A stretch of DNA of 64,000 bases from Hemileia vastatrix (lineage: Eukaryota > Basidiomycota > Pucciniomycetes > Pucciniales > Zaghouaniaceae): the NCBI GenBank assembly GCA_030280995.1, contig JASXTE010000005.1, forward strand, positions 24,655,001 to 24,719,000, in the 5' to 3' direction. The position numbers were made by a program, and so were the translations under genes. Within the stretch, counting starts at the first letter, position 1, and every line of letters begins with the position of its first letter. Of the stretch, positions 1 to 64,000 are shown in pieces. The notes beneath the pieces were generated by a model. It ran no database searches. It was given only the letters and a program-made list of their open reading frames with translations, and was not told where the DNA came from.

Positions 1-915
1 TGGTTGTTTGAATTGTAGTAATTGAATAATGATAAATATCCGTTAAAATCCCTCCTTACTTATACCCAAATCCACTGGAGTGTACAGACCTTCAATCCAG
101 ATGATGTCACTGCTATCCCCGGCAATTACAGCACTGTGAGGGCCCATCACCTCCCCATGGCGTCCACTTCAAGAAGATTCAACACCCAGACCTCCAGTAA
201 GGACCCTCCATTACTATTAATGATAACACAGATCTATACCATAAATAGAAAATCCAGATAAAAGCCGATACCATAAAGAAACAGGTAAAATAAAAAATCA
301 AAAGGAGATTTAATGAAACCAAAAGCATATAAAGGAAACAAATAAAATGTCCAAGCCCCCAATAACATCCCCAAGCATCCATATTAACCCAGAAATATCC
401 TTCCAACCCATAAATCCTTGAATCACCATCCAAGGAAGTAAATTAAGTTGTCCAAACTGGGTGTATGCGCCTGATATATGTGTCTATGCTTCTGTAGGCG
501 TTGTGAGTCCACTGATTTTGTCCATATGACCTAAAATAAGCATAAAAACAAATTTTATAGCCTATTAAGGGGCTAAAACCCACTTATATACCTAAATATA
601 CATAATATACTGCATATTTCACTGAATATGAGATTTATGTATACATATAAGCTTGTGTATGTCAATAATTAATTCATATCACTTAAGATAAGTATATTTT
701 GACTCTATTAGCACCTTAATATGTAATATTAGGCTATGGATAAGCTATTTAAACTACTATAAGTTATATAATAGAATAATAATTATATATATATATAATA
801 TAATAATATATATTATTATTTTAACCTTATTTTTTAAGATATAAGCTTAATTTACTAAAGGTTATTTTATTTTAAGCATAAGAAATACTCAGTACTAGGG
901 ATATCTAGGCTGACA
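1..915 (-). repeat. Gypsy-B 3' LTR (partial, truncated by window start)
   Basis: Near-identical to 5128-5752 joined to 14152-14430. From the right copy the full LTR is about 1.18 kb, so roughly 260 bp lie outside the window. The inner edge at 915 is fixed by the TGACA end and the adjoining polypurine tract. Small open frames inside it are not supported as genes. Confidence 0.85.
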
Positions 916-933
916 CTCCCTCACCCCAAAAAA
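916..933 (-). other. Gypsy-B polypurine tract
   Basis: On the minus strand the bases immediately before the 3' LTR read TTTTGGGGTGAGGGAG, directly followed by TGTCAGCC. A purine-only run abutting the 3' LTR is the standard plus-strand primer of Ty3/Gypsy elements. The same tract, slightly changed, precedes the LTRs ending at 61308 and 62444, linking Gypsy-B and Gypsy-C as relatives. Confidence 0.75.
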
Positions 934-1031
934 AACAATAAAAAAAATGTTAAGACATTTTAATTAAAAGTAAGGAGTGAAATATAAAATAAAAAAAAAG
1001 TTTTTATAATACATATACTGAATAAACAGTA

Positions 1032-1795
1032 TTATTTAGATTTAAATTTTTTCAAGAGATTTTTAAGATCAGAGATTTCATTTTCTTGAATCCACTGGTC
1101 ATATTCACTTGATTTATTTGTAAATCTTAATAGATACTCAACTTTCTTTTCTTTAGTAAGGTGTCTCTTTTTAAGTATCTTTTCAATTTCTGCCTTTTCA
1201 ACTATTTCTTCAGGTTGCTGTTTATGCCTTCCTGATCTTCTTTGAAATAGAGCAGTATCATTAGAATGGTATGGTTTTATAATAGAAATAGGAAATACTG
1301 GATGTTTTCTGTCATATGGTGCATATAGAATAACCTCAACAGCATTATTACCAACCATCTTTTTAACTACAAATGGTCCAATAAATGGATCCTTCAATTT
1401 AACATTACCATTCAAATTGAAATGTAGTGTTGAAATAAGGACTTCATCACCCTCTTTGAACATTTGTTCTTTATGGGCTTTATCCCATCTTTTCTTTTCA
1501 TACTCAAACGCCTTATTTATACATTCTTGAGCATGTTTTCTGCATAATTCTTGCATCTGAAGAAAAGATTTAGTACCTGGATGGATATCCAATCTAGGTA
1601 ATATATTAAGCGTTTTAGCAGGGGTATTAGGTACATAACCCAACCATAACTCAAATGGCTTCTTACCAGTGACAGAATGTACTGCACTATTATATGCAAA
1701 TTCTAAACCTGGGATAAGGGTTACCCAATCGTGCGTGAATTTGTCATTGTCTTTAAAATTAAGACCAAAAGCACAATATCTTCTTATATATCCTT
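1032..1795 (-). pseudogene. Gypsy-B integrase C-terminus with chromodomain-like tail
   Basis: The minus-strand frame starts in the last part of the integrase core (IRRYCAFGL-like residues near 1790) and continues through the post-core region. It includes the GYVPNTP segment, the basic FEYEKKRWDKAHK helix, the GPFVVKKMVG SH3-like stretch, and a chromodomain-like end (IEKIL...YLLRFTNKSSEYDQW). The region from about 1032 to 1643 is uninterrupted (203 codons). The same protein is encoded at 62427-63749 in Gypsy-C, where the catalytic core is still present. Upstream sequence here is gag, so a large internal deletion has removed PR-RT-RH and most of IN. It cannot encode a working integrase. Confidence 0.8.
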
Positions 1796-4080
1796 AATGA
1801 TTTTAACATCCTCAAAATTCATTAAAGATTCATTTGAGTCTATATTTAATATTGGATTGTAAAAGATGGACAAATAATCTTCCAACATACAGACTTCATT
1901 TTCATCACTATATAAGATATTACTGTCATAATCACTTAAATCATTACTCTTTTCTACTTCATTTTCAGATTCATGTTGATTTTCAACAATATTTATGTTT
2001 TTCTCACATTTGTGACCTTTGACCCAAGGTTTGTTACACTTATAACAAGTATTTGTTTCATACTTTTTAGGTACTACAGGTGCAGTAGGTTTTTTCTGCT
2101 TCTCCTGAAGTGTTTTTGAATTCTGAATTTTTACAGGTTCAACATTTTGTTTATAAGTGGAACACCTTGATTCATACTTATGGTTTAATAATATTTCATT
2201 GCAAATATTAATAAAGTCAGCATATTCAGTAACATTTAATGTTATAGCTACAACAATATCTCTGACAGATATAGGTAATTTATATATTATATTATCTTTC
2301 TATAAGTTAAAATCCATATGAGGCTCAACGACTTTTAATTTTTTTTTTAAATTCATTAAAAATACCATAGGTTTGTCACCATTCAACAGATTATACCTAG
2401 TCTTTTTATAAAGTCTCTTCTGAGTAAGCCTGAATTTAGAACCTCCAAATTATTTTTCAATAAGTTGTTTCCATTCAGCCCAAGAGTAATCTTTTCCCTC
2501 ACTCAAGACAGCTTCAAACCATAATAAAGCAGCATCCTTAAATAAAGAAATTAATTTTGATGTTATCTCTTCATCTGGTAATTTATATGAGAATTTCAAG
2601 TTGTCAATTCTTTGAATAAAATGTTGCCAATCAGAGCTGGCATCCCCATCATAAGTTGGGTAATGATCCATCTTAGGCCAGTTTTTCTGATTGGATTTTA
2701 TCTCACTAATCTTAGGTAAATTCAACAACTCATTCACTTTTGATAAATGGTCTTGTATTTCCTCCTGCACGGATTTGTGACTTACATTTTCAGATTTGAC
2801 ACTACCACCAGATGGTTTTAATTGTGGTGGTATAGGGAAGGAATGAGATTCACTTTTGCCAATGATAGGATTATTATTATATTGATTATACTTATGATTA
2901 TCCTGGTTCATTAGTAGATTGGCAGTTTCAATCTCAACTTTAGTTAATCTTTGTAGCAGCTCAGAGACACTTTGATTTGTCTGGGCAAAAGATAACTTTG
3001 TTCTTGATTCAGTTTTCAATAAATGTGTTTCATATAATTTTTCTAACTCACAGAATTTGTTTGAAAGTTCATTATATTTATTACTCAATGAATCATATTT
3101 AAGAGTTAGAGACAAATGTTCTTTCTCTAATTCTTTGTTACGTTTTTCTAATTGAGAAATGTTTAATGTCAAGGATGAAATTGTATCACTAGTGAGCTTA
3201 AATGTCTGTTCCTCACAATCAGTCATTCTATTCCACAATGCTGAAATAATTATATGGACAGTTGGATCATTGTTAAAATATTCCATGTCTTACTTTTCAA
3301 TTCTCTCACTCTCCTGTGAACTTCTCATCTCACTAGTAGGTGGTTGCAACTGAGGGTTAACTATATTATCATTTTAAATAGTACTGTTATTGTGGACAAA
3401 AAACAAGTCAGGTGTATCTACCCTAAAACCTAAATTTCTTAAATCCTCCTCTATTTTTTGCACAGATTTAACATCAATAGAATTACCTATATTGTAATTA
3501 TTAGTATTGTGTTCAATCTGAGAGGGTAATCTACTTACCATGGGATAGATGCCAGTCCTAATTTTTGGCGCTTTTTTCCTTGATAAGGGTGAGCTGAGGA
3601 AGTCAGATGAGGTGGTGGATCCCTGTTGCAACTGTGGCTGGTCCACTGTTGATGAAACCAGTCCCATTTCCATTTGTCTACAAGGATTTTCTCCTGGGAG
3701 TGAGTTGACCCGCCTTGGATAGGGGGTTGCTGATTTGACTGACTGGGATTGCCTCCTTTTAACTCTGCCAATGCCTGATTCATCTGCTGAAACCTTACCT
3801 TGCAATTGTTTTGCAATTGCTCTACCTCTTTGAACATGAGTGATTTGGATTCTTCCAAGTTCAGAACCTGTTTGTCCAGGTGGGACAGTTGATCCTGAAG
3901 AGGAGGAGACGTCTTTTTTATAGTTATCTTTTTAAGAGGGCGTCCTTTTCCTCTATACTCATGCTTTCTGCCTGGGGGTATTGTTGACCCTCCATGGTGA
4001 TGTCATAGAAATTTTTTGTTATCTTTAGACCTGGTATTATAAGCAGGCTTTAAACTTACACTGTCCTGGGGAGCACTCAT
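1796..4080 (-). pseudogene. Gypsy-B gag (broken)
   Basis: The likely start is the ATG at 4080 (minus). The frame meets a TGA at 4005-4003, a frameshift lies somewhere in 3860-3540, and another stop falls near 2450. The long open part (3286-2450) has a heptad-rich coiled coil (roughly residues 35-130), a spacer, then a retrotransposon gag capsid-like region ending in residues such as ALLWFEAVLSEGKDYSW. Further down, near 2045-2000, is a zinc knuckle CYKCNKPWVKGHKC, typical of fungal Gypsy gag proteins. An acidic tail then runs straight into integrase sequence at about 1795. RNA binding and particle assembly would be its role; it is now dead. Confidence 0.75.
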
Positions 4081-4338
4081 ATTGTTAAGAATGACAATAT
4101 TTTACGTCTACAAAAAGGAAAAACTCTATGGAATTAGTAGACAAAAGATATTAGCAATGTTATTACTAATAAAAAAGCAATTGAGATTACCCAGAATTTA
4201 TATCTTTATATATTTAAATAAATTATAAAAAAAATTCAAAAAATCTGTTAAAAATATAATAATAAGTTCAACTAGACCTTTATAAGGGTGAATAAGTATC
4301 TTACCAAGCTTTAACCAAATACTAATTTAATTGGGTGT

Positions 4339-4599
4339 CACCACACAATATGGGGGGCGGACTTGCTAGCGAGTCTGCAACCTTGGACCCAAACTCACCA
4401 CAGATTGAACACACATTGAGCTATTAATAAAGGAACCATACAATCAGGGATGAACACCACTCAGCAGAACAGTTTTAGGTGGGTGTTCAAGTAGAGTTCA
4501 GTATGGGTTCAGTATGAGTTCAGTCTGAGTTCCATCTGAGTTCCATTTGAGTTCAGGTTGAGGAGTTGCTAGCAAGTCCACCCCCTATATTGCGTAGTG
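4339..4599. mobile_element. 261-bp CACTA-type MITE, copy 1
   Basis: Ends are CACCACACAATAT... on the left and ...ATATTGCGTAGTG on the right (CACTACGCAATAT when inverted). Both continue into GGACTTGCTAGC-type terminal inverted repeats. A 3-bp duplication TGT (4336-4338 and 4600-4602) flanks it. CACTA-like ends plus 3-bp TSD fit the CACTA/EnSpm superfamily. The interior has 11-bp tandem motifs of the form GAGTTCAGTCT and no coding capacity. A second copy of exactly the same length is at 38054-38314. Confidence 0.8.
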
Positions 4600-4853
4600 T
4601 GTTATATTGGTGTCCAAATACCAAGTGAAATTGGGTTTATATTGGGTACAGTTACTACTGTAAATACCTAATTTTTATGAAAAAAAATTAGTACAATTAT
4701 TTTAAGGGTTCTTTTCCGCAATCGCTGAGTAATTATGACCCACTAATATTCAGCAGACGCAAATATTTGGTTATTTTGAGCTGTAATAAAGTAAAAATCA
4801 TGTCCCAAGGCTTATACTAAATAATAAGTAAAATATAAGTAAAGACCCCCGAT

Positions 4854-5752
4854 TGTCAGTATAGTCTAGTATATAAATATAATATAATAGTGTTTATTTA
4901 TGGTCCTACTACTTATTGATAAATGATTTAGTGATTAAACCTAAGGGGAAGACTAATAAAATATTTATACTCAAATAAAACTCACAATACTTGGATTTAA
5001 ATGCGTGCTAGTGGTGGAAAATAGATGAATAAAATATAGTTATAGCTTATATAATGATAATATCAATTTATAATGGCTTTTATAATATATTTCTGAATGC
5101 TAATAATTGTATAGTAGTGTTTTGTTTGAATAGTAGTAATTGAATGATGATAAATAACCGTCAAAATCCCTCCTTACTTATACCCAAATCCACTGGAGTG
5201 CACAGACCTTCAACCCAGATGATGTCACTGCTATCCCCGGCAATTACAGCACTGTGAGGGCCTATCACCTCCCCATGGCGTCCACTTCAAGTAGATTCAA
5301 CACCCAGACTTCCAGTAAGGACCCTCCATCACTATTAATGATAACACAGATCTATACCATAAATAGAAAATCCAGATAAAAGCGGATACCATAAAGAAAC
5401 AGGTAAAATAAATAATCAAAAAAAAATTTAATGAAACCAAAAGCATATAAAGGAAACAAATAAAATGTCCAAGCCCCCAATAACATCCCAAAGCATCCAT
5501 ATTAACCCAGAAATGTCCTTCCAACCCATATATCCGTGAATAACCATCCAAGGAAGTAAATTAAGTTGTCCAAACTGGGTGTATGCGCCTGATATAGGTG
5601 TCTATGCTTCTTTAGGCGTTGTGAGTCCACTGATTTCGTCCATATGACCTAAAATAAGCAGAAAAACAAAGGTTATAGGCTATTAAGGGGCTAAAACCCT
5701 TTTACATACCTAAATATACACAATATACTGCATATTTCACTGAATATAAGAT
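4854..5752 (-). repeat. Gypsy-B 5' LTR, first segment
   Basis: Homologous to the left LTR from 5128 onward. The inner boundary at TGTCAG (4854) is inferred because it mirrors the CTGACA outer end and gives a total LTR length (899 + 279 bp) consistent with the left copy. Interrupted at 5752 by Gypsy-A. Confidence 0.65.
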
Positions 5753-6507
5753 TGTCACGCGCCACGTTACACTCGAGGAAAAATCAGCTCATTAAATCAA
5801 TAATATCGAGTCCTAAATCTATACTCGAAGCGCAGGAAGCAATTCTCCATAGCAAATGCGATTTTCCTTTGTGTACTTACTATTTAACTGTGCTAGCCTA
5901 AGACTCTAAATCTAAATTAGTCAATCTCCCAATAGGGTACCTTAGTCCTTTTCAATAAGTGACGCACAGCGCGAGGTTCAATGAAATAGTACAGTAGTAG
6001 TTTTCATTTAAGTTTTGTTAATTAATTAAAAAAGGGGTAAATTGAGCATGGACAGATATTTAGCGAAGAGGGTCTAAGTGTATGTTAGTAATGGTGCAAT
6101 GGAAGGGAGGTCAATGCAAGGAGGAACAAAGGATATAAAAGGGGTTGGGTATTTGATTCGATATTCCTTAGAATTAAATTATAAAACGTATTTACATTAA
6201 TGGTGGTAAATCCTTAAAGTTAAAATCATTGTTATTGTATCTTTCTTTTATTTTCTCAATATTCATTTCTAAATCCTAAATCTTTGATTATTGAGTTTGC
6301 AACCCTTCGTGAGATTTTAAGAATTACTATTACCTTTGAAACTAGTCTATAATTCTTCTCGAACGAACCTCGAACCTGTAGCTATTACTTCGATTGACCT
6401 TCGAATCATTTCCTCGAATCATTCCTCTGTGCTTCGAAGAAGTTTCTAAATCCCTCATCTCACTTTCAGGAACATCCTCGACCTTGTGCGTAGGTCTTCC
6501 GGTGACA
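5753..6507 (+). repeat. Gypsy-A copy 1 5' LTR
   Basis: 755 bp, starting TGTCACGCGCC and ending CCGGTGACA. It matches 13393-14146 (754 bp) with scattered substitutions, many of them C/T or G/A. The duplication AAGAT lies just outside. Confidence 0.95.
6134..6182 (+). promoter_or_regulatory. Gypsy-A copy 1 LTR TATA box and probable transcript start
   Basis: TATAAAA at 6134-6140 is followed about 30-36 nt later by AGAATTAAATTAT (6170-6182). That 13-mer is the exact reverse complement of bases just after the 5' LTR (6510-6522). The spacing suggests that the 13-mer is the 5' end of the transcript, folding back to prime reverse transcription. The same pair is present in copy 2. The start site is inferred. 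Confidence 0.6.
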
Positions 6508-6509
6508 GT

Positions 6510-6522
6510 ATAATTTAATTCT
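6510..6522 (+). other. Gypsy-A copy 1 self-priming primer-binding site
   Basis: ATAATTTAATTCT lies two bases after the 5' LTR. It is not a TGG-type tRNA primer site but is perfectly complementary to LTR bases 6170-6182. This is the arrangement of Tf1/sushi-type self-primed LTR retrotransposons. Confidence 0.65.
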
Positions 6523-6578
6523 CCGTAGTTCTCATTCTTTGCACTACTACGTCCTTTTAGGTGTTTCTAAAATTTTAA

Positions 6579-7766
6579 ATGGCACCTGTTCAATGCACTC
6601 CTCTTACGGGCGCTACTACTAGAGCTCGCAAAAGAGGCAGGCCAACAGCCACAAGGTCTGTTTCCTGCACTCACTCTTTGGAACCACTCGACCTTAGGGA
6701 GCGGCAACATTCAGTTCAATCTGTAGAAGACATCCCACAAGATTTTGAGGATTCTAGTGATGAAGAAGAAGGAGAGGATACAATGCACAAGGCACCATCC
6801 GCCCCTGCCAATCACCCTTCTGGCCAATCCTCCAAACCTGGACCATCTAACTCTCTGGAAGATTTCATGAGACTTTTCATGAAAACCCTTTCAAATCCAA
6901 CGTCTTCAGAGGGATCTAAGTTCAAAACTCCTTCGATGAAATCTCCTGACAAATTTGACGGAGATCACCCCGACAGATTGCGACCCTTCTTGCAAACCTG
7001 CAAGCTACTGTTCCATAATGACCCTCGAACCTTTAACAGCGACCGATCAAAGGTTGTTTACGCTTCTTCATTCCTAGCCGGGAAAGCAGCAAGATGGTTC
7101 AAACCTTATCTACTCATGCTTTCTTCGACAGAAACCCACTTACTTATCAATAATTGGGAAAAGTTTGAGGACCAACTATTTACGTTGTTTGGGGACCCTA
7201 ATGAAACGGACAACGCAGAAATTGAACTTGATTTTCTTCGCATGAGTGATAATGGTAAAGCTTCTGAATATATCTCGAACTTCAGAGCACTTCAAACTCA
7301 AGTAGATTGGAATGATGCTGCCCTTAAGTATCATTTCAAGAAAGGACTTCCTTCCAGGATTCTAGATCAATTAAATCTTCACGGTCAGAAGATGACTACC
7401 TTAACTGATTTAATGGATCGAACCCTCGAACTTGACGGCGTTTATCAAGGACGACTTCAACATCGTCGATATGCCAACAAATGTCAAGGCCTAAATTTTA
7501 AATCGGGACCTTCTTCACACCCACGACCAAATCAATCCTCCTCGACTCAATCCAAACCCAATAAGGGAAAGGATAAACCTCGACCAAAAGGCTCGACCCC
7601 AGGCGATATCAGCAAAGTACTGGATCCTAAAGGGGAACTTAAAGAAGCTGAGAGGAAGAGACGAGCAGATAATGGGTTATGTATGTATTGTGGGGGTAAG
7701 CACAAGTTGGAAGACTGTGTAAAGTTGAAGGAAAGAGAAGGTACTAGTTCGAAGTCAAAAAACTAG
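6579..7766 (+). CDS. gag: Gypsy-A copy 1 Gag polyprotein
   Basis: 395 codons, uninterrupted, starting at the ATG 72 bp after the 5' LTR. The N-terminus is basic (ATTRARKRGRP), followed by an acidic stretch (DSSDEEEGED). A capsid core at roughly residues 115-290 has the Retrotrans_gag pattern (KAARWFKPYLL, FLRMSDNGKASEYISNF). A basic Pro/Ser linker leads to a zinc knuckle CMYCGGKHKLEDC (368-380), a CX2CX3HX4C variant. It ends in SKSKN-stop on a slippery sequence. The role is particle assembly and RNA packaging. It is the only large protein of this copy that remains fully open, and copy 2 (32572 onward) is close to it but frameshifted. Confidence 0.9.
   Translation: MAPVQCTPLTGATTRARKRGRPTATRSVSCTHSLEPLDLRERQHSVQSVEDIPQDFEDSSDEEEGEDTMHKAPSAPANHPSGQSSKPGPSNSLEDFMRLFMKTLSNPTSSEGSKFKTPSMKSPDKFDGDHPDRLRPFLQTCKLLFHNDPRTFNSDRSKVVYASSFLAGKAARWFKPYLLMLSSTETHLLINNWEKFEDQLFTLFGDPNETDNAEIELDFLRMSDNGKASEYISNFRALQTQVDWNDAALKYHFKKGLPSRILDQLNLHGQKMTTLTDLMDRTLELDGVYQGRLQHRRYANKCQGLNFKSGPSSHPRPNQSSSTQSKPNKGKDKPRPKGSTPGDISKVLDPKGELKEAERKRRADNGLCMYCGGKHKLEDCVKLKEREGTSSKSKN
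7757..7763 (+). promoter_or_regulatory. Candidate -1 frameshift site A AAA AAC at the gag/pol junction
   Basis: The last two gag codons lie in the zero-frame heptamer A AAA AAC, directly before the gag TAG (7764-7766). Pol is in the -1 frame. The heptamer is retained in copy 2 (33750-33756). A TGA in the pol frame at 7775-7777 is present in both copies and would have to be a later CGA-to-TGA change or a sign that the site is no longer used. Confidence 0.5.
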
Positions 7767-10700
7767 TAGATAGTTGACTTGTGTGCAAAGCAAACTATCT
7801 TATCTCTCCCAGTGCACAGAACCTCCATGTCTTAAGGACTGGAGTTGCCTTAAACCGCTTGAGATTCATTCTTTTTAAGGAGGATATCCTCTTAAGTTGT
7901 CTTATAGACTCTGGAGCTTCAATTTCTTTTGTTAGTTTATCTTTTGCCAAGAAGCTTCAACTAACATTCACAGATATCAATCGAACTCCCATCTATTTGG
8001 TCAAATCAGAGGAACCCAAATATTGGGTAAGTAAGAAAGTTTTATGGGGTTTTAACTTTCCGAACTTTCCCCCCTTCGAGTGGGAATTATCAGTCTTGGA
8101 CGCTCAAAGGATGGACGATACCATTCTTGGCCATGACTTTTTAACACATTGAAATCCCGAAATTGATTGGACTAGGGGATTGATCACCCCACGCTCTAAG
8201 TATATTTCTGATTCTTCAATGCAGGTCAATAGGGAGTTAAAAAACCTGCCTGAAAACGTCCTGCTAGAGGACGAGTCTATGCCAGATGACTTGCAAGCAT
8301 CTGATCCTTCTTTAAATGAGCAATTGGCTAACCCTTCTAGCTCGATGACTTCACTTGAAAAGGATTTAAATTGCCTCAAAGTAATCGAATTCTGCTCTCT
8401 CAATACAGGTATCCTCTCGACAGATTCTATCGAAGATGAAGAGGACGACCAAATCAACGTTGAAGCCATTAAATCAACTCTACTCGAGATCTACCACGAT
8501 TTCCTTGATGTTTTCTCAATCCGCAAGGCGGATAAGTTACCACCTCATCGACCCTACGACCATCAAATAGAGTTAATAGGCCCAGTACCTCCAGCAGGTC
8601 CTGTCTATTCTTTATCGAAGGACGAATCTCAAGTTCTTCGAGACTACATTTCAGAGAATGTAGCCAAAGGTTTCATCAGAGCCAGTAAATCTCCAACCGG
8701 CTCCCCTGTCCTCTTTGTAAAAAAGAAGGACAGTAGTCTTAGGTTGTGTGTTGACTATAGAAAGCTCAACACAGTCACGAAGAAGAATGCATATCCTGTT
8801 CCTCCTATGTCATTACTTCTTACCCTTTTCAATGGTGCTAATTTCTTTTCTAAAATTGATCTTAGAGGGGCTTACAATCTTATTCGCAATGCGGAAGGTC
8901 ATGAACCACTGAATGCAATGTGCACTAGATTTGGTAGTTTTGAATATTTAGTTATGCCTTTTGGATTATGTAACGCACCTTCAACTTTTCAAACTTTTGT
9001 TAATGATATCTTTCAAGATGTTGTTTGACAAGTTGTAGTCGTCTATTTAGATGGTATTTTAATATTCTCGAAAACACTGGATGAACATATTCATCATGTT
9101 CGACAGGTCCTAAATTGTCTTCGAGATCATGGTCTCTACGCCAAGCATAATAAATGTGAATTCCACCTCAAATCAACTGATTTTTTGGGCATTACGTTGT
9201 CCACTGACGGTTTAGTCATGGATGATAAAAAAGTCCAGAAAATCCTGGAATGGCCTGAGCCCAAAAACATTAAATCACTCCAAGGATTTTTGGGTTTTGC
9301 AAACTTCTATAGAAGATTTATTGAAGATTACTCTAAAACTATTTCCAATCTTACTTCTCTTCTTAGAAAAGATATTCCTTTTGTTTTTACTTCTACAGCA
9401 CGAAAGGAATTCGAAGCACTAAAAACGGCGTTCACCACAGCCCTAATTCTTCGACATTTTGATCCTTCTGCCTCGAGAATAGTTGAGACAGATGTGAGCA
9501 ATTATGCTATTTCAGGGGTCATCTCCCAATTAAATCCTGAAACAAATTTGTTTCATCCTGTTGCTTTTGAGTCACGCAAACTCATAGCCGCAGAATTAAA
9601 TTATGAAATTCATGACAAAGAGCTTTTAGCTATTATCCATTGTCTTAAAAAATGGCGTTCTTTTCTTCTCAGCCTAGATAGTCCTTTTCAAATTTTAACA
9701 GATCATAATGCTTTGAAATACTTCATGTCTTCTAAAGTTTTAACCAGGCGTCAAGCCAGGTGGGCTGAATTTTTGTCTGAATTTTCTTTCTCTATTTCTT
9801 ATCGCCCAGGAAAAAACTGCATTGTCCCAGATATCTTGTCACGTCGGGACGACGTTTACCCACAGCGGGGGGACGCATTTGCTGACAAGAACCCAGCAAA
9901 TTTGCAATCAATCTTCAACGAATCAATGTTAACGACTCATCAACTTAATTCGATGACAATTCAATCTTTTCGAAATCCACTATCCAACATCCTCGAAGCT
10001 CAGTCGAAGGACGATTATTGTTTAGGGTTAAAAGACAAAATACTCTCAAAGCAAGGGGCCAAAAGATTTAGTATTGAATCAGGTCTATTAGTCTTCGAAG
10101 GTAGATTAGTCATACCTGACAACAATGAGATAAAATTATGGATTTTCAACAGTCGACATGATTCTCCATTAGCTGGTCATTTTGTGGTTGATAAAACCTA
10201 CCAGTTAATAGTGAGGGATTTCTTCTGGCCAGGTATGACCAGGGAAATCAAGGCCTATATAAAAGCTTGTTACGAATGTAATAGGAATAAGGCTCCCTGT
10301 CACAGGAAGCATGGGTTGCTTCAACCACTTCCTATTCCCTCTAAACCTTGGGAATCTTTATCAATGGATTTCATTTCTCAACTTCCTATTTCTAATGATT
10401 TTGATGCTATATTAGTAATAGTAGATAGATTTTCAAAAATGTCTATTTTCATTAAAACCACTACTACTGCTACAGCAGAGGATTTGTCAAAATTGTTTCT
10501 AGAATATGTATTTTCTAACCACGGCTTACCAAATGATATTATTTCAGATAGAGGCTCATTGTTTGTATCCACATTCTGGACCCAACTGTGTCGAGAACTC
10601 AATATCACGAGGAATCTCTCCACGGCCTATCACCCTGAAACCGATGGTCAAACAGAAAGAGTTAACCAAATCCTCAAACAATATCTTTGAATGTATGTCA

Positions 10701-11413
10701 GTTACCAAGAAGACGATCGGACCACATGGTTACCATTGGCCGAATTTGCTTATAATAACTCGACTCATTATTTGACACAACAATCTCCCTTCGAAACCAT
10801 TTATGGACGACATCTTCGATTCAACTCAATCCATGTAGGAACTAAACATCCTGCGGAACATTATCTTCGAGCTATATCACGACTCCAAGAAGAACTTAAA
10901 ACAAATTTGGAATCAGCGATTCGAAGATACAAGGAACAGGCCGACAAACATTGACAATCTGCTCCTTCCTTTAAACCAGGCGACAAAGTATGGCTCAACG
11001 CACGAAACATTCGAACAACAAGACCATCAAAGAAACTGGCTGAAAAGCACTTGGGACCATTGGAAATCGACTCTGAAGTCTCTAAAACTGCATTTCGACT
11101 CAAGTTACCCCCTAAATGGCAGACTATTCACCCTGTTTTCCATGTATCTCTCCTGGAACTGGCTCGAGAAATATACCCGGGCAAGAACCAACCCCCTCCG
11201 GAACCGGTCGAAGTAGAAGATCATCTAGAGTGGGAAGTAAGTCGTATCCTTGATTCAAGAATACGCAAGGGGAAACTTCAATACCTCGTGGAATGGGAAG
11301 GCTTCTTCAATGACTCAGACAAAACATCCTGGGAACCAGCCATCAATGTTTCTAACGCTCCTGAACTCCTAAAATCTTTTCATTTGAAATATCCTTTAAA
11401 ACCAAAACCTTAA
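7763..11413 (+). pseudogene. pol: Gypsy-A copy 1 Pol (PR-RT-RH-IN-chromodomain), five in-frame TGA codons
   Basis: One frame is kept for 3.65 kb with no indel, broken only by TGA at 7775, 8150, 9026, 10688 and 10952. In order: aspartic protease with LIDSGAS near 7905; RT with [18 protein letters not shown] and [12 protein letters not shown] (about 8640-9185); RNase H (about 9400-9860); integrase zinc finger (HDSPLAGH...CYECN, about 10155-10290); the integrase core with MDFIS, ISDRG and the Glu of DGQTER (about 10360-10660); and a chromodomain (WEVSRILDSR...YLVEWEG...SWEPA, about 11220-11370). The RT active site reads YLDG instead of YLDD (9044-9055). At least three stops correspond to CGA in copy 2 or conserved Arg, and one to TGG. 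It would direct cDNA synthesis and integration to heterochromatin but is inactive. Confidence 0.92.
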
Positions 11414-12328
11414 AATTTCTTTATTTAAAATTTTCTTTTCTTTTTCTTTCTTTCTTTAAAATCTAAAACACCTATTAAATTTCTTAGCCTTGTTTTCTTT
11501 TTTCTCTCTTCTTTTTTCTTTCTTCTCATTCTATAAAATTTCCTCCAAAACCAACTAAAAATAAAATCAAAATTAAAATTAAATAAAATAAAAATAAAAT
11601 AAATAGAAAAAATATAAATAATAAAATAAAATAAAATAAAATAAAATAAAATAAATAGAATAAACATAAATAATAAAATAAAATAAAAAACTCTTAAATC
11701 TCTCTAAATATTTTCTTTCTTTTCTTTTTCAATTCTTTAAATACATTCTTTTCTTAAATTTAAAATTCTATTCAAAAATTTCTCTTCCAAAAATTTATTC
11801 TCTCTTTTAAAAACCTTCTTTCCTTCGAATCATCAAATCTTGTACGACACGACCATTTCCTCAAACTTAACTTCAACCTCTAAATCTCCCTATAATAATT
11901 CTTCGAAACAAATAATTCTTCTTTTCAAATTCTCTTAAATTCTAAATTCTGTTTTTTTCTTTTCTTTCTTCTTCCTCTCTTTTCAACTAAAATTTCTTAA
12001 AAAAAAAAAAAAAAAAATTAAATCCTCAATTTAACAAACTCATCTCAATCACAAAACCGTTTCTTTTTTTCTCTCTCTTTTCTTACATAAAAAATTTTGC
12101 TTTTAAAACACTAAAACTTCAATCAATTAAACAACCTTTTTCTTTCTTTAAAATTCTTCTTTCAAATTCTAAATTTTTTTATTTTAAACTTCTTTTTTTC
12201 TTTTTCTCTCTCTCTCAAATCTTATAAAATTAATAACATTCACCTACAATAACAAAAATAAAATAAAATAAAATAATATAAAACTAAAATACAATTTTTT
12301 TTCTACTTTTTTACATCTCCTTTTCATT
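11414..12328. other. AT-rich 3' segment of Gypsy-A copy 1
   Basis: Between the pol stop and the end of the antisense gene is about 0.9 kb of pyrimidine-rich (TTTCTTTT) and A-rich DNA with AAATA-type pentamer repeats at about 11570-11690. It separates two convergent genes and would contain both 3' untranslated regions. No further gene is seen. Confidence 0.7.
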
Positions 12329-13280
12329 TCAAATCTTTTCTTTTAATTTCTCTCGAACCAATCTTTTCATTTTCTCCAAAACTACCCTTATCTCCTTCCT
12401 GAATTTCTCAAATACCTCCTCCTCTCCTACCGGAACCACCTCTCCCATCTCCAAGAGCTCCTCTGCCACGTCGAAGGAAGCCGTGTCAATAATTGTGTCG
12501 ACCTCCCCACATAATTCTTCCACAAACCTTACTCGTCGACCTTGACAAGGTTTCTTCGAACACACCTGGTCCAGGGTGTCTTCAGGTTCTTCAATCACTT
12601 CCGTGGCCGGAGGGTTTGCCTCAGTTGGTATAACCGACGCAGGCTCCGCAATCGGCTCTTCAAGGTTATTCGATTTCTAAAACAAAACTAATCAGTAACT
12701 TCATCCTTAAAATAAAACAATTAAAACTTACCTCGAAGATGGGGTCAGGCTCTAAAAATAACCTTGGCGCCACTTCGACCTCTACCTCTCTCTCTTCCTC
12801 GTCGTCCTCGATGACCACCCATTGTTTCTTGGGTGCCCGCCCTGGAACAGGGACTTCATCTTCATCTTCCTCCACCAACTCGTCGATCTCTTCCTCGACA
12901 CCTCGCTTCAAACTTGTGGCCTGGGTTACCCAGGTTGAGATCTCATTGTTTGATTCCTTATCATTTTCCCCCACCAATTGTTCATCTTCAATCGAGACAT
13001 CCCAAATGTCTTCGAACACCTCTTTGGTTTTAGGAATTACCCAAAACTTAGTCTTGGTAAATCACTTTTCGATTTCCGCATTCTTCGTCAACGCATCGCA
13101 CGCCACTCTCCGCCAACGGCAAAACTCGCATTTCTGGCGAGGGCCTCGAGTCGCCGTACTTTCGACACAGTAATACTCCATGCTTTCACAAGCCGTGCAA
13201 GGCTGTGAAAACTGTCGTGTGATCATTCCCCCATCCGCTTTAGGGTGTGGAGGCATAGGTGTGGGAGTGGGGCAGTTCAT
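12329..13280 (-). pseudogene. Antisense accessory gene in Gypsy-A copy 1: Zn2Cys6-like, acidic protein, two exons
   Basis: Reading the minus strand from the ATG at 13280 (MNCPTP, conserved in copy 2), exon 1 is 13280-12732 (183 codons). An intron 12731-12677 follows (55 nt, GTAAGT...TTTAG), then exon 2 12676-12329, in phase, for a 298-residue product. Exon 1 holds six cysteines spaced CX2CX6CX12CX2CX6C (CTAC...KCEFCRWRRVACD), matching the fungal Zn2Cys6 binuclear cluster. It continues with a very acidic region, then a C-terminal alpha-helical basic segment (LEKMKRLVREKLKEK). One TGA (after NAEIEK) corresponds to CGA in copy 2. It lies between pol and the 3' LTR, convergent with pol, so transcription would have to start in or near the 3' LTR. 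A DNA-binding or regulatory role is inferred only from the cysteine pattern. Confidence 0.75.
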
Positions 13281-13392
13281 TAAAAAAAGAGTAATTAAGA
13301 ATTGAGGAAAAAAAATTATTAGAAAAAGGGAAACTAGTGTGGGAAGATGGCTCAAGCTCAACGGAGTTCGCAATTTTTTATACCCGGGCATC

Positions 13393-14146
13393 TGTCATGC
13401 GCCACATGATACTCGAGGCAAAATCAGCTCATTAAATCAATAATATTGAGTCCTAAATCTATACTCGAAGCGCAGGAAGCAATTCTCCATAGCAACTGCG
13501 ATTTTCCTTTGTGTACTTACTATTTAACTGCGCTAGCCTAAAACTCTAAATATAAATTAGTCAATCTCCCAATAGGGTACCTTAGTCCTTTTCAATAAGC
13601 GACGCACAGCGCGAGGTTCAATGAAATAGTACAGTAGTAGTTTTCATTAAAGTTTTGTTAATTAATTAAAAAAGGGGTAAATTGAGCATGGACAGATATT
13701 TAGCGAAGAGGGTCTAAGTGTATGTTAGTAATGGTGCGATGGAAGGGAGGTTAATGCGAGGAGGAACAAAGGATATAAAAGGGGTTGGGTATTTGGTTCG
13801 ATATTCCTTAGAATTAAATTATAAAATCGTATTTACATTAATATTGGTAAATCCTTAAAGTTAAAATCATTGTTATTGTATCTTTCTTTTATTTTCTCAA
13901 TATTCATTTCTAAATCCTAAATCTTTGATTATTGAGTTTCCAACCCTTTGTGAGATTTTAAGAATTACTATTACCTTTGAAACTAGTCTATAATTCTTCT
14001 CGAACAAACCTCAAACCTGTAGCTATTACTTCGAGTGACCTTTGAATCATTTCCTCGAATCATTCCTCTGTTTCGAAGAAGTTTCTAAATCCCTCATCTC
14101 ACTTTCAGGAACATCCTCGACCTTGTGCGTAGGTCGTCTGGTGACA
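13393..14146 (+). repeat. Gypsy-A copy 1 3' LTR
   Basis: 754 bp, TGTCATGCGCC to CTGGTGACA, paired with 5753-6507. The TATAAAA (13774-13780) and the self-priming 13-mer are retained. The duplication AAGAT follows at 14147-14151. Confidence 0.95.
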
Positions 14147-14151
14147 AAGAT

Positions 14152-14430
14152 TTATGTATACATATAAGCTTATGTATGTCAATAATTACTTCATATCACT
14201 TAAGATAAGTATATTGTGACTCCATTAACACCTTAATAAGTAGTATGAGGCTATGGATAAGCTATAAAACTACTATAAGTTATATAATAGAATAATAATT
14301 ATATATATATATAATATAATAATATATATTATTATTTTAACCTTATTTTTAAGATATAAGCTTAATTTACTTAAGGTTATCTTATTTTAAGCATAAGAAG
14401 TACTCAGTCCTAGGGATATCTAGGCTGACA
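14152..14430 (-). repeat. Gypsy-B 5' LTR, second segment
   Basis: Continues the LTR broken at 5752 and matches 630-915. It ends GGCTGACA at 14430, where Harbinger Myb sequence begins. Confidence 0.85.
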
Positions 14431-14662
14431 ACCTTTAACTTTTGATGCTGGGAGCCATCCTACTTTAGTTGAATTTCCAGTACCAAAACAAGAATCATAG
14501 TTAGATTTAGTTTTCATCTAGTTGATAAGAATGAGATGATCATCTTTTTTTAATTTGAATTCCTTTGATTTCTCAGCTGAGAAGGGGAAAAAGTGAGTAG
14601 TGTGATTTGAAAAATAACTAGGGGAAGGCTGCCTTTGAGAAGATCTATGATGATGGGCAATA
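14431..14662 (-). pseudogene. Myb/SANT-like gene exon 1 fragment of H1
   Basis: The minus-strand translation matches exon 1 of the Harbinger Myb gene: RSSQRQPSP, then KKDDHLILIN followed by a TAG where other copies have Trp, then KTKSNYDSCFGT. It stops where Gypsy-B inserted. The normal start ATG is changed to TTG. Non-functional. Confidence 0.75.
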
Positions 14663-15005
14663 TTAAGATAATTAAAGATTAAAAGGAGCAAAAAAAAGTA
14701 GATTAGATAGTGAGGTGTTCTGAATGGAGAGAATGGGAGTTCACAGCATGGTAGAAGGCATACCCAGAGAGTAGTCAAAGATGTGGTTATGAATGAGAGT
14801 ATGTTAAGATGTGGTTGTGACAGAAAGTTGTCCAAAATGTGGTTATGAAAAATTGAGTAAAAAATGTCAGATAAGACCTCAACTTTTAAAATTCAAATGT
14901 CTAATAACCCAACAATTAGCAAAAATAATTGTGGAAGATAATTGGAGTATAAGGATTTTTATACACAATTAATTTAATTGCAAATCGGTCAGCTTTGATA
15001 CCCCC
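14431..15005 (-). mobile_element. Harbinger H1, 5' fragment of the Myb end
   Basis: Contains the Myb-gene upstream region and terminal sequence ending TTTGATACCCCC (15005), followed by TAA. It matches the Myb end of H2, H3, H4 and H5 in inverse or direct orientation. It is cut at 14431 by the Gypsy-B insertion; the rest would lie left of the window. Confidence 0.75.
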
Positions 15006-15035
15006 TAATATGAAAATATAGAATATATATAATAA

Positions 15036-15232
15036 GGGGTATCAATGTTAAAAAATTGAAAATATTTAAAAAAAACTTTGAAGCACAAAAATAAAGTAAC
15101 AAACTTGAGTTTAATAATACATATGAAGGTGTTTTGGGGGATAGATACATCATATATGAGGAAATAGTAATTACTGATTTGGTAGAAAAAAGTGGTAATT
15201 TGAAATGGCATATTTCTATCATTGATAACCGC
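15036..15232. mobile_element. Short Harbinger-type MITE
   Basis: Begins GGGGTATCAATG and ends CATTGATAACCGC, the same terminal inverted repeat as the large Harbinger elements with a few changes. It is flanked by TAA on both sides (15033-15035, 15233-15235), a typical Harbinger TSD. 197 bp with no coding content. Confidence 0.55.
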
Positions 15233-15235
15233 TAA

Positions 15236-15536
15236 TAACATTGATAAATACAAATAATCCTATCATAAATAATTTATATGGGACAGTCAGATCAATACTC
15301 AACCTAAAAATTGTTAACAACAAATGGAATCTGATCTATATTGCCTTGTGTGTTATAGCACAAAGTGACATTATTGTCTCTCACAAAGTGTGAGGCTCCG
15401 CACATGGTAGTCCGAAGTGGAAAAACAGATAGGTAAGAGGACATTGAAACTTTTCAGTGGTTTTCTACTTAAATGAAAATCATATTGCACATTTCATATT
15501 GCTTATTTCAAGATACATAGTTCATAACACATAATG
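15236..15536. other. Spacer with a fragment of an unclassified repeat
   Basis: No gene is seen. Bases 15359-15378 match 24537-24556 exactly in inverted orientation, with weaker similarity around them (GGCTCCGCACA versus TGTGGGGGGCTCC). The two pieces flank Harbinger H2. Confidence 0.4.
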
Positions 15537-15975
15537 CATATTTCATATTTCATATTTCATATTTCATTTTTTATTTTTCATTTTTCATTTTTCATATTTC
15601 ATATTTCATATTTCATATTTCATATTTCATATTTCATATTTCATATTTCATATTTCATATTTCATATTTCATATTTCATATTTCATATTTCATATTTCAT
15701 ATTTCATATTTCATATTTCATATTTCATATTTCATATTTCATATTTCATATTTCATATTTCATATTTCATATTTCATATTTCATATTTCATATTTCATAT
15801 TTCATATTTCATATTTCATATTTCATATTTCATATTTCATATTTCATATTTCATATTTCATATTTCATATTTCATATTTCATATTTCATATTTTATATTT
15901 CATATTTCATACCTCATATTTCATATTTCATATCTCATATTTCATATTTCATATCTCATATTTTATATTTCATAT
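15537..15975. repeat. (CATATTT)n 7-bp microsatellite
   Basis: About 60 consecutive copies of CATATTT with very few variants, mostly at the two ends (TTTTTCA, CATATCT). Open frames across it are artefacts of the 21-nt super-period. Confidence 0.95.
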
Positions 15976-16118
15976 TGCATATGACATATTGGATATTGGA
16001 TATTTGATATTAGATATTGGATATTGGATATTAAAAATTGGATGTTGGATATTGGATAATGAATATTGGATATTGGATATTGGATATTGGATGTTGGATA
16101 TTGGATATTGGATATTTA
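15976..16118. repeat. (GGATATT)n imperfect microsatellite
   Basis: A second heptamer array, GGATATT with variants, continuing directly from the CATATTT block. The change of unit suggests mutation and homogenisation from the neighbouring array. Confidence 0.8.
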
Positions 16119-16324
16119 ATATTGCATATGCATTTTGCGGCTATGATGAATATGCAATATGATTTTCATATTAAATAGCAAAACACTGACAAGATTCATT
16201 GTTCTGTTGCCCTGTTGTTTTTCTACTTTAGACTATTAGGGGGTATCAATGTTCAGGGATCCGCAATAAGAGATCAGAAATTTTTTTTCCCAGGATCAGA
16301 AATTATTTTAAATCATGGAAGATT

Positions 16325-16356
16325 CTTATCCACTAGCCCCGGGGCTAGTGGATAAG
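16325..16356. repeat. Perfect 32-bp subterminal palindrome of H2
   Basis: CTTATCCACTAGCCCC followed at once by its reverse complement, about 86 bp inside the transposase-side end. Near-perfect versions occur at the same place in H3, H4 and H5. A transposase or regulator binding site is a reasonable guess. Confidence 0.85.
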
Positions 16357-16637
16357 GAATCCATCATAATGCATTATTCTGCTTCTTATACCCCAATTTC
16401 TGTTCCTACTTCCTGATCCCAAACTCATCACATCCATGATGGATTTTTAATAAAGTCACATGACTTCAAATTACTGATGCCATCCTTAAGTCTCTCCTCA
16501 CTCTATGCTACTTAATTTTGGTGGGGAAAACTTCAGTTTTTTTTCTATCTACACACCCCAACTTCACATTTGGCGGTGAATTTCCACTTCCCACTCATCA
16601 TCTAAACCTTCTACCAACACCTATACTACTTACAAGA

Positions 16638-17818
16638 ATGAAGCACCTCTCTACTAGACGGCTACCTCACTCCACTATTAATGCTATCACTTTACTTTTA
16701 GTTCTCTACTATAAATCTGACTCTGATTTGGAAGATGCCTTAGCCTAATTGTGTTTTCTTTCCAAAAAGCATTACCTCATTTCCAGGGGGGCAAATCTTT
16801 ATCATGATCCCTGATATGATCTCTGCTCCATTCTCAACATTACCCAACTAAAGTTCACTCAGCTATTTAGAACTTCACCCAATTCTTCCTTCAAAATTTT
16901 TCAACTCATCTCTGAACATTCTATCTTTAATAAAAATTCCCATAACAAACAGCATAATCCTGCCATTCAAATTGCTGTTGCACTATGTTGCTTTGGCTCA
17001 AATGGAAATGGTGCTGCTGTAAGACGTTTAGATAATCTATTTTATGTAGTATATGGTACAGTGATATTATACACCAAGTGATGTATGATTGCTATCCTTT
17101 CCCTCAAGTCTCAAACACTAGCTTGGCCAACTGCAGAACAACAACTTGAATCCTGTCAAGTAATTCAAGCCAAAGTTTTCCCTGGCTGTGTAGGTTTTGT
17201 TGATGGCACAACTATACCTTTATTTCAAAAGCCTGCTCATGATTGGAGCCATTATTTTGAGTGAAAAAGAAGGTTTGCTCAAAATATTCTCCAATTTTTC
17301 ATCATTCATGAACTAAATTTTTATCTTCCTTCTAGATACTCTATTAGGGTTCAACTTATATGTGATTTCAATAAAAAATTTATTGCTTTTCACAGTGGCT
17401 ACCTTGGATCATGTCATCACTCTTCTATCTTCCAAAGAATGAGGATTTCTAAAACCCCAGACTCATACTTTGTTGAATCTCAGTACCTCCTTTCAGACTC
17501 AGCATATGCAAGTAGGAAGTACATTATACCTGCTTTCCGTGGTGCAACCTTAGAAAATGACCCCAAAACTAAATTTAATTATCACCTTGCCCAATCAAGA
17601 GTACAGATTGAACATGCTATAGATTTTTAAAAGGCATGATTTTCTAGTCTTCAGGAGCTCTGAATCCAATTTCAAAAAAAATTGAGATCAAAACTGCAAA
17701 TCATTGGATCATGACTTGCGGTATACTCCACAATATCCTAGCTGATTTAAAGGATGAGTGGAATGATCTTTAAGAAGAAGAGGATCTTGAAACAGCACCA
17801 GATCTCTCCTCCCTTTAA
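16638..17818 (+). pseudogene. PIF/Harbinger transposase of H2 (DDE, several stops)
   Basis: From ATG 16638 one frame runs to about 17630 with stops at 16746, near 16810 (TGA where H5 has CGA), 17082 and 17262; the rest follows after a frame change. The N-terminus (MKHLSTR...LLVLYYKSDSDLEDA) and the middle (AVALCCFGSNGNGAA) match H3 and H5. DDE_4-type catalytic residues are visible: first Asp in FVDGTTIPL, second Asp in LLSDSAYAS, Glu in SRVQIEHA, then a C-terminal helix with GILHNIL. This is the only copy here retaining recognisable sequence around all three catalytic residues. It would cut and paste the element together with the Myb-like partner, but is now disabled. Confidence 0.85.
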
Positions 17819-18289
17819 TCACAAAACATTCAATCAACCAGCATATGATCCATTTTAATGCCAATCACTCTTCAACATTTCACTTCATAACACTTTTAAA
17901 ATTTTATTTTGGTGCTCCCCACATGTCCACTTTGTGTACTTTATTCACTTGGTTTTGTATATTTTTTTTTGAATTTATGGTATGGTGTGTTCTTCCAACA
18001 TTGCCAGACACCTTTTTTTCTCTGTTTAGAATTGTTTTCGGTCATCAACAGTGCACTTGCTGACATTCACAAGGAAGTCTCAAGCACAAGTCCTGTTCTC
18101 CAGGCAAATGCTATCCTCAATCTCACATATCTGGACATGTTGGGCTATTTCCACTTACATCATGCTGCTTTCCACATCATCCAGGCACTCTTTTCCACTA
18201 AATTTGCCTACAAATAAATTTCTTATCTTGCTGCTTCAATCACCTTTGGTCCTACCACTCATCTTTTTATCCTCATCATTAATCAGATC

Positions 18290-19040
18290 AAAAAGGTCTC
18301 CTCTACTTCATCCTATCTCATCATCAGCTTATTTTCTCTATATTAATCCTAGCCCTTCCTTTTTGTCTCCCTCTCTCTCTTGATAGGATCTCCATTCATC
18401 TTTTTTAAATCCTTCTTTAACCTTCTCTCATCTCCTAATCAACCCTCCTCCTTCTACCATTATCTCCCTCACTTAAGCAGCTCTTCATCTCATCTCCCCT
18501 CAAAATGGTCAGGATCTATCCCCTGATTTGATTCCAGTAAAAAAGGTATCCTCTACTTCATTCTATCTCATCATCAGCTTTTTCTCTCTATACTTATCCT
18601 ATCCCTTCCTTTTCCTCTCCCTCTCTTTCTTGATAGGTTCTCCATTCTGCTTCCATAAATCCTTCTTTAACCTTCTCTCATCTCTCAATCAACCCTCCTC
18701 CTCTTCCCATTATCTCCCTCACATATTGGCTCTTTCTCATCTCATCTCCCCTCAAAATTTTCACAATCTATCCCCAGATTTGCTTCGAATAAAAAAGGTA
18801 TCCTCTACTTCATCCTATCTCATCATCAGCTTATTTTTCTATACGAATCATAGCTCTTCCTTTTCCTCTCCCTCTCTCTCTTGATAGGATCTCCATTCTG
18901 CTTCCTTAAATCCTTCTTTAACCTTCTCAAATATCTCAATCCACCCTCCTCCTCCTCCCATTATCTCCCTCACTTTAGCGGCTCTTCCTCATCTCATCTC
19001 CCCTCAAATTTTTCACGATCTATCCCCTGATTTCCTTCCT
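18290..19040 (+). repeat. Three tandem ~250-bp units within the AP-3 delta copy
   Basis: Units begin near 18290, 18540 and 18795. Each runs from AAAAAGGT(C/A)TCCTCTACTTCA through TTGATAGG(A/T)TCTCCATTC to CTCACTT-type and ATCTATCCCC motifs. Each encodes a form of the same adaptin repeat segment (HLISPQ..H.LSPDLL). The triplication is internal to the captured gene. Confidence 0.8.
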
Positions 19041-21301
19041 ATGCTAAAGCATCCTCGTCTCTCCATCAGAAAATGTGACATCCTTATCATGCACAACTTG
19101 GCAAAATTAGACCTCTCATCCTCCTCCTCCTCTTCTTCTTCCCAAAATCCTAACTCTCATTATCCCTTAGATCCTTCAGTTGACTGACTTTGTGAAAAAT
19201 TACTCAATGATGACCTTTCTGTTGTCGCTGCTGCTTTCAGTGTAATCTGTGAGCTCGCTTTGGATGATCCTTATCCATGGCTAGAAGTCTCTCCTGAATT
19301 GTATGATCTGTTGAAACAAGGTAGCAATAATTAGATGATGATCAAAATTATTCAATTGGTATCCCCATTCCTTCCCCACAATACTTTTTTAGGCTTTGAA
19401 GAAAATACTTATCTGTCTCTTTCTTTTTCTTTATCTTACCTTACTTCATGTCTTTAATATCCTCCACCACCAAACTTTTCTCTTCCTACCTTATATATAT
19501 TAGATACCCTTTAGTTTTCTATCCTCATTCCCATTGAGCCCCGGTTAACTAAAAAATTGCTCCCTGCCCTTTCAAACGTCATTTCTACCACAAAAGCCAT
19601 GTCATTTTTAAACGAATGTATCCAAACTGTATTAGCTGGTAAAATTTTGTCTGATCAATCCTTGGAAGCTTACTCTTTGGCTCAAGTATTTGTTGAAAAG
19701 CCTGGCCTCTTCTTAAATGATTAAAATCAAATCCTTTGATATATTTCCTTAATTGCTCTCTTTAAAATTTTACCCTCTCATCTGCACTTACTGGAACCAC
19801 AATTTGAAACAATCTTAGGTCTCGTGGATGATTTGTTTACTAAAATACAAAGCTTTGGATTTGTTACAGAGCATGTCTCATCAATCTACTTTGTATGTGT
19901 CTGTTAAATATCTTGTTTCTCACTTGTATGAAACACCACCTTTTCCATCTGCTATTGCTTCACTAACTCATTTAAACGCATCCTCATCATCTTCTCCCTC
20001 CTTTACTGGAATTCCTTCCATCCAGGAATTGACTGCTCATTGACGTCCTGTAATTAGTGTTATTTTGTCAATTTGTTTGCAATTGACTTACCACAACATT
20101 CCTGATTTTGAATGGTTTATTGATGTGCTAATTCATCAAGCATATCACACTTTCCATTTTGTCCATTTATTTTTCTTTTACAGGTTCTGTTTTAAACTGC
20201 AAAAAGCATTCTATAAATTTAAATTCAGCCAACAGAATTGCTGATTGTTTAGTTGATGTCTGTGAAAGAGTGAAAGACATTAGGGCATATGCAACCAAAA
20301 AAATGCTTGAACTTTCTGAAGACAGTCGTATTCTTTCTTACTTGGCCTCATCATCATCATCATTATTGAAGTCAAGTTCATCGAAGCTCATCAACTTCTG
20401 GATTATTGAAAGCAGCTGGGTGGATATGTGGTGAGTATAGTCATGAATGGTCTGATCTTTGACCCATAATCACTAGTTCTTTTAAAAAAGAAGTTGTCGT
20501 CACTTTTCCAAGCCAAGTTGCAATTGTCTACTTGCACAACAGTTCAAAGGTATTTGACAGGTGGCTAGAAAAACTGGTGAAATCTTGGTATTTAGCTGAT
20601 GAACAAAGTCCTCTTGAAACTGGATTAAGTCAATTGGAGCAAGTCAATAAAGTTTTTGGTGCTATTTCTGTTAGGTGCTCAGAAGTTGTTCAGTTTTTAT
20701 AGCAAAAAGGTGTTACTTTTCATCAAGTTGATGATGCTGAGCTACTCAGTTGTGCAAAAGAATTCTATCACATCATGATTTATCTTAATAAGGAGATGGC
20801 CTCATATACCCCGCCTATGCCATTAAAAAATTAATCATCATGCTTTGAATTATAATTCTTCTGTTCATTCCCATTATCAATCTCTATCCAATTCCAATGG
20901 ATATTGGTTTTCATTTCAGGAAGTTAACTCTTTTGCAACTTCAAACAATGATGAACCAGAAAAATTAAATAATAAAGTGTATGAAGATGATGACCCAGCT
21001 TGTTCTTCAAACCAAACTCCTGAACCCATGAATCCAACTTGGCTTACTGTGTTAAGTAATCTATACTTTTTACATCAACTCAACCAAGTTACCATTAAAG
21101 CTCAAGAACTTATTCAGCCACCTGAAGAACTTTATTTGAGTATCTGGAGCCGATTTTGTCTAGTTTTTTCTTGAGGAGTAGTGAAATTTAGTCTCAAAAA
21201 AAATGCAAGGAGGGTGGGAATAGTGATGTGGATGAATATGGAAGACCTCTGAGTGCTAAGAAGGTTAACAAGGGTGAGTATTTGGTTTCTATTTATGAGG
21301 C

Positions 21302-21302
<1 letters not shown>

Positions 21303-21332
<30 letters not shown>

Positions 21333-21357
21333 AAGAAGAAGAAGAAGAAGAAGAAGA
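21303..21357 (+). repeat. (AAG)n microsatellite in the Lys-rich hinge of the AP-3 delta copy
   Basis: About 18 AAG triplets encoding poly-lysine. A Lys-rich hinge is expected here in AP-3 delta; the length is expanded. Confidence 0.85.
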
Positions 21358-21829
21358 CTGAAAGGTCAAAAACCAGAGTTGAAGGGATGGAAGATAATGG
21401 TCTGGTATTGTCTAGGGTAAAAAGAACAAAAGAAGAAAAGAAATTGTTGGCTTTGGTATGTAATCACTTCAAGTTTAATAATAACAATCATAATGTAGTA
21501 ATAATGCATGATTTTTTGTTAGGCCAAAGCAGAAAGACTTTCACAACATCTGGCTGATCCAAAAAAACCATCAACTTGCTTTAGAATTTGTTTTATCAAA
21601 TTGGTTGCTAAGAAAATATTATATTTTTTCTATCATTAAATATTTTCTTCCAAATTTTTTTTCATTTTTTTTTCTCTTTTATTAGATTTTTTATTTAACT
21701 AAATTATTTTAAATTATTTTTATTATTTTTATTTTTTTAAACTTCCCTTTTTATTTTCCTCTTTTTCAATTTTATTTATTTATTTTAATTTTTTTCATTT
21801 AATTTTTAATTTGTCTCTTCCAATTATTT

Positions 21830-22470
21830 TTTAAAGTTACATCAACATAGATTACTTTTTTATATAATGGTGCATCTGTTTATTATATAAAATAGTAAAA
21901 CTTGATTGGGACTGGTGAAATTAATTGGTTGTAGATATTTTCAATTTTAATTTTTTTTCATTTAATTTTGGATTTGTCTCTTCAAATAATATTTTAAAGT
22001 TACATCAAGATAGATTAATTTTTTATGTAATGGTGCATCTGGCCTTAGGTTTTTCTAATGGGTATTATATAAAATAGGAAAACTTGATTGGGACTGGTGA
22101 AAATAATTGGTTGTAGAAATTTTCAATTTTATTTTTTTTTTCATTTGATTTCTTTGATTCAATAAATTGAAGGTGGGGATATTGCCAAATTTTTATATCA
22201 GACTTAAAAAAAAATTGACTTGAAAATTTAATGATACCCTATCCTTAATTCAATAAAATACAGGGGGGGGGGTATTGACAAATTTTCATATCAGACTTTA
22301 AAAAAAAATTTACTTGAAAATTAGATGATACCCTTTCCTCAATTCAATAAAATGTAAGGGGGAGTATTGCCAAAATTTTCATATAGGACTTGCAAAATTC
22401 TTTACCTGAAAGAATTCTGGTGATACCCGACCCTAAGTTCAATCAAATGCAGGGGTGGGATTGGGAAATT
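21830..22470. repeat. Harbinger Myb-side 3' repeats of H2
   Basis: Two ~150-170-bp direct copies (CTTGATTGGGACTGGTGAAA... TGTAATGGTGCATCTG) at about 21840-22130, then ~95-bp repeats with GGGTATTGCCAAATTTTCATAT and ATGATACCCT motifs to about 22470. Counterparts occur in H3 (44600-45400) and H5 (53830-54270), so they belong to the element family. Confidence 0.7.
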
Positions 22471-22673
22471 TTCAAAGGTGACTTGAAAATTTAAACTAAA
22501 AAAGAATTTTGAACATTAAAGATTCTTGAAAATTTTATTTAAAAGAGCATTTATAACATTAAATTATGAAAATTAAGCTAATGATGGATAGAGTAAAATA
22601 ATACAGGAAATTAAGATAAAAATTTATGCACAAATATATATGAAAAGTTGAAGTTTAAGATAAATAAAACAAA

Positions 22674-24066
22674 CTAGTCATCAAAAAATTTCTTCAAATG
22701 TTCAATTTTCTCAACAGATTTATTAGCTTGAACACATTCTATCAAGAAATATTTCTTTTTTGAATTTTCTTTACAATCAAGCTTATATTTCATCTGTTCC
22801 ATGATTTTTTGATGCTCTAGTGTTTTATCCTCTTTCTTTGATTTTTCAATATTTAGAGATAACTCGAGTTTCTTCTCCTCCTTGTTTTGTGCCCTATCAT
22901 CCTTCCATAAAGAAAGTTTGTACTTCCTCTCCTCCAAGTCTTGTGCCCTATCATCCTTCTGTGAAGATAGTTCAAACTTATTCTCTTCCAAATCATGTAC
23001 CCTTTCTTCCCTCCTTAAAGAGAGCTCGTATTTTTGAATTTCAAACTTTAGAGTCTCTTTATCAACTTCCACTTGTTCTAGAGTGATAAGAAATATTAAC
23101 AAAAAGAAGAAGAAAATCAGAGTAAAGTATTAAAAGGTTTGGTATCACTTACCAGCATCACGTTTCTCCAAAAATTCTTTGATAGAAGAAAAAGGGGTTT
23201 GAGATGAAGTATCACTTTTTCTTCTTCTTTGAGAGTGGAAATTCAGACTACTTGAAGCCCTTCACTTTTTTTTCAAGGTCACATTTTTCTCCTCTTCATT
23301 TTTGATGGCTTCTGACTCAGTTGATTGTGGCTCCTGCATTAGTTCTTCAGCCTATTTATTAATAAGAAAATGTGAATAAATAAAGAATTGATAAGATAAA
23401 AGAAAAAAACATACTTGAGTTAGATCATGTTGGTTTATATTGCCATAAGGATCTATTGAAAAGAAATCTTGATTTGTTGAAGTTAAATGAGGGGAGGCTT
23501 GAGTATAAGAAGAAGGAAAAAGATTTGTTTCAACATCATGTTCCGAGATAGTATCTTCACCATCCAACATGTTTGTAGGATTATCATCATCTCGCTCTCC
23601 AAAAATAGAATCCATCTCTTTAAAGTAAGGGAATAAATAATCATGTTTATCATCTATGGATTTGATTCCCTTACTTATATTGAGGTCAGTAATACCAAAA
23701 CCAGTAGAAGATGAAAGAGTCTTTTCCTTCACCTATTTGTCTCAATAATTCTTGAAGATTTCAGACATTTTTTTTTGGTAAAAGATCTATCCTTCCCTTA
23801 GTCTTATTCCATAACTTGTTGGCCATTAGAAGATAACCATTAACTTTTGATGCGGGGGGCCATCCTACTTTAGTTGCATACTCAGTTCCAAAACAAGAAT
23901 CATAGTTAGATTTAGTTTTTAGCCAGTTAGTAAGAATGAGATGATCATCTTTCTTTAGTTGAACATTTTTGTATTTCCCAGCAGAGCAGGGGAAAGAGGG
24001 AGTAGTGGTATTTGAAGAACAACTGGATGATGGCTGCATTTAAGAAGATATATGATGAAGAGGCAT
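22674..24066 (-). pseudogene. Myb/SANT-like gene of H2, three exons
   Basis: Exon 1 about 24066-23415, intron 23414-23352, exon 2 23351-23153 (199 nt), intron 23152-23078 (GTAAGT...TCTAG), exon 3 23077-22674 (404 nt). Exon lengths 199 and 404 are identical in H4 and H5. Exon 1 holds the DNA-binding Myb/SANT-like domain (KKDDHLILTNWLKTKSNYDSCFGT...KVNGYLLMANKL). Exon 3 is a charged coiled coil of near-repeats (YELSLRREERVHDLEE / FELSSQKDDRAQDLEE). A stop just after the start region and a frameshift near 23740 break exon 1. In PIF/Harbinger systems the Myb-like partner recruits the transposase to the ends. Confidence 0.8.
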
Positions 24067-25149
24067 GTTAATATAATTAAAGATGAAAATAAGGAGAAAC
24101 AAGCAGATGAGATAGCGAAATGAAAAGGAGAAGAAAAAAGCAGATGAGAGAGTGAGATGAAAAGGAGCAGAATCAAATAGATGAAATGGGGAGATGTTCT
24201 GAGCATATAGAATGAACAGTATGAGGTGAGAATGGGAGTGCTCAGCAAAGTAGAAGGCATATCCAGAGAACAGTCCAAGATGTGGTTATGGCAGAAAGTT
24301 GTGCAACATGTTGTTATGACAGAAAGTTGTCCAAGATGTGGTTATGAAAAATTGAGTAGAAAAATGTTGGATAAGAGGTGAAAATTGACACGTAAAGTGT
24401 CTAATAACCAAATTATTAGCAAAAATATTTGCGGAAGATAATTGGGGTATAAGGATTTTTATCCACAATCAATTCAATTTCTGATTGGTCAACATTGATA
24501 ACCCCTTTTTTGTGGGGGGCTCCACCCTAAGCAATTGACAATAATGTCACTTTGTGTTCTGCCACACCTGGAAATATATATCAGATGAAATTCATGTTAT
24601 CATTTTTGGAATAAGGATTTATCTATCTGGCCCTTATACATTATTTATGATTGAATGATTTGCATTTACAAGTTTTGTTATGTATATTTTATACTTTCAT
24701 TTCTGGTTTTTTAGCTACTAGAAAGTGCTTTAGTATGATGTTACACAATTGGGGGCTAATTCAGCAAGAATTTTGTAGAAGCATTTTTAGGGGGGATCAA
24801 ATTTGACCAATCCCAATTAAATTAATTGTGGATAGAAATCCTTATACCCCAATTATCTTACACTATTATTCTTGCTATTAACTGGGTAATTAAAAAGTTT
24901 ACGTGTAAAAGTTGACCTCTTATATGACATTTTTCCACTCAATTTTTCATAAACACATATTGGACAACTTTCTGTCATAACCACACCTTTCCCTACTTTC
25001 ATTCATAACCACAGCTTTGACTACTCTCTGGATATGCCTTCCACCTTGCTTAGAACCCCATGATCATCTCATCCTGTCTATTCTCTACATTCAAACACCT
25101 CATTATGTAATCTACTTGCTTTTGCTACTTTTCATCTTCATTTATCTTA

Positions 25150-26544
25150 AAATTCCCTGTCATCAAAGATCTTCTCAAAGGCAGCCTTCCCCTGGTTGTT
25201 CTTCAAATTTCACTACTCCCTCTTTCCCCTGCTAAGCAGAGAAAAAAAAGTCCATTCCATTAAAAAAGATTATCATCTCATTCTTATTAAATGGATGAAA
25301 ACTAAATCTAACTATGATTCTTTTTATGGTACTGAATAATCGACTATAGTAGGATGGCACCCAGCATCAAAACTTAATGGTTATCTTTTAATGGCCAAAA
25401 AATTACAGAATAAGACCAAGGGAAGGATTTATCTTTTACCTACAAAGATGTCTTAACACTTCAATAATTATCAATCCAAATACAAGAAGGCAAAGAATCT
25501 TTCATCTCCTACTGATTTTAGTATTACTGACCTTGATATGAGTAAGGGCATCAAATCCATAGATGATAAACTTCATTCTTTTTGTCCTTACTTTAAAGAG
25601 ATTAATGATATTTTTGGAGAGCAAGCTGATGTTAATCCTGAAAAAATTTTGGATGGTGAAGATGCTATCTTCAAACATGATGTCAAAAGAAATCTTTTTC
25701 TTTCTTCTTCTACTCAAGTCTCCCCTCATTTAACTTCCACAAATCAAGATATCTTTTTTATAGATCCTTATGGAAATATAAACCAAGCTGATCTAACTCA
25801 AGTATGTTTATTTTCTTATATCTTACTAATTAATTCTTTTATTTACATCTTCATATTTCTAAATAGGCTGAAGAACAAACACAGGAGCCACAATCAACTG
25901 AGTCAGAAGCCAGGGACAATGATGAGGAGGAAAATGCAACCTTGAAAAAAATGCAAAACGCTTTAAGTAGTCTTAATTTCCACTCTCAAAGACAAAGAAA
26001 AAGTGATACTTCATCTCAAACACCTTTTTCTTATATCAAAGAATTTTTGGAGAAATGTGATGCTGGTAAGTGATACCAAACCTCTTAATAATTTACTCTG
26101 CTTTTCTTCTACTGCTTTTTAATATTTATTATCACTCTAGAACAAGTGGAAGTTGCTAAAGAGACTATAATATTTGAAAAGAAAAAATATGAGCTCTTTT
26201 TAAGGAGGGATGACAGGGTACATGATTTGGAAGAGAAGAATATTGAACTTTCTTTACAGAAGGATTATAGGACACAAGTCTTGGAGGAGAGGAAGTACAA
26301 AATCTCTTTATGGAAGGAAGATAGGGAACAAGACTTGAAGGAGAAGATATTCAAGTTATTTCTAAGTATAGAAAAATAAAAGAAAGAGGAGAAAACACTC
26401 AAGCAATAAAACCTCATGCAACAGATGAAATATAAGCTTGATCATGAATAAAATTCTAAAAAGAAAGATTTCTTGATAAAATGTGTTAAAGCTAATAAAT
26501 CTGTTATGCAAATTGAATGTTTAAAGAAATTTTTTGATGATTAG
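25150..26544 (+). pseudogene. Myb/SANT-like gene of H4, three exons
   Basis: Exon 1 about 25150-25801, intron 25802-25866 (GTATGT...AATAG), exon 2 25867-26065 (199 nt), intron 26066-26140 (GTAAGT...TCTAG), exon 3 26141-26544 (404 nt, ending LKKFFDD). The start ATG of the family is lost, and stops interrupt the SANT region (TGA/TAA near 25230, 25337, 25455) and the coiled coil. Intron and exon sizes match H2 and H5. Confidence 0.78.
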
Positions 26545-27369
26545 TTTGTTTTATTTCTCTAACACTTTAACTGTTCATAATTAATTGTACATAAAATTTT
26601 ATCTTAATTTCTTGCATTTCTTTACTCTATCCATCATTAGTTGAATTTTCATATTTTAATGTTGTAAATTCTTTTTTAAATATAATTTTCAACAATTTTT
26701 AATGTTCAAAATTCTTTTTTAGTGAAATTTTCAAGTCACATATGAAAATCTCTTAATCCCACCCCTGCATTTGATTGAACTAAGGGGCAGGTATCACCAA
26801 AATTATTTCAAGTAAAGAATTTTTAAAGTCTTTTATGAAATTTTGGCAATTCTTCCCCCTGCATTTTATTTTGGAGAAGATACAAGAAGTAAAAAACAAA
26901 ATAAGAAAGGTGAAGAATGAGGAGTTAAAAGGGATTGTGGGGTTGGCAAGTTAATTACAAGCAATGCCAAGGAAGACAAATATATTAGATTAACACCCCA
27001 ATTTCCAGTTAAAAACAACACAAGAGGGTAGAAGTAGTAGTTTAGTTTAGTTATAAGAGGGATGATAATCAAAAGAAGAACAGATGCAACAGCATCTATT
27101 GATTCCATAACAGCTTCCTGCAAGACAAAGATGATTGAAGGGGAAAAGATTTTATGTTTATCTGTGACATGGTATTGTCACAATTAACTTTATGGGTGGT
27201 TTGTTTAGTTATTTTTGTATTTACTGAATGGTTTGTCAAAAAAGTGAAGTGGGGAAGGGAGGGATGGGAAGTGAAGGGAAGGAAGAAAGATGGTAGAAAG
27301 GAGAAGGGAGGGAAGAGGAGAGGAGGTATAAGTGGAAGGGGAAGAGAAAGTATTAAGACCCAGAGGGCA

Positions 27370-27570
27370 ACAGAAAATAATACCAGGTCTAAAGCTAACA
27401 AAAAATTTTTATGACATCACCATGGAGGGTCAACAATACCCCCAGGCAGAAAGCATGAGTATAGAGGAAAAGGACGCCCTCTTAAAAAGATAACTATAAA
27501 AAAGACGTCTCCTCCTCTTCAGGATCAACTGTCCCACCTGGCCAAACAGGTTCTGAAGTTGGATTTGAAA
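27370..27570 (+). pseudogene. Gypsy-B gag N-terminal fragment inside H4
   Basis: Nearly identical to the reverse complement of about 3860-4050: TACCAGGTCTAAAG.TAAC, then the ATGACATCACCATGGAGGG stretch, through to the coiled-coil start (SPPLQDQLSHL.KQVL). It even shares the in-frame TGA found at 4005. No LTR accompanies it, so this is a captured internal piece or the scar of a deletion. Confidence 0.75.
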
Positions 27571-27905
27571 AGAGTTCTGAGAAAGGGGGGAATAGCATTT
27601 ATAGCTGGGTTACGTAGCTTCCTAGTAGAGAGGTGTTTCATAGTTATTGATGGAAGGCTTATGTGATGAAAGAAGTAGGAATTCACCGCCAAATGTGCAG
27701 TTGGGGTGTGTAGATAGAAAAAAAACTTAAGTGTTTTCCACCAAAATTAAGTAGCATAGAATGAGGAAAGACTTAAGTATGGCATTAGCAATTATAAGTC
27801 ATGTGACTTTCTTAAAAATACATCATGTATGTGATGAGTTTGGCATGATGAATTAGGAATCGAAATTGGGGTATAAGAGGTAGGATAATGCGTTATCATG
27901 GATTC

Positions 27906-27937
27906 CTTATCCACTGGCCCTGGGGCTAGTGGATAAG
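27906..27937. repeat. Subterminal palindrome of H4
   Basis: CTTATCCACTGGCCCT followed by GGGGCTAGTGGATAAG, the H4 version of the family palindrome, about 83 bp inside the right end. Confidence 0.75.
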
Positions 27938-28020
27938 CATCTTCCACAATTAATAATGTTGCATCTGGGGAAAAAAAATTCCTGATCCCTAATTGCGGAT
28001 TTATAAAATTTTATACCCCC

Positions 28021-28345
28021 TATTGTCCCTCTTAGTTACTCAATCATGAAGTATCAGCTATACATTACTTATCATTTTATGATTCTCATCTACTGATTTT
28101 TTTGTTTTTAGTTTTTTCAAAATAAAAACTTGATGGTTCTTGATTGAGTTGGAAATTCAGGTATGCTATTTTTTTATAATTGTTTTATTTTTTTAAAGTG
28201 TGTCAGTATGATGTTACATAATTGGGGGATGATGCATCAAGCTTGTTGTTAGAGCATTATTGCCCATCTTAGTTACTCAATCATGTAGTATCAGCTATAC
28301 ATTACTTATCATTGTATGATTTGCATCTACTGATATTTTCATTTT
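28021..28345. repeat. Pair of ~80-bp direct repeats next to H4
   Basis: CTTAGTTACTCAATCATG followed by AGTATCAGCTATACATTACTTATCATT occurs at about 28030 and again at about 28268. A stretch between them (AGTATGATGTTACATAATTGGGGG) resembles 24735-24770 left of H4, so H4 lies inside an older repeat. Confidence 0.6.
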
Positions 28346-28399
28346 TTCTTTCAACATACAAACTGGAGGTTTTTTGAGACTGATTTTGTGAACCAACAT

Positions 28400-29420
28400 G
28401 AAAATGGATGATGAAATCTTTTGTATGACAGTAAATCAGGGCTCACAATATAGAATTGAGAAGGATTCTGTGAGGATATGAGAAAATTTAAGGTGAGCAC
28501 TATTGTGGGGCCATAAATCAGTGGTCATAATAATTTTCCAGTCCTGTGTACAGAATCATACTAAATTGTTGGTTGCAGACCCTGATGTATGCCATAAAAT
28601 AGCATTCACTTTACATTCTCTCATCCATTCACAGAACCTTCACAATTCTATATTGTGAACCATGATTTACAAATGTAAAACAGAGTTCATCATCCATTTT
28701 CACATTGGTTCCCAAAATAACTCTTAATTCTATAATGTGAATCTTTATTTACAGCTGCACAAGAGAGTTAATTTTCAATTGTCACTACAGTTGACTGAAA
28801 ATCTCAAAAAATATTATATATTAAATTGTGATTTATGGCTGTAAAAACAGAGTTCACTATCGATTTTCACATTAGTAGAGAGAATTTCACTCAATTTATT
28901 TTAGTGAAACCTGATGTAAAGCTGTTCAAAAGGAGTTCACCATCCTTTTTCACACTAGTACACAGAATCTTTGTCAATTTTAAATAGTGAACCTGTATGT
29001 ATAGCCATGTATCTGAGATGATCAGTGTTAACTATATAAAATTGATAGCATAAATTTGAATTTGGGGATGAGATTGAAGATGGACTTTATGGTATGGATG
29101 TACATCAGGGTAAAATGTAGAAATTATTAGTGATTTTTAAACATGAGGATAAGATAAAAAGTAAACTCGATTGGGCAGCTATAAATCTGGGTCTACCCTG
29201 TAGAATTGTGAGAGATTCAGTCTTATTTGGTGTAAATTAATATTGAAATCTGTCGCAAATGTTTACATCAATAATCACAATATAGAATTGAGAGTGATTT
29301 TTTTAACTGATAAAATCTTGTGTATGGCCACACATCATGGGTCACTATTCAAAATTATGAGTAATTTGTAAAAGTTATGTTAATATTGAAAATTAATGCT
29401 GATTTACAGCCATAAGAAAG
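28400..29420. repeat. Diverged ~80-bp satellite with inverted segments
   Basis: Units of about 80 bp with CACAATTCTATATTGTGAACC.TGATTTA and ACAGAGTTCA.CATCCATTTTCACATT occur at 28560-29030. Reverse-complement units (AAATCAGGGCTCACAATATAGAATTG) lie on both sides, near 28430-28480 and 29180-29300. No genes. Confidence 0.6.
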
Positions 29421-31530
29421 CATTCATAATAGTTCTCCAGTATTGTGCAAAGAAATAACCTAAAATTTATATCTGAATTTTGTTGATAGATAGTCATTGG
29501 ACTATTCAATAATTGTTTCAAATGAAAATTAACGTTATGGTTTGAATTTTATTTAGATACAAAATGAAGAAAAAATTATATATTCTCATTTATTAAAAAT
29601 TAAAAATTATATCCATTTACTCTTTACTTTAGCTTGCACATATGAATTCAAAAAAAACATGTGAGACAGAGAAGGATATCAATAATTTGTATCTAAGAAA
29701 AAATTTTATCTAAAAAGTAATTTTGGTAAGAAAAGAAACTCTGATAATTTTTTTATATATTGAATTTAAACAGAATTAAGTTTAGTACATTCATTGATCT
29801 ATTGTGTTGAGAAACAAACATATTATAAACATAAAAAAATTATCTTTAGACATATATATTCATAAAACTATTCAAATTCTTTAAATATTTCTAAAAAATT
29901 ATATGATTTAGTATAATTCTTTTTGATATAAAAATGAAATTATATTTACATTAAAAAATCTTGTATAGCTTTTTTAAAAAGTTGCAAAATTTCTCCTAGT
30001 TCAATGTGGCTTGAACCACAGTTGGCCACAGGATGTTATTGAGAGTTCAATCTAAGTTCTACAAAATCTAAGATATATATTTTTTTTTGAAAATTTACAT
30101 TTTAATTGAAATAAAATGCTTTGAGTAATAACAATGATCAAGAGTTTTTTATATATTATTGAACAAATAATAGCACAATTATTGAGATAGATATATTATT
30201 CAATTTTTCCATGACTTTAGTTAATACATGCAACTAATTGGGTATGTACAGTAATCATAAAAATTAAAACCAAGCATGAAGTTTAAATAATGAGTTTAAT
30301 TTTGAGCTAAAACTTTAGTTGAATTATAAAATTTATGTCAAAGATATTTCACATCTGACCAAAAAAAATTACCATTAAAGTGAACATGTAATAAATTTAC
30401 CTTGTAAAATACATAAGAGCATTGGTTTGAGATTTTGCTATAATGTCTGGCCCCACATCATTTTTTTTTTTCAAATTTTCAAATTTGGTTGTTTTTTTAT
30501 CTTATGGATAGTTTCAAAACCATTTGGTCACATAATTTGTGGAAAAAAATATCTCTTTTGATGCCTTATTATTATACTATGAAGTTATTCCCTTATTAAC
30601 TTCTTTCTTTATTAAAAGAAGCCAATAAAACTGTATATTTTATGGATGTATGTAGAGCCATAACACAGAATCATTCTTCTTTTTTATAAATTGAAGAAAA
30701 GTACTGTAAACTGGCATGGTGAATGCTATTTTTTGAGCAAAAAATAGCATCCACCTTTAAATTTTTGCTGCCACATTTTACACCCTCTTCACACACCATC
30801 TTCTTACTTTACACATTTGTCAAATATATTCTCTTGCCATCATATTTAATAATCATCACCATGGGAAATCTAGAGGTAACCTGCTAGAAATACTCTCTCC
30901 TGAACTTTAGAGTGTCCCTTCATTATGCCAGGTCTATGAATACTTTATAAACATAGGTAAATTAGATTTAGATTTAAATTTATTCTCAGATTAGTCCAAA
31001 AATGGACCTCAATTGATCTCAAGTTATGCATAATTTGATCAACTATAACAATTATTTTATCTTTCATTGAGCACACATTGAGCACATATTGATCCAACAT
31101 AATCTTTTGAATATCCAATATGATTATCAATATAGAGAATGAAAGTTATTCCTTAACATAACTAAGCATTACTTTTCATCCAAAAGATAAACCATAAAAT
31201 TATGAAATTAAAATTAATTTACAATAATGATATCTTTTACTACATAATTGCAACAATGGATAGATTCAGCAAATTTTTTATCACAAATATTAATAACTAT
31301 AGGGATTAAAATAACTAATGAAATTCCTATTTTCAAATTTCAAAAAGAATATAGTCACTTCTCACTTCAAATATATTAAGTCTTTGTAATACTAAATTTT
31401 GTATATTATTTTATTTTACCTAAAATATAAGACCTACAGGCTATTGAAAATAAAATCTTCATTTATTCAATTAAAAGAAATATTTTTATTTAAATAAAAA
31501 TAAAAATAGTCCTTAAAGTTTATTACTTGA
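29421..31530. other. AT-rich spacer, no gene seen
   Basis: No coherent reading frame or element ends found. The one feature is a 13-bp perfect inverted repeat ATGCTATTTTTTG with a 2-nt AG loop at 30723-30750. Confidence 0.6.
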
Positions 31531-31552
31531 AAGGTTGTTATTCAAATTGATG

Positions 31553-31735
31553 AAGTGTGGTTTTCCTCATAAAAGTGTCCAGCACAATTTTGGCCAAACT
31601 TGTGCTGAACACCTTTACAAAAAACAATTTGATGACATCAAATATATTAATGTTCTAGACTTTTTTTTAAATTTCTTTGAAGTAATAAGTTACTGTCCAA
31701 GACCAAAGTGTCAAATTTGACTGAGCTTGTGCTGG
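31553..31735. repeat. Inverted-repeat element, left part, split by Gypsy-A copy 2
   Basis: Contains CCTCATAAAAGTGTCCAGCACAA followed by TTGTGCTG-type sequence able to form a hairpin. Its right neighbour at 40447-40600 repeats the same motifs, and the terminal CTTGTGCTGG/GCTGGACACTTTT is cut by the chromovirus at the duplicated GCTGG. Probably a MITE-like or foldback repeat. Confidence 0.5.
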
Positions 31736-32500
31736 TGTCACCCGCAACGTGACACTCGAGGCAAAAGCAGCTCATTAAATCAATAATATCAAGTTCTAAA
31801 TCTATACTCAAAGCGCAGAAAGAAATTCTCCATAGCAACTGCGATTCCCCTTTGTGTACTTACTATTCAACTGCGCTAGCCTAAACTCTAAATCTAAATT
31901 AGTCAATATCTCAATAGTGTGCCTTAGTCTTAATTTCAATAAGCAACGCACAGCGCTATGATCAACGTAATAGTACATTAGTTGTTTTCATTAAAAGTTT
32001 GTTAATTAATTAAAAGGGGTAAATTGAGCAGGGACGGATATTAGCAAAGAGGGTCTAAGAGTATTAATGGTCTGTGGTATGGGAATGGTGCGATGAGAGG
32101 GAGGTCAATGCGAGGAGGAATAAAGGATATAAAAGGGTTGGGTATTTGGTTCGATATTCCTTAGAATTAAATTATAAAACGTATTTACATTTAATAGTGG
32201 TAAAATCTTTAAGTTAAATCATTATTATTGTATCTTTCTTTTATTTTCTCAATAATCATTTCTAAATCCTAAATCTTTGATTGTTGAGTTTCAAACCCTT
32301 CGTGAGATCTTAAGAATTCCTATTACCTTTGAAACTATATTATAATTCTTCTCAAACATACCTCAAACCCGTAGCTCTTACTTCGAGTGTCCTTTGAATC
32401 ACTTCCTCGAATCATTCCTCTGTGCTTTGAAGAAGTTTCTAAATCCCTCATCTCACTTTCAGGAACATCCTCGACCTAGTGCGTAGGTCGTCCGGTGACA
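31736..32500 (+). repeat. Gypsy-A copy 2 5' LTR
   Basis: 765 bp, TGTCACCCGCA to CCGGTGACA. TATAAAA lies at 32128-32134 and the self-priming 13-mer AGAATTAAATTAT at 32163-32175. Differs at few sites from 39682-40446. Confidence 0.95.
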
Positions 32501-32502
32501 GT

Positions 32503-32515
32503 ATAATTTGATTCT
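32503..32515 (+). other. Gypsy-A copy 2 self-priming primer-binding site
   Basis: ATAATTTGATTCT, two bases after the LTR, complementary to 32163-32175 except for one A-to-G change that would still allow a G-U pair in RNA. Confidence 0.6.
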
Positions 32516-32571
32516 CCGTAGTTCTCATTCTTTGCACTACTACGTCCTTTTAGGTGTTTTTAAAATTTTAA

Positions 32572-33758
32572 ATGGCACCTGTTGAACGCACTCTTCCTAC
32601 GGGCGCTACTACTAGAGCTCGCGCAAGAGGCAGGCCAACAGCCACAAGGTCTGTTTCCCGCACTCACTCTTTAGAACCACTCGACCTTAGGGAACGGCAA
32701 CATTCAGTTCAATCTGTAGAAGACATCCCACAAGATTTTGAGGATTCTAGTGATGAAGAAGAAGGAGAGGATACAATTCACGAGGCACCATCTGCCCCTG
32801 CCAATCACCCTTCTGGCCAATCCTCTGAACCTGGACCATCTAACTCTCTGGAAGATTTCATGAGACTTTTCATGAAAACCCTTTCAAATCCAACGTCTTC
32901 AGAGGGATCTAAGTTCAAAACTCCTTCTATGAAATCTCCTGACAAATTCGACAGAGATCACCCCGACAGATTGCGACCCTTCTTGCAAACCTGCAAGCTA
33001 CTGTTCCATAATGACCCTCAAACCTTTAATAGCGACCGATCAAAGGTTGTTTACGCTTCTTCATTCCTAGCCGGGAAAGCAGCAAGATGGTTTGAACCTT
33101 ATCTTCTCATGCTTTCTTCGACAGAAACCCACTTACTTATCAATAATTGGGAAAAGTTTGAAGACCAACTTTTTACGTTGTTAGGGGACCCTAATGAAAC
33201 TGACAACACAGAAATTGAACTTGATTTTCTTTGCATGAGTGATAATGGTAAAGCCTCTGAATATATCTCGAACTTCAGAGCACTTCAAACTCGAGTAGGT
33301 TGGAATGATGCTGCCCTTAAGTATCATTTCAAGAAAGGACTTCCTTCAAGGATTCTGGATCAATTAAATCTTCACGGTCAGAAGATGACTACTTTAACAG
33401 ATTTAATGGATCGAACCCTTGAACTTGACGGTGTTTATCAAGGACGACTTCAACATCGTCAATACTCCAACAAGTCTCAAGGCCTAAACTTTAAATCGGG
33501 ATCTCTTCACAACCACGACCAAATCAATCCTCCTGGACTCAATCCAAACCCAATAAGGGGAAGGATAAACCTCGACCAAAAAGCTTGACTCCAGGCAATA
33601 TCAGCAAAGTACTGGATCCTAAAGGGGAACTTAAAGATGCTGAGAGGAAGAGACGAGCAGATAATGGATTATGTATGTATTGTGGGGGTAAGCACAAGTT
33701 GGAAGACTGTGTAAAGTTGAAAGAAAGAGAAGGTACTAGTTCGAAGTCAAAAAACTAG
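32572..33758 (+). pseudogene. gag: Gypsy-A copy 2 Gag (frameshifted)
   Basis: Starts MAPVERTLPTGATTRARARGRP and is collinear with copy 1 for about 310 codons. A small deletion near 33505 (GGGATCTCTTCACAACC versus GGGACCTTCTTCACACCC) shifts the frame. The zinc-knuckle codons (CMYCGGKHKLEDC) and the terminal A AAA AAC are still present further on in the original frame. It has the capsid core of copy 1 with a handful of substitutions. Confidence 0.9.
33750..33756 (+). promoter_or_regulatory. Candidate -1 frameshift site, copy 2
   Basis: A AAA AAC directly before the gag TAG, as in copy 1. Confidence 0.45.
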
Positions 33759-36700
33759 TAGATAGTTGACTTGTGTGCAAAGCAAACTATCTTATCTCTC
33801 CCAGTGCACAGAACCTCAATGTCTTAAGGACTGGAGTTGCCTTAAACCGCTTGAGATTCATTCTTTTTAAGGAGGATATCCTCTTAAGTTGTCATATAGA
33901 CTCTGGAGCTTCAATTTCTTTTGTTAGTTTATCTTTTGCCAAGAAGCTTCAACTAACATTTACAGATGTCGATTGAACTCCAATCTATTTGGTCGAATCA
34001 GAGGAACCCAAATATTGGGTAAGTAAGAAAGTTTTATGGGGTTTTAACTTTCCGAACTTTCCCCCTTTGAGTGGGAATTATCAGTCTTGGACGCCCCAAG
34101 GATGGACAATACCATTCTTGGCCATGACTTTTTAACGCATTGGAATCCCAAAATTGATTGGACTAGGGGATTGATCACCCTACGCTCTAAGTATATTTCT
34201 GATTCTTCAATGCAGGTCAATAGGGAGTTAAACAACCCGCCTGACAACGTCCTCCTAGAGTACGAGTCTCAGCAGATGACTTGCAAGCATCTGATCCTTT
34301 TTTAAATGAGCAATTGGCTAACCCTTCTAGCTCGATGACTTCACTCGAAGAGGATTTAAATTGCCTCAAAGTAATCGAATTCTGCTCTATCAATTCAGGT
34401 ATCCCCTCGACAGATTCTCTCGAAGATGAAGAGGACGACCAAATCAACGTTGAAGCCATTAAATCAACTCTACCAGAAATCTACCACGATTTCCTCGATG
34501 TTTTCTCAATCCACAAGGCCGATAAGTTACCACCTCATAGTCCCTACGACCATCAAATAGAGTTAATAGGCCCAGTACCTCTGGCAGGTCCTGTCTATTC
34601 TTTGTCGAAGGACAAATCTCAAGTTCTTTGAGACTACATTGCGGAGAATGTAGCCAAAGGTTTTATCAGAGCCAGTAAATATCCAACCGGCTCCCCTGTC
34701 CTCTTTGTAAAAAAGAAGGATGGTAGTCTTAGGTTGTGTGTTGACTATAGAAAGCTCAACACAGTCACTAAGAAGAATGCATATCCTGTTCCTCCTATGT
34801 CATTACTTCTTACCCTTTTCAATGGTGCTGATTTCTTTTCTAAAATTGATCTTAGAGGCGCTTACAATATGATTCGCATTGCAGAAGGTCATGAACCACT
34901 GACTGCAATGTGCACCAGATTTGGTAGTTTTGAATATTTATTTATGCCTTTTGGATTGTGTAACGCACCTTCAACTTTTCAAACTTTTGTTAATGACATC
35001 TTTCAAGATGTTGTTTGACAATTTGTAGTCGTCTACTTAGATGATATTTTAATATTCTCGAAAACACTAGATGAATATATTCATCATGTTCGACAGGTCC
35101 TAAATCCTCTTTGAGATCATGGTCTCTACGCCAAGCATAATAAATGTGAATTCCACCTCAAATCAATTGATTTTTTGGGTTTTACGTTTTCCACTGACGG
35201 TTTAGTCATTGATGACAAAAAAGTCCAGAAAATCCTGGAATGGCCTGAGCCCAAAACCATTAAATCACTCCAAGGATTTTTGGGTTTTGCAAACTTCTAT
35301 AGAAGATTTATTAAAAATTACTCCAAAACTATTTCCAATCTTACTTCTCTTCTTAGAAAAGACATTCCTTTTGTTTTTACTTCTACAGCACAAAAGGAAT
35401 TCAAAGCACTAAAAACGGCGTTCACCACAGCCCCAATTCTTCGACATTTTGATCCTTCTGCTTCAACAATAGTTGAGACAGATGCAAGAAATTATGCTAT
35501 TGCAGGGGTCATCTCTCAATTAAATCCTGAAACAAATTTGTTTCATCCTGTTGCTTTTGAGTCACGCAAACTCATAGCCGCAGAATTAAATTATGAAATT
35601 CATGACAAAGAGCTTTTAGCTATTATCCATTGTCTTAAAAAATGGCGTTCTTTTCTTCTCAGCCTAGATAGTCCTTTTCAAATTTTAACAGATCATAATG
35701 CTTTAAAATACTTCATGTCTTCCAAAGTGTTAACCAGGTGTCAAGCCAGGTGGGCTGAATTTTTGTCTGAATTTCCCTTCTCTATTTCCTATCACCCAGG
35801 TAAGAACTTCATTGTCCCAGATATCTTGTCACGTCGGGATGATGTTTACCCACAGCGGGGGGACAAATTTGCTGACAAGAACCCAGCAAATGTGCAATGA
35901 ATTTTCAACAAATCAATGTTAACGACTCATCAACTTAATTGGATGACAATTCAATCTTTTCAAAATCCACTATCCAACATCCTCGAAGCTCAGTCAAAGG
36001 ACGATTATTGTTTAGGGTTAAAAAACAAAATACTCTCGAAGCAAGGGGCCAAAAGATTTAGTATTAAATTAGGTAGAGTAGTCATACCCAACAACAATGA
36101 AATAAAATTATGGATTTTCAACAGTCGACATGATTCTCCATTAGCTGGTCATTTTGGTGTTGATAAAACCTACCAGTTAATAGCAAGGGATTTCTTCTGG
36201 CCAGGTATGACCAGGGAAATCAAGGCCTATATAAAAGCTTGTTACGAATGTAATAGGAATAAGGCTCCCCGTCACCGGAAGCATGGGTTGCTTCAACCAC
36301 TTCATATTCCCTCTAAACCTAGGGAATCTTTATCCATGGATTTCATTTCTCGACTTCCTTTTTCAAATGATTTTGATGCTATATTAGTAATAGTAGATAG
36401 ATTTTCAAAAATGTCTATTTTCATTAAAACCACTACTACTTCTACAGCAGAAGATTTGTCAAAATTGTTTTTAGTATATGTATTTTCCAAACACGGCTTA
36501 CCAAATGATATTATTTCAGATAGAGGCTCATTGTTTGTATCCACATTATGACCCAACTGTGTCAACAACTCAATATCACGAGGAACCTCTCCACGGCCTA
36601 TCACCCTGAAACTGACGGTCAAACAGAAAGATTTAATTAAATCCTCGAACAATACGTTCGAATGTATGTCAGTTACCAACAAGACGATTGGACCACATGG

Positions 36701-37384
36701 TTACCACTGGCCAAATTTGCTTAAAATAACTCGACTCATTCTTCGACAGGACAATCTCCCTTTGAAACCATTTATTGATGACATCCTCAATTCAACTCAA
36801 TCCATGTAGGAACTAATCATCCTGCGGAACATTATCTTCGAACTATATCATGACTCCAAGAAGAACTTAAAACAAATTTGGAATTATTGATTCGAAGATA
36901 CAAGGAACAGGCCGACAAACATCGACAATCTGCTCCTTTCTTTAAACCAGGCGACAAAGTATGGCTCGACGCACGAAACATTCAAACAACACGACCATCA
37001 AAGAAACTGGCTGAAAAGCGCTTGGGACCATTTGAAATCGACTCTGAAGTCTCTAAAACTGCATTTCGACTCAAGTTACCTCCTAAATGGCAGGCGATTC
37101 ACCCTGTTTTCCATGTATCTCTCCTGAAACTGGCTCGAGAAATATACCCGGGCAAGAACCAACCCCCTCCGCAACCGGTCGAAGTAGAAGATCATCTAGA
37201 GTGGGAAGTAAGTCCTATCCTTGATTCAAGAATGCGCAAGGGGAAACTTCAATACCTTGTGGAATGGGAAGGCTTCCTCAATGACTCAGACAAAACATCC
37301 TGGGAACCAGCCATCAATGTTTCTAACGCCCCTGAACTTCTAAAATCTTTTCATTTGAAATATCCTTTTAAACCAAAAACTTAA
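33757..37384 (+). pseudogene. pol: Gypsy-A copy 2 Pol (frameshifts and stops)
   Basis: Same domain order as copy 1: protease (HIDSGAS near 33895), RT with intact YLDD (35034-35045), RNase H, integrase (zinc finger near 36130-36280, MDFIS, ISDRG, then a 1-bp deletion at about 36547) and chromodomain (WEVSPILDSR...YLVEWEG, 37200-37340). Nonsense changes at former CGA include 33974, 34629, 35016 and 35112 (all TGA). Small indels change frame near 34060, 34270, 36547 and elsewhere. Comparison with copy 1 shows which stops are private to each. Confidence 0.92.
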
Positions 37385-38053
37385 AATTTCTTTTATTTTA
37401 AAATTTCTTTTTCTTTTTTTCTTTTCATTCTTTTTTCTCTTTCTCTTAAAAATCTAAAACACCTCTTAAATTTCTCAGCCTTGTTTTCTTTTTTTTTCTC
37501 TTCTTTTTTCTTTCTTCTCCTTCTATAAAATTTTCTCCAAAACCAACTAAAATTAAAATCAAAATTAAAATTAAAAAAAAAAATTAAAAAAATTTAAATT
37601 AAAAATTAAAAAATTAAAATTTAAAATTTAAAATAAAATAAAATTTAAAAAAAAAATAAATAAATAAATAAAAAATAAAAATAAAATAAATAGAATAAAC
37701 ATAAATAATAAAATAAAATAAATATCCTTTACATCTCTCTAAATGTTTTTTTTCTCTTTTCTTTTTCAAATCTCTAAATACATTCTTTTCTTAAATTTAA
37801 AATTCTCTTTAAAATTTTATTTTCTAAAATTTATTCTCTCTTTAAACTTTCTTTCCTTTGAACCATCAAAATCTTGTATGACACGACCAATTCCTCAAAC
37901 TTAACTTCAACCTCTTATTCTCCTTATAAAATTCTTCGACAAAATGATTCTTCTTTTTCAAATTCTCTTTAAATTCTAATTCTGTTCTTTTCTCTCTTTT
38001 CGACTATTTAAAATTCCTAAAAAATCAATAAACAACCTTTCGCAAATAACAAA
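37385..38053. other. AT-rich 3' segment of Gypsy-A copy 2
   Basis: Pyrimidine-rich and AAATA/AAATT-rich DNA equivalent to 11414-12328, continuing after the MITE at 38315-38611. No gene seen. Confidence 0.7.
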
Positions 38054-38314
38054 CACCACACAATATGGGGGGCGGACTTGCTAGCAAGTCCGCAACCTTG
38101 GACCCAAACTCACCATAGATTGAACACACATTGAGCTATTGATAAAGGAACCATACAATCAGGGATGAACACCACTCAGCAGAACAGTTTTAGGTGGGTG
38201 TTCAAGTAGAGTTCAGTATGGGTTCAGTCTGAGTTCAGTCTGAGTTCCATCTGAGTTCCATCTGAGTTCAGGTTGAGGACTTGCTAGCAAGTCCACCCCC
38301 TATATTGCGTAGTG
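38054..38314. mobile_element. 261-bp CACTA-type MITE, copy 2, nested in Gypsy-A copy 2
   Basis: Same ends and length as 4339-4599 and nearly identical sequence. Flanked by AAA (38051-38053, 38315-38317). Absent from the matching place in Gypsy-A copy 1, which proves it is a separate insertion. Confidence 0.85.
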
Positions 38315-38611
38315 AAATTCTTCTTTCATTAAATTCTCATTTCAACAAACTCATCTCAATCACCAACAATTTTTTTCTTCTTTCTCTCTTCTCTTACATA
38401 AATTTTTCTTTTAAAATTAAAAACTTCTATCTTTTTCTTTCTTTATTTAAATTTCTTCTTTCAAATTCTAAAGCAAAATTTTATTTAAAACTTTTTTTCT
38501 CTCTCTCCCAAATCTTATAAAAAATAATATTCACCTTAAATACAATAAAATAATACAAAAAAATAAAACTAAAGACAATTCTACTTTTCTACTTCTTTAC
38601 ATCTCTCCTTT

Positions 38612-39570
38612 TCATTTCAAATTTTTCTCTTTTAATTTTTCTCGAACCAATCTTTTCATCTTCTCCAAAATTACCCTTAACTCCTTCCTGCATTTCTCAA
38701 ATACCTCCTCCTCTCCTACCCGAACCACCTCTCCAATCTCCAACAGTTCCTCTGCCACGTCGAAGGAAGAAGCTTCAATAATTGTATCGACCTCCCCACA
38801 CAACTCTTCTGCGAACCTAACTCGTCGACCCTGACGAGGCTTCTTCGACCACACCTGGTCCAGCGTTTCCTCAGGTTCTTCGATTCCACCCGTGACCAGA
38901 GGGTTTGCCTCAGTTGGAAAAAGCAACGCAGGTTCCCCAATTGGGTCTTCAATGGCATTCGATGTCTAAACAAGAACTCATCAGTAACCTCATCCCTAAA
39001 AAAAACAACAAATAAAACTTACTTCAAAGATGGGGTCAGGTTCTAAGAACAACCTTGGAGACACTTCTACCTCTGCTTCTCTCTCCTCCTCGTCATCTTC
39101 AATGACCACCCTTCGTTTCTTGGGTGTCCGCCCTGGAACAGGGACTTCATCCTCATCTTCCTCCACAAATTTGTCGATCTCTTCTTTGACACCCTGTTTG
39201 AACTTGTGGCCTGGGTTACCCAGGTTGTGATCTCGTTATTAAGTTCCTTGTTGTTCTCCCCCACCGATTGATCGTCTCCAACCGAGACATCCCAAATGTC
39301 TTAGACCACCTCTTTTGTTTTAGGGATCACCCAAAACTTAGTCTTGGTGAATCGTTGTTCAATCTCTGCGTTCTTCGTCAACGCATCGCACGCCACTCGT
39401 CGCCAACGGCAAAACTCGCATTTCTGGCGAGGGCCTCGAGTCGCCGTAATTTCGACACAGAAGTATTCCATCGCTTCACAAGCCATGCAAGCCTGGGAAA
39501 ACTGCCGTGTAACCATTCCCCCTTCCGCTTTAGGGTGTGGAGGCGTAGGTATTGGGGTAGGACAGTTCAT
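38612..39570 (-). pseudogene. Antisense accessory gene in Gypsy-A copy 2 (Zn2Cys6-like)
   Basis: Start ATG at 39570 (MNCPTP), exon 1 39570-39023 (548 nt, one base short of copy 1, so frameshifted in the acidic region), intron 39022-38966 (GTAAGT...TTTAG, 57 nt), exon 2 38965-38612. The cysteine cluster CMAC...KCEFCRWRRVACD has the same CX2CX6CX12CX2CX6C spacing. The sequence around it is almost unchanged from copy 1. A TAA follows KTKEVV where copy 1 reads FE. Intron position and splice sites are conserved between copies. Confidence 0.75.
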
Positions 39571-39681
39571 TATAATGAGGAAATTAATAAACAAGAAAAA
39601 AATATATAGAGAGGAAAGGGAAACTAGTGTGAGAAGATGGCTCAAGCTCAACGGAGCTCGCGATTCTTATACCCGGGCATC

Positions 39682-40446
39682 TGTCACGCGCCACATGACA
39701 CTCGAGGCAAAAGCAGCTCATTAAAGCAATAATATCAAGATCTAAATCTATACTCGAAGCGCAGAAAGCAATTCTCCATAGCAACTGTGATTCCCCTTTG
39801 TGTACTTACTATTCAACTGCGCTAGCCTAAACTCTAAATCTAAATTAGTCAATATCTCAATAGTGTGCCTTAGTCTTAATTTCAATAAGCGAAGCACAGC
39901 CCTATGATCAATGTAATAGTACATTAGTAGTTTTCATTAAAAGTTTGTTAATTAATTAAAAGGGGTAAATTGAGAATGGACGGATATTAGCGAAGAGGGT
40001 CTAAGAATATTAATGGTCTGTGGTATGGGAATGGTGAGATGAGAGGGAGGTCAATGCAAGGAGGAATAAAGGTTATAAAAGGGTTGGGTATTTGGTTCGA
40101 TATTCCTTAGAATTAAATTATAAAACGTATTTACATTTAATAGTGGTAAAATCTTTAAGTTAAATCATTATTATTGTATCTTTCTTTTATTTTCTCAATA
40201 ATCATTTCTAAATCCTAAATCTTTGATTGTTGAGTTTCAAACCCTTCGTGAGATCTTAAGAATTCCTATTACCTTTGAAACTATATTATAATTCTTCTCA
40301 AACATACCTCAAACCCGTAGCTCTTACTTCGAGTGTCCTTTGAATCACTTCCTCGAATCATTCCTCTGTGCTTTGAAGAAGTTTCTAAATCCCTCATCTC
40401 ACTTTCAGGAACATCCTCGACCTAGTGCGTAGGTCGTCCGGTGACA
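39682..40446 (+). repeat. Gypsy-A copy 2 3' LTR
   Basis: 765 bp, TGTCACGCGCC to CCGGTGACA, TATAAAA at 40074-40080. GCTGG follows. Confidence 0.95.
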
Positions 40447-40600
40447 GCTGGACACTTTTGCTATTTGAAGTTGATTAGGTGCATGTTTTTTAAGAGAAGT
40501 GAGGTGTTCCTCATAAAAGTTTCCAGCACAAGCTTGGCCAAATTTGTGCTGGAAACTCTTACCAAAAAAAACAATTGATGAAATCAAATATCTTCATTGT
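40447..40600. repeat. Inverted-repeat element, right part
   Basis: GCTGGACACTTTT resumes the repeat cut at 31735. At about 40520-40555 a 12-bp perfect inverted repeat (TTTCCAGCACAA...TTGTGCTGGAAA) forms a hairpin, and the surroundings match 31553-31650 directly. Confidence 0.5.
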
Positions 40601-42671
40601 GGAAGAAAACAGCTTTGATATCCAGATCCAATTTCTCCAAGTAGTTGTCCAATTTTTCAGCTCTGCTTTTTTGAAAGATCACCAATAGGTGTTGCCTCTC
40701 CTTCTTTGAATAATCCAAAAATATGAACTAAAGATCTATGATCTTTCTCTTGGAAAAATAGGTTAAAAATTTAAAGAGAATTTTCCAATGCATCTTAAAT
40801 TTGACACTTTAATCAAATGAGTTTTTTGGTGATGGTGGTAGTTTAAATAAAAGAAGGATGAGAGAAAATTTTTGAAAGAGGATAAAGTAGAGAATATATA
40901 TAATATTGGATCAATATTCACAATTAATTTTTTCATGTATGTTAATAATTAATGTTGACTCACATTTTAATAATAACTAAATACGGATAGATAACTGAAA
41001 GAAGTGCATTATTTTAGAGGCTACATTTGGTGCCAATAAATTAAAATTAGTTCCTTTAATAGTGTGAATGTTAAAAAAATACATTACAATTTTATCCCCT
41101 TATAAAAAAGTATATATATTTTTCTCCTAAATTAAATTTTTTAGCATTGTCTTACATTCTTTCATTCAAAAGAAAAATGAGAAATTTCTATTGAAAAGGG
41201 CTCAATATAAGCTTTGTCTAGAAAATTTGAAACTACTTACAAATATTTTTGAAGAGTTATATTTTTATTAATAAAATTTTTAAAAAGGACTTAAATAGTA
41301 TGGTTTTTTATATATTTGCCAAAATAAAAATGATAATTAAAATAATATTCCAGACCTAGTATACTATGTGTCATTTAAGATATTTCTACTAATAGCAAAC
41401 CTGAATCCCCACCATTCAATGGATCTAGATATAAAATTGAATATTGTGGAATGTTAAGTGTTGTTGCTCAACCATTGCTCAAATTTGGTCCAACTGATGC
41501 TCAACTTAAATCCAAAGCTCTGCTCAAGAAGGGATAAAATGAGGCTCAATTTAGTGCCAATTTTTTTCTCAAAATTTTTTCATATAATTTAAAAACAGTT
41601 TCCTAAAACTTTCACAAAATTCCCGCAATGTTTTCCCAACCTCTCCCTGAAAGTTTCAAAGAGAGGAAACTGATAGCAGAACACCCCCTGATTTCCCATG
41701 GTGCATTACAATAAAAATCTGTATGTTCCAACTTTTCTAGCCCAAGTGGAACCCCTTCTTACCCCTCCTCTACACTCCACTTTAACTTTTTACTTCACCC
41801 AACCCTATTTAATTTCTCCTTTCCCCTCTTTAGCCCATTCTCACCCCTGCCTAACCCCACTAGGCCCCTTTCAAATCCCAGTTTACTTTTTTGTTTTCAA
41901 CCTCACCCCACTCACTACTTTCACACTATATCCCACCTTATTGCTTTTAATCCCACTATTTCAACTCTCTAGCACATGATTTATTATTCAAATTGTCCCT
42001 TTTTCATTTTAGCTTACCTCATTTTCACACTTGGGATTAAAAATGGTGGGAAGGAAAGCAAGAGGATTGATGTGGGATGAGGGGGGTTTAAGGGTAGTAA
42101 AAAGGGGTTTAAAAGTGTGGTGATGGGAGAAAAATGAGTTAGGATGAATGAGGAGGGGAAACAGCTTAGAAGAGTAAAAAATGATGCAGGAGAGGAGGAA
42201 GATGTGAGATTGGAGGAGTTTGGAAAAAAAATGGGGGAGAAAAGTACTGAAAAGAATATTTTTGAAAAAAAAGTAATCAAAAAAAAAGATAATAGATTAG
42301 AAGTCATGAAAAGATTAATGATGTGAAACATATAATAAAAACTTAAATTTTTTTATTTGCCATATGTTTTATTTTCATAAAAATTTGTCCCTCATTTTTT
42401 TGATAAAATTAAGATAAAGGAAAGTTATTTTTTTTAAAAAAAATAATAGCCATGTATTTTTTTTACTAGGAAGATTCTGATATTTGTATAAACTTTCAAA
42501 GTCATACCTATAAATAAGTAAAATTTAAAATTTCATCTAAGAAACATGTATTTTCCTTAATAATTTTTTTTTGATAAAGACTACAAAAAATGGTAACTAG
42601 TAATTTTATGAGAATCAAAATATATTTGTGTAAATTTTCACAATTTTGAATTTTATGAGAAATATCTATTA
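40601..42671. other. AT-rich spacer with a pyrimidine/purine asymmetric block
   Basis: No gene seen. Around 41740-41970 the plus strand is strongly pyrimidine-rich (CCCC/CTTT) and around 42030-42290 strongly purine-rich (GGGG/GAAA), as in an old foldback element. Short frames across these blocks are compositional artefacts. Confidence 0.5.
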
Positions 42672-43044
42672 GGAGGTATCAATGTTGGGGGATCCCCAAT
42701 TAAATTAATTGCAGATAAAAATCCTTATACTCCAATTATCTTCCACAATTATTTTTGCTAATAATTGGGTTATTAGACACTTTACATGTAAATTTTCATC
42801 TATTATCCAACATTTTTCTGCTCAATTTTTCATAACCACATCTTGGACAACTTTCTTTTATAACCACATTTTGCCCAACTTTCTGCCATAACCACATCTT
42901 TGACTACTCTCTAGATATGGCTTCTACCTTGCTGCGCACTCCCATTCTCATCCCATCCTGTTCATTCTATCCACTCAGAATTTTGGCCCATTTCATTTTG
43001 CTATCTCATCTGCTTTTTTCTGCTCCTTTTCATCTTAAATTATC

Positions 43045-44408
43045 TTAACATGCCTTGTAGTCATAGATATTCTCAAATGTTCTTCAAATTTCACTACTCC
43101 CTCTTTCCCCTGAGTTTCTGAGAAATCCAAAACAGTTCAACTGAAAAAAGATGATCATTTCATTCTTATCAACTGGCTAAAAATAAAAAGTTATTATGAT
43201 TCTTGTTTTTTTACTGAGAATAAGACTAAAGTAGGATGCCCCCCTGCATCAAAAGCCAATGGCTATCTTCAAATGGCAAATGAATTAAGAAATAAGACTA
43301 AGGGAAGGATAAATATTTTACCAAAACAGATGTCTGAACTCTTCAAGCATTATTGAGACAAATACAAGAAGGCAAAGACTCTTTCATCTTCTACTGGCTT
43401 TGGTATTTCTGGCCTTGATATCAGTAAGGGCATCAAATCCATAGACAATAAACTTGATTCTTTATGTCTTTACATTAAAGGCATGAATGATCTATTTGGA
43501 GAGGAAGCTGATGTTAATCCTGCAAGAATGTTTTTCTATCTCTAAAAATGATGTCAAAAGAAATCTTTTTCCTTCTTCTTCTACTCAAGCCTCTTCTCAC
43601 TTAACTTCCACAAATTAAGAAATCTTTTCAATAGATACTTATGGCAATATAAACCAACCTTATCTAACTTAAGTATGTTTTTTTTCTTTTATCCTACCAA
43701 TTATTCTTTTTATTTACATTTTCTTATTTCTAAATAGGCTGAAGAAAAAATTCAAAGGCCACAATCAACTGAGTCAGAAGCCAGAAAAAATGATGAGGAA
43801 GAAAATGTGACCTTGAAAAAAAAGAGAATGGCTTCAAGTAGTCTGAATATCTACTCTCAAAGAAGAAGAAAAAGTGATACTTCATCTCCAACCCCTTTTT
43901 CTTCTATCAAAGAATTTTTGGAGAAACATGATGCTGGTAAGTGATACCAAACCTCTTAATAATTTACTCTGATTTTCTTCTAATTTATGTTAACATTTCT
44001 TATCACTCTAGAAAAAATTAAAATCTCTAAAGAGACTCTAAACTTTGAAAAGAAAAATATGAGCTCTCTTTAATGAGGGATGACAGAGTACATGATTTGG
44101 AAGAGAAGAAGTTTTAACTCTCTTTACGGAAGGATGATAGGACACAAGTCTTGGAGAAGAGGAAGTAGAAACTCTCTTTAGGGTAGGATGATAAGGAACA
44201 AGACTTAGAGGAGAAAAAATTCAAGTTATCTCTAAGTATTGAAAAATAAACAAAATAGGAGAAAACATTTCAGCATCAAAACCTCATGGAGCAGATGAAA
44301 TATAAGCTTGATTGTGAGGAAAATTCCAAAAAGAAAGATTTCTTAATAGAATTTCTTAAAGCTAATAAATCTTTTGAGGAAATTGAACGTTTAAAGAAAT
44401 AGTTTGAT
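43045..44408 (+). pseudogene. Myb/SANT-like gene of H3 (badly degraded)
   Basis: Recognisable pieces: KKDDHFILINWLK, then KAKTLSSSTGFG (exon 1), TESEARKNDEEENVTLKKK (exon 2 after an AATAG acceptor near 43737), and the coiled coil with YKLDCEENSKKKDFL (exon 3 after TCTAG near 44011). Multiple stops and small deletions. The most eroded full copy in the window. Confidence 0.65.
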
Positions 44409-44599
44409 GAATCGTATTTTTTATTTCTCTCACACTTCAATGTTTGTAATTAATTGTACATAAATTTTTTTCTTAATTTCCTGTATTTTCTTACTCTATC
44501 CATAATTAGTTGAATTTTCATATTCTAATGTTATTAATTCTCTTTTAAATAATAATTTTCAAGTATTTTTAATGTAAAAAATTCTTTTTTAGTTGAAAT

Positions 44600-45560
44600 T
44601 TTCAAGGCACATTTATAAATTTTCACAATTCCTCCTCTGCATTTGATTGAACTAAGATGTGGGTATCACCAAAAGTCTTTCAAGTAAAGAATTTTGCAAG
44701 TCTTTTTTAAAATTTTGGCAATGCACCCGCTGAACTTTATTGAAGAGGGGATGGGTATCAGCAAAATTTCAAATCAATTTTTTTTATAAGTCTCATATGA
44801 AAATGTGGCAATACCCTCCCTTGGTTTTTATTGAAGAAAGGGGTGGGTATCACCAAAAGTTTTCTAAGTCATCAATTTCAAATGTCAGATTTAAAAATTT
44901 GGCAATACCCCCCTGTATTTTGTTGAATTAAGGGAAGGGTATTATCAAATTTTCAAGTCAAATTTTTTTTAAGTCTGATATGAAAAATTGGCAACGCCTC
45001 CCCCTGAAATTTATTGAATCAAAGAAACAAAATAAAAAAAATTTAAATTTAAAATTTCTACAACCAATTATTTTCACCAGTCCCAATCAAGTTTTCCTAC
45101 TTTATATAATAGCCTTTAGAACAACCTATGAACAGATGCACCATTATATAATAACAGTAATCTATCTTGATGTAACTTTAAAAAAAATTGGAAGAGACTA
45201 ATCCAAAACTAAATGAAAAAAATTAAAATTAAAAACTTCTACAACCAATTATTCTCACCAGTCCCAATCAAGTTTTCCTATTTTATATAATAGCCAGTAG
45301 AACAACCTAAGGCCAGATGCACTATTATATAAAAACATTAATCTATCTTGATGTAACTTTTAAAAGTAATTGGAAGACAATTCCAAAATTAAATGAAAAA
45401 AAAATTAAAAAGGATAAATAAAATTGAAAAAGAGGAAAATAAAAAGGTGTAAATTATAAAAAATAAAAAAGATAGAACTTAAAATAACTAAAAAAAATTG
45501 AATAAAAGAGAAAAAAAAAGAAAAAAATATTTGTAAAAAATATTTAATGATTGAAAAAAT
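44600..45560. repeat. Harbinger Myb-side 3' repeats of H3
   Basis: About five ~95-bp units (GGGTATCACCAAAA...TTGGCAATACCC) to about 45000, then two ~175-bp direct copies with CACCAGTCCCAATCAAGTTTTCC (about 45030-45380), then AT-rich DNA. Reverse-complement counterparts lie in H2. Confidence 0.65.
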
Positions 45561-45609
45561 ATAATATTTTAGTTGCAATACTTGACAGATCTACTAAGAA
45601 CCACTTTTT

Positions 45610-46892
45610 TATCTATATTTATTTTTTTGATTTTTAATACAATAAATAAGGCCTTCATTTATTTGGAATGAACAGCCAAAATGGGTAACTTCTTGACTGG
45701 AAACTAAAGTTGGAGGTTCTTTAGTTGGTTGATGACAATGTTGAGATGAATTCCATATAGCCTCAACTATTATATTGGCACTACCAAAATCAATAATAAA
45801 TTTATGGTCAGGAAAATAAAGGCCATGTCCCTCATCAGAAGAGGGTGATGGAATAGGAACACCAATCTCTTAATTAATATAAGAGAAAATTCCGAATGTT
45901 AGACAATTCTTAGCATTTTTATCTAGATGAACATTGTTGTAGAATCCTTTATAAGTTATGATAACATTAGAACAAAAAACATAAGCATTTATTGCTTCTT
46001 CCCATTAAGGATCAGACCAATTTGGTAAACCAGATTATAAAGCAAGTTGATGGTTTTTTTGAAAAGCTTGAAAACATGATTTTTTAAATCAATTTGCCAA
46101 GAAAATATTAAATGATCCTAAAGAATTCCATCTTTTCAGATCTTCTTCCATTTTCTCCATTTTCAAATTTTTCAATAAAGGATAACTTCCTAAATCATAT
46201 GACAAAATTAAAAATTACATATAATAAAAAAAATATTTACATACCAAAAGAAAATCCTGTATCATATCCTGGTCTCCAACCAAAAACTTTCATGACACCA
46301 GAAATCAGATTTTTATTTGATAAGGTTTGTCAAACAAAAGTCATTTGATAGAGAGTAGAAATTAAGTCAGAAAGCTGTAAAAAACTTCATCCTTTTCCCA
46401 TTAAATGAATGAACTTCTAAGATGAAATGATGCTTCTATCTGTTATTGAAAACAGAAACAATGAGCTCTACACCGCCTTCTGTAAGGTTTTTTATGTTTT
46501 TGTAAAAAAAAATATTCTTAACATTTGATATTGAAGTCTTATAAAATTTGAGATCCTCCAAATGTCCAAAGAATGTTTTGCAAAATATCTTCATCCTAAT
46601 AAATTTTATATTTTAATAAAATTTTGTCTTTGAATTACTTGATTCTTTAGCTGTTTTGATGATTTTCTGCTTTTTATTTTATGGTAAGGAAAGCTTAGAT
46701 TAATTGGGAGAAGGAATAGAATTGAAGGACATTGAAGAGATAGAAAAATTAAAGATAAAGAATAAAAATTTGAATATATTTGATGATTATTCTTGGAGCT
46801 TTCAACATTTGAAGACAAGGAAGAAAGAGAGGATGAAGATGATTCAGAAGAAATTGATGATAATGAAGATGAGTGAGTTAATTTTTCCATAG
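45610..46892 (-). pseudogene. TET/JBP-like 2OG-Fe(II) dioxygenase gene carried by H3
   Basis: Minus-strand translation gives a Ser-rich N-terminus (near 46890-46780), a basic helix (SRKSSKQLKNQVIQRQNF), and a region ending GWRPGYDTGFSFG. An intron 46244-46190 (GTATGT...TTTAG, 55 nt) follows, then SYPLL... and the catalytic core YNNVHLDKNAKNCLTFGIFSYIN. The core ends with GHGLYFPDHKFIIDFG and FGCSFQIN. The HxD iron-binding motif (HLD) is kept. TET/JBP enzymes oxidise 5-methyl-pyrimidines in DNA, and fungal Tet-like proteins of this type are highly expanded in rusts. Several stops and frameshifts make it a pseudogene. It is co-oriented with the transposase and lies at the same place as the AP-3 cargo of H2. 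Confidence 0.72.
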
Positions 46893-47454
46893 TAATTTCC
46901 TGGAAAAAAAATTTATAAAACAAAAAAATTAAAATTAAAAAAAACCCCCAACAATAAAAAATTATCAGTAAAATAATTGAAAAGAAAAAAAAGATTTTTG
47001 TTAAAAAAAAAAAATTGCAAAAAAATCAGTAAAAGTTTTTGAAAAAAATAAAAGTTTAAAATAAAAACCTGAATTATGATTAAAATACCAGGTAAAACAA
47101 ATTCACCAAAAAAAGGAGTAAATAAAAAAAATAAAATTAATTCAGTAAATTAATTTCAAATAAATAAATAAATAAATAAAAATTACTTACTTGCTATTTG
47201 AAATACCTCTTGATGTCATTCAATCCAATTTATTAAAATATAATTTATAAAAAATTGAATTCAGTAAATTTCAGAATAATTAATTATTTGAAAAAACAGA
47301 ATAATTAATTATTTGCAAAAACAAACACAAATAAAAAAAGTAAATTACCTGATTTATTTTGGAAACAGGGGAAAATGTGCAGAAACTAAGGGAAAGAAAA
47401 AAAATTCTGTAAAAAAAATTAAAAAGCAGATATTAGCCTTTTTTTTGCTTCAAA

Positions 47455-48400
47455 ATTCCCCCCAAAAAGTTTCCCTTTACCTCTTCAATCCCCCCTTTAA
47501 CCCTTCTTTACCCCCCCTTTAACCACTCCTTACCTGCCTCAAACCCCCCTTTTATTACCCCTTTACCCCATCTTTATCACCCCTTTACCCCCCCTTTAAC
47601 CTCTCCTTACCCACCTCAAACCTCCCTTTAGTCCCCTTTTATCCCCTCCTTGCCCGCTTCAAACCCCCCCTTCACCCCTTCCATGACCCCCTTAAGCCCC
47701 CCCTTTACCCCCTCAGACCCACCTTAAATCCCCCCTACACCTAACTTATTGAATTCCTAACAATTCAATAAGTTAGTGAAAAATGTCTAATTATCATTCT
47801 CTAACTTATCAAATTGTTAGCAATTAAATAATCTAATGAACAATCATCAGCTATTGTTCATTAATTTATTGAATCACTAATGATTCAATAAGTTAATGAA
47901 CAATATTTCTTGATTTTTCACTAACTTATCAAATTGCGAACAATTTGATAAAGTAATAGACAATTGTTGATAATCATTCATTAACTTATCAAATTGATAG
48001 CGATTTGATAAGTAGGTGCTGGGGGGGGTGTGGAGGAGTTTGAAGGGGGGGTTTGAGGTGGGATTGAGGGGGTAAAGGGGGGGCTTGAGGGGGCCAAGGA
48101 GGGGGTGAAGGGGGGGATTGAGAGGGCCAAGGAGGGGGTGAAGGGGGGGTTGAGGCAGGCAAGGAGGGGGTAAAGGGGAGTTGAGGTGGGCAAGGAGGGA
48201 TTAAAGGGGGGAGTTGGGGTGGGAAAAAAGGGGAGTATGAGGGGTATGGAGGAAGAAAAGGAGGGGGAAAAGGGGATGATGAAGGCGGTAAAGGGGGGGA
48301 CTTGAGGTGGCCAAGAAGGGGAGAAAAGAGGGTATGAAGGCAGACAAGGAGGACGGAAAGGGGATGATGGAGGGTGAAAAAAAAGATAAAACAAAAAAAA
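47455..48400. repeat. Inverted G/C-rich minisatellites enclosing five tandem hairpins
   Basis: The left arm (47455-47740) is made of ~40-bp C-rich units (CCCCCCTTTAACC.CTCCTTACC). The right arm (48010-48370) has their reverse complement (GGGGGGTTGAGGCAGGCAAGGAGG). Between them are five ~60-bp units starting near 47744, 47803, 47862, 47922 and 47984, each with an AACTTAT(T/C)(G/A)AATT...AATT(C/T)(A/G)ATAAGTT inverted repeat. Pro-rich open frames on the minus strand are by-products. Confidence 0.8.
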
Positions 48401-48861
48401 GAAAATTAGTCTAACCTTGAAAACCAAAAGAAAGCACTTACAGGACAAAAAAAAAGAAAAAAAAGCAAATAAAAAAACAACAAAAATGAAAAAATGACTT
48501 ACCTGGTGAGTTGATTTGAGAAAAAAAAAGCAACAAAAATATATGAGGGATGTTTGAGGAGAGGATGAAAATGACATGAGTGATGAATGAAAAAAAAACT
48601 GACAAAATATGCAATTTCATGTTGAGCTGGTAAAAGAAAACCAATGAGCCATCCAAAAAAAAAGATTTTCACCGTAAATTCAATAAAAAAAGAATATGCA
48701 ACAAAAAAATAATAAACCAAGTGAATAAAGTACACAAAATGGGCATTTGGAGAGCACCAAAATAAAATTTTAAAAGTGTTGTGAAGTGAAATTTTAGAGA
48801 GTAATTGGCATTATAATGGAGTGTATGCTAGTTGATTGAATGTTTTGTGTTTCAAGGGAGG

Positions 48862-50031
48862 GAAGAGATGGTTCTGGTTCAGGATCCTCTTCTTCATAAA
48901 GATCATTTCACTCATCCTTTAAAGCAGCTAGGATATTGTGGAGTAAAACGCAAGTCATGATCCAATGATTTGAAGTTTTGATCTCCAATTTTTTTTGAAA
49001 TTTGATTCTGAGCTCCCAAAGACTAGAAAATTGTCCCTTTAAAATACCTATAGTGTGTTTAATCCATACTCTTTATTGGGCAGGTGATAATTAAATTTAT
49101 TTTTGGGGCCATTTTATAAACTTGCACCACAGAAAGCAGGAATAATGTACTTCCCACTTGCATATGCTGAGTCTGAAAGGAGGTACTGAGATTCATCAAA
49201 TTATGAGTCTGGGGTTTGAGAAATCCTCATTCTTTGGAAGACAAAAGAGTCATGACATGATCCAGGGCAGCCACTATTAAAAGCAATAAATTTTTTATTG
49301 AAATCACATATAAGTTGAATGGCAATAGAGAATCTAGAAAGAAGATAAAATTTTAATTCATGAATGATGAGAAATTGGAGAAGATTTTGAATTAAACTTT
49401 TTTTGCAATCAAAATAATTGTTCCCATCATGAGCAGGCTTTTGACTCAAAGGAATAGTTGTGCCATCAACATAACCTACACAGCCAGGGAAACCTTTAGC
49501 TTTCATTACTTGAGAGGATTAAAGTTTCTGTTCTGAAGTTAGCCAAGAAAGTGTTTGAGACTTGAGGGAAAGGATAGTAATCATACAGCTTTTGGTGTAT
49601 AGTATTACTGCACCATATCCTATGTTAAATATATTATCCAAACATCTTACAGAAGCACCGTCTACATTTGAGCCAAAGTGACATAGTGCAACAGCAAGTT
49701 GAATGGCAGGATTACCCTGTTTGTTATGGGGATTGTTATGAAAGATAGGATGTTCAGAGATGAGTTGATAAAGTTTTAAGAAAGAATAGGGGTAAGTTCT
49801 AAATAGTTGAGTAAAGTTTAGTATAGGAATGTTGAGAATGTAGCAGAGATCATATCATGGATCATGATAAAGACTTGGCCCCCTGGAAATGAGTTAAAAC
49901 TTTTTAGAATGAAAACACAAATAGGCTAAAGCATCTTCCAAATCAGAGTCATATTTATAGTAAAGAACTAAAAGTAAAGTGATAGCATTCATAGTGGAGT
50001 AAATTAGCTGTCTATTAGAGAGGTGCTTCAT
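48862..50031 (-). pseudogene. PIF/Harbinger transposase of H3
   Basis: ATG at 50031 (minus), collinear with H2 and H5. Clear blocks include VDGTTIPLSQKPAHD (first catalytic Asp, about 49460), the stretch KFIAFNSGCPGSCHDSFVFQRMRIS (about 49220-49290), then LLSDSAYAS (second Asp). Stops interrupt it (for example at 49201 after TPDS) and the Glu region is frameshifted. Less deleted than H5, more mutated than H2. Confidence 0.8.
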
Positions 50032-50313
50032 TGTTTTTGGTAGTATAGGCTTTTGGTAGAAGGTTTAGGTGATGAGTGGGAAGTGTGAATTCACAGCCAA
50101 ATGTGCAGTTGGGGTGTTTAGATTGAAAAAAAACTTAAGTATTTGCCACCAAAATTAAGTAGCATAGATTTAGGATATCCTTAGGGATGGCATCAGCAAT
50201 TATAAGCCAGGTGACTTTCTTAAAAATCCACCATGGATAAGATGAGTTTGGGATCAGGAGTTAGGAATGGAAATTGGGCTATAAGAGGCAGGATAATTCA
50301 TTATAGTGGATTC

Positions 50314-50345
50314 ATTATCCACTAGCCCTGGGGCTAGTGGATAAG
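50314..50345. repeat. Subterminal palindrome of H3
   Basis: ATTATCCACTAGCCCT followed by GGGGCTAGTGGATAAG, about 83 bp inside the transposase-side end. Same element as in H2, H4 and H5. Confidence 0.75.
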
Positions 50346-50431
50346 AATCTTTTGCATTTAATAATGTCTGATCCAGTGAAAAAAAATTCCTGATCCCTGA
50401 TTGCAGATGCCTGAACATTGATACCCTCTTA

Positions 50432-50799
50432 TCAATAAATAAAAATTCTTGATAACTCTTATAGGATTGGATAATTTATTTTCTTAATTTGATATAAATC
50501 TTCTTTAAATTTAATGATGCTTTAAAAAATATTTAATTTTCCTCATTTTATTTTATGTGATCTGACTTTGCTTTTTTTAATATATCACACTATATCATAC
50601 TGTCTTATATTAAATTATATTTTATTTCATTTCACTGAATGTTAATTTATTTAATTCAAATAAAAAAAATTTTATTTTAATTTTTTTTACTCTACAATAT
50701 TTTATTCAATTACATATTAAATTAAATTAATTTTCTTATTTTCATTCAAAAGGTGACATTATATGTGCAAATAACAGTCTTTAAATTCTCAAAATGAAC
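50432..50799. other. AT-rich spacer
   Basis: No gene or element ends seen. Confidence 0.6.
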
Positions 50800-51790
50800 A
50801 GGTGAACACAGATTCATGACTGTAGAATAGAGTTTGCTACTCATTTTTAGGCATGTGGACTCTGATCTACAGCTGTACATCAAAGTTCAAAACCCAATGT
50901 TGTGCATGTTAACCCTTATCTTTTGCTATACATCAGAGTAACACATGAAATTTTTTTCATGTGAACTCTGATCTATGGCCATACATCAGAGTTCACCACC
51001 CATTTTTTCCATGTGTACTATGATCTTTGTCCAAACATCAGAGTATCACACCCAATTTTTTGTATGTGGGCCCTGATCTATGCCATACATCAGAGTTCAC
51101 CAAACATTTTAATGCATGTGTAACCTGATCTTCAGCCAAACATTAAAGTACCACATCCAATTTTTTGTATGTGAGCCCTGATCTATGGCCATACATTAGA
51201 GTACCACATCCAATTTCACACATATGAACCCTGTTCTAATGCCATACATCAGAGTTCACCACCCATTTTTATGCATGTGTGCCCTAATCTTTGGCAAAAC
51301 ATCAGATTAACACATTCAATATTTTACTTGTGAACTCTGATCCATGGCCATACATCAGAGTTCACCAACCAGTTTTATGCATGTAAACCCGTATTTTCGG
51401 CCATACACCGGAGTACCACATCCAATTTTTTGCATGTGAGCTCTGATCTACAGCCATACATCAGAGTTCACCACCCAATTTTATGCATGTGTACCCTGAT
51501 CTTCAGCCAAAAATCAGAGTACCACTTCTAATTTTTGTATGTGAGCCCTGATCTATGGCCATACATCAGAGTACCACATCCAATTTCATGCATGTGAACC
51601 CTGATCTATGGCCATACATCAGAGTACCACATCCAATTTCATGCATGTGAACACGGATCTATGGCCATACATCAGAGGACCACATCCAATTTAGTTCATT
51701 TGAACTCCGATATATGGCTGTAAATCAGAGTTTACAAGTCAATTTTAACCAAATTGATGCTGTTATATGGCTATACAGCAGCATCTATCA
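50800..51790. repeat. 53-bp satellite with a palindromic core
   Basis: About 18-19 units, for example at 51551 and 51604 (exact 53-bp spacing). Each has ACTCTGATC TATGGCCATA C ATCAGAGT, nearly a 28-bp palindrome around the perfect decamer TATGGCCATA, plus a linker CC(A)CATCCAATTT(C/T)ATGCATGTGAA. Units vary most at the linker. No genes. Confidence 0.88.
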
Positions 51791-52324
51791 AATTGAATAA
51801 AATGAATTAAATGAAATTAAGACTTATTATAATGTAATTTAATATAAAAAAACAGAAAAATAAGTTTAATTACTAGAATTAAAAAAAACAAATGGTATAA
51901 AATGAGATAGAAGAAAACAAAACATTATAATATATTTTAAAAAGGAATGATTTAAAGTGAAATAAAATAAAGTAGGGGGTATCAATGTTGACCGATCCGC
52001 AATTAAATTAATTGCAGAAAATAATCTGCATACCCCAATTATCTTCCGCAATTATTTTTGCTAATAATTGGGTTATTAGACACTTTACGTGTCAATGTTC
52101 ACCTCTTATCTGACATTTTTATCCTCAATATTTCATAACCACATCTTGGACAACTTTCTGGATATCCCAGCCTTCTACCTTGCTGCGCACTTCCATTCTC
52201 ATCCCATCCTGTTCATTCTATCCGCTCAGAATTTCTCCCCATTTCATCTATTTGATTCTGCTCCTTTTCATCTCGCTATTTCATCTGCTTGTTTCTGCTC
52301 CTTTTCATCTTCATTTATAATAAA

Positions 52325-53722
52325 ATGCCTTGTCATCCTAGATCTTCTCAAAGGCAGCCATCACCCAGTTGTTCTTCAATTCCCACTACCTCCTCTTTCC
52401 CCCGCTCAGCCAAGAAATCAAAGACTGTTCAATTAAAAAAAGATGATCATCTCATTCTTATCAACTGGCTGAAAACCAAATCTAACTATGATTCTTGTTT
52501 TGGTACTGAGTATGCCACTAAAGTAGGACGGCCCCCCACATCAAAAGTTAATGGCTATCTTCTAATGGCAAATGAATTACGCAATAAGACCAAGGGAAGG
52601 ATTGATCTTTTGCCTAAACAGATGTCTGAACGCTTCAAGCATTATCGAGCAAAATACAAGAAGGCAAAGGCTCTTTCATCTTCCACTGGTTTTGGGGTTA
52701 CTGACATTGATATAACTAAGGGTATAAAATCCATAGACAATAAACTTGATTCTCTATGTCCTTAATTTAAAGAGATGGATGCAATTTTTGGAGAGCGAGC
52801 CGATGTTAATCCTGTAAACATGTTGGATGGAGAAGATCCTATCTCCGAACATGATGTGGAAGCAAATCTTTTCCCATCCTCTTCCTCCACTCAAGCCTCC
52901 CCTCTTCTAAATTCTACGAATCTAGATAGCTTTGCTATTGATCCTATTGGCGATTTAACCCAACCCAATCTAACTCAGGTCTGTTTCTTTTATCTTATCA
53001 ATTCTATTTTTTTATTTACTTATCTTTTTCTTATTTCTTAAAAGGCTGATGAACAAACCCAGGATCCTCAATCAACTGAGTCTGAAGCTAGTGACAATGA
53101 TGAGGAGGAAAATGCTACGTTGAACAAAAAGAGAAGGGCTTCAACTAGTCTAAATTTCCTCTCCCAAAGAAGACGAAAAAGTGATACTTCATCACAAACA
53201 CATTTTTCTTCGGTGGAACAGTTTTTAGAGAAACGTGATGCTGGTAAGTGATATCATACCTCTTATTACTTTACTCTGCTTTTCTTCTACTTTATGTTAA
53301 TTTTTATTCTCACTCTAGAACAAGTGTAAATTGCTAAAGAGACACTGAGCTTTGAAAAGAAGAAATATGAGCTCTCTTTAAGGAGGGATGACAGAGTACA
53401 AGATTTGGAAGAGAGGAAGTATGAGCTCTCCTTACGGAAGGATGATTGGATCCAAGATTTGGAGGAGAAGAAGTTTGAGCTCTCTTTACAGAAGGATGGT
53501 AGGGCCCAAGATTTGGAGGAGAAGAAGTTTGAGTTAACTCTTAGTATTGAAAAATCCAAAAATAAGGAAAAAACACTCGAGCATCAAAACTTAATGGAAC
53601 AGATGAAGTATAAGCATGATCTCCAAGAAAGTTCTAAAAAGAAAGATTTCTTGATCGAATGCATTAAAGCAAACAAATCTGTTGAAGAAATAGAACGTTT
53701 AATGAAATTTTTTGTTGACTAG
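52325..53722 (+). pseudogene. Myb/SANT-like Harbinger partner protein of H5, three exons, two stops
   Basis: Exons 52325-52978, 53045-53243 and 53319-53722 (654 + 199 + 404 nt = 419 codons exactly). Introns begin GTCTGT and GTAAGT and end AAAAG and TCTAG. Start chosen at MPCHPRSS. Residues 38-125 form the Myb/SANT-like DNA-binding domain (KKDDHLILINWLKTKSNYDSCFG...KVNGYLLMANEL...RFKHYRAKYKKAKAL). Exon 2 is acidic then basic (NKKRRAS, QRRRKSD, a likely nuclear signal). Exon 3 is a coiled coil of four near-repeats (YELSLR.D.R.QDLEE). Only two nonsense changes, TAA at 52763 (TAC in H4) and TAA in EQV*IAKE (GAA elsewhere), so inactivation is recent. Expected to bring transposase to the element ends in the nucleus. 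Confidence 0.85.
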
Positions 53723-53829
53723 TTTCTTTTATTTCTTTCACACTTCATGTGTTCATATTTATTTGTACATAAATTTTACAATTATTTTCTGTATTTCTTG
53801 AAATATCGTATTTTAATGTTAAATATTCT

Positions 53830-54270
53830 TTTTTTAAATAAAATTTTCAAGTCTCCTTTGAAAATTTGACAATCCCCCACCCCTGGATTTTTTTGAAGTA
53901 AGGGGTGGGTATCACAAAAATTCTTTCATGTCATTAATATTGAAAGTTTTATATGAAAATTTGGCTTTACTACCCCCTGCATTTTACCGGTATCCTAAAA
54001 ATTCTTACATGTCAAGAATTTCACAAGTCTTATAAAAAATTTTGGCACAACCCCCCATGGATTTTATTGAAGTAAGGGACGGGTATCACAAAAATATTTA
54101 CAAGTCAAAAAAATTCTATATCTGTTTAAAAAAATTGGCAATACTCTCCCCTGCATTTTATTGAAGCAAGGGGTGGGTATCACCAAAATTTTTCTAAGTC
54201 ATCAATTTCACATGTCAGATTTGAAAATTTGGCAATACCCCCCCCCCTGCATTTTATTGAAGTAAGGGGT
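53830..54270. repeat. Harbinger Myb-side 3' repeats of H5
   Basis: About five ~95-bp units with AAGGGGTGGGTATCAC.AAAATT and TTTGGCAATAC-CCCC, as in H2 and H3. Confidence 0.7.
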
Positions 54271-54572
54271 GGAAGTCATCTAAATTTAATATAATTACAT
54301 AAATTATTAAATAAATATCTAATATATATCAATTTCCCTAGTTTAAAGTAATGACAATCCCTCAAGCCAAAATGCAGACCAAGTCGAGAAACATAAGTTT
54401 GGGACTTTCTACAGGTATAGGAAAGAGGAACCCCATGAAACAAATATATGTTATCATGATTACCTGTTATACAACACAAGGTCGATGGCTCATCACATTA
54501 CTTGAGAAAATTGATATATAAAAAATATTTATTAAAAATTTATGGAAAAATATAAAATTTTTGATGACAACT

Positions 54573-55201
54573 CTAATCCCCATACTTTTTGGATCTAGAT
54601 AAAGTTTTTTTAAATCGAATAACTTTACCTTCTTTCTTTACCTTATTGATTCTTTGTATCAACTTATTACTGATTTGAAATGAGCAACCGAAATGAGTGA
54701 AATTTTGACAGGATTTCAAACCAGGAGGAGCTTTGGTCGTTTGATGATTATCCTTAGAAGAATTCCAAATAGTTTTGATGATACCATTTCCCAAACCAAA
54801 ATCAATGATGCACCGGTGGTCTGGAAAATATAAACCATGTCCTTTGATTTTAGCTGGAGATGGTATTGGGTGGCCAGTTATCAGATTGATATATGAGAAT
54901 ATTCCAAAAGTAAGAAAATTGGCATCATTCCTATCGATATGAATCCTATTGTGGAATCCAGAATGAGTGATAATAACATTAGAAAATAAAAGATATTCGT
55001 GGCTGATATCTTCCAATTCGGAGTCACACCAATTCGGTATTCCAACTTTGGTTGCAAGTTCATGATTTTTTTCAAATGCTTTATTACAGAGCTTGTTGAG
55101 TTGAAAAGCAAGAAAAGAGTCAAAGGAAGGTAGAGTGTCCCATAAGCAAAAATCTTCATCTTTTTGAGCTTTAGTGATATTCTTGACCAACAAATATATG
55201 C
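54573..55201 (-). pseudogene. TET/JBP-like 2OG-Fe(II) dioxygenase, last exon, in H5
   Basis: An uninterrupted 206-codon frame without an ATG at its start, entered from a splice acceptor (ATATAG|GC, exon starts 55201) at the same position as the H3 intron. Catalytic HxD is HID (His85, Asp87 of the open frame), preceded by SNVIITHSGFHNR and followed by NFLTFGIFSYIN. Then GHGLYFPDHRCIIDFG, the candidate distal His150 (DNHQTT), and FGCSFQIS. The C-terminus is basic. Upstream exons seen in H3 are not present at 55250-55760, so the gene looks 5'-truncated, although the catalytic part is intact. Predicted to oxidise 5-methylcytosine in DNA if expressed as part of a longer transcript. Co-oriented with the transposase. 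Could be a KDZ-associated type Tet-like protein recruited into a Harbinger. Confidence 0.75.
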
Positions 55202-55310
55202 CTATATAATTGAAATGCCTAGATAATAATCATATAAGAGTTTCAGAATCCTTATCCTATAAATATGCAATATAAAAATGTGAAATAAGACAAGTGAAAT
55301 TTGGAAAAAA

Positions 55311-55625
55311 GGCTCAACTTCAAAGGTCAAAATCTCAGCAACCACTGAACCTAATTCAAACCTGTTTGTGGAAAATGAAAGATATGCTTTAGTAGAATCT
55401 TCAGTTAAAGGACATGCGATTTAAATAAACCTAACCCTAATTTGTTACATAAAAAAGTGAAATAAAAATTTAAATTGGGAAAAAAAAGGCTCAACTTTAA
55501 CGGTCAATATCTCAGCAACCACTGAATCAAATTCAAATCTGTTTGCAGGAAATGAAAGGTAGCCTTCAGGAAAATCTTCAGTAAAAAGAACATTAGATTT
55601 GAATAAACCTAACCCTAATTCCGAG
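55311..55625. repeat. Direct duplication of ~180 bp upstream of the H5 TET exon
   Basis: GGCTCAACTT.AA.GGTCAA.ATCTCAGCAACCACTGAA... occurs at about 55311 and 55490, each ending ATAAACCTAACCCTAATT. It occupies the place where the missing TET exons would be expected. Confidence 0.75.
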
Positions 55626-56464
55626 TCTGATTTTCAAAATTTTACAAAAACTTGAAAAGTGGTAATGAAGATGAGATCAAAAGGAGTTTTATAAGTTCAC
55701 TGTTATCCAGATAAGAGTCATACATATATTTAAGTATGAAGTTTTCATAAAAGGAATGAGATATCATATAGGCATGAAAAAAAGGAGATGAAACTTACCT
55801 TGATTGAAAAGTAGGAAAAATAGAGTGAGAAAGATTGATGTTGGAATTGTGGGGAAATTGAATATGGAGTAAGTGAAATGCATAAAGAATGTGCAATGTA
55901 TGTGTTTCAATGAAATGGAGCCAAAAAAAAGTGAAATAAGGGAAAGGGGGGATAATGACAATGCCAAGGAGGGATGAAGAGTAGGGTGATGGAGCTAAAA
56001 AATAAAGTAAAGAGGGAGAGAAAAAAAAGGTTAATTATACCATTGAAATCCAAAATAACCACTTACAAAAAAAATTTAGATAAAAAAAATAAAATAAACA
56101 GAAAAAAACAAAAAAAATTATAATTAGTAATCAAAAAATCAAAAAAAAGAATAAAATGACTTACCTGGAGAGATGAGATGACAAAATGAATGAAACCAAA
56201 TTGTTTGAGGGATGTTGGAGGAGAATAGGAAAAGGATATGAGGGATGAATGAAAAAAAAAATCACTGACAAAATATGCAATTTCAGAAAATATCCAATTT
56301 CATGTTGAGCTGGTGAAAGAAAACCAATGAGCCATCCAAAAAAAAAGATATTCACCGTAAATTCAAAAAAAAAAATGAATATGCAACAAACCAAAATACA
56401 AAACCAAGTGATTAAAGTACACAAAGAGGACATTTGGAAAGTATGAAAACATAAAAATTAAAAA

Positions 56465-57097
56465 TTAAAAGGGTGAAGAGAAATGTTGGAGAGTAATTGC
56501 AGGCTTTTGACTCAAAGGGATGGTTGTGCCATCAACAAAACCTACACAGCCAGGGAAACCTTCAGCTTGCATTACTTGAGAGGATTCAAGTTGCTGTTCT
56601 GGAGTTGGCCAAGCAAGAGTTTGAGACTTGAGGGAAAGGATAGCAATCATACAGCGCTTGGTGTATAATATCACGGTACCATATCCTATGTTAAAGAGAT
56701 TATCCAAACGTCTTATGGCAGCACCATTTCCATTTGAGCCAAAGCGACATAGAGCAACAGCAAGTTGGATGGCAGGATTACGCTGTTTGTTATGAGAATT
56801 GTTATGGAAGATAGGATGATCGGAGATGAGTTGATAAAGTTTGAAGAAAGAATCGGGAGAAGTTCTAAAAAGTTTTGTGAAGTTTAAATGAGGAATGTTG
56901 AGAATGGAGGCCAGATCATATCGGGGATCATGATAAAGATTTGTCCCCCTGGTGATGATGTAACGCTTTTTGGAAAGAAAACACATATAAGCTAAAGCAT
57001 CTTCCAAATCAGAGTCAGATTTATAGTAAAGAACTAAAAGAAAAGTAATAGCATTCATTGTTGAGTGAAGTAGCTTCCTAGTAGAGAGGTGTTTCAT
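56465..57097 (-). pseudogene. PIF/Harbinger transposase of H5, catalytic C-terminus deleted
   Basis: Open from ATG 57097 for 210 codons: MKHLSTRKLL, DLEDALAYMCF, HDPRYDLASIL, AVALCRFGSNGNGAAIRRLDNLFNIGYGT, ending at the first catalytic block FVDGTTIPLSQKPA. It then jumps to sequence that in H2 and H3 lies ~600 bp further on (ITLQHFSSPF), with a GC microhomology at the junction. Asp2 and Glu are gone. The N-terminal half lacks any stop, so it is the cleanest copy of this part and could act as a truncated protein or repressor. Confidence 0.85.
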
Positions 57098-57361
57098 TGT
57101 TGCCAGTGGAAGGGTTATGTGATGAGGGAAGTGGGAATTCACCGCCAAATGTGCAGTTGGGGTGTGTAGATAGAAAAAGAACTTAAGTGTTCGCCACCAA
57201 AATTAAGTAGCATAGAGTGAGGAAATACTTAAGGATGGGATCAGCAATTATAAGTCATGTGACTTTCTTAAAAATCCATCATGGATGAGATGAGTTTGGG
57301 ATCAGGAATTAGGAATGGAAATTGGGGTATAAGAGGCGGGATAATGCATTATCGTGGATTT

Positions 57362-57393
57362 CTTATCCACTAGCCCTGGGGCTAGTGGATAAG
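57362..57393. repeat. Subterminal palindrome of H5
   Basis: CTTATCCACTAGCCCT followed by GGGGCTAGTGGATAAG, one mismatch at the centre, 83 bp inside the right end. Confidence 0.8.
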
Positions 57394-57479
57394 AATCTTC
57401 CGCAATTAATAATGTCTGATCCCGGGAAAAAAAATTCCTGATCCCTAATTGTGGATCCCTGAACATTGATACCCCCTAA

Positions 57480-58380
57480 TGAATTTCTTATAAAATAAAA
57501 TATTATTATATAACACGTAATCTAACATAACTCAATAAAATATAATGCAATACAATATAATATATTAAAATTCAATCTAATTTGATTTAATGAAATAAGT
57601 AAAATGAGTATCATAAAATATGATAAAATAAAGAAAAACAAATTCAATTTAAAAAATTATAAGATATAACATAAAATAAATTTATACTGGATAAAAAATT
57701 TAATTTTAAATTCAATATGAAATTTAATATGTATATGGAATTTAATGTTGCATATGCATATTCACATTAAATATGAATTTTGCATATGCATATTCATTAT
57801 GATAATGCATATGCATATTCAATATGATTTTGCATATGAATATGCAATATAAATTTTTATATGCATATTCATTTTTGAAAGAATATTCTAAATCATTTTC
57901 ATTATATATATGAATTATCATTTTACATTTACATACCAAATACCACTTTGCAAGTGAATATTTGATTTCCCTTTTCATTGCTCAAAATAATTTTACATGA
58001 TTGCCAAATATCACTGAGCGAATCAAAAAAATTCATTTTATATTTGTTTTCTGAACTGCATAGATTGAAAAATTCTGACAAAGAAATCTAAACAATATTA
58101 AATAGTTAATCATGGTTTTTAATATGTTTCAATATAATTTAAATAAGTCTTAAATTAGAGTACAATAATTACTTGAAAAATCAAAAATTTCACTTGGGTT
58201 TTCAGCTCCATCTTGAACTATTATTTGAAAGACTGAGTCACAATTATAAGCTAATGGTGTGCAGTGTTTGGAATGATTTCTGAAACTTTTTTCATTCAAA
58301 ATTTAAGATGAGTTCATTCAAATTTCATTATGATGCCAGAAAAGATTCAGCTAGGTTATTAAAATAGTTTAAGCTGGTTG
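57480..58380. other. AT-rich spacer with (CATATGCATATT)-like repeats
   Basis: 57740-57880 is an imperfect array of GCATATGCATATTCA(A/T)TATGA, self-complementary in many places. No gene seen. Confidence 0.55.
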
Positions 58381-58493
58381 TCAAGCAAATTTCAGTAAGA
58401 GTTCCATCTAAATTCAGTGTGAGTTAAATCTGTGTTACATCTGACTTCAAGTTGAGCACTTGCTAGCAAGCCCCCCCCAAATATTTTGTGGTG
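58381..58493. mobile_element. Diverged remnant of the CACTA-type MITE (right part)
   Basis: GAGTTCCATCTAAATTCAGT...CTTCAAGTTGAGCACTTGCTAGCAAG followed by a C-run and ATATTTTGTGGTG (inverted: CACCACAAAATAT) parallels the right end of the 261-bp MITEs. The left end was not found. Confidence 0.5.
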
Positions 58494-58559
58494 ATTGTTA
58501 AGAAAAACTAACTCAATAATTTACCAGAAAACATCAAAGCCTTACCAAAAAATAATGGA

Positions 58560-59386
58560 AATCTAGTTATAGCAGTTTTCAGTAATTTCCTCAAACCTAA
58601 ATTTATTTTAAAGGTTTACACTTTGAATGAAGCTCAAGAGGAAAATATTGTTTTTATGTAAGATCTACTCTCTCCTTTATATCAAATGGCTTTGGTTAGG
58701 ACAAATTTAGGTAATAAAATCTTGTGTGAAGGTATTATGATTGGCTTGGTAGAAAACTAGGATATAAGAAAGTAATTTATTTTGGTGTGTTTATTTATTG
58801 TTAACTAAATTTCTTAATTCTAACCTTTACTTTAATAATTTCTTTATGGATATATTATTTGCTTAGATATATTAGTTCTTAAGAAATTTAAGATGATTTG
58901 GGAAGGTGCAATAATTTGTGTTATTTTTATTCTTTTCTGGAGAATCATTTGAAGATATTATCTATTTCTGCTTTTCCAACCAATAATAAACTAATGATAA
59001 AAATAGTACTACCTAGATGTTAAGATTCTGAATGGATCATTATGGTGGAAAGAAATACTTCACCTTCTAATTTTATCATTACTTATGGAGGATTTCATAA
59101 TAATATTCAAATTGAAAGAAATGACTTGAATCTCCTTACTTTTGGTATCTTCTGTTACATCAACACTATTCTAGGTCATTCAATTCAATCTCTAAATATA
59201 GTTAAAGTAAATGGTTTATATTTTACAGATAAAAAATGTTTTACCAATTTTTTAGGGAATATATATATTAAAACAGTCTGGAAATCCTCTAGGGAAAACC
59301 AAAAAACCTCAAGAGCTCTGTCTGTATATGAATCACATGATAGCTTCTCACATTTTGAGTGCTCATTTCAGATAAATAATGACTGA
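58560..59386 (+). pseudogene. TET/JBP-like dioxygenase remnant outside a Harbinger
   Basis: Plus-strand pieces: VFSNFLKPKFILKVYTLN (about 58590) and SPLYQMALVRTNLGNKI (about 58670) align with the upstream exon of the H3 gene. After a gap, 59042-59386 gives SNFIITYGGFHNNIQIERNDLNLLTFGIFCYIN...GLYFTDKKC...FSHFECSFQIN. The iron-binding HxD is replaced by QIE, so even if expressed it would be catalytically dead. No Harbinger ends were seen next to it. This is either an independent family member or an orphaned cargo. Confidence 0.65.
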
Positions 59387-59389
59387 GTA

Positions 59390-60630
59390 AATTGTGTAAG
59401 AAAGGCAACAAATAAATAACATTTTGAAGCAAAATATTTAGGTGGAAATTCCACATTATGGGGTCTAAGAAAATTTTTCATTTTCATCTTTGAATGTTAT
59501 AATTTAACATATAACAGTCATTTTTCCACTTTACTTACTTGAGGTTTTGGACTGTTAAGCCATGCTTTTGTGGTATCATGTCTACATTAATTTGTAACAT
59601 TTCTTCTTTAATTTTATTATTATTTAAATTTATTTTCTTGAAGTCTATTACTTTATCTTGGTGTCTTTCTCTGAATCACTTGTTTCTTTTTTATTAATGA
59701 ATTTTAATTGAAATTTGGTAATCAGGACCTCTTAATAGGATAAAACTCAAGGGGAGGTCACATAAAAATTTAAGAAAAAAGTTAGAAATTTTTTTTATCA
59801 TATCACCAGAAGAAAACCATGGGAACCTGATAGCTAGTTCCAATACCTATCTTTATCTGAACTCAATTTTTGCTCAGCTGTAATTCTTCTGGAAGGACTT
59901 CAAATAAACAATGAGCACACTAGCTTGCACAATATTAAATCAAATTTATTTTTAAATCAATTATGAATATAAGGATAGAAACATGCTATCATGTGCCACT
60001 TGATTTTTTGTGGTGTATGTTAGACTTATATAATTTAAAGAAATGTTAATTGAAAGTTAGACAATTAAATATTTATAAAATAATATACATGCATTTAAGA
60101 ACTCAAACATAATATCAAAAATCCACTGGATTTTCATGGTGCTTGATTAAATTTTTCTAACAAAAAACATGACCAAGTAAAGAGATTTTGTTGTGCATAA
60201 AATTTGGTGAATTTACAATATGGGGCTTTTAATCTGACACCAAAACTTGAATTTGTTTTATAAAATTTATACTTTAACTCAAAGCCTTACCTAGTGCTTG
60301 ATGTTTTATTTAAATGAGTAGTACCTACTCTTCACATACTTGGAAACATTTAAAAGAATATGGCTATCATCTCACCAAGGAATACAAAAATGTTTGCACT
60401 CCTTGTGAAGTTTTTTATTACTTTTGAGTTCATAAAACAGAAATTCAGTGAAAAAGTGAAAGTTTCAAAGCGTTAAATGGAAAAGTAAAATATTTGATGT
60501 CATTTTTCAAGGGGTCTTTCAGGTCTAGAAGGTTTTACAGGGAGGTCCAATGGCAGTAACAACAGATTTTAAGGGATTCAAACTTAGGTACATATTTTCC
60601 TATCTTAAAGATTATTTACATAATAATAAG
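59390..60630. other. AT-rich spacer, no gene seen
   Basis: No coherent coding or element ends recognised. The outer boundary of the Gypsy-C LTR may lie in its last ~150 bp but was not resolved. Confidence 0.5.
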
Positions 60631-60639
60631 AGGTAAAGA

Positions 60640-61308
60640 GTTGGATTATTATTATAATTAATGGATTAGAATTACCTTTAATGTAAACACTAAAGCATTA
60701 ATAGATAGTAATAAAGGGATTTGTAAATAGTTGTAATAAACTTAGTAAGTAATGAATGAATAAAAAACAACCAAAAGAGAGGCCTTATATAGGCAAAGGA
60801 GGGACAAAGCATGGCAATAAAATTTGAAAAACAGTAGTATGAGAGAGAGAGAAAAAGAATATTTCAGAAGGATTATTTTCTAATAATAAATTTGTTCTAA
60901 AAAGAATGTGTCAAAAAGATGTATTTACAGAGTATGTCAGAAATACATCAATTTATTTTAATATTTACTGTAGATTTAAATTCTAAATAAGAAATTTGGA
61001 TTTTTTGTATATATTTATTTTTATTTTAATATTAAAATATTATTTTAATTTAAAATCTATTTTTTAATATAAATCGTTATTTCTTCTAACCTGTCAAATG
61101 AGCACGGTGTTAGAGAATAAAAATATAAGGGACATTTTATATTTAATTTTAATTATTCATTTTATTTTATCATTCTGTAATTAGTTAATTTATTATTAGT
61201 AATTTTAATGTAACTAATTAATAATTAAATAATTAGAATAATAAGGTGTGGCTTCATCCAGTAAATCATTAATTATTTTACTGGGTAAGTCTAGCAGTTT
61301 GGCTGACA
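60640..61308 (-). repeat. Gypsy-C LTR, duplicate copy
   Basis: Matches 61813-62444 almost base for base, including the TATATAAGGCCTCTC stretch on the minus strand (near 60790), and ends GGCTGACA at 61308. The left boundary is given as the limit of similarity, not a proven LTR end. Confidence 0.7.
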
Positions 61309-61806
61309 CTCCCTCACTCTAAAAAAACAATAAAAAATGCTATGATTTTTTCTTTTTATATTTCTTTAGCAGATTAGGAAGGTTAGATATCTCCATCCCA
61401 GATATCTAAGAATCATATTCAGAAGATAAATTCTTGAATATCAATATATATTCTGTACCTTTTTCAGCAGTAACAATTCTGTCATTTTGAATATTTTCAA
61501 TTTCTGCTGTCTCAGTGGTTTCATTAGGGGTCTTTTTTGGTCTTCCCCTTCTTTTGGGAAATAAATCACTATTGGATGTGTAAGGTTTCAAAAGAGATAT
61601 TTGAAAAACAGGATGTTTTCTGTCATATGGAGAATACAAAATAACTTCAACTGCATTATTACCAACCATTCTTCTTAGAACAAATGGGCCAACAAATGTG
61701 TCTTTCGATTTGTTATTACCTTGTTAATTGAAGTGGACTGTGAAAATCAACACCTCATCACCCTTTTTAAAAGTGTATTCTTTATGTGATTTGTCCCATC
61801 TCTTCT
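61309..61806 (-). pseudogene. Gypsy-C integrase tail, duplicate copy
   Basis: Polypurine tract, then the chromodomain-like tail and SH3-like part of integrase (VGNNAVEVILYSPYDRKHPVF, RRGRPKKTPNE), duplicating 62445-62940. It stops at 61806 within the basic helix codons and joins LTR sequence. Confidence 0.75.
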
Positions 61807-61812
61807 TCGTTG

Positions 61813-62444
61813 GATTATTAATATAATTAATGGATTAGAATTATGTTTAATGTAAAAACTAAAGTATTAATATATAGTAATAAAGGGATTTGTAAATATT
61901 TGTAATAAAGTTAGTAAGTAATGAATGAATAAAAAACAACCAAAAGAGAGGCCTTATATAGGCAAAGGAGGGACAAAGAATGGCAATGAAATTAAAAAAA
62001 CAGAAGTATGATAGAGAGAGAAAAATAATTTTCCAGAAGGAGTATTTTCAAATAATAAATTTGTTCTTAAAAGAAGGCGTAAAAAAGATGTATTTACAGA
62101 GTATTTCAGAAATACATAAATTAATTTAATATTTACTGTAGAAGTCAATTCTAAATAATAGATTTGAATTTTTTGTATATATTTTATTTTATTTGAATTT
62201 TATTTTAATTTAAAATCTATTTTTTAACATAAAATTTTATTTCTTCTAACCTGTCAATGAGCACGGTGTTAGAGAAAAATATAAGGGACATTTTATATTT
62301 AATTTTACCATTCTTTAATTAGTTAATTTATTAAAAGTAATTTTAATGCAACTAATTTTATTAAATAATTAAAATAATAAGGTGTGCCTTCATCCAGTAA
62401 ATAACAAATTATTTTACTGGGTAAGTCTAGTAGCCTGGCTGACA
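61813..62444 (-). repeat. Gypsy-C 3' LTR (as visible)
   Basis: Ends GGCTGACA at 62444 next to the polypurine tract. It starts here at the duplication junction, so the outer end is missing or belongs to the first copy. Confidence 0.7.
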
Positions 62445-64000
62445 CTCCCTCACTCTAAAAAAACAATTAAAAAAATGCCTGGATTTTTTCTTTTTATATT
62501 TCTTTAGTAGAGTCGAAAGATTAGATATTTCCTTCCGAGGTATCCAAGAATCATATTCAGAAGATTGATTCTTGAATCTCAATAAGTATTCTGTACCTTT
62601 TTCAGCAGTAACAATTCTGTCATTTAGAATCTTATCAATTTCTGCTGTCTCAGTGACTTCATTAGGGGTCTTTTTTGGTCTTCCCCTCCTTTTAGGAAAT
62701 AAATCACTATTGGATTTATAAGGTTTCACAAGAGATATTGGAAAAACAGGATGTTTTCTGTCATATGGAGAATACAAGATAACTTCAACTGCATTATCAC
62801 CAACCATTCTTCTTACAACAAATGGACCAACAAATGGGTCTTTAAATTTTTTATTACCTTGTAAATTGAAGTCGACTGTAGAAATCAACACCTCATCACC
62901 CTTTTTAAAAGTGTATTATTTATGGGATTTGTCCCATCTCTTTTTCTCATATTCAAATGATTTTTCAATACATTTTTGAGCATGACTTCTGCAAAGTTGT
63001 TGTATTTGAAGAAAAGATTTTACACCAGGATGTAAATCCAATTTAGGTATTTTATTATTGAGAATTCGGGAAGGAGTATTTGGAACATATCCTAGCCTGA
63101 GCTTAAAAGGCCTTCTTTGAGTAACAGAATGAACAGTGCTATTATAAGCAAATTCCAACCCAGGCAGTAAGGTAACCCAATCATGAGTGAATCTTTCATA
63201 GTCTTTTTACTCAAGGCCAAAGGCACAGTACCTTCTTATCATGTCCTCTAGAGACTGAATCATTCTTTCAGCTAATCCATCAGTCTGAGGGTGATTGGCA
63301 GTAGATAGTTTTAGATCACAACCACAAACATCCATCAGAGACATCCAAAATTCAGAAGTAAATTTAAGGTCTCTGTCAGAGATTATGGCTTTAGCAGAAC
63401 CAGAAGTATTAAACATATGAGACCACCATAAGAAAGCTAATCCCTTAGCAGAAACATCCTTGTGAGTAGGGATAAATTTACACATTTTATTGAATCTGTC
63501 CACAATAACCCAACAAGAGTTATAACTGTCTTTCCCAGAAATAGGTAATCCTGTTACAAAATACATGTTTATTATCTTCCATGGTGCATCAGGAGGTTCA
63601 ATATGTTGCATTAATCCAGCTCTCTTACCAGTCAATCTTTTTGATTTTTGGAAAGAATCACAAGATTCAACATATAATTTGGTGTCGTCAGACATATTAA
63701 CCCACCAAGCAGTGTTTTTAATTCTGATCATTGTTTTTTTCAAGATCAAAATGTCCAGCTAATATGTCATCATGACAAATTTTCAAGATGATTTCTTTCA
63801 TAGAAGGAGGAATAACAATGACATTACTCAACTTTCTTCTATAATATAGATATCCTTCATCAATTGAAAATTTACCTTTCTCCAAAACCTTCTGGTACTT
63901 TTTTGGAAGGGTTTAAATTAATGCTTGTATTGAAGCGTTTTTTGGATCATTTAATATGATGCATAACTTTTTCAAGTCAGTGCCCTTTTCATATGAATCC
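62427..64000 (-). pseudogene. pol: Gypsy-C Pol, integrase region (continues past window end)
   Basis: A single minus frame from about 63749 to 62427 with TAA-type stops at 63207 and 62916. The integrase zinc-finger end (ESCDSFQKSKRLTG) is followed by the core: the first catalytic Asp position reads NMYFVTGLP instead of MDFVTGLP, the second Asp is in ISDRD, and Glu is in DGLAER. Then come the basic helix, the SH3-like part, RRGRPKK and a chromodomain-like tail (IDKIL...YLLRFKNQSSEYDSW). The frame ends inside the LTR. RNase H and RT would lie beyond 64000. Closely related to Gypsy-B, whose deletion removed exactly the part present here. Confidence 0.82.

What the first reader, a model, noticed from the sequence alone, without database searches (positions are those of the whole stretch)
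45610..55201. PIF/Harbinger transposons carrying a TET/JBP-like DNA-demodifying dioxygenase
Seen: H3 (45610-46892) and H5 (54573-55201) both carry, between the Myb and transposase genes and inside intact terminal repeats, a gene with the HxD core of Tet-like 2OG-Fe(II) oxygenases (HLD, HID). Known: fungal TET/JBP genes are expanded and linked with KDZ (Kyakuja-Dileera-Zisupton) transposons. I know of no described Harbinger association. Inferred: the element may carry its own tool to oxidise or remove 5-methylcytosine and escape silencing, which fits the CpG decay seen in neighbouring elements.
Basis: partly seen in the sequence, partly recalled or inferred. Interest (0 to 1): 0.87.

Follow-up and report, generated by a model that had tools for sequence, protein, structure and literature searches.

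The report
Rust transposons carrying a TET-like gene
These are mobile DNA elements of a rust-like fungus that carry a TET-like gene for an enzyme of the kind that removes DNA methyl marks; such elements were already described in print in 2025, and what this case adds is that the gene appears to be swapped between elements like a cartridge and that both copies in this window are broken.

Summary
H5 (51974-57477) and H3 (42671-50429) are PIF/Harbinger-superfamily (PHIS) elements with a Tet-like dioxygenase gene (PF20515, E 5.9e-28 in H5) between a third gene and the transposase. It is systematic: 15 of 15 sampled terminal-repeat pairs (5-8 kb apart) enclose transposase and third gene, 11 of 15 a TET. 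Kojima 2025 (PMC12730594) already describes TET+ Harbinger elements ("PHISTA") in rusts. Neither window copy is whole: H5 lost TET exon 1 and the transposase's DDE part; H3 has stop codons in all six gene pieces checked. A copy without such breaks was found elsewhere (L027). TET is under purifying selection (exon 2 dN/dS 0.16-0.25, 6 pairs). Two additions: (1) transposase and TET trees conflict and one element is a mosaic, so the TET region has been exchanged between element families; (2) paralogous empty sites show that the apparent "TA" target duplication is a 3-bp AWT, with ends starting AGGGGG, as reported for Pangu/IS5. I found no sign that TET+ copies are spared CpG decay. DNA demodification remains inferred.

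The parts
51974..57477 (+). H5: TET+ PHIS transposon copy; ends AGGGGGTATCAATGTT../..AACATTGATACCCCCT
   Evidence: outer A/T by the model
51971..51973 (.). H5 left target duplication (AGT; the right side reads AAT, one mismatch)
   Evidence: model
57478..57480 (.). H5 right target duplication (AAT)
   Evidence: model
51974..52005 (+). H5 left terminal inverted repeat (first 16 bases identical to the right one)
57446..57477 (-). H5 right terminal inverted repeat
54573..55201 (-). H5 Tet-like dioxygenase, exon 2 only; splice acceptor kept, exon 1 lost, no Met codon
55217..56065 (-). segment (~850 bp, approximate borders) that stands in place of TET exon 1 in the H5-type copies
56465..57148 (-). 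H5 transposase, N-terminal part; DDE part missing
52325..52765 (+). H5 third protein, N-terminal part (in-frame stop at its end); sub-threshold Myb/SANT-like hit
53405..53722 (+). H5 third protein, C-terminal part, charged repeats
42671..50429 (+). H3: older, degenerate TET+ element
46243..46606 (-). H3 TET exon 1 (matched part; 2 stops)
45624..46178 (-). H3 TET exon 2 (matched part; 4 stops)
48782..50100 (-). H3 transposase (stops in both halves); the open piece 49201-49506 matches DDE_Tnp_4
43078..44411 (+). H3 third protein, degenerate
16238..24506 (-). E2: related TET-less element (transposase and third gene)
24789..28021 (+). E3: related TET-less, internally deleted element

Best explanation
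H5 and H3 are defective members of a very abundant TET-carrying group of PIF/Harbinger-superfamily (PHIS) DNA transposons in a rust-like genome. SHOWN: full-length copies are about 7.3-7.6 kb, with ends AGGGGGTATCAATGTT, a 3-bp AWT target duplication, a third protein gene on one strand, and on the other a two-exon Tet-like gene and a DDE transposase. The TET shows purifying selection, and its region has a different history from transposase and third gene, as if exchanged between element families. H5 belongs to a derived, multicopy form that lost TET exon 1 (and, in the 5.5-kb form, the DDE domain). INFERRED: the transposase moves complete and incomplete copies alike by cut and paste. The TET enzyme oxidises 5-methylcytosine (or another base) at element DNA, easing silencing so that transposase can be expressed and can act. 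Because it can work on any copy in the nucleus, copies with truncated or no TET can spread on the enzyme of others.
For: Family match. TIR motif 6573 times, reversed control 0. 15/15 pairs with transposase and third gene, 11/15 with TET. Exon 1 present in 4 of the 11; a GT..AG intron seen in three of these (L017, L018, L022) and at the same place in H3. Exon 2 w 0.16-0.25 in 6 of 6 pairs of copies with exon 1; H5-H3 aa identity 54% against at most 42% in 2000 neutral simulations. H5-like exon 2: the 150 scored places are all at least 95% identical. Exon 1: 150 scored places, 17 of them with one equal score and no stop. One fetched copy (L027) shows both ends and neither stop nor frame break in six gene pieces; L029 the same with only one end inside the fetched stretch. 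AWT duplication and empty sites. Mosaic and conflicting trees.
Against: Of 15 sampled copies 4 have no TET and 7 only a truncated one, so most copies spread without a whole TET of their own. CpG decay does not differ between TET+ and TET-less copies. No sequence hit of the TET to a solved TET structure; the AlphaFold model was unusable. The 8 PF00145 methyltransferase matches lie on four contigs, three of them known to be short (43-159 kb), none on a contig known to be chromosome-sized, by a search without regard to introns: a source of 5mC is not shown here. No expression or methylation data.
Confidence: 0.7

Rival explanations
1. The TET gene is a passenger with no present use to the transposon: captured once, passed around by recombination, now decaying.
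For: TET-less and 5'-truncated copies amplify (4/15 and 7/15). CpG decay is not lower in TET+ copies. Exon 2 of truncated copies shows a weaker constraint, median w 0.44, range 0.25-1.27.
Against: Exon 2 w 0.16-0.25 between copies with exon 1, below the transposase of the same copies (medians 0.50 and 0.72). 17 of 150 exon 1 places share one equal score without stops.
Confidence: 0.15
2. The enzyme acts on another modification (6mA, thymine, or a glyceryl-type modification of 5mC) or on RNA, not on 5mC silencing.
For: Kojima 2025 says another activity cannot be excluded and that CcTET also acts on 6mA (section 3.4 read). The substrate cannot be read from the sequence.
Against: CpG depletion and CpG-biased transitions in these elements fit a 5mC-rich host; a 2025 survey found DNMT5 in all and DNMT1 in nearly all Pucciniomycotina genomes it studied (passages of PMC12210899), though the same paper reports no RIP-like signature there.
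Confidence: 0.2
3. The TET genes are independent nested insertions with their own ends inside Harbinger elements.
For: Some copies lack the gene and the region has been exchanged between families.
Against: Between third gene and transposase, in one orientation, in 11 of 11 TET+ sampled copies. The exchanged stretch includes non-coding DNA, with borders near the tandem-repeat array (about 2.0-2.3 kb of L017) and in low-complexity DNA (3.7-5.5 kb). I did not run a separate search for terminal repeats at the gene's own borders.
Confidence: 0.04
4. Transposase, not TET, is what was exchanged: gene conversion homogenised the ends and transposase of different families and left TET as the vertical marker.
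For: The trees conflict either way. H3 and H5 families share ends, third gene and transposase (74-91% DNA identity) but differ in TET.
Against: Third gene and transposase, at opposite ends of the element, give the same grouping (80% and 79% aa between L017 and H3; 59% and 60% between L017 and L031); one exchange of the middle needs fewer events than two of the sides.
Confidence: 0.2

Closest known systems
TET+ PHISTA (Harbinger superfamily) of rusts, Kojima 2025, PMC12730594
   Same: Harbinger-superfamily transposase + TET/JBP gene + a third protein; flanks read TA..TA; TET-less relatives; proposed escape from silencing; PHISTA TETs fall in more than one TET cluster (P2, P6), so exchange was already implied.
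   Different: Another genome (nearest database transposase 51% identical, P. coronata). The target duplication is 3 bp AWT by empty sites, not TA. Third protein gives a repeated sub-threshold Myb/SANT-like hit, where Kojima reports no Myb/SANT domain. Exchange shown inside one superfamily and one genome, plus a multicopy form with truncated TET.
Pangu group of PHIS transposons / bacterial IS5 (Han et al. 2015, PMC4482050; passages and the Pangu section read)
   Same: Target duplication ANT; terminal repeats usually starting AG or GG; transposase plus a gene without a recognised domain.
   Different: Carries TET as a further gene; transposase placement relative to Pangu not tested here, and Kojima puts PHISTA near or inside Nuwa with weak support.
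KDZ (Kyakuja-Dileera-Zisupton) transposons with TET/JBP
   Same: Fungal DNA transposons that carry TET/JBP genes.
   Different: Different transposase superfamily (here DDE_Tnp_4) and, for Zisupton, 8-bp target duplications (as stated by Kojima).

Membership tests
Tet-like 2OG-Fe(II) oxygenase (PF20515) / TET-JBP | profile match above the curated cut-off | tested here: met
   H5 98.7 bits, L017 exon 2 106.3 bits, cut-off 27
Tet-like 2OG-Fe(II) oxygenase (PF20515) / TET-JBP | HxD and distal His of the iron triad | tested here: met
   H85 and H150 invariant, D87 nearly invariant in 10 aligned sequences; which His is the distal ligand is my reading of the alignment
Tet-like 2OG-Fe(II) oxygenase (PF20515) / TET-JBP | fold like solved TET enzymes | tested here: inconclusive
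   AlphaFold model pLDDT 45.8, no fold search run on it; no sequence or profile hit to a TET in the PDB
Tet-like 2OG-Fe(II) oxygenase (PF20515) / TET-JBP | oxidises 5mC | not testable with these tools
   no enzyme or methylation data
PIF/Harbinger (PHIS) superfamily | DDE_Tnp_4 transposase | tested here: met
   L017 E 7.8e-26, H3 open piece E 2.7e-7; the H5 copy has lost this part
PIF/Harbinger (PHIS) superfamily | terminal inverted repeats with a short target duplication | tested here: met
   20 of 20 copies with both perfect ends show it as TA, 18 of 20 as AWT
PHISTA (Kojima 2025) | TA dinucleotide target duplication | tested here: not met
   TA flanks 20 of 20, but empty sites miss 5 bases in 7 of 10 paralog rows (4 insertions), the other rows giving 3, -4 and -2 and none the 2 expected; AWT is identical left/right in 18 of 20
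PHISTA (Kojima 2025) | transposase + TET + third protein | tested here: met
   11 of 15 sampled copies hold all three, 7 of these with truncated TET
PHISTA (Kojima 2025) | third protein without Myb/SANT domain | tested here: inconclusive
   Myb_DNA-bind_4 below cut-off in 3 of 5 and 3 of 5 proteins, best E 0.0019; model pLDDT 66, no PDB fold match at E <= 0.001
PHISTA (Kojima 2025) | transposase groups with the Puccinia TET+ Harbinger families | not testable with these tools
   the Repbase families are not held; nearest named proteins are P. coronata 51% and P. striiformis 50%
Pangu | ANT target duplication | tested here: met
   AWT in 18 of 20; empty sites
Pangu | terminal repeats usually starting AG or GG | tested here: met
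   AGGGGG; definition
Pangu | transposase in the Pangu/Harbinger2 clade | not tested
   no reference sequences at hand
KDZ | KDZ transposase | tested here: not met
   the L017 transposase matches DDE_Tnp_4, DDE_Tnp_1 and Plant_tran only

The most novel reading that the evidence does not exclude
The TET gene sits in an exchangeable cassette site of a Pangu/IS5-like (ANT-duplicating) rust transposon: families with the same transposase and third gene carry different TET versions, a truncated TET or unrelated DNA between a tandem-repeat array and a low-complexity stretch. The published 'TA-duplicating' PHISTA group may be an ANT group whose terminal A and T were counted as target. The anti-silencing enzyme would then be a shared good of the nucleus, swapped between elements and exploited by copies that have lost it.
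Probability: 0.5. Interest if true: 0.62.

Novelty: new member of a known kind. Interest (0 to 1): 0.45.

Why it matters
It places another large rust-like genome among those whose DNA transposons carry a putative DNA-demodifying enzyme, and gives selection evidence that the enzyme has been useful to the element. The recombination evidence shows how such a gene passes between elements, and the corrected target duplication (AWT rather than TA) would change where these elements sit among Harbinger relatives. The mix of full, truncated and TET-less copies in one genome makes a question testable with long reads: do elements need their own TET, or do they share it?

Tried and rejected
Structure of the TET: AlphaFold on 10 sequences gave pLDDT 45.8, so no fold search was run. 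Structure of the third protein: pLDDT 66, Foldseek against the PDB gave nothing at E <= 0.001. A new first exon for truncated TETs: only micro-frames of 22 and 28 codons with an in-phase GT, present in 8 of 8 closely related copies, which proves nothing. Protection from CpG decay by TET: no difference, small counts (6 of 16 against 6 of 10 C/G transitions at CpG, p 0.42); one search used 15 copies and left out the more diverged L010, L013, L015, L018 and L021. TA target duplication: held at first, dropped after empty sites. Fourfold-site test of TET against transposase: 14 of 16 (overlapping) pairs at p < 0.05; L021-H5 (0.23) and L018-H5 (0.13) not. AU test of TET trees: p 1.6e-5 with a row set that included L002, which did not group with H3; with L002 and P0002 left out and L004, L008 added, p 0.0075 and support 79/96. 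The clades were named after the identities had been seen. L022 was first taken for a whole copy (no stops) but its TET exon 1 runs over two frames, so it is not. Host methyltransferases: PF00145 matched 8 places on four contigs (C228, C561, C74 short; length of C350 not seen), perhaps not of this organism; not settled. Nested insertion: not tested by a search of its own; rejected on position and on the mosaic pattern.
Full report
WHAT IS THERE. The window lies in a 747.6-Mb genome of 791 contigs; the window is 32.9% GC. 'Rust-like' is my inference from the nearest named relatives of the proteins, mostly Puccinia and Austropuccinia. H5 runs from 51974 to 57477, with ends AGGGGGTATCAATGTT and their inverse; H3 from 42671 to 50429, with imperfect ends. 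Two related TET-less elements lie upstream, E2 (16238-24506) and E3 (24789-28021). The H5 frame at 54573-55193 (-) matches PF20515, 98.7 bits, E 5.9e-28. The H3 gene is a homologue: 54% amino-acid identity over 185 codons. The PF20515 search rang in 0 of 14 named control genomes.

IS IT MORE THAN CHANCE. The terminal motif GGGGGTATCAATGTTNNNNGATC occurs 3286 times forward and 3287 reverse, 0 for the reversed control. Of the 100 places listed (contig C2 up to 12.3 Mb) I took by eye all 15 facing pairs 5-8 kb apart, without regard to content, and three short pairs (434, 448 and 1013 bp). All 15 long ones hold transposase and third gene; 11 hold TET, 4 do not (L012, L016, L019, L020). In all 11 TET lies between the two other genes, on the transposase's strand. 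The search with the H5 TET scored 150 of 15,019 candidate places, all at least 95% identical; 28 of the 150 have a stop, 24 TGA, 3 TAG, 1 TAA by my count of the listing.

ANATOMY. Four of the 11 (L017, L018, L021, L022) keep TET exon 1. In L017 it starts at an ATG and ends ..GYSLG|GTATGT, and exon 2 follows ..ATATAG; the intron is seen in L017, L018 and L022 and at the same place in H3. The other 7 of 11, and H5, have about 850 bp of other DNA in place of exon 1, with the break inside the intron; the H5 exon 2 frame holds no Met codon. H5, L009 and L023 (5.5 kb) also lack the DDE part of the transposase. In the TET-less copies other DNA of about 0.75-1.7 kb stands between about 1.8-2.15 kb and 5.0 kb of the reference L017. 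The L017 transposase lies in an open frame of 454 codons, DDE_Tnp_4 E 7.8e-26. Exon 1 of L017 gave 150 scored of 6,698 candidate places at 88% or more, 17 of them with one equal score. Of four fetched from that list (L027-L030), L027 and L030 show both ends in the fetched stretch; L027 and L029 have neither stop nor frame break in six gene pieces, L028 and L030 one stop each in exon 2, and L028 also broken frames. Of the first sample, L017 has one stop (third gene) and L022 a frame break in exon 1. H3 has stops in all six pieces. The stretches between the pieces were not checked.

SELECTION. H5 and H3 exon 2 differ at codon positions 65/44/101; neutral simulation at the same DNA distance gives 34% (sd 2.5, maximum 41.6 of 2000) amino-acid identity against 54% observed. 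Pairwise Nei-Gojobori ratios among the four copies with exon 1 (6 pairs): exon 2 0.16-0.25, exon 1 0.36-0.72, third protein N part 0.30-0.49 (5 usable), C part 0.19-0.61, transposase halves medians 0.50 and 0.72 (up to 1.4). Truncated copies: exon 2 median 0.44 (27 usable of 28 pairs, 0.25-1.27). Within the H3 family (H3 and L001-L008) it is 0.78 (32 usable of 36, 0.18-1.83), near neutral. So the TET was under constraint while lineages diverged, and copies decay after insertion.

EXCHANGE OF THE TET REGION. Between L017 and H3 the transposase is 79% and the third protein's N part 80% identical, TET exon 2 only 56% and exon 1 47%. Between L017 and L031, which represents a third family, transposase is 60%, third protein 59%, but exon 2 82% and exon 1 63%. 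Fourfold sites of L017 against H3: TET 26/53, transposase 21/126, p 1.5e-5; 14 of 16 overlapping pairs tested gave p < 0.05, L021-H5 and L018-H5 did not. The transposase tree puts the H5 and H3 families together (100/100), with H3 and E2 nested among H5-family rows, and rejects H5 with L031 (AU p 5.4e-7); the TET tree does the reverse (H5 with L031 100/99; H5 with H3 rejected, p 1.6e-5). With other rows support falls to 79/96 and p is 0.0075. L021 goes with H3 and E2 by transposase (97/88) and with the L031 family by TET (90/92 and 90/91). The clades were named after the identities were seen, and long branches are present. Along L017 in 250-base steps, 1-2000 and 5500-7425 resemble H3 (74-91%), 2250-3750 resembles L031 (70-88%) while H3 gives 66-73% or short matches. 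The left border falls in or near the tandem-repeat array, the right one in low-complexity DNA. I infer that the middle was exchanged, not the two sides.

TARGET DUPLICATION. All 20 copies with both perfect ends read A-W-T-A|GGGGG..CCCCC|T-A-W-T. Under 'TA' the flanks match 20 of 20; under a terminal A/T with a 3-bp AWT they match 18 of 20, the variable base included (P 2e-4 for 18 of 20 at 0.5; L012 and L025 differ). Empty paralogous sites decide: 7 of 10 rows, from 4 insertions (L013, L017, L020, L025), lack 5 bases; the other three rows gave 3, -4 and -2; none gave the 2 expected for TA. L015 shows the same gap against two paralogs. H5 itself reads AGT and AAT, H3 does not match. Han et al. 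2015 give ANT for Pangu and IS5 (section read).

OTHER TET LOCI. The eight best PF20515 places (L001-L008) all carry both exons, exon 2 54-58% identical to H5; 4 of 8 show a third-gene or transposase piece in the 1.5-kb flanks held. Of four more chosen by me from the 150 (L031-L034, for open frames), third-gene pieces occur in 4 of 4 and transposase in 2 of 4. The degenerate TET at 58521-59476 has no transposon ends that I could recognise.

FUNCTION. Single-copy differences in 15 young copies show more CpG transitions than other C/G transitions: full TET (6 copies) 6/654 against 10/6469 (odds ratio 6.0), truncated (5) 21/488 against 15/4840 (14.5), no TET (4) 6/448 against 4/4404 (14.9). Full against none: p 0.42. 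CpG o/e is 0.36-0.42 in the four TET-less copies and 0.37-0.42 in L017, L022, L027 and L030; 0.23-0.41 in the other TET+ copies of the sample but L021; 0.07-0.08 in old TET+ copies (L021, H3) and 0.11-0.15 in old TET-less ones (E3, E2). So the idea that the enzyme spares its own copy is not supported; acting on all copies is not excluded.

WHAT IS KNOWN. Kojima 2025 (PMC12730594; abstract, introduction, sections 3.1 and 3.4, part 1 of 2 of the discussion, figure legends and passages read; figures and supplements not seen) describes TET+ 'PHISTA' Harbinger elements in five Puccinia species and Austropuccinia psidii, TET transfers between superfamilies, and the escape-from-silencing idea. A 2026 review cites it (passages of PMC13297926). 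Searches for other reports; among the papers listed (not all that matched) I saw no other TET-Harbinger report, and the library lacks most subscription journals. In the passages read I saw no statement of an ANT duplication for PHISTA or of truncated-TET forms; that is a limited claim.

Noticed in passing
window 58521-59476 (+): A third, degenerate two-exon TET (exon 2 37-46% to the others; 4 stops in exon 2) outside H5, without recognisable transposon ends.
   Followed up: partly
window 44616-45044 and 53862-54287: Tandem units of about 92-96 bp inside H3 and H5, many with a GGGTATCA motif like that of the element's ends; the exchange border of the TET region falls in or near this array.
   Followed up: partly
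window 50802-51781: A 53-bp tandem repeat array with inverted-repeat units (GAACTCTGATCTATGGCCATACATCAGAGTTC) between H3 and H5.
   Followed up: no
L024, L025, L026: Short elements of 434-1013 bp with the same perfect ends, MITE-like.
   Followed up: partly
window 47490-48400: A C-rich and a G-rich stretch forming long inverted arms (193 nt, 71% complementary) inside H3.
   Followed up: no
L035-L038 (contigs C228, C561, C74) and contig C350: All eight PF00145 (C5 methyltransferase) matches lie on four contigs, three of them 43-159 kb long (C350 length not seen), none on a contig known to be chromosome-sized; contamination or exon fragmentation not settled.
   Followed up: partly
window 6579-11413 and 32572-37384: Two gag-pol retroelement stretches with CpG o/e 0.69 and 0.60, above every DNA transposon copy measured (0.07-0.42).
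   Followed up: no
window 15534-16007: A long simple-repeat open frame (FHISYFI units), apparently a minisatellite.
   Followed up: no
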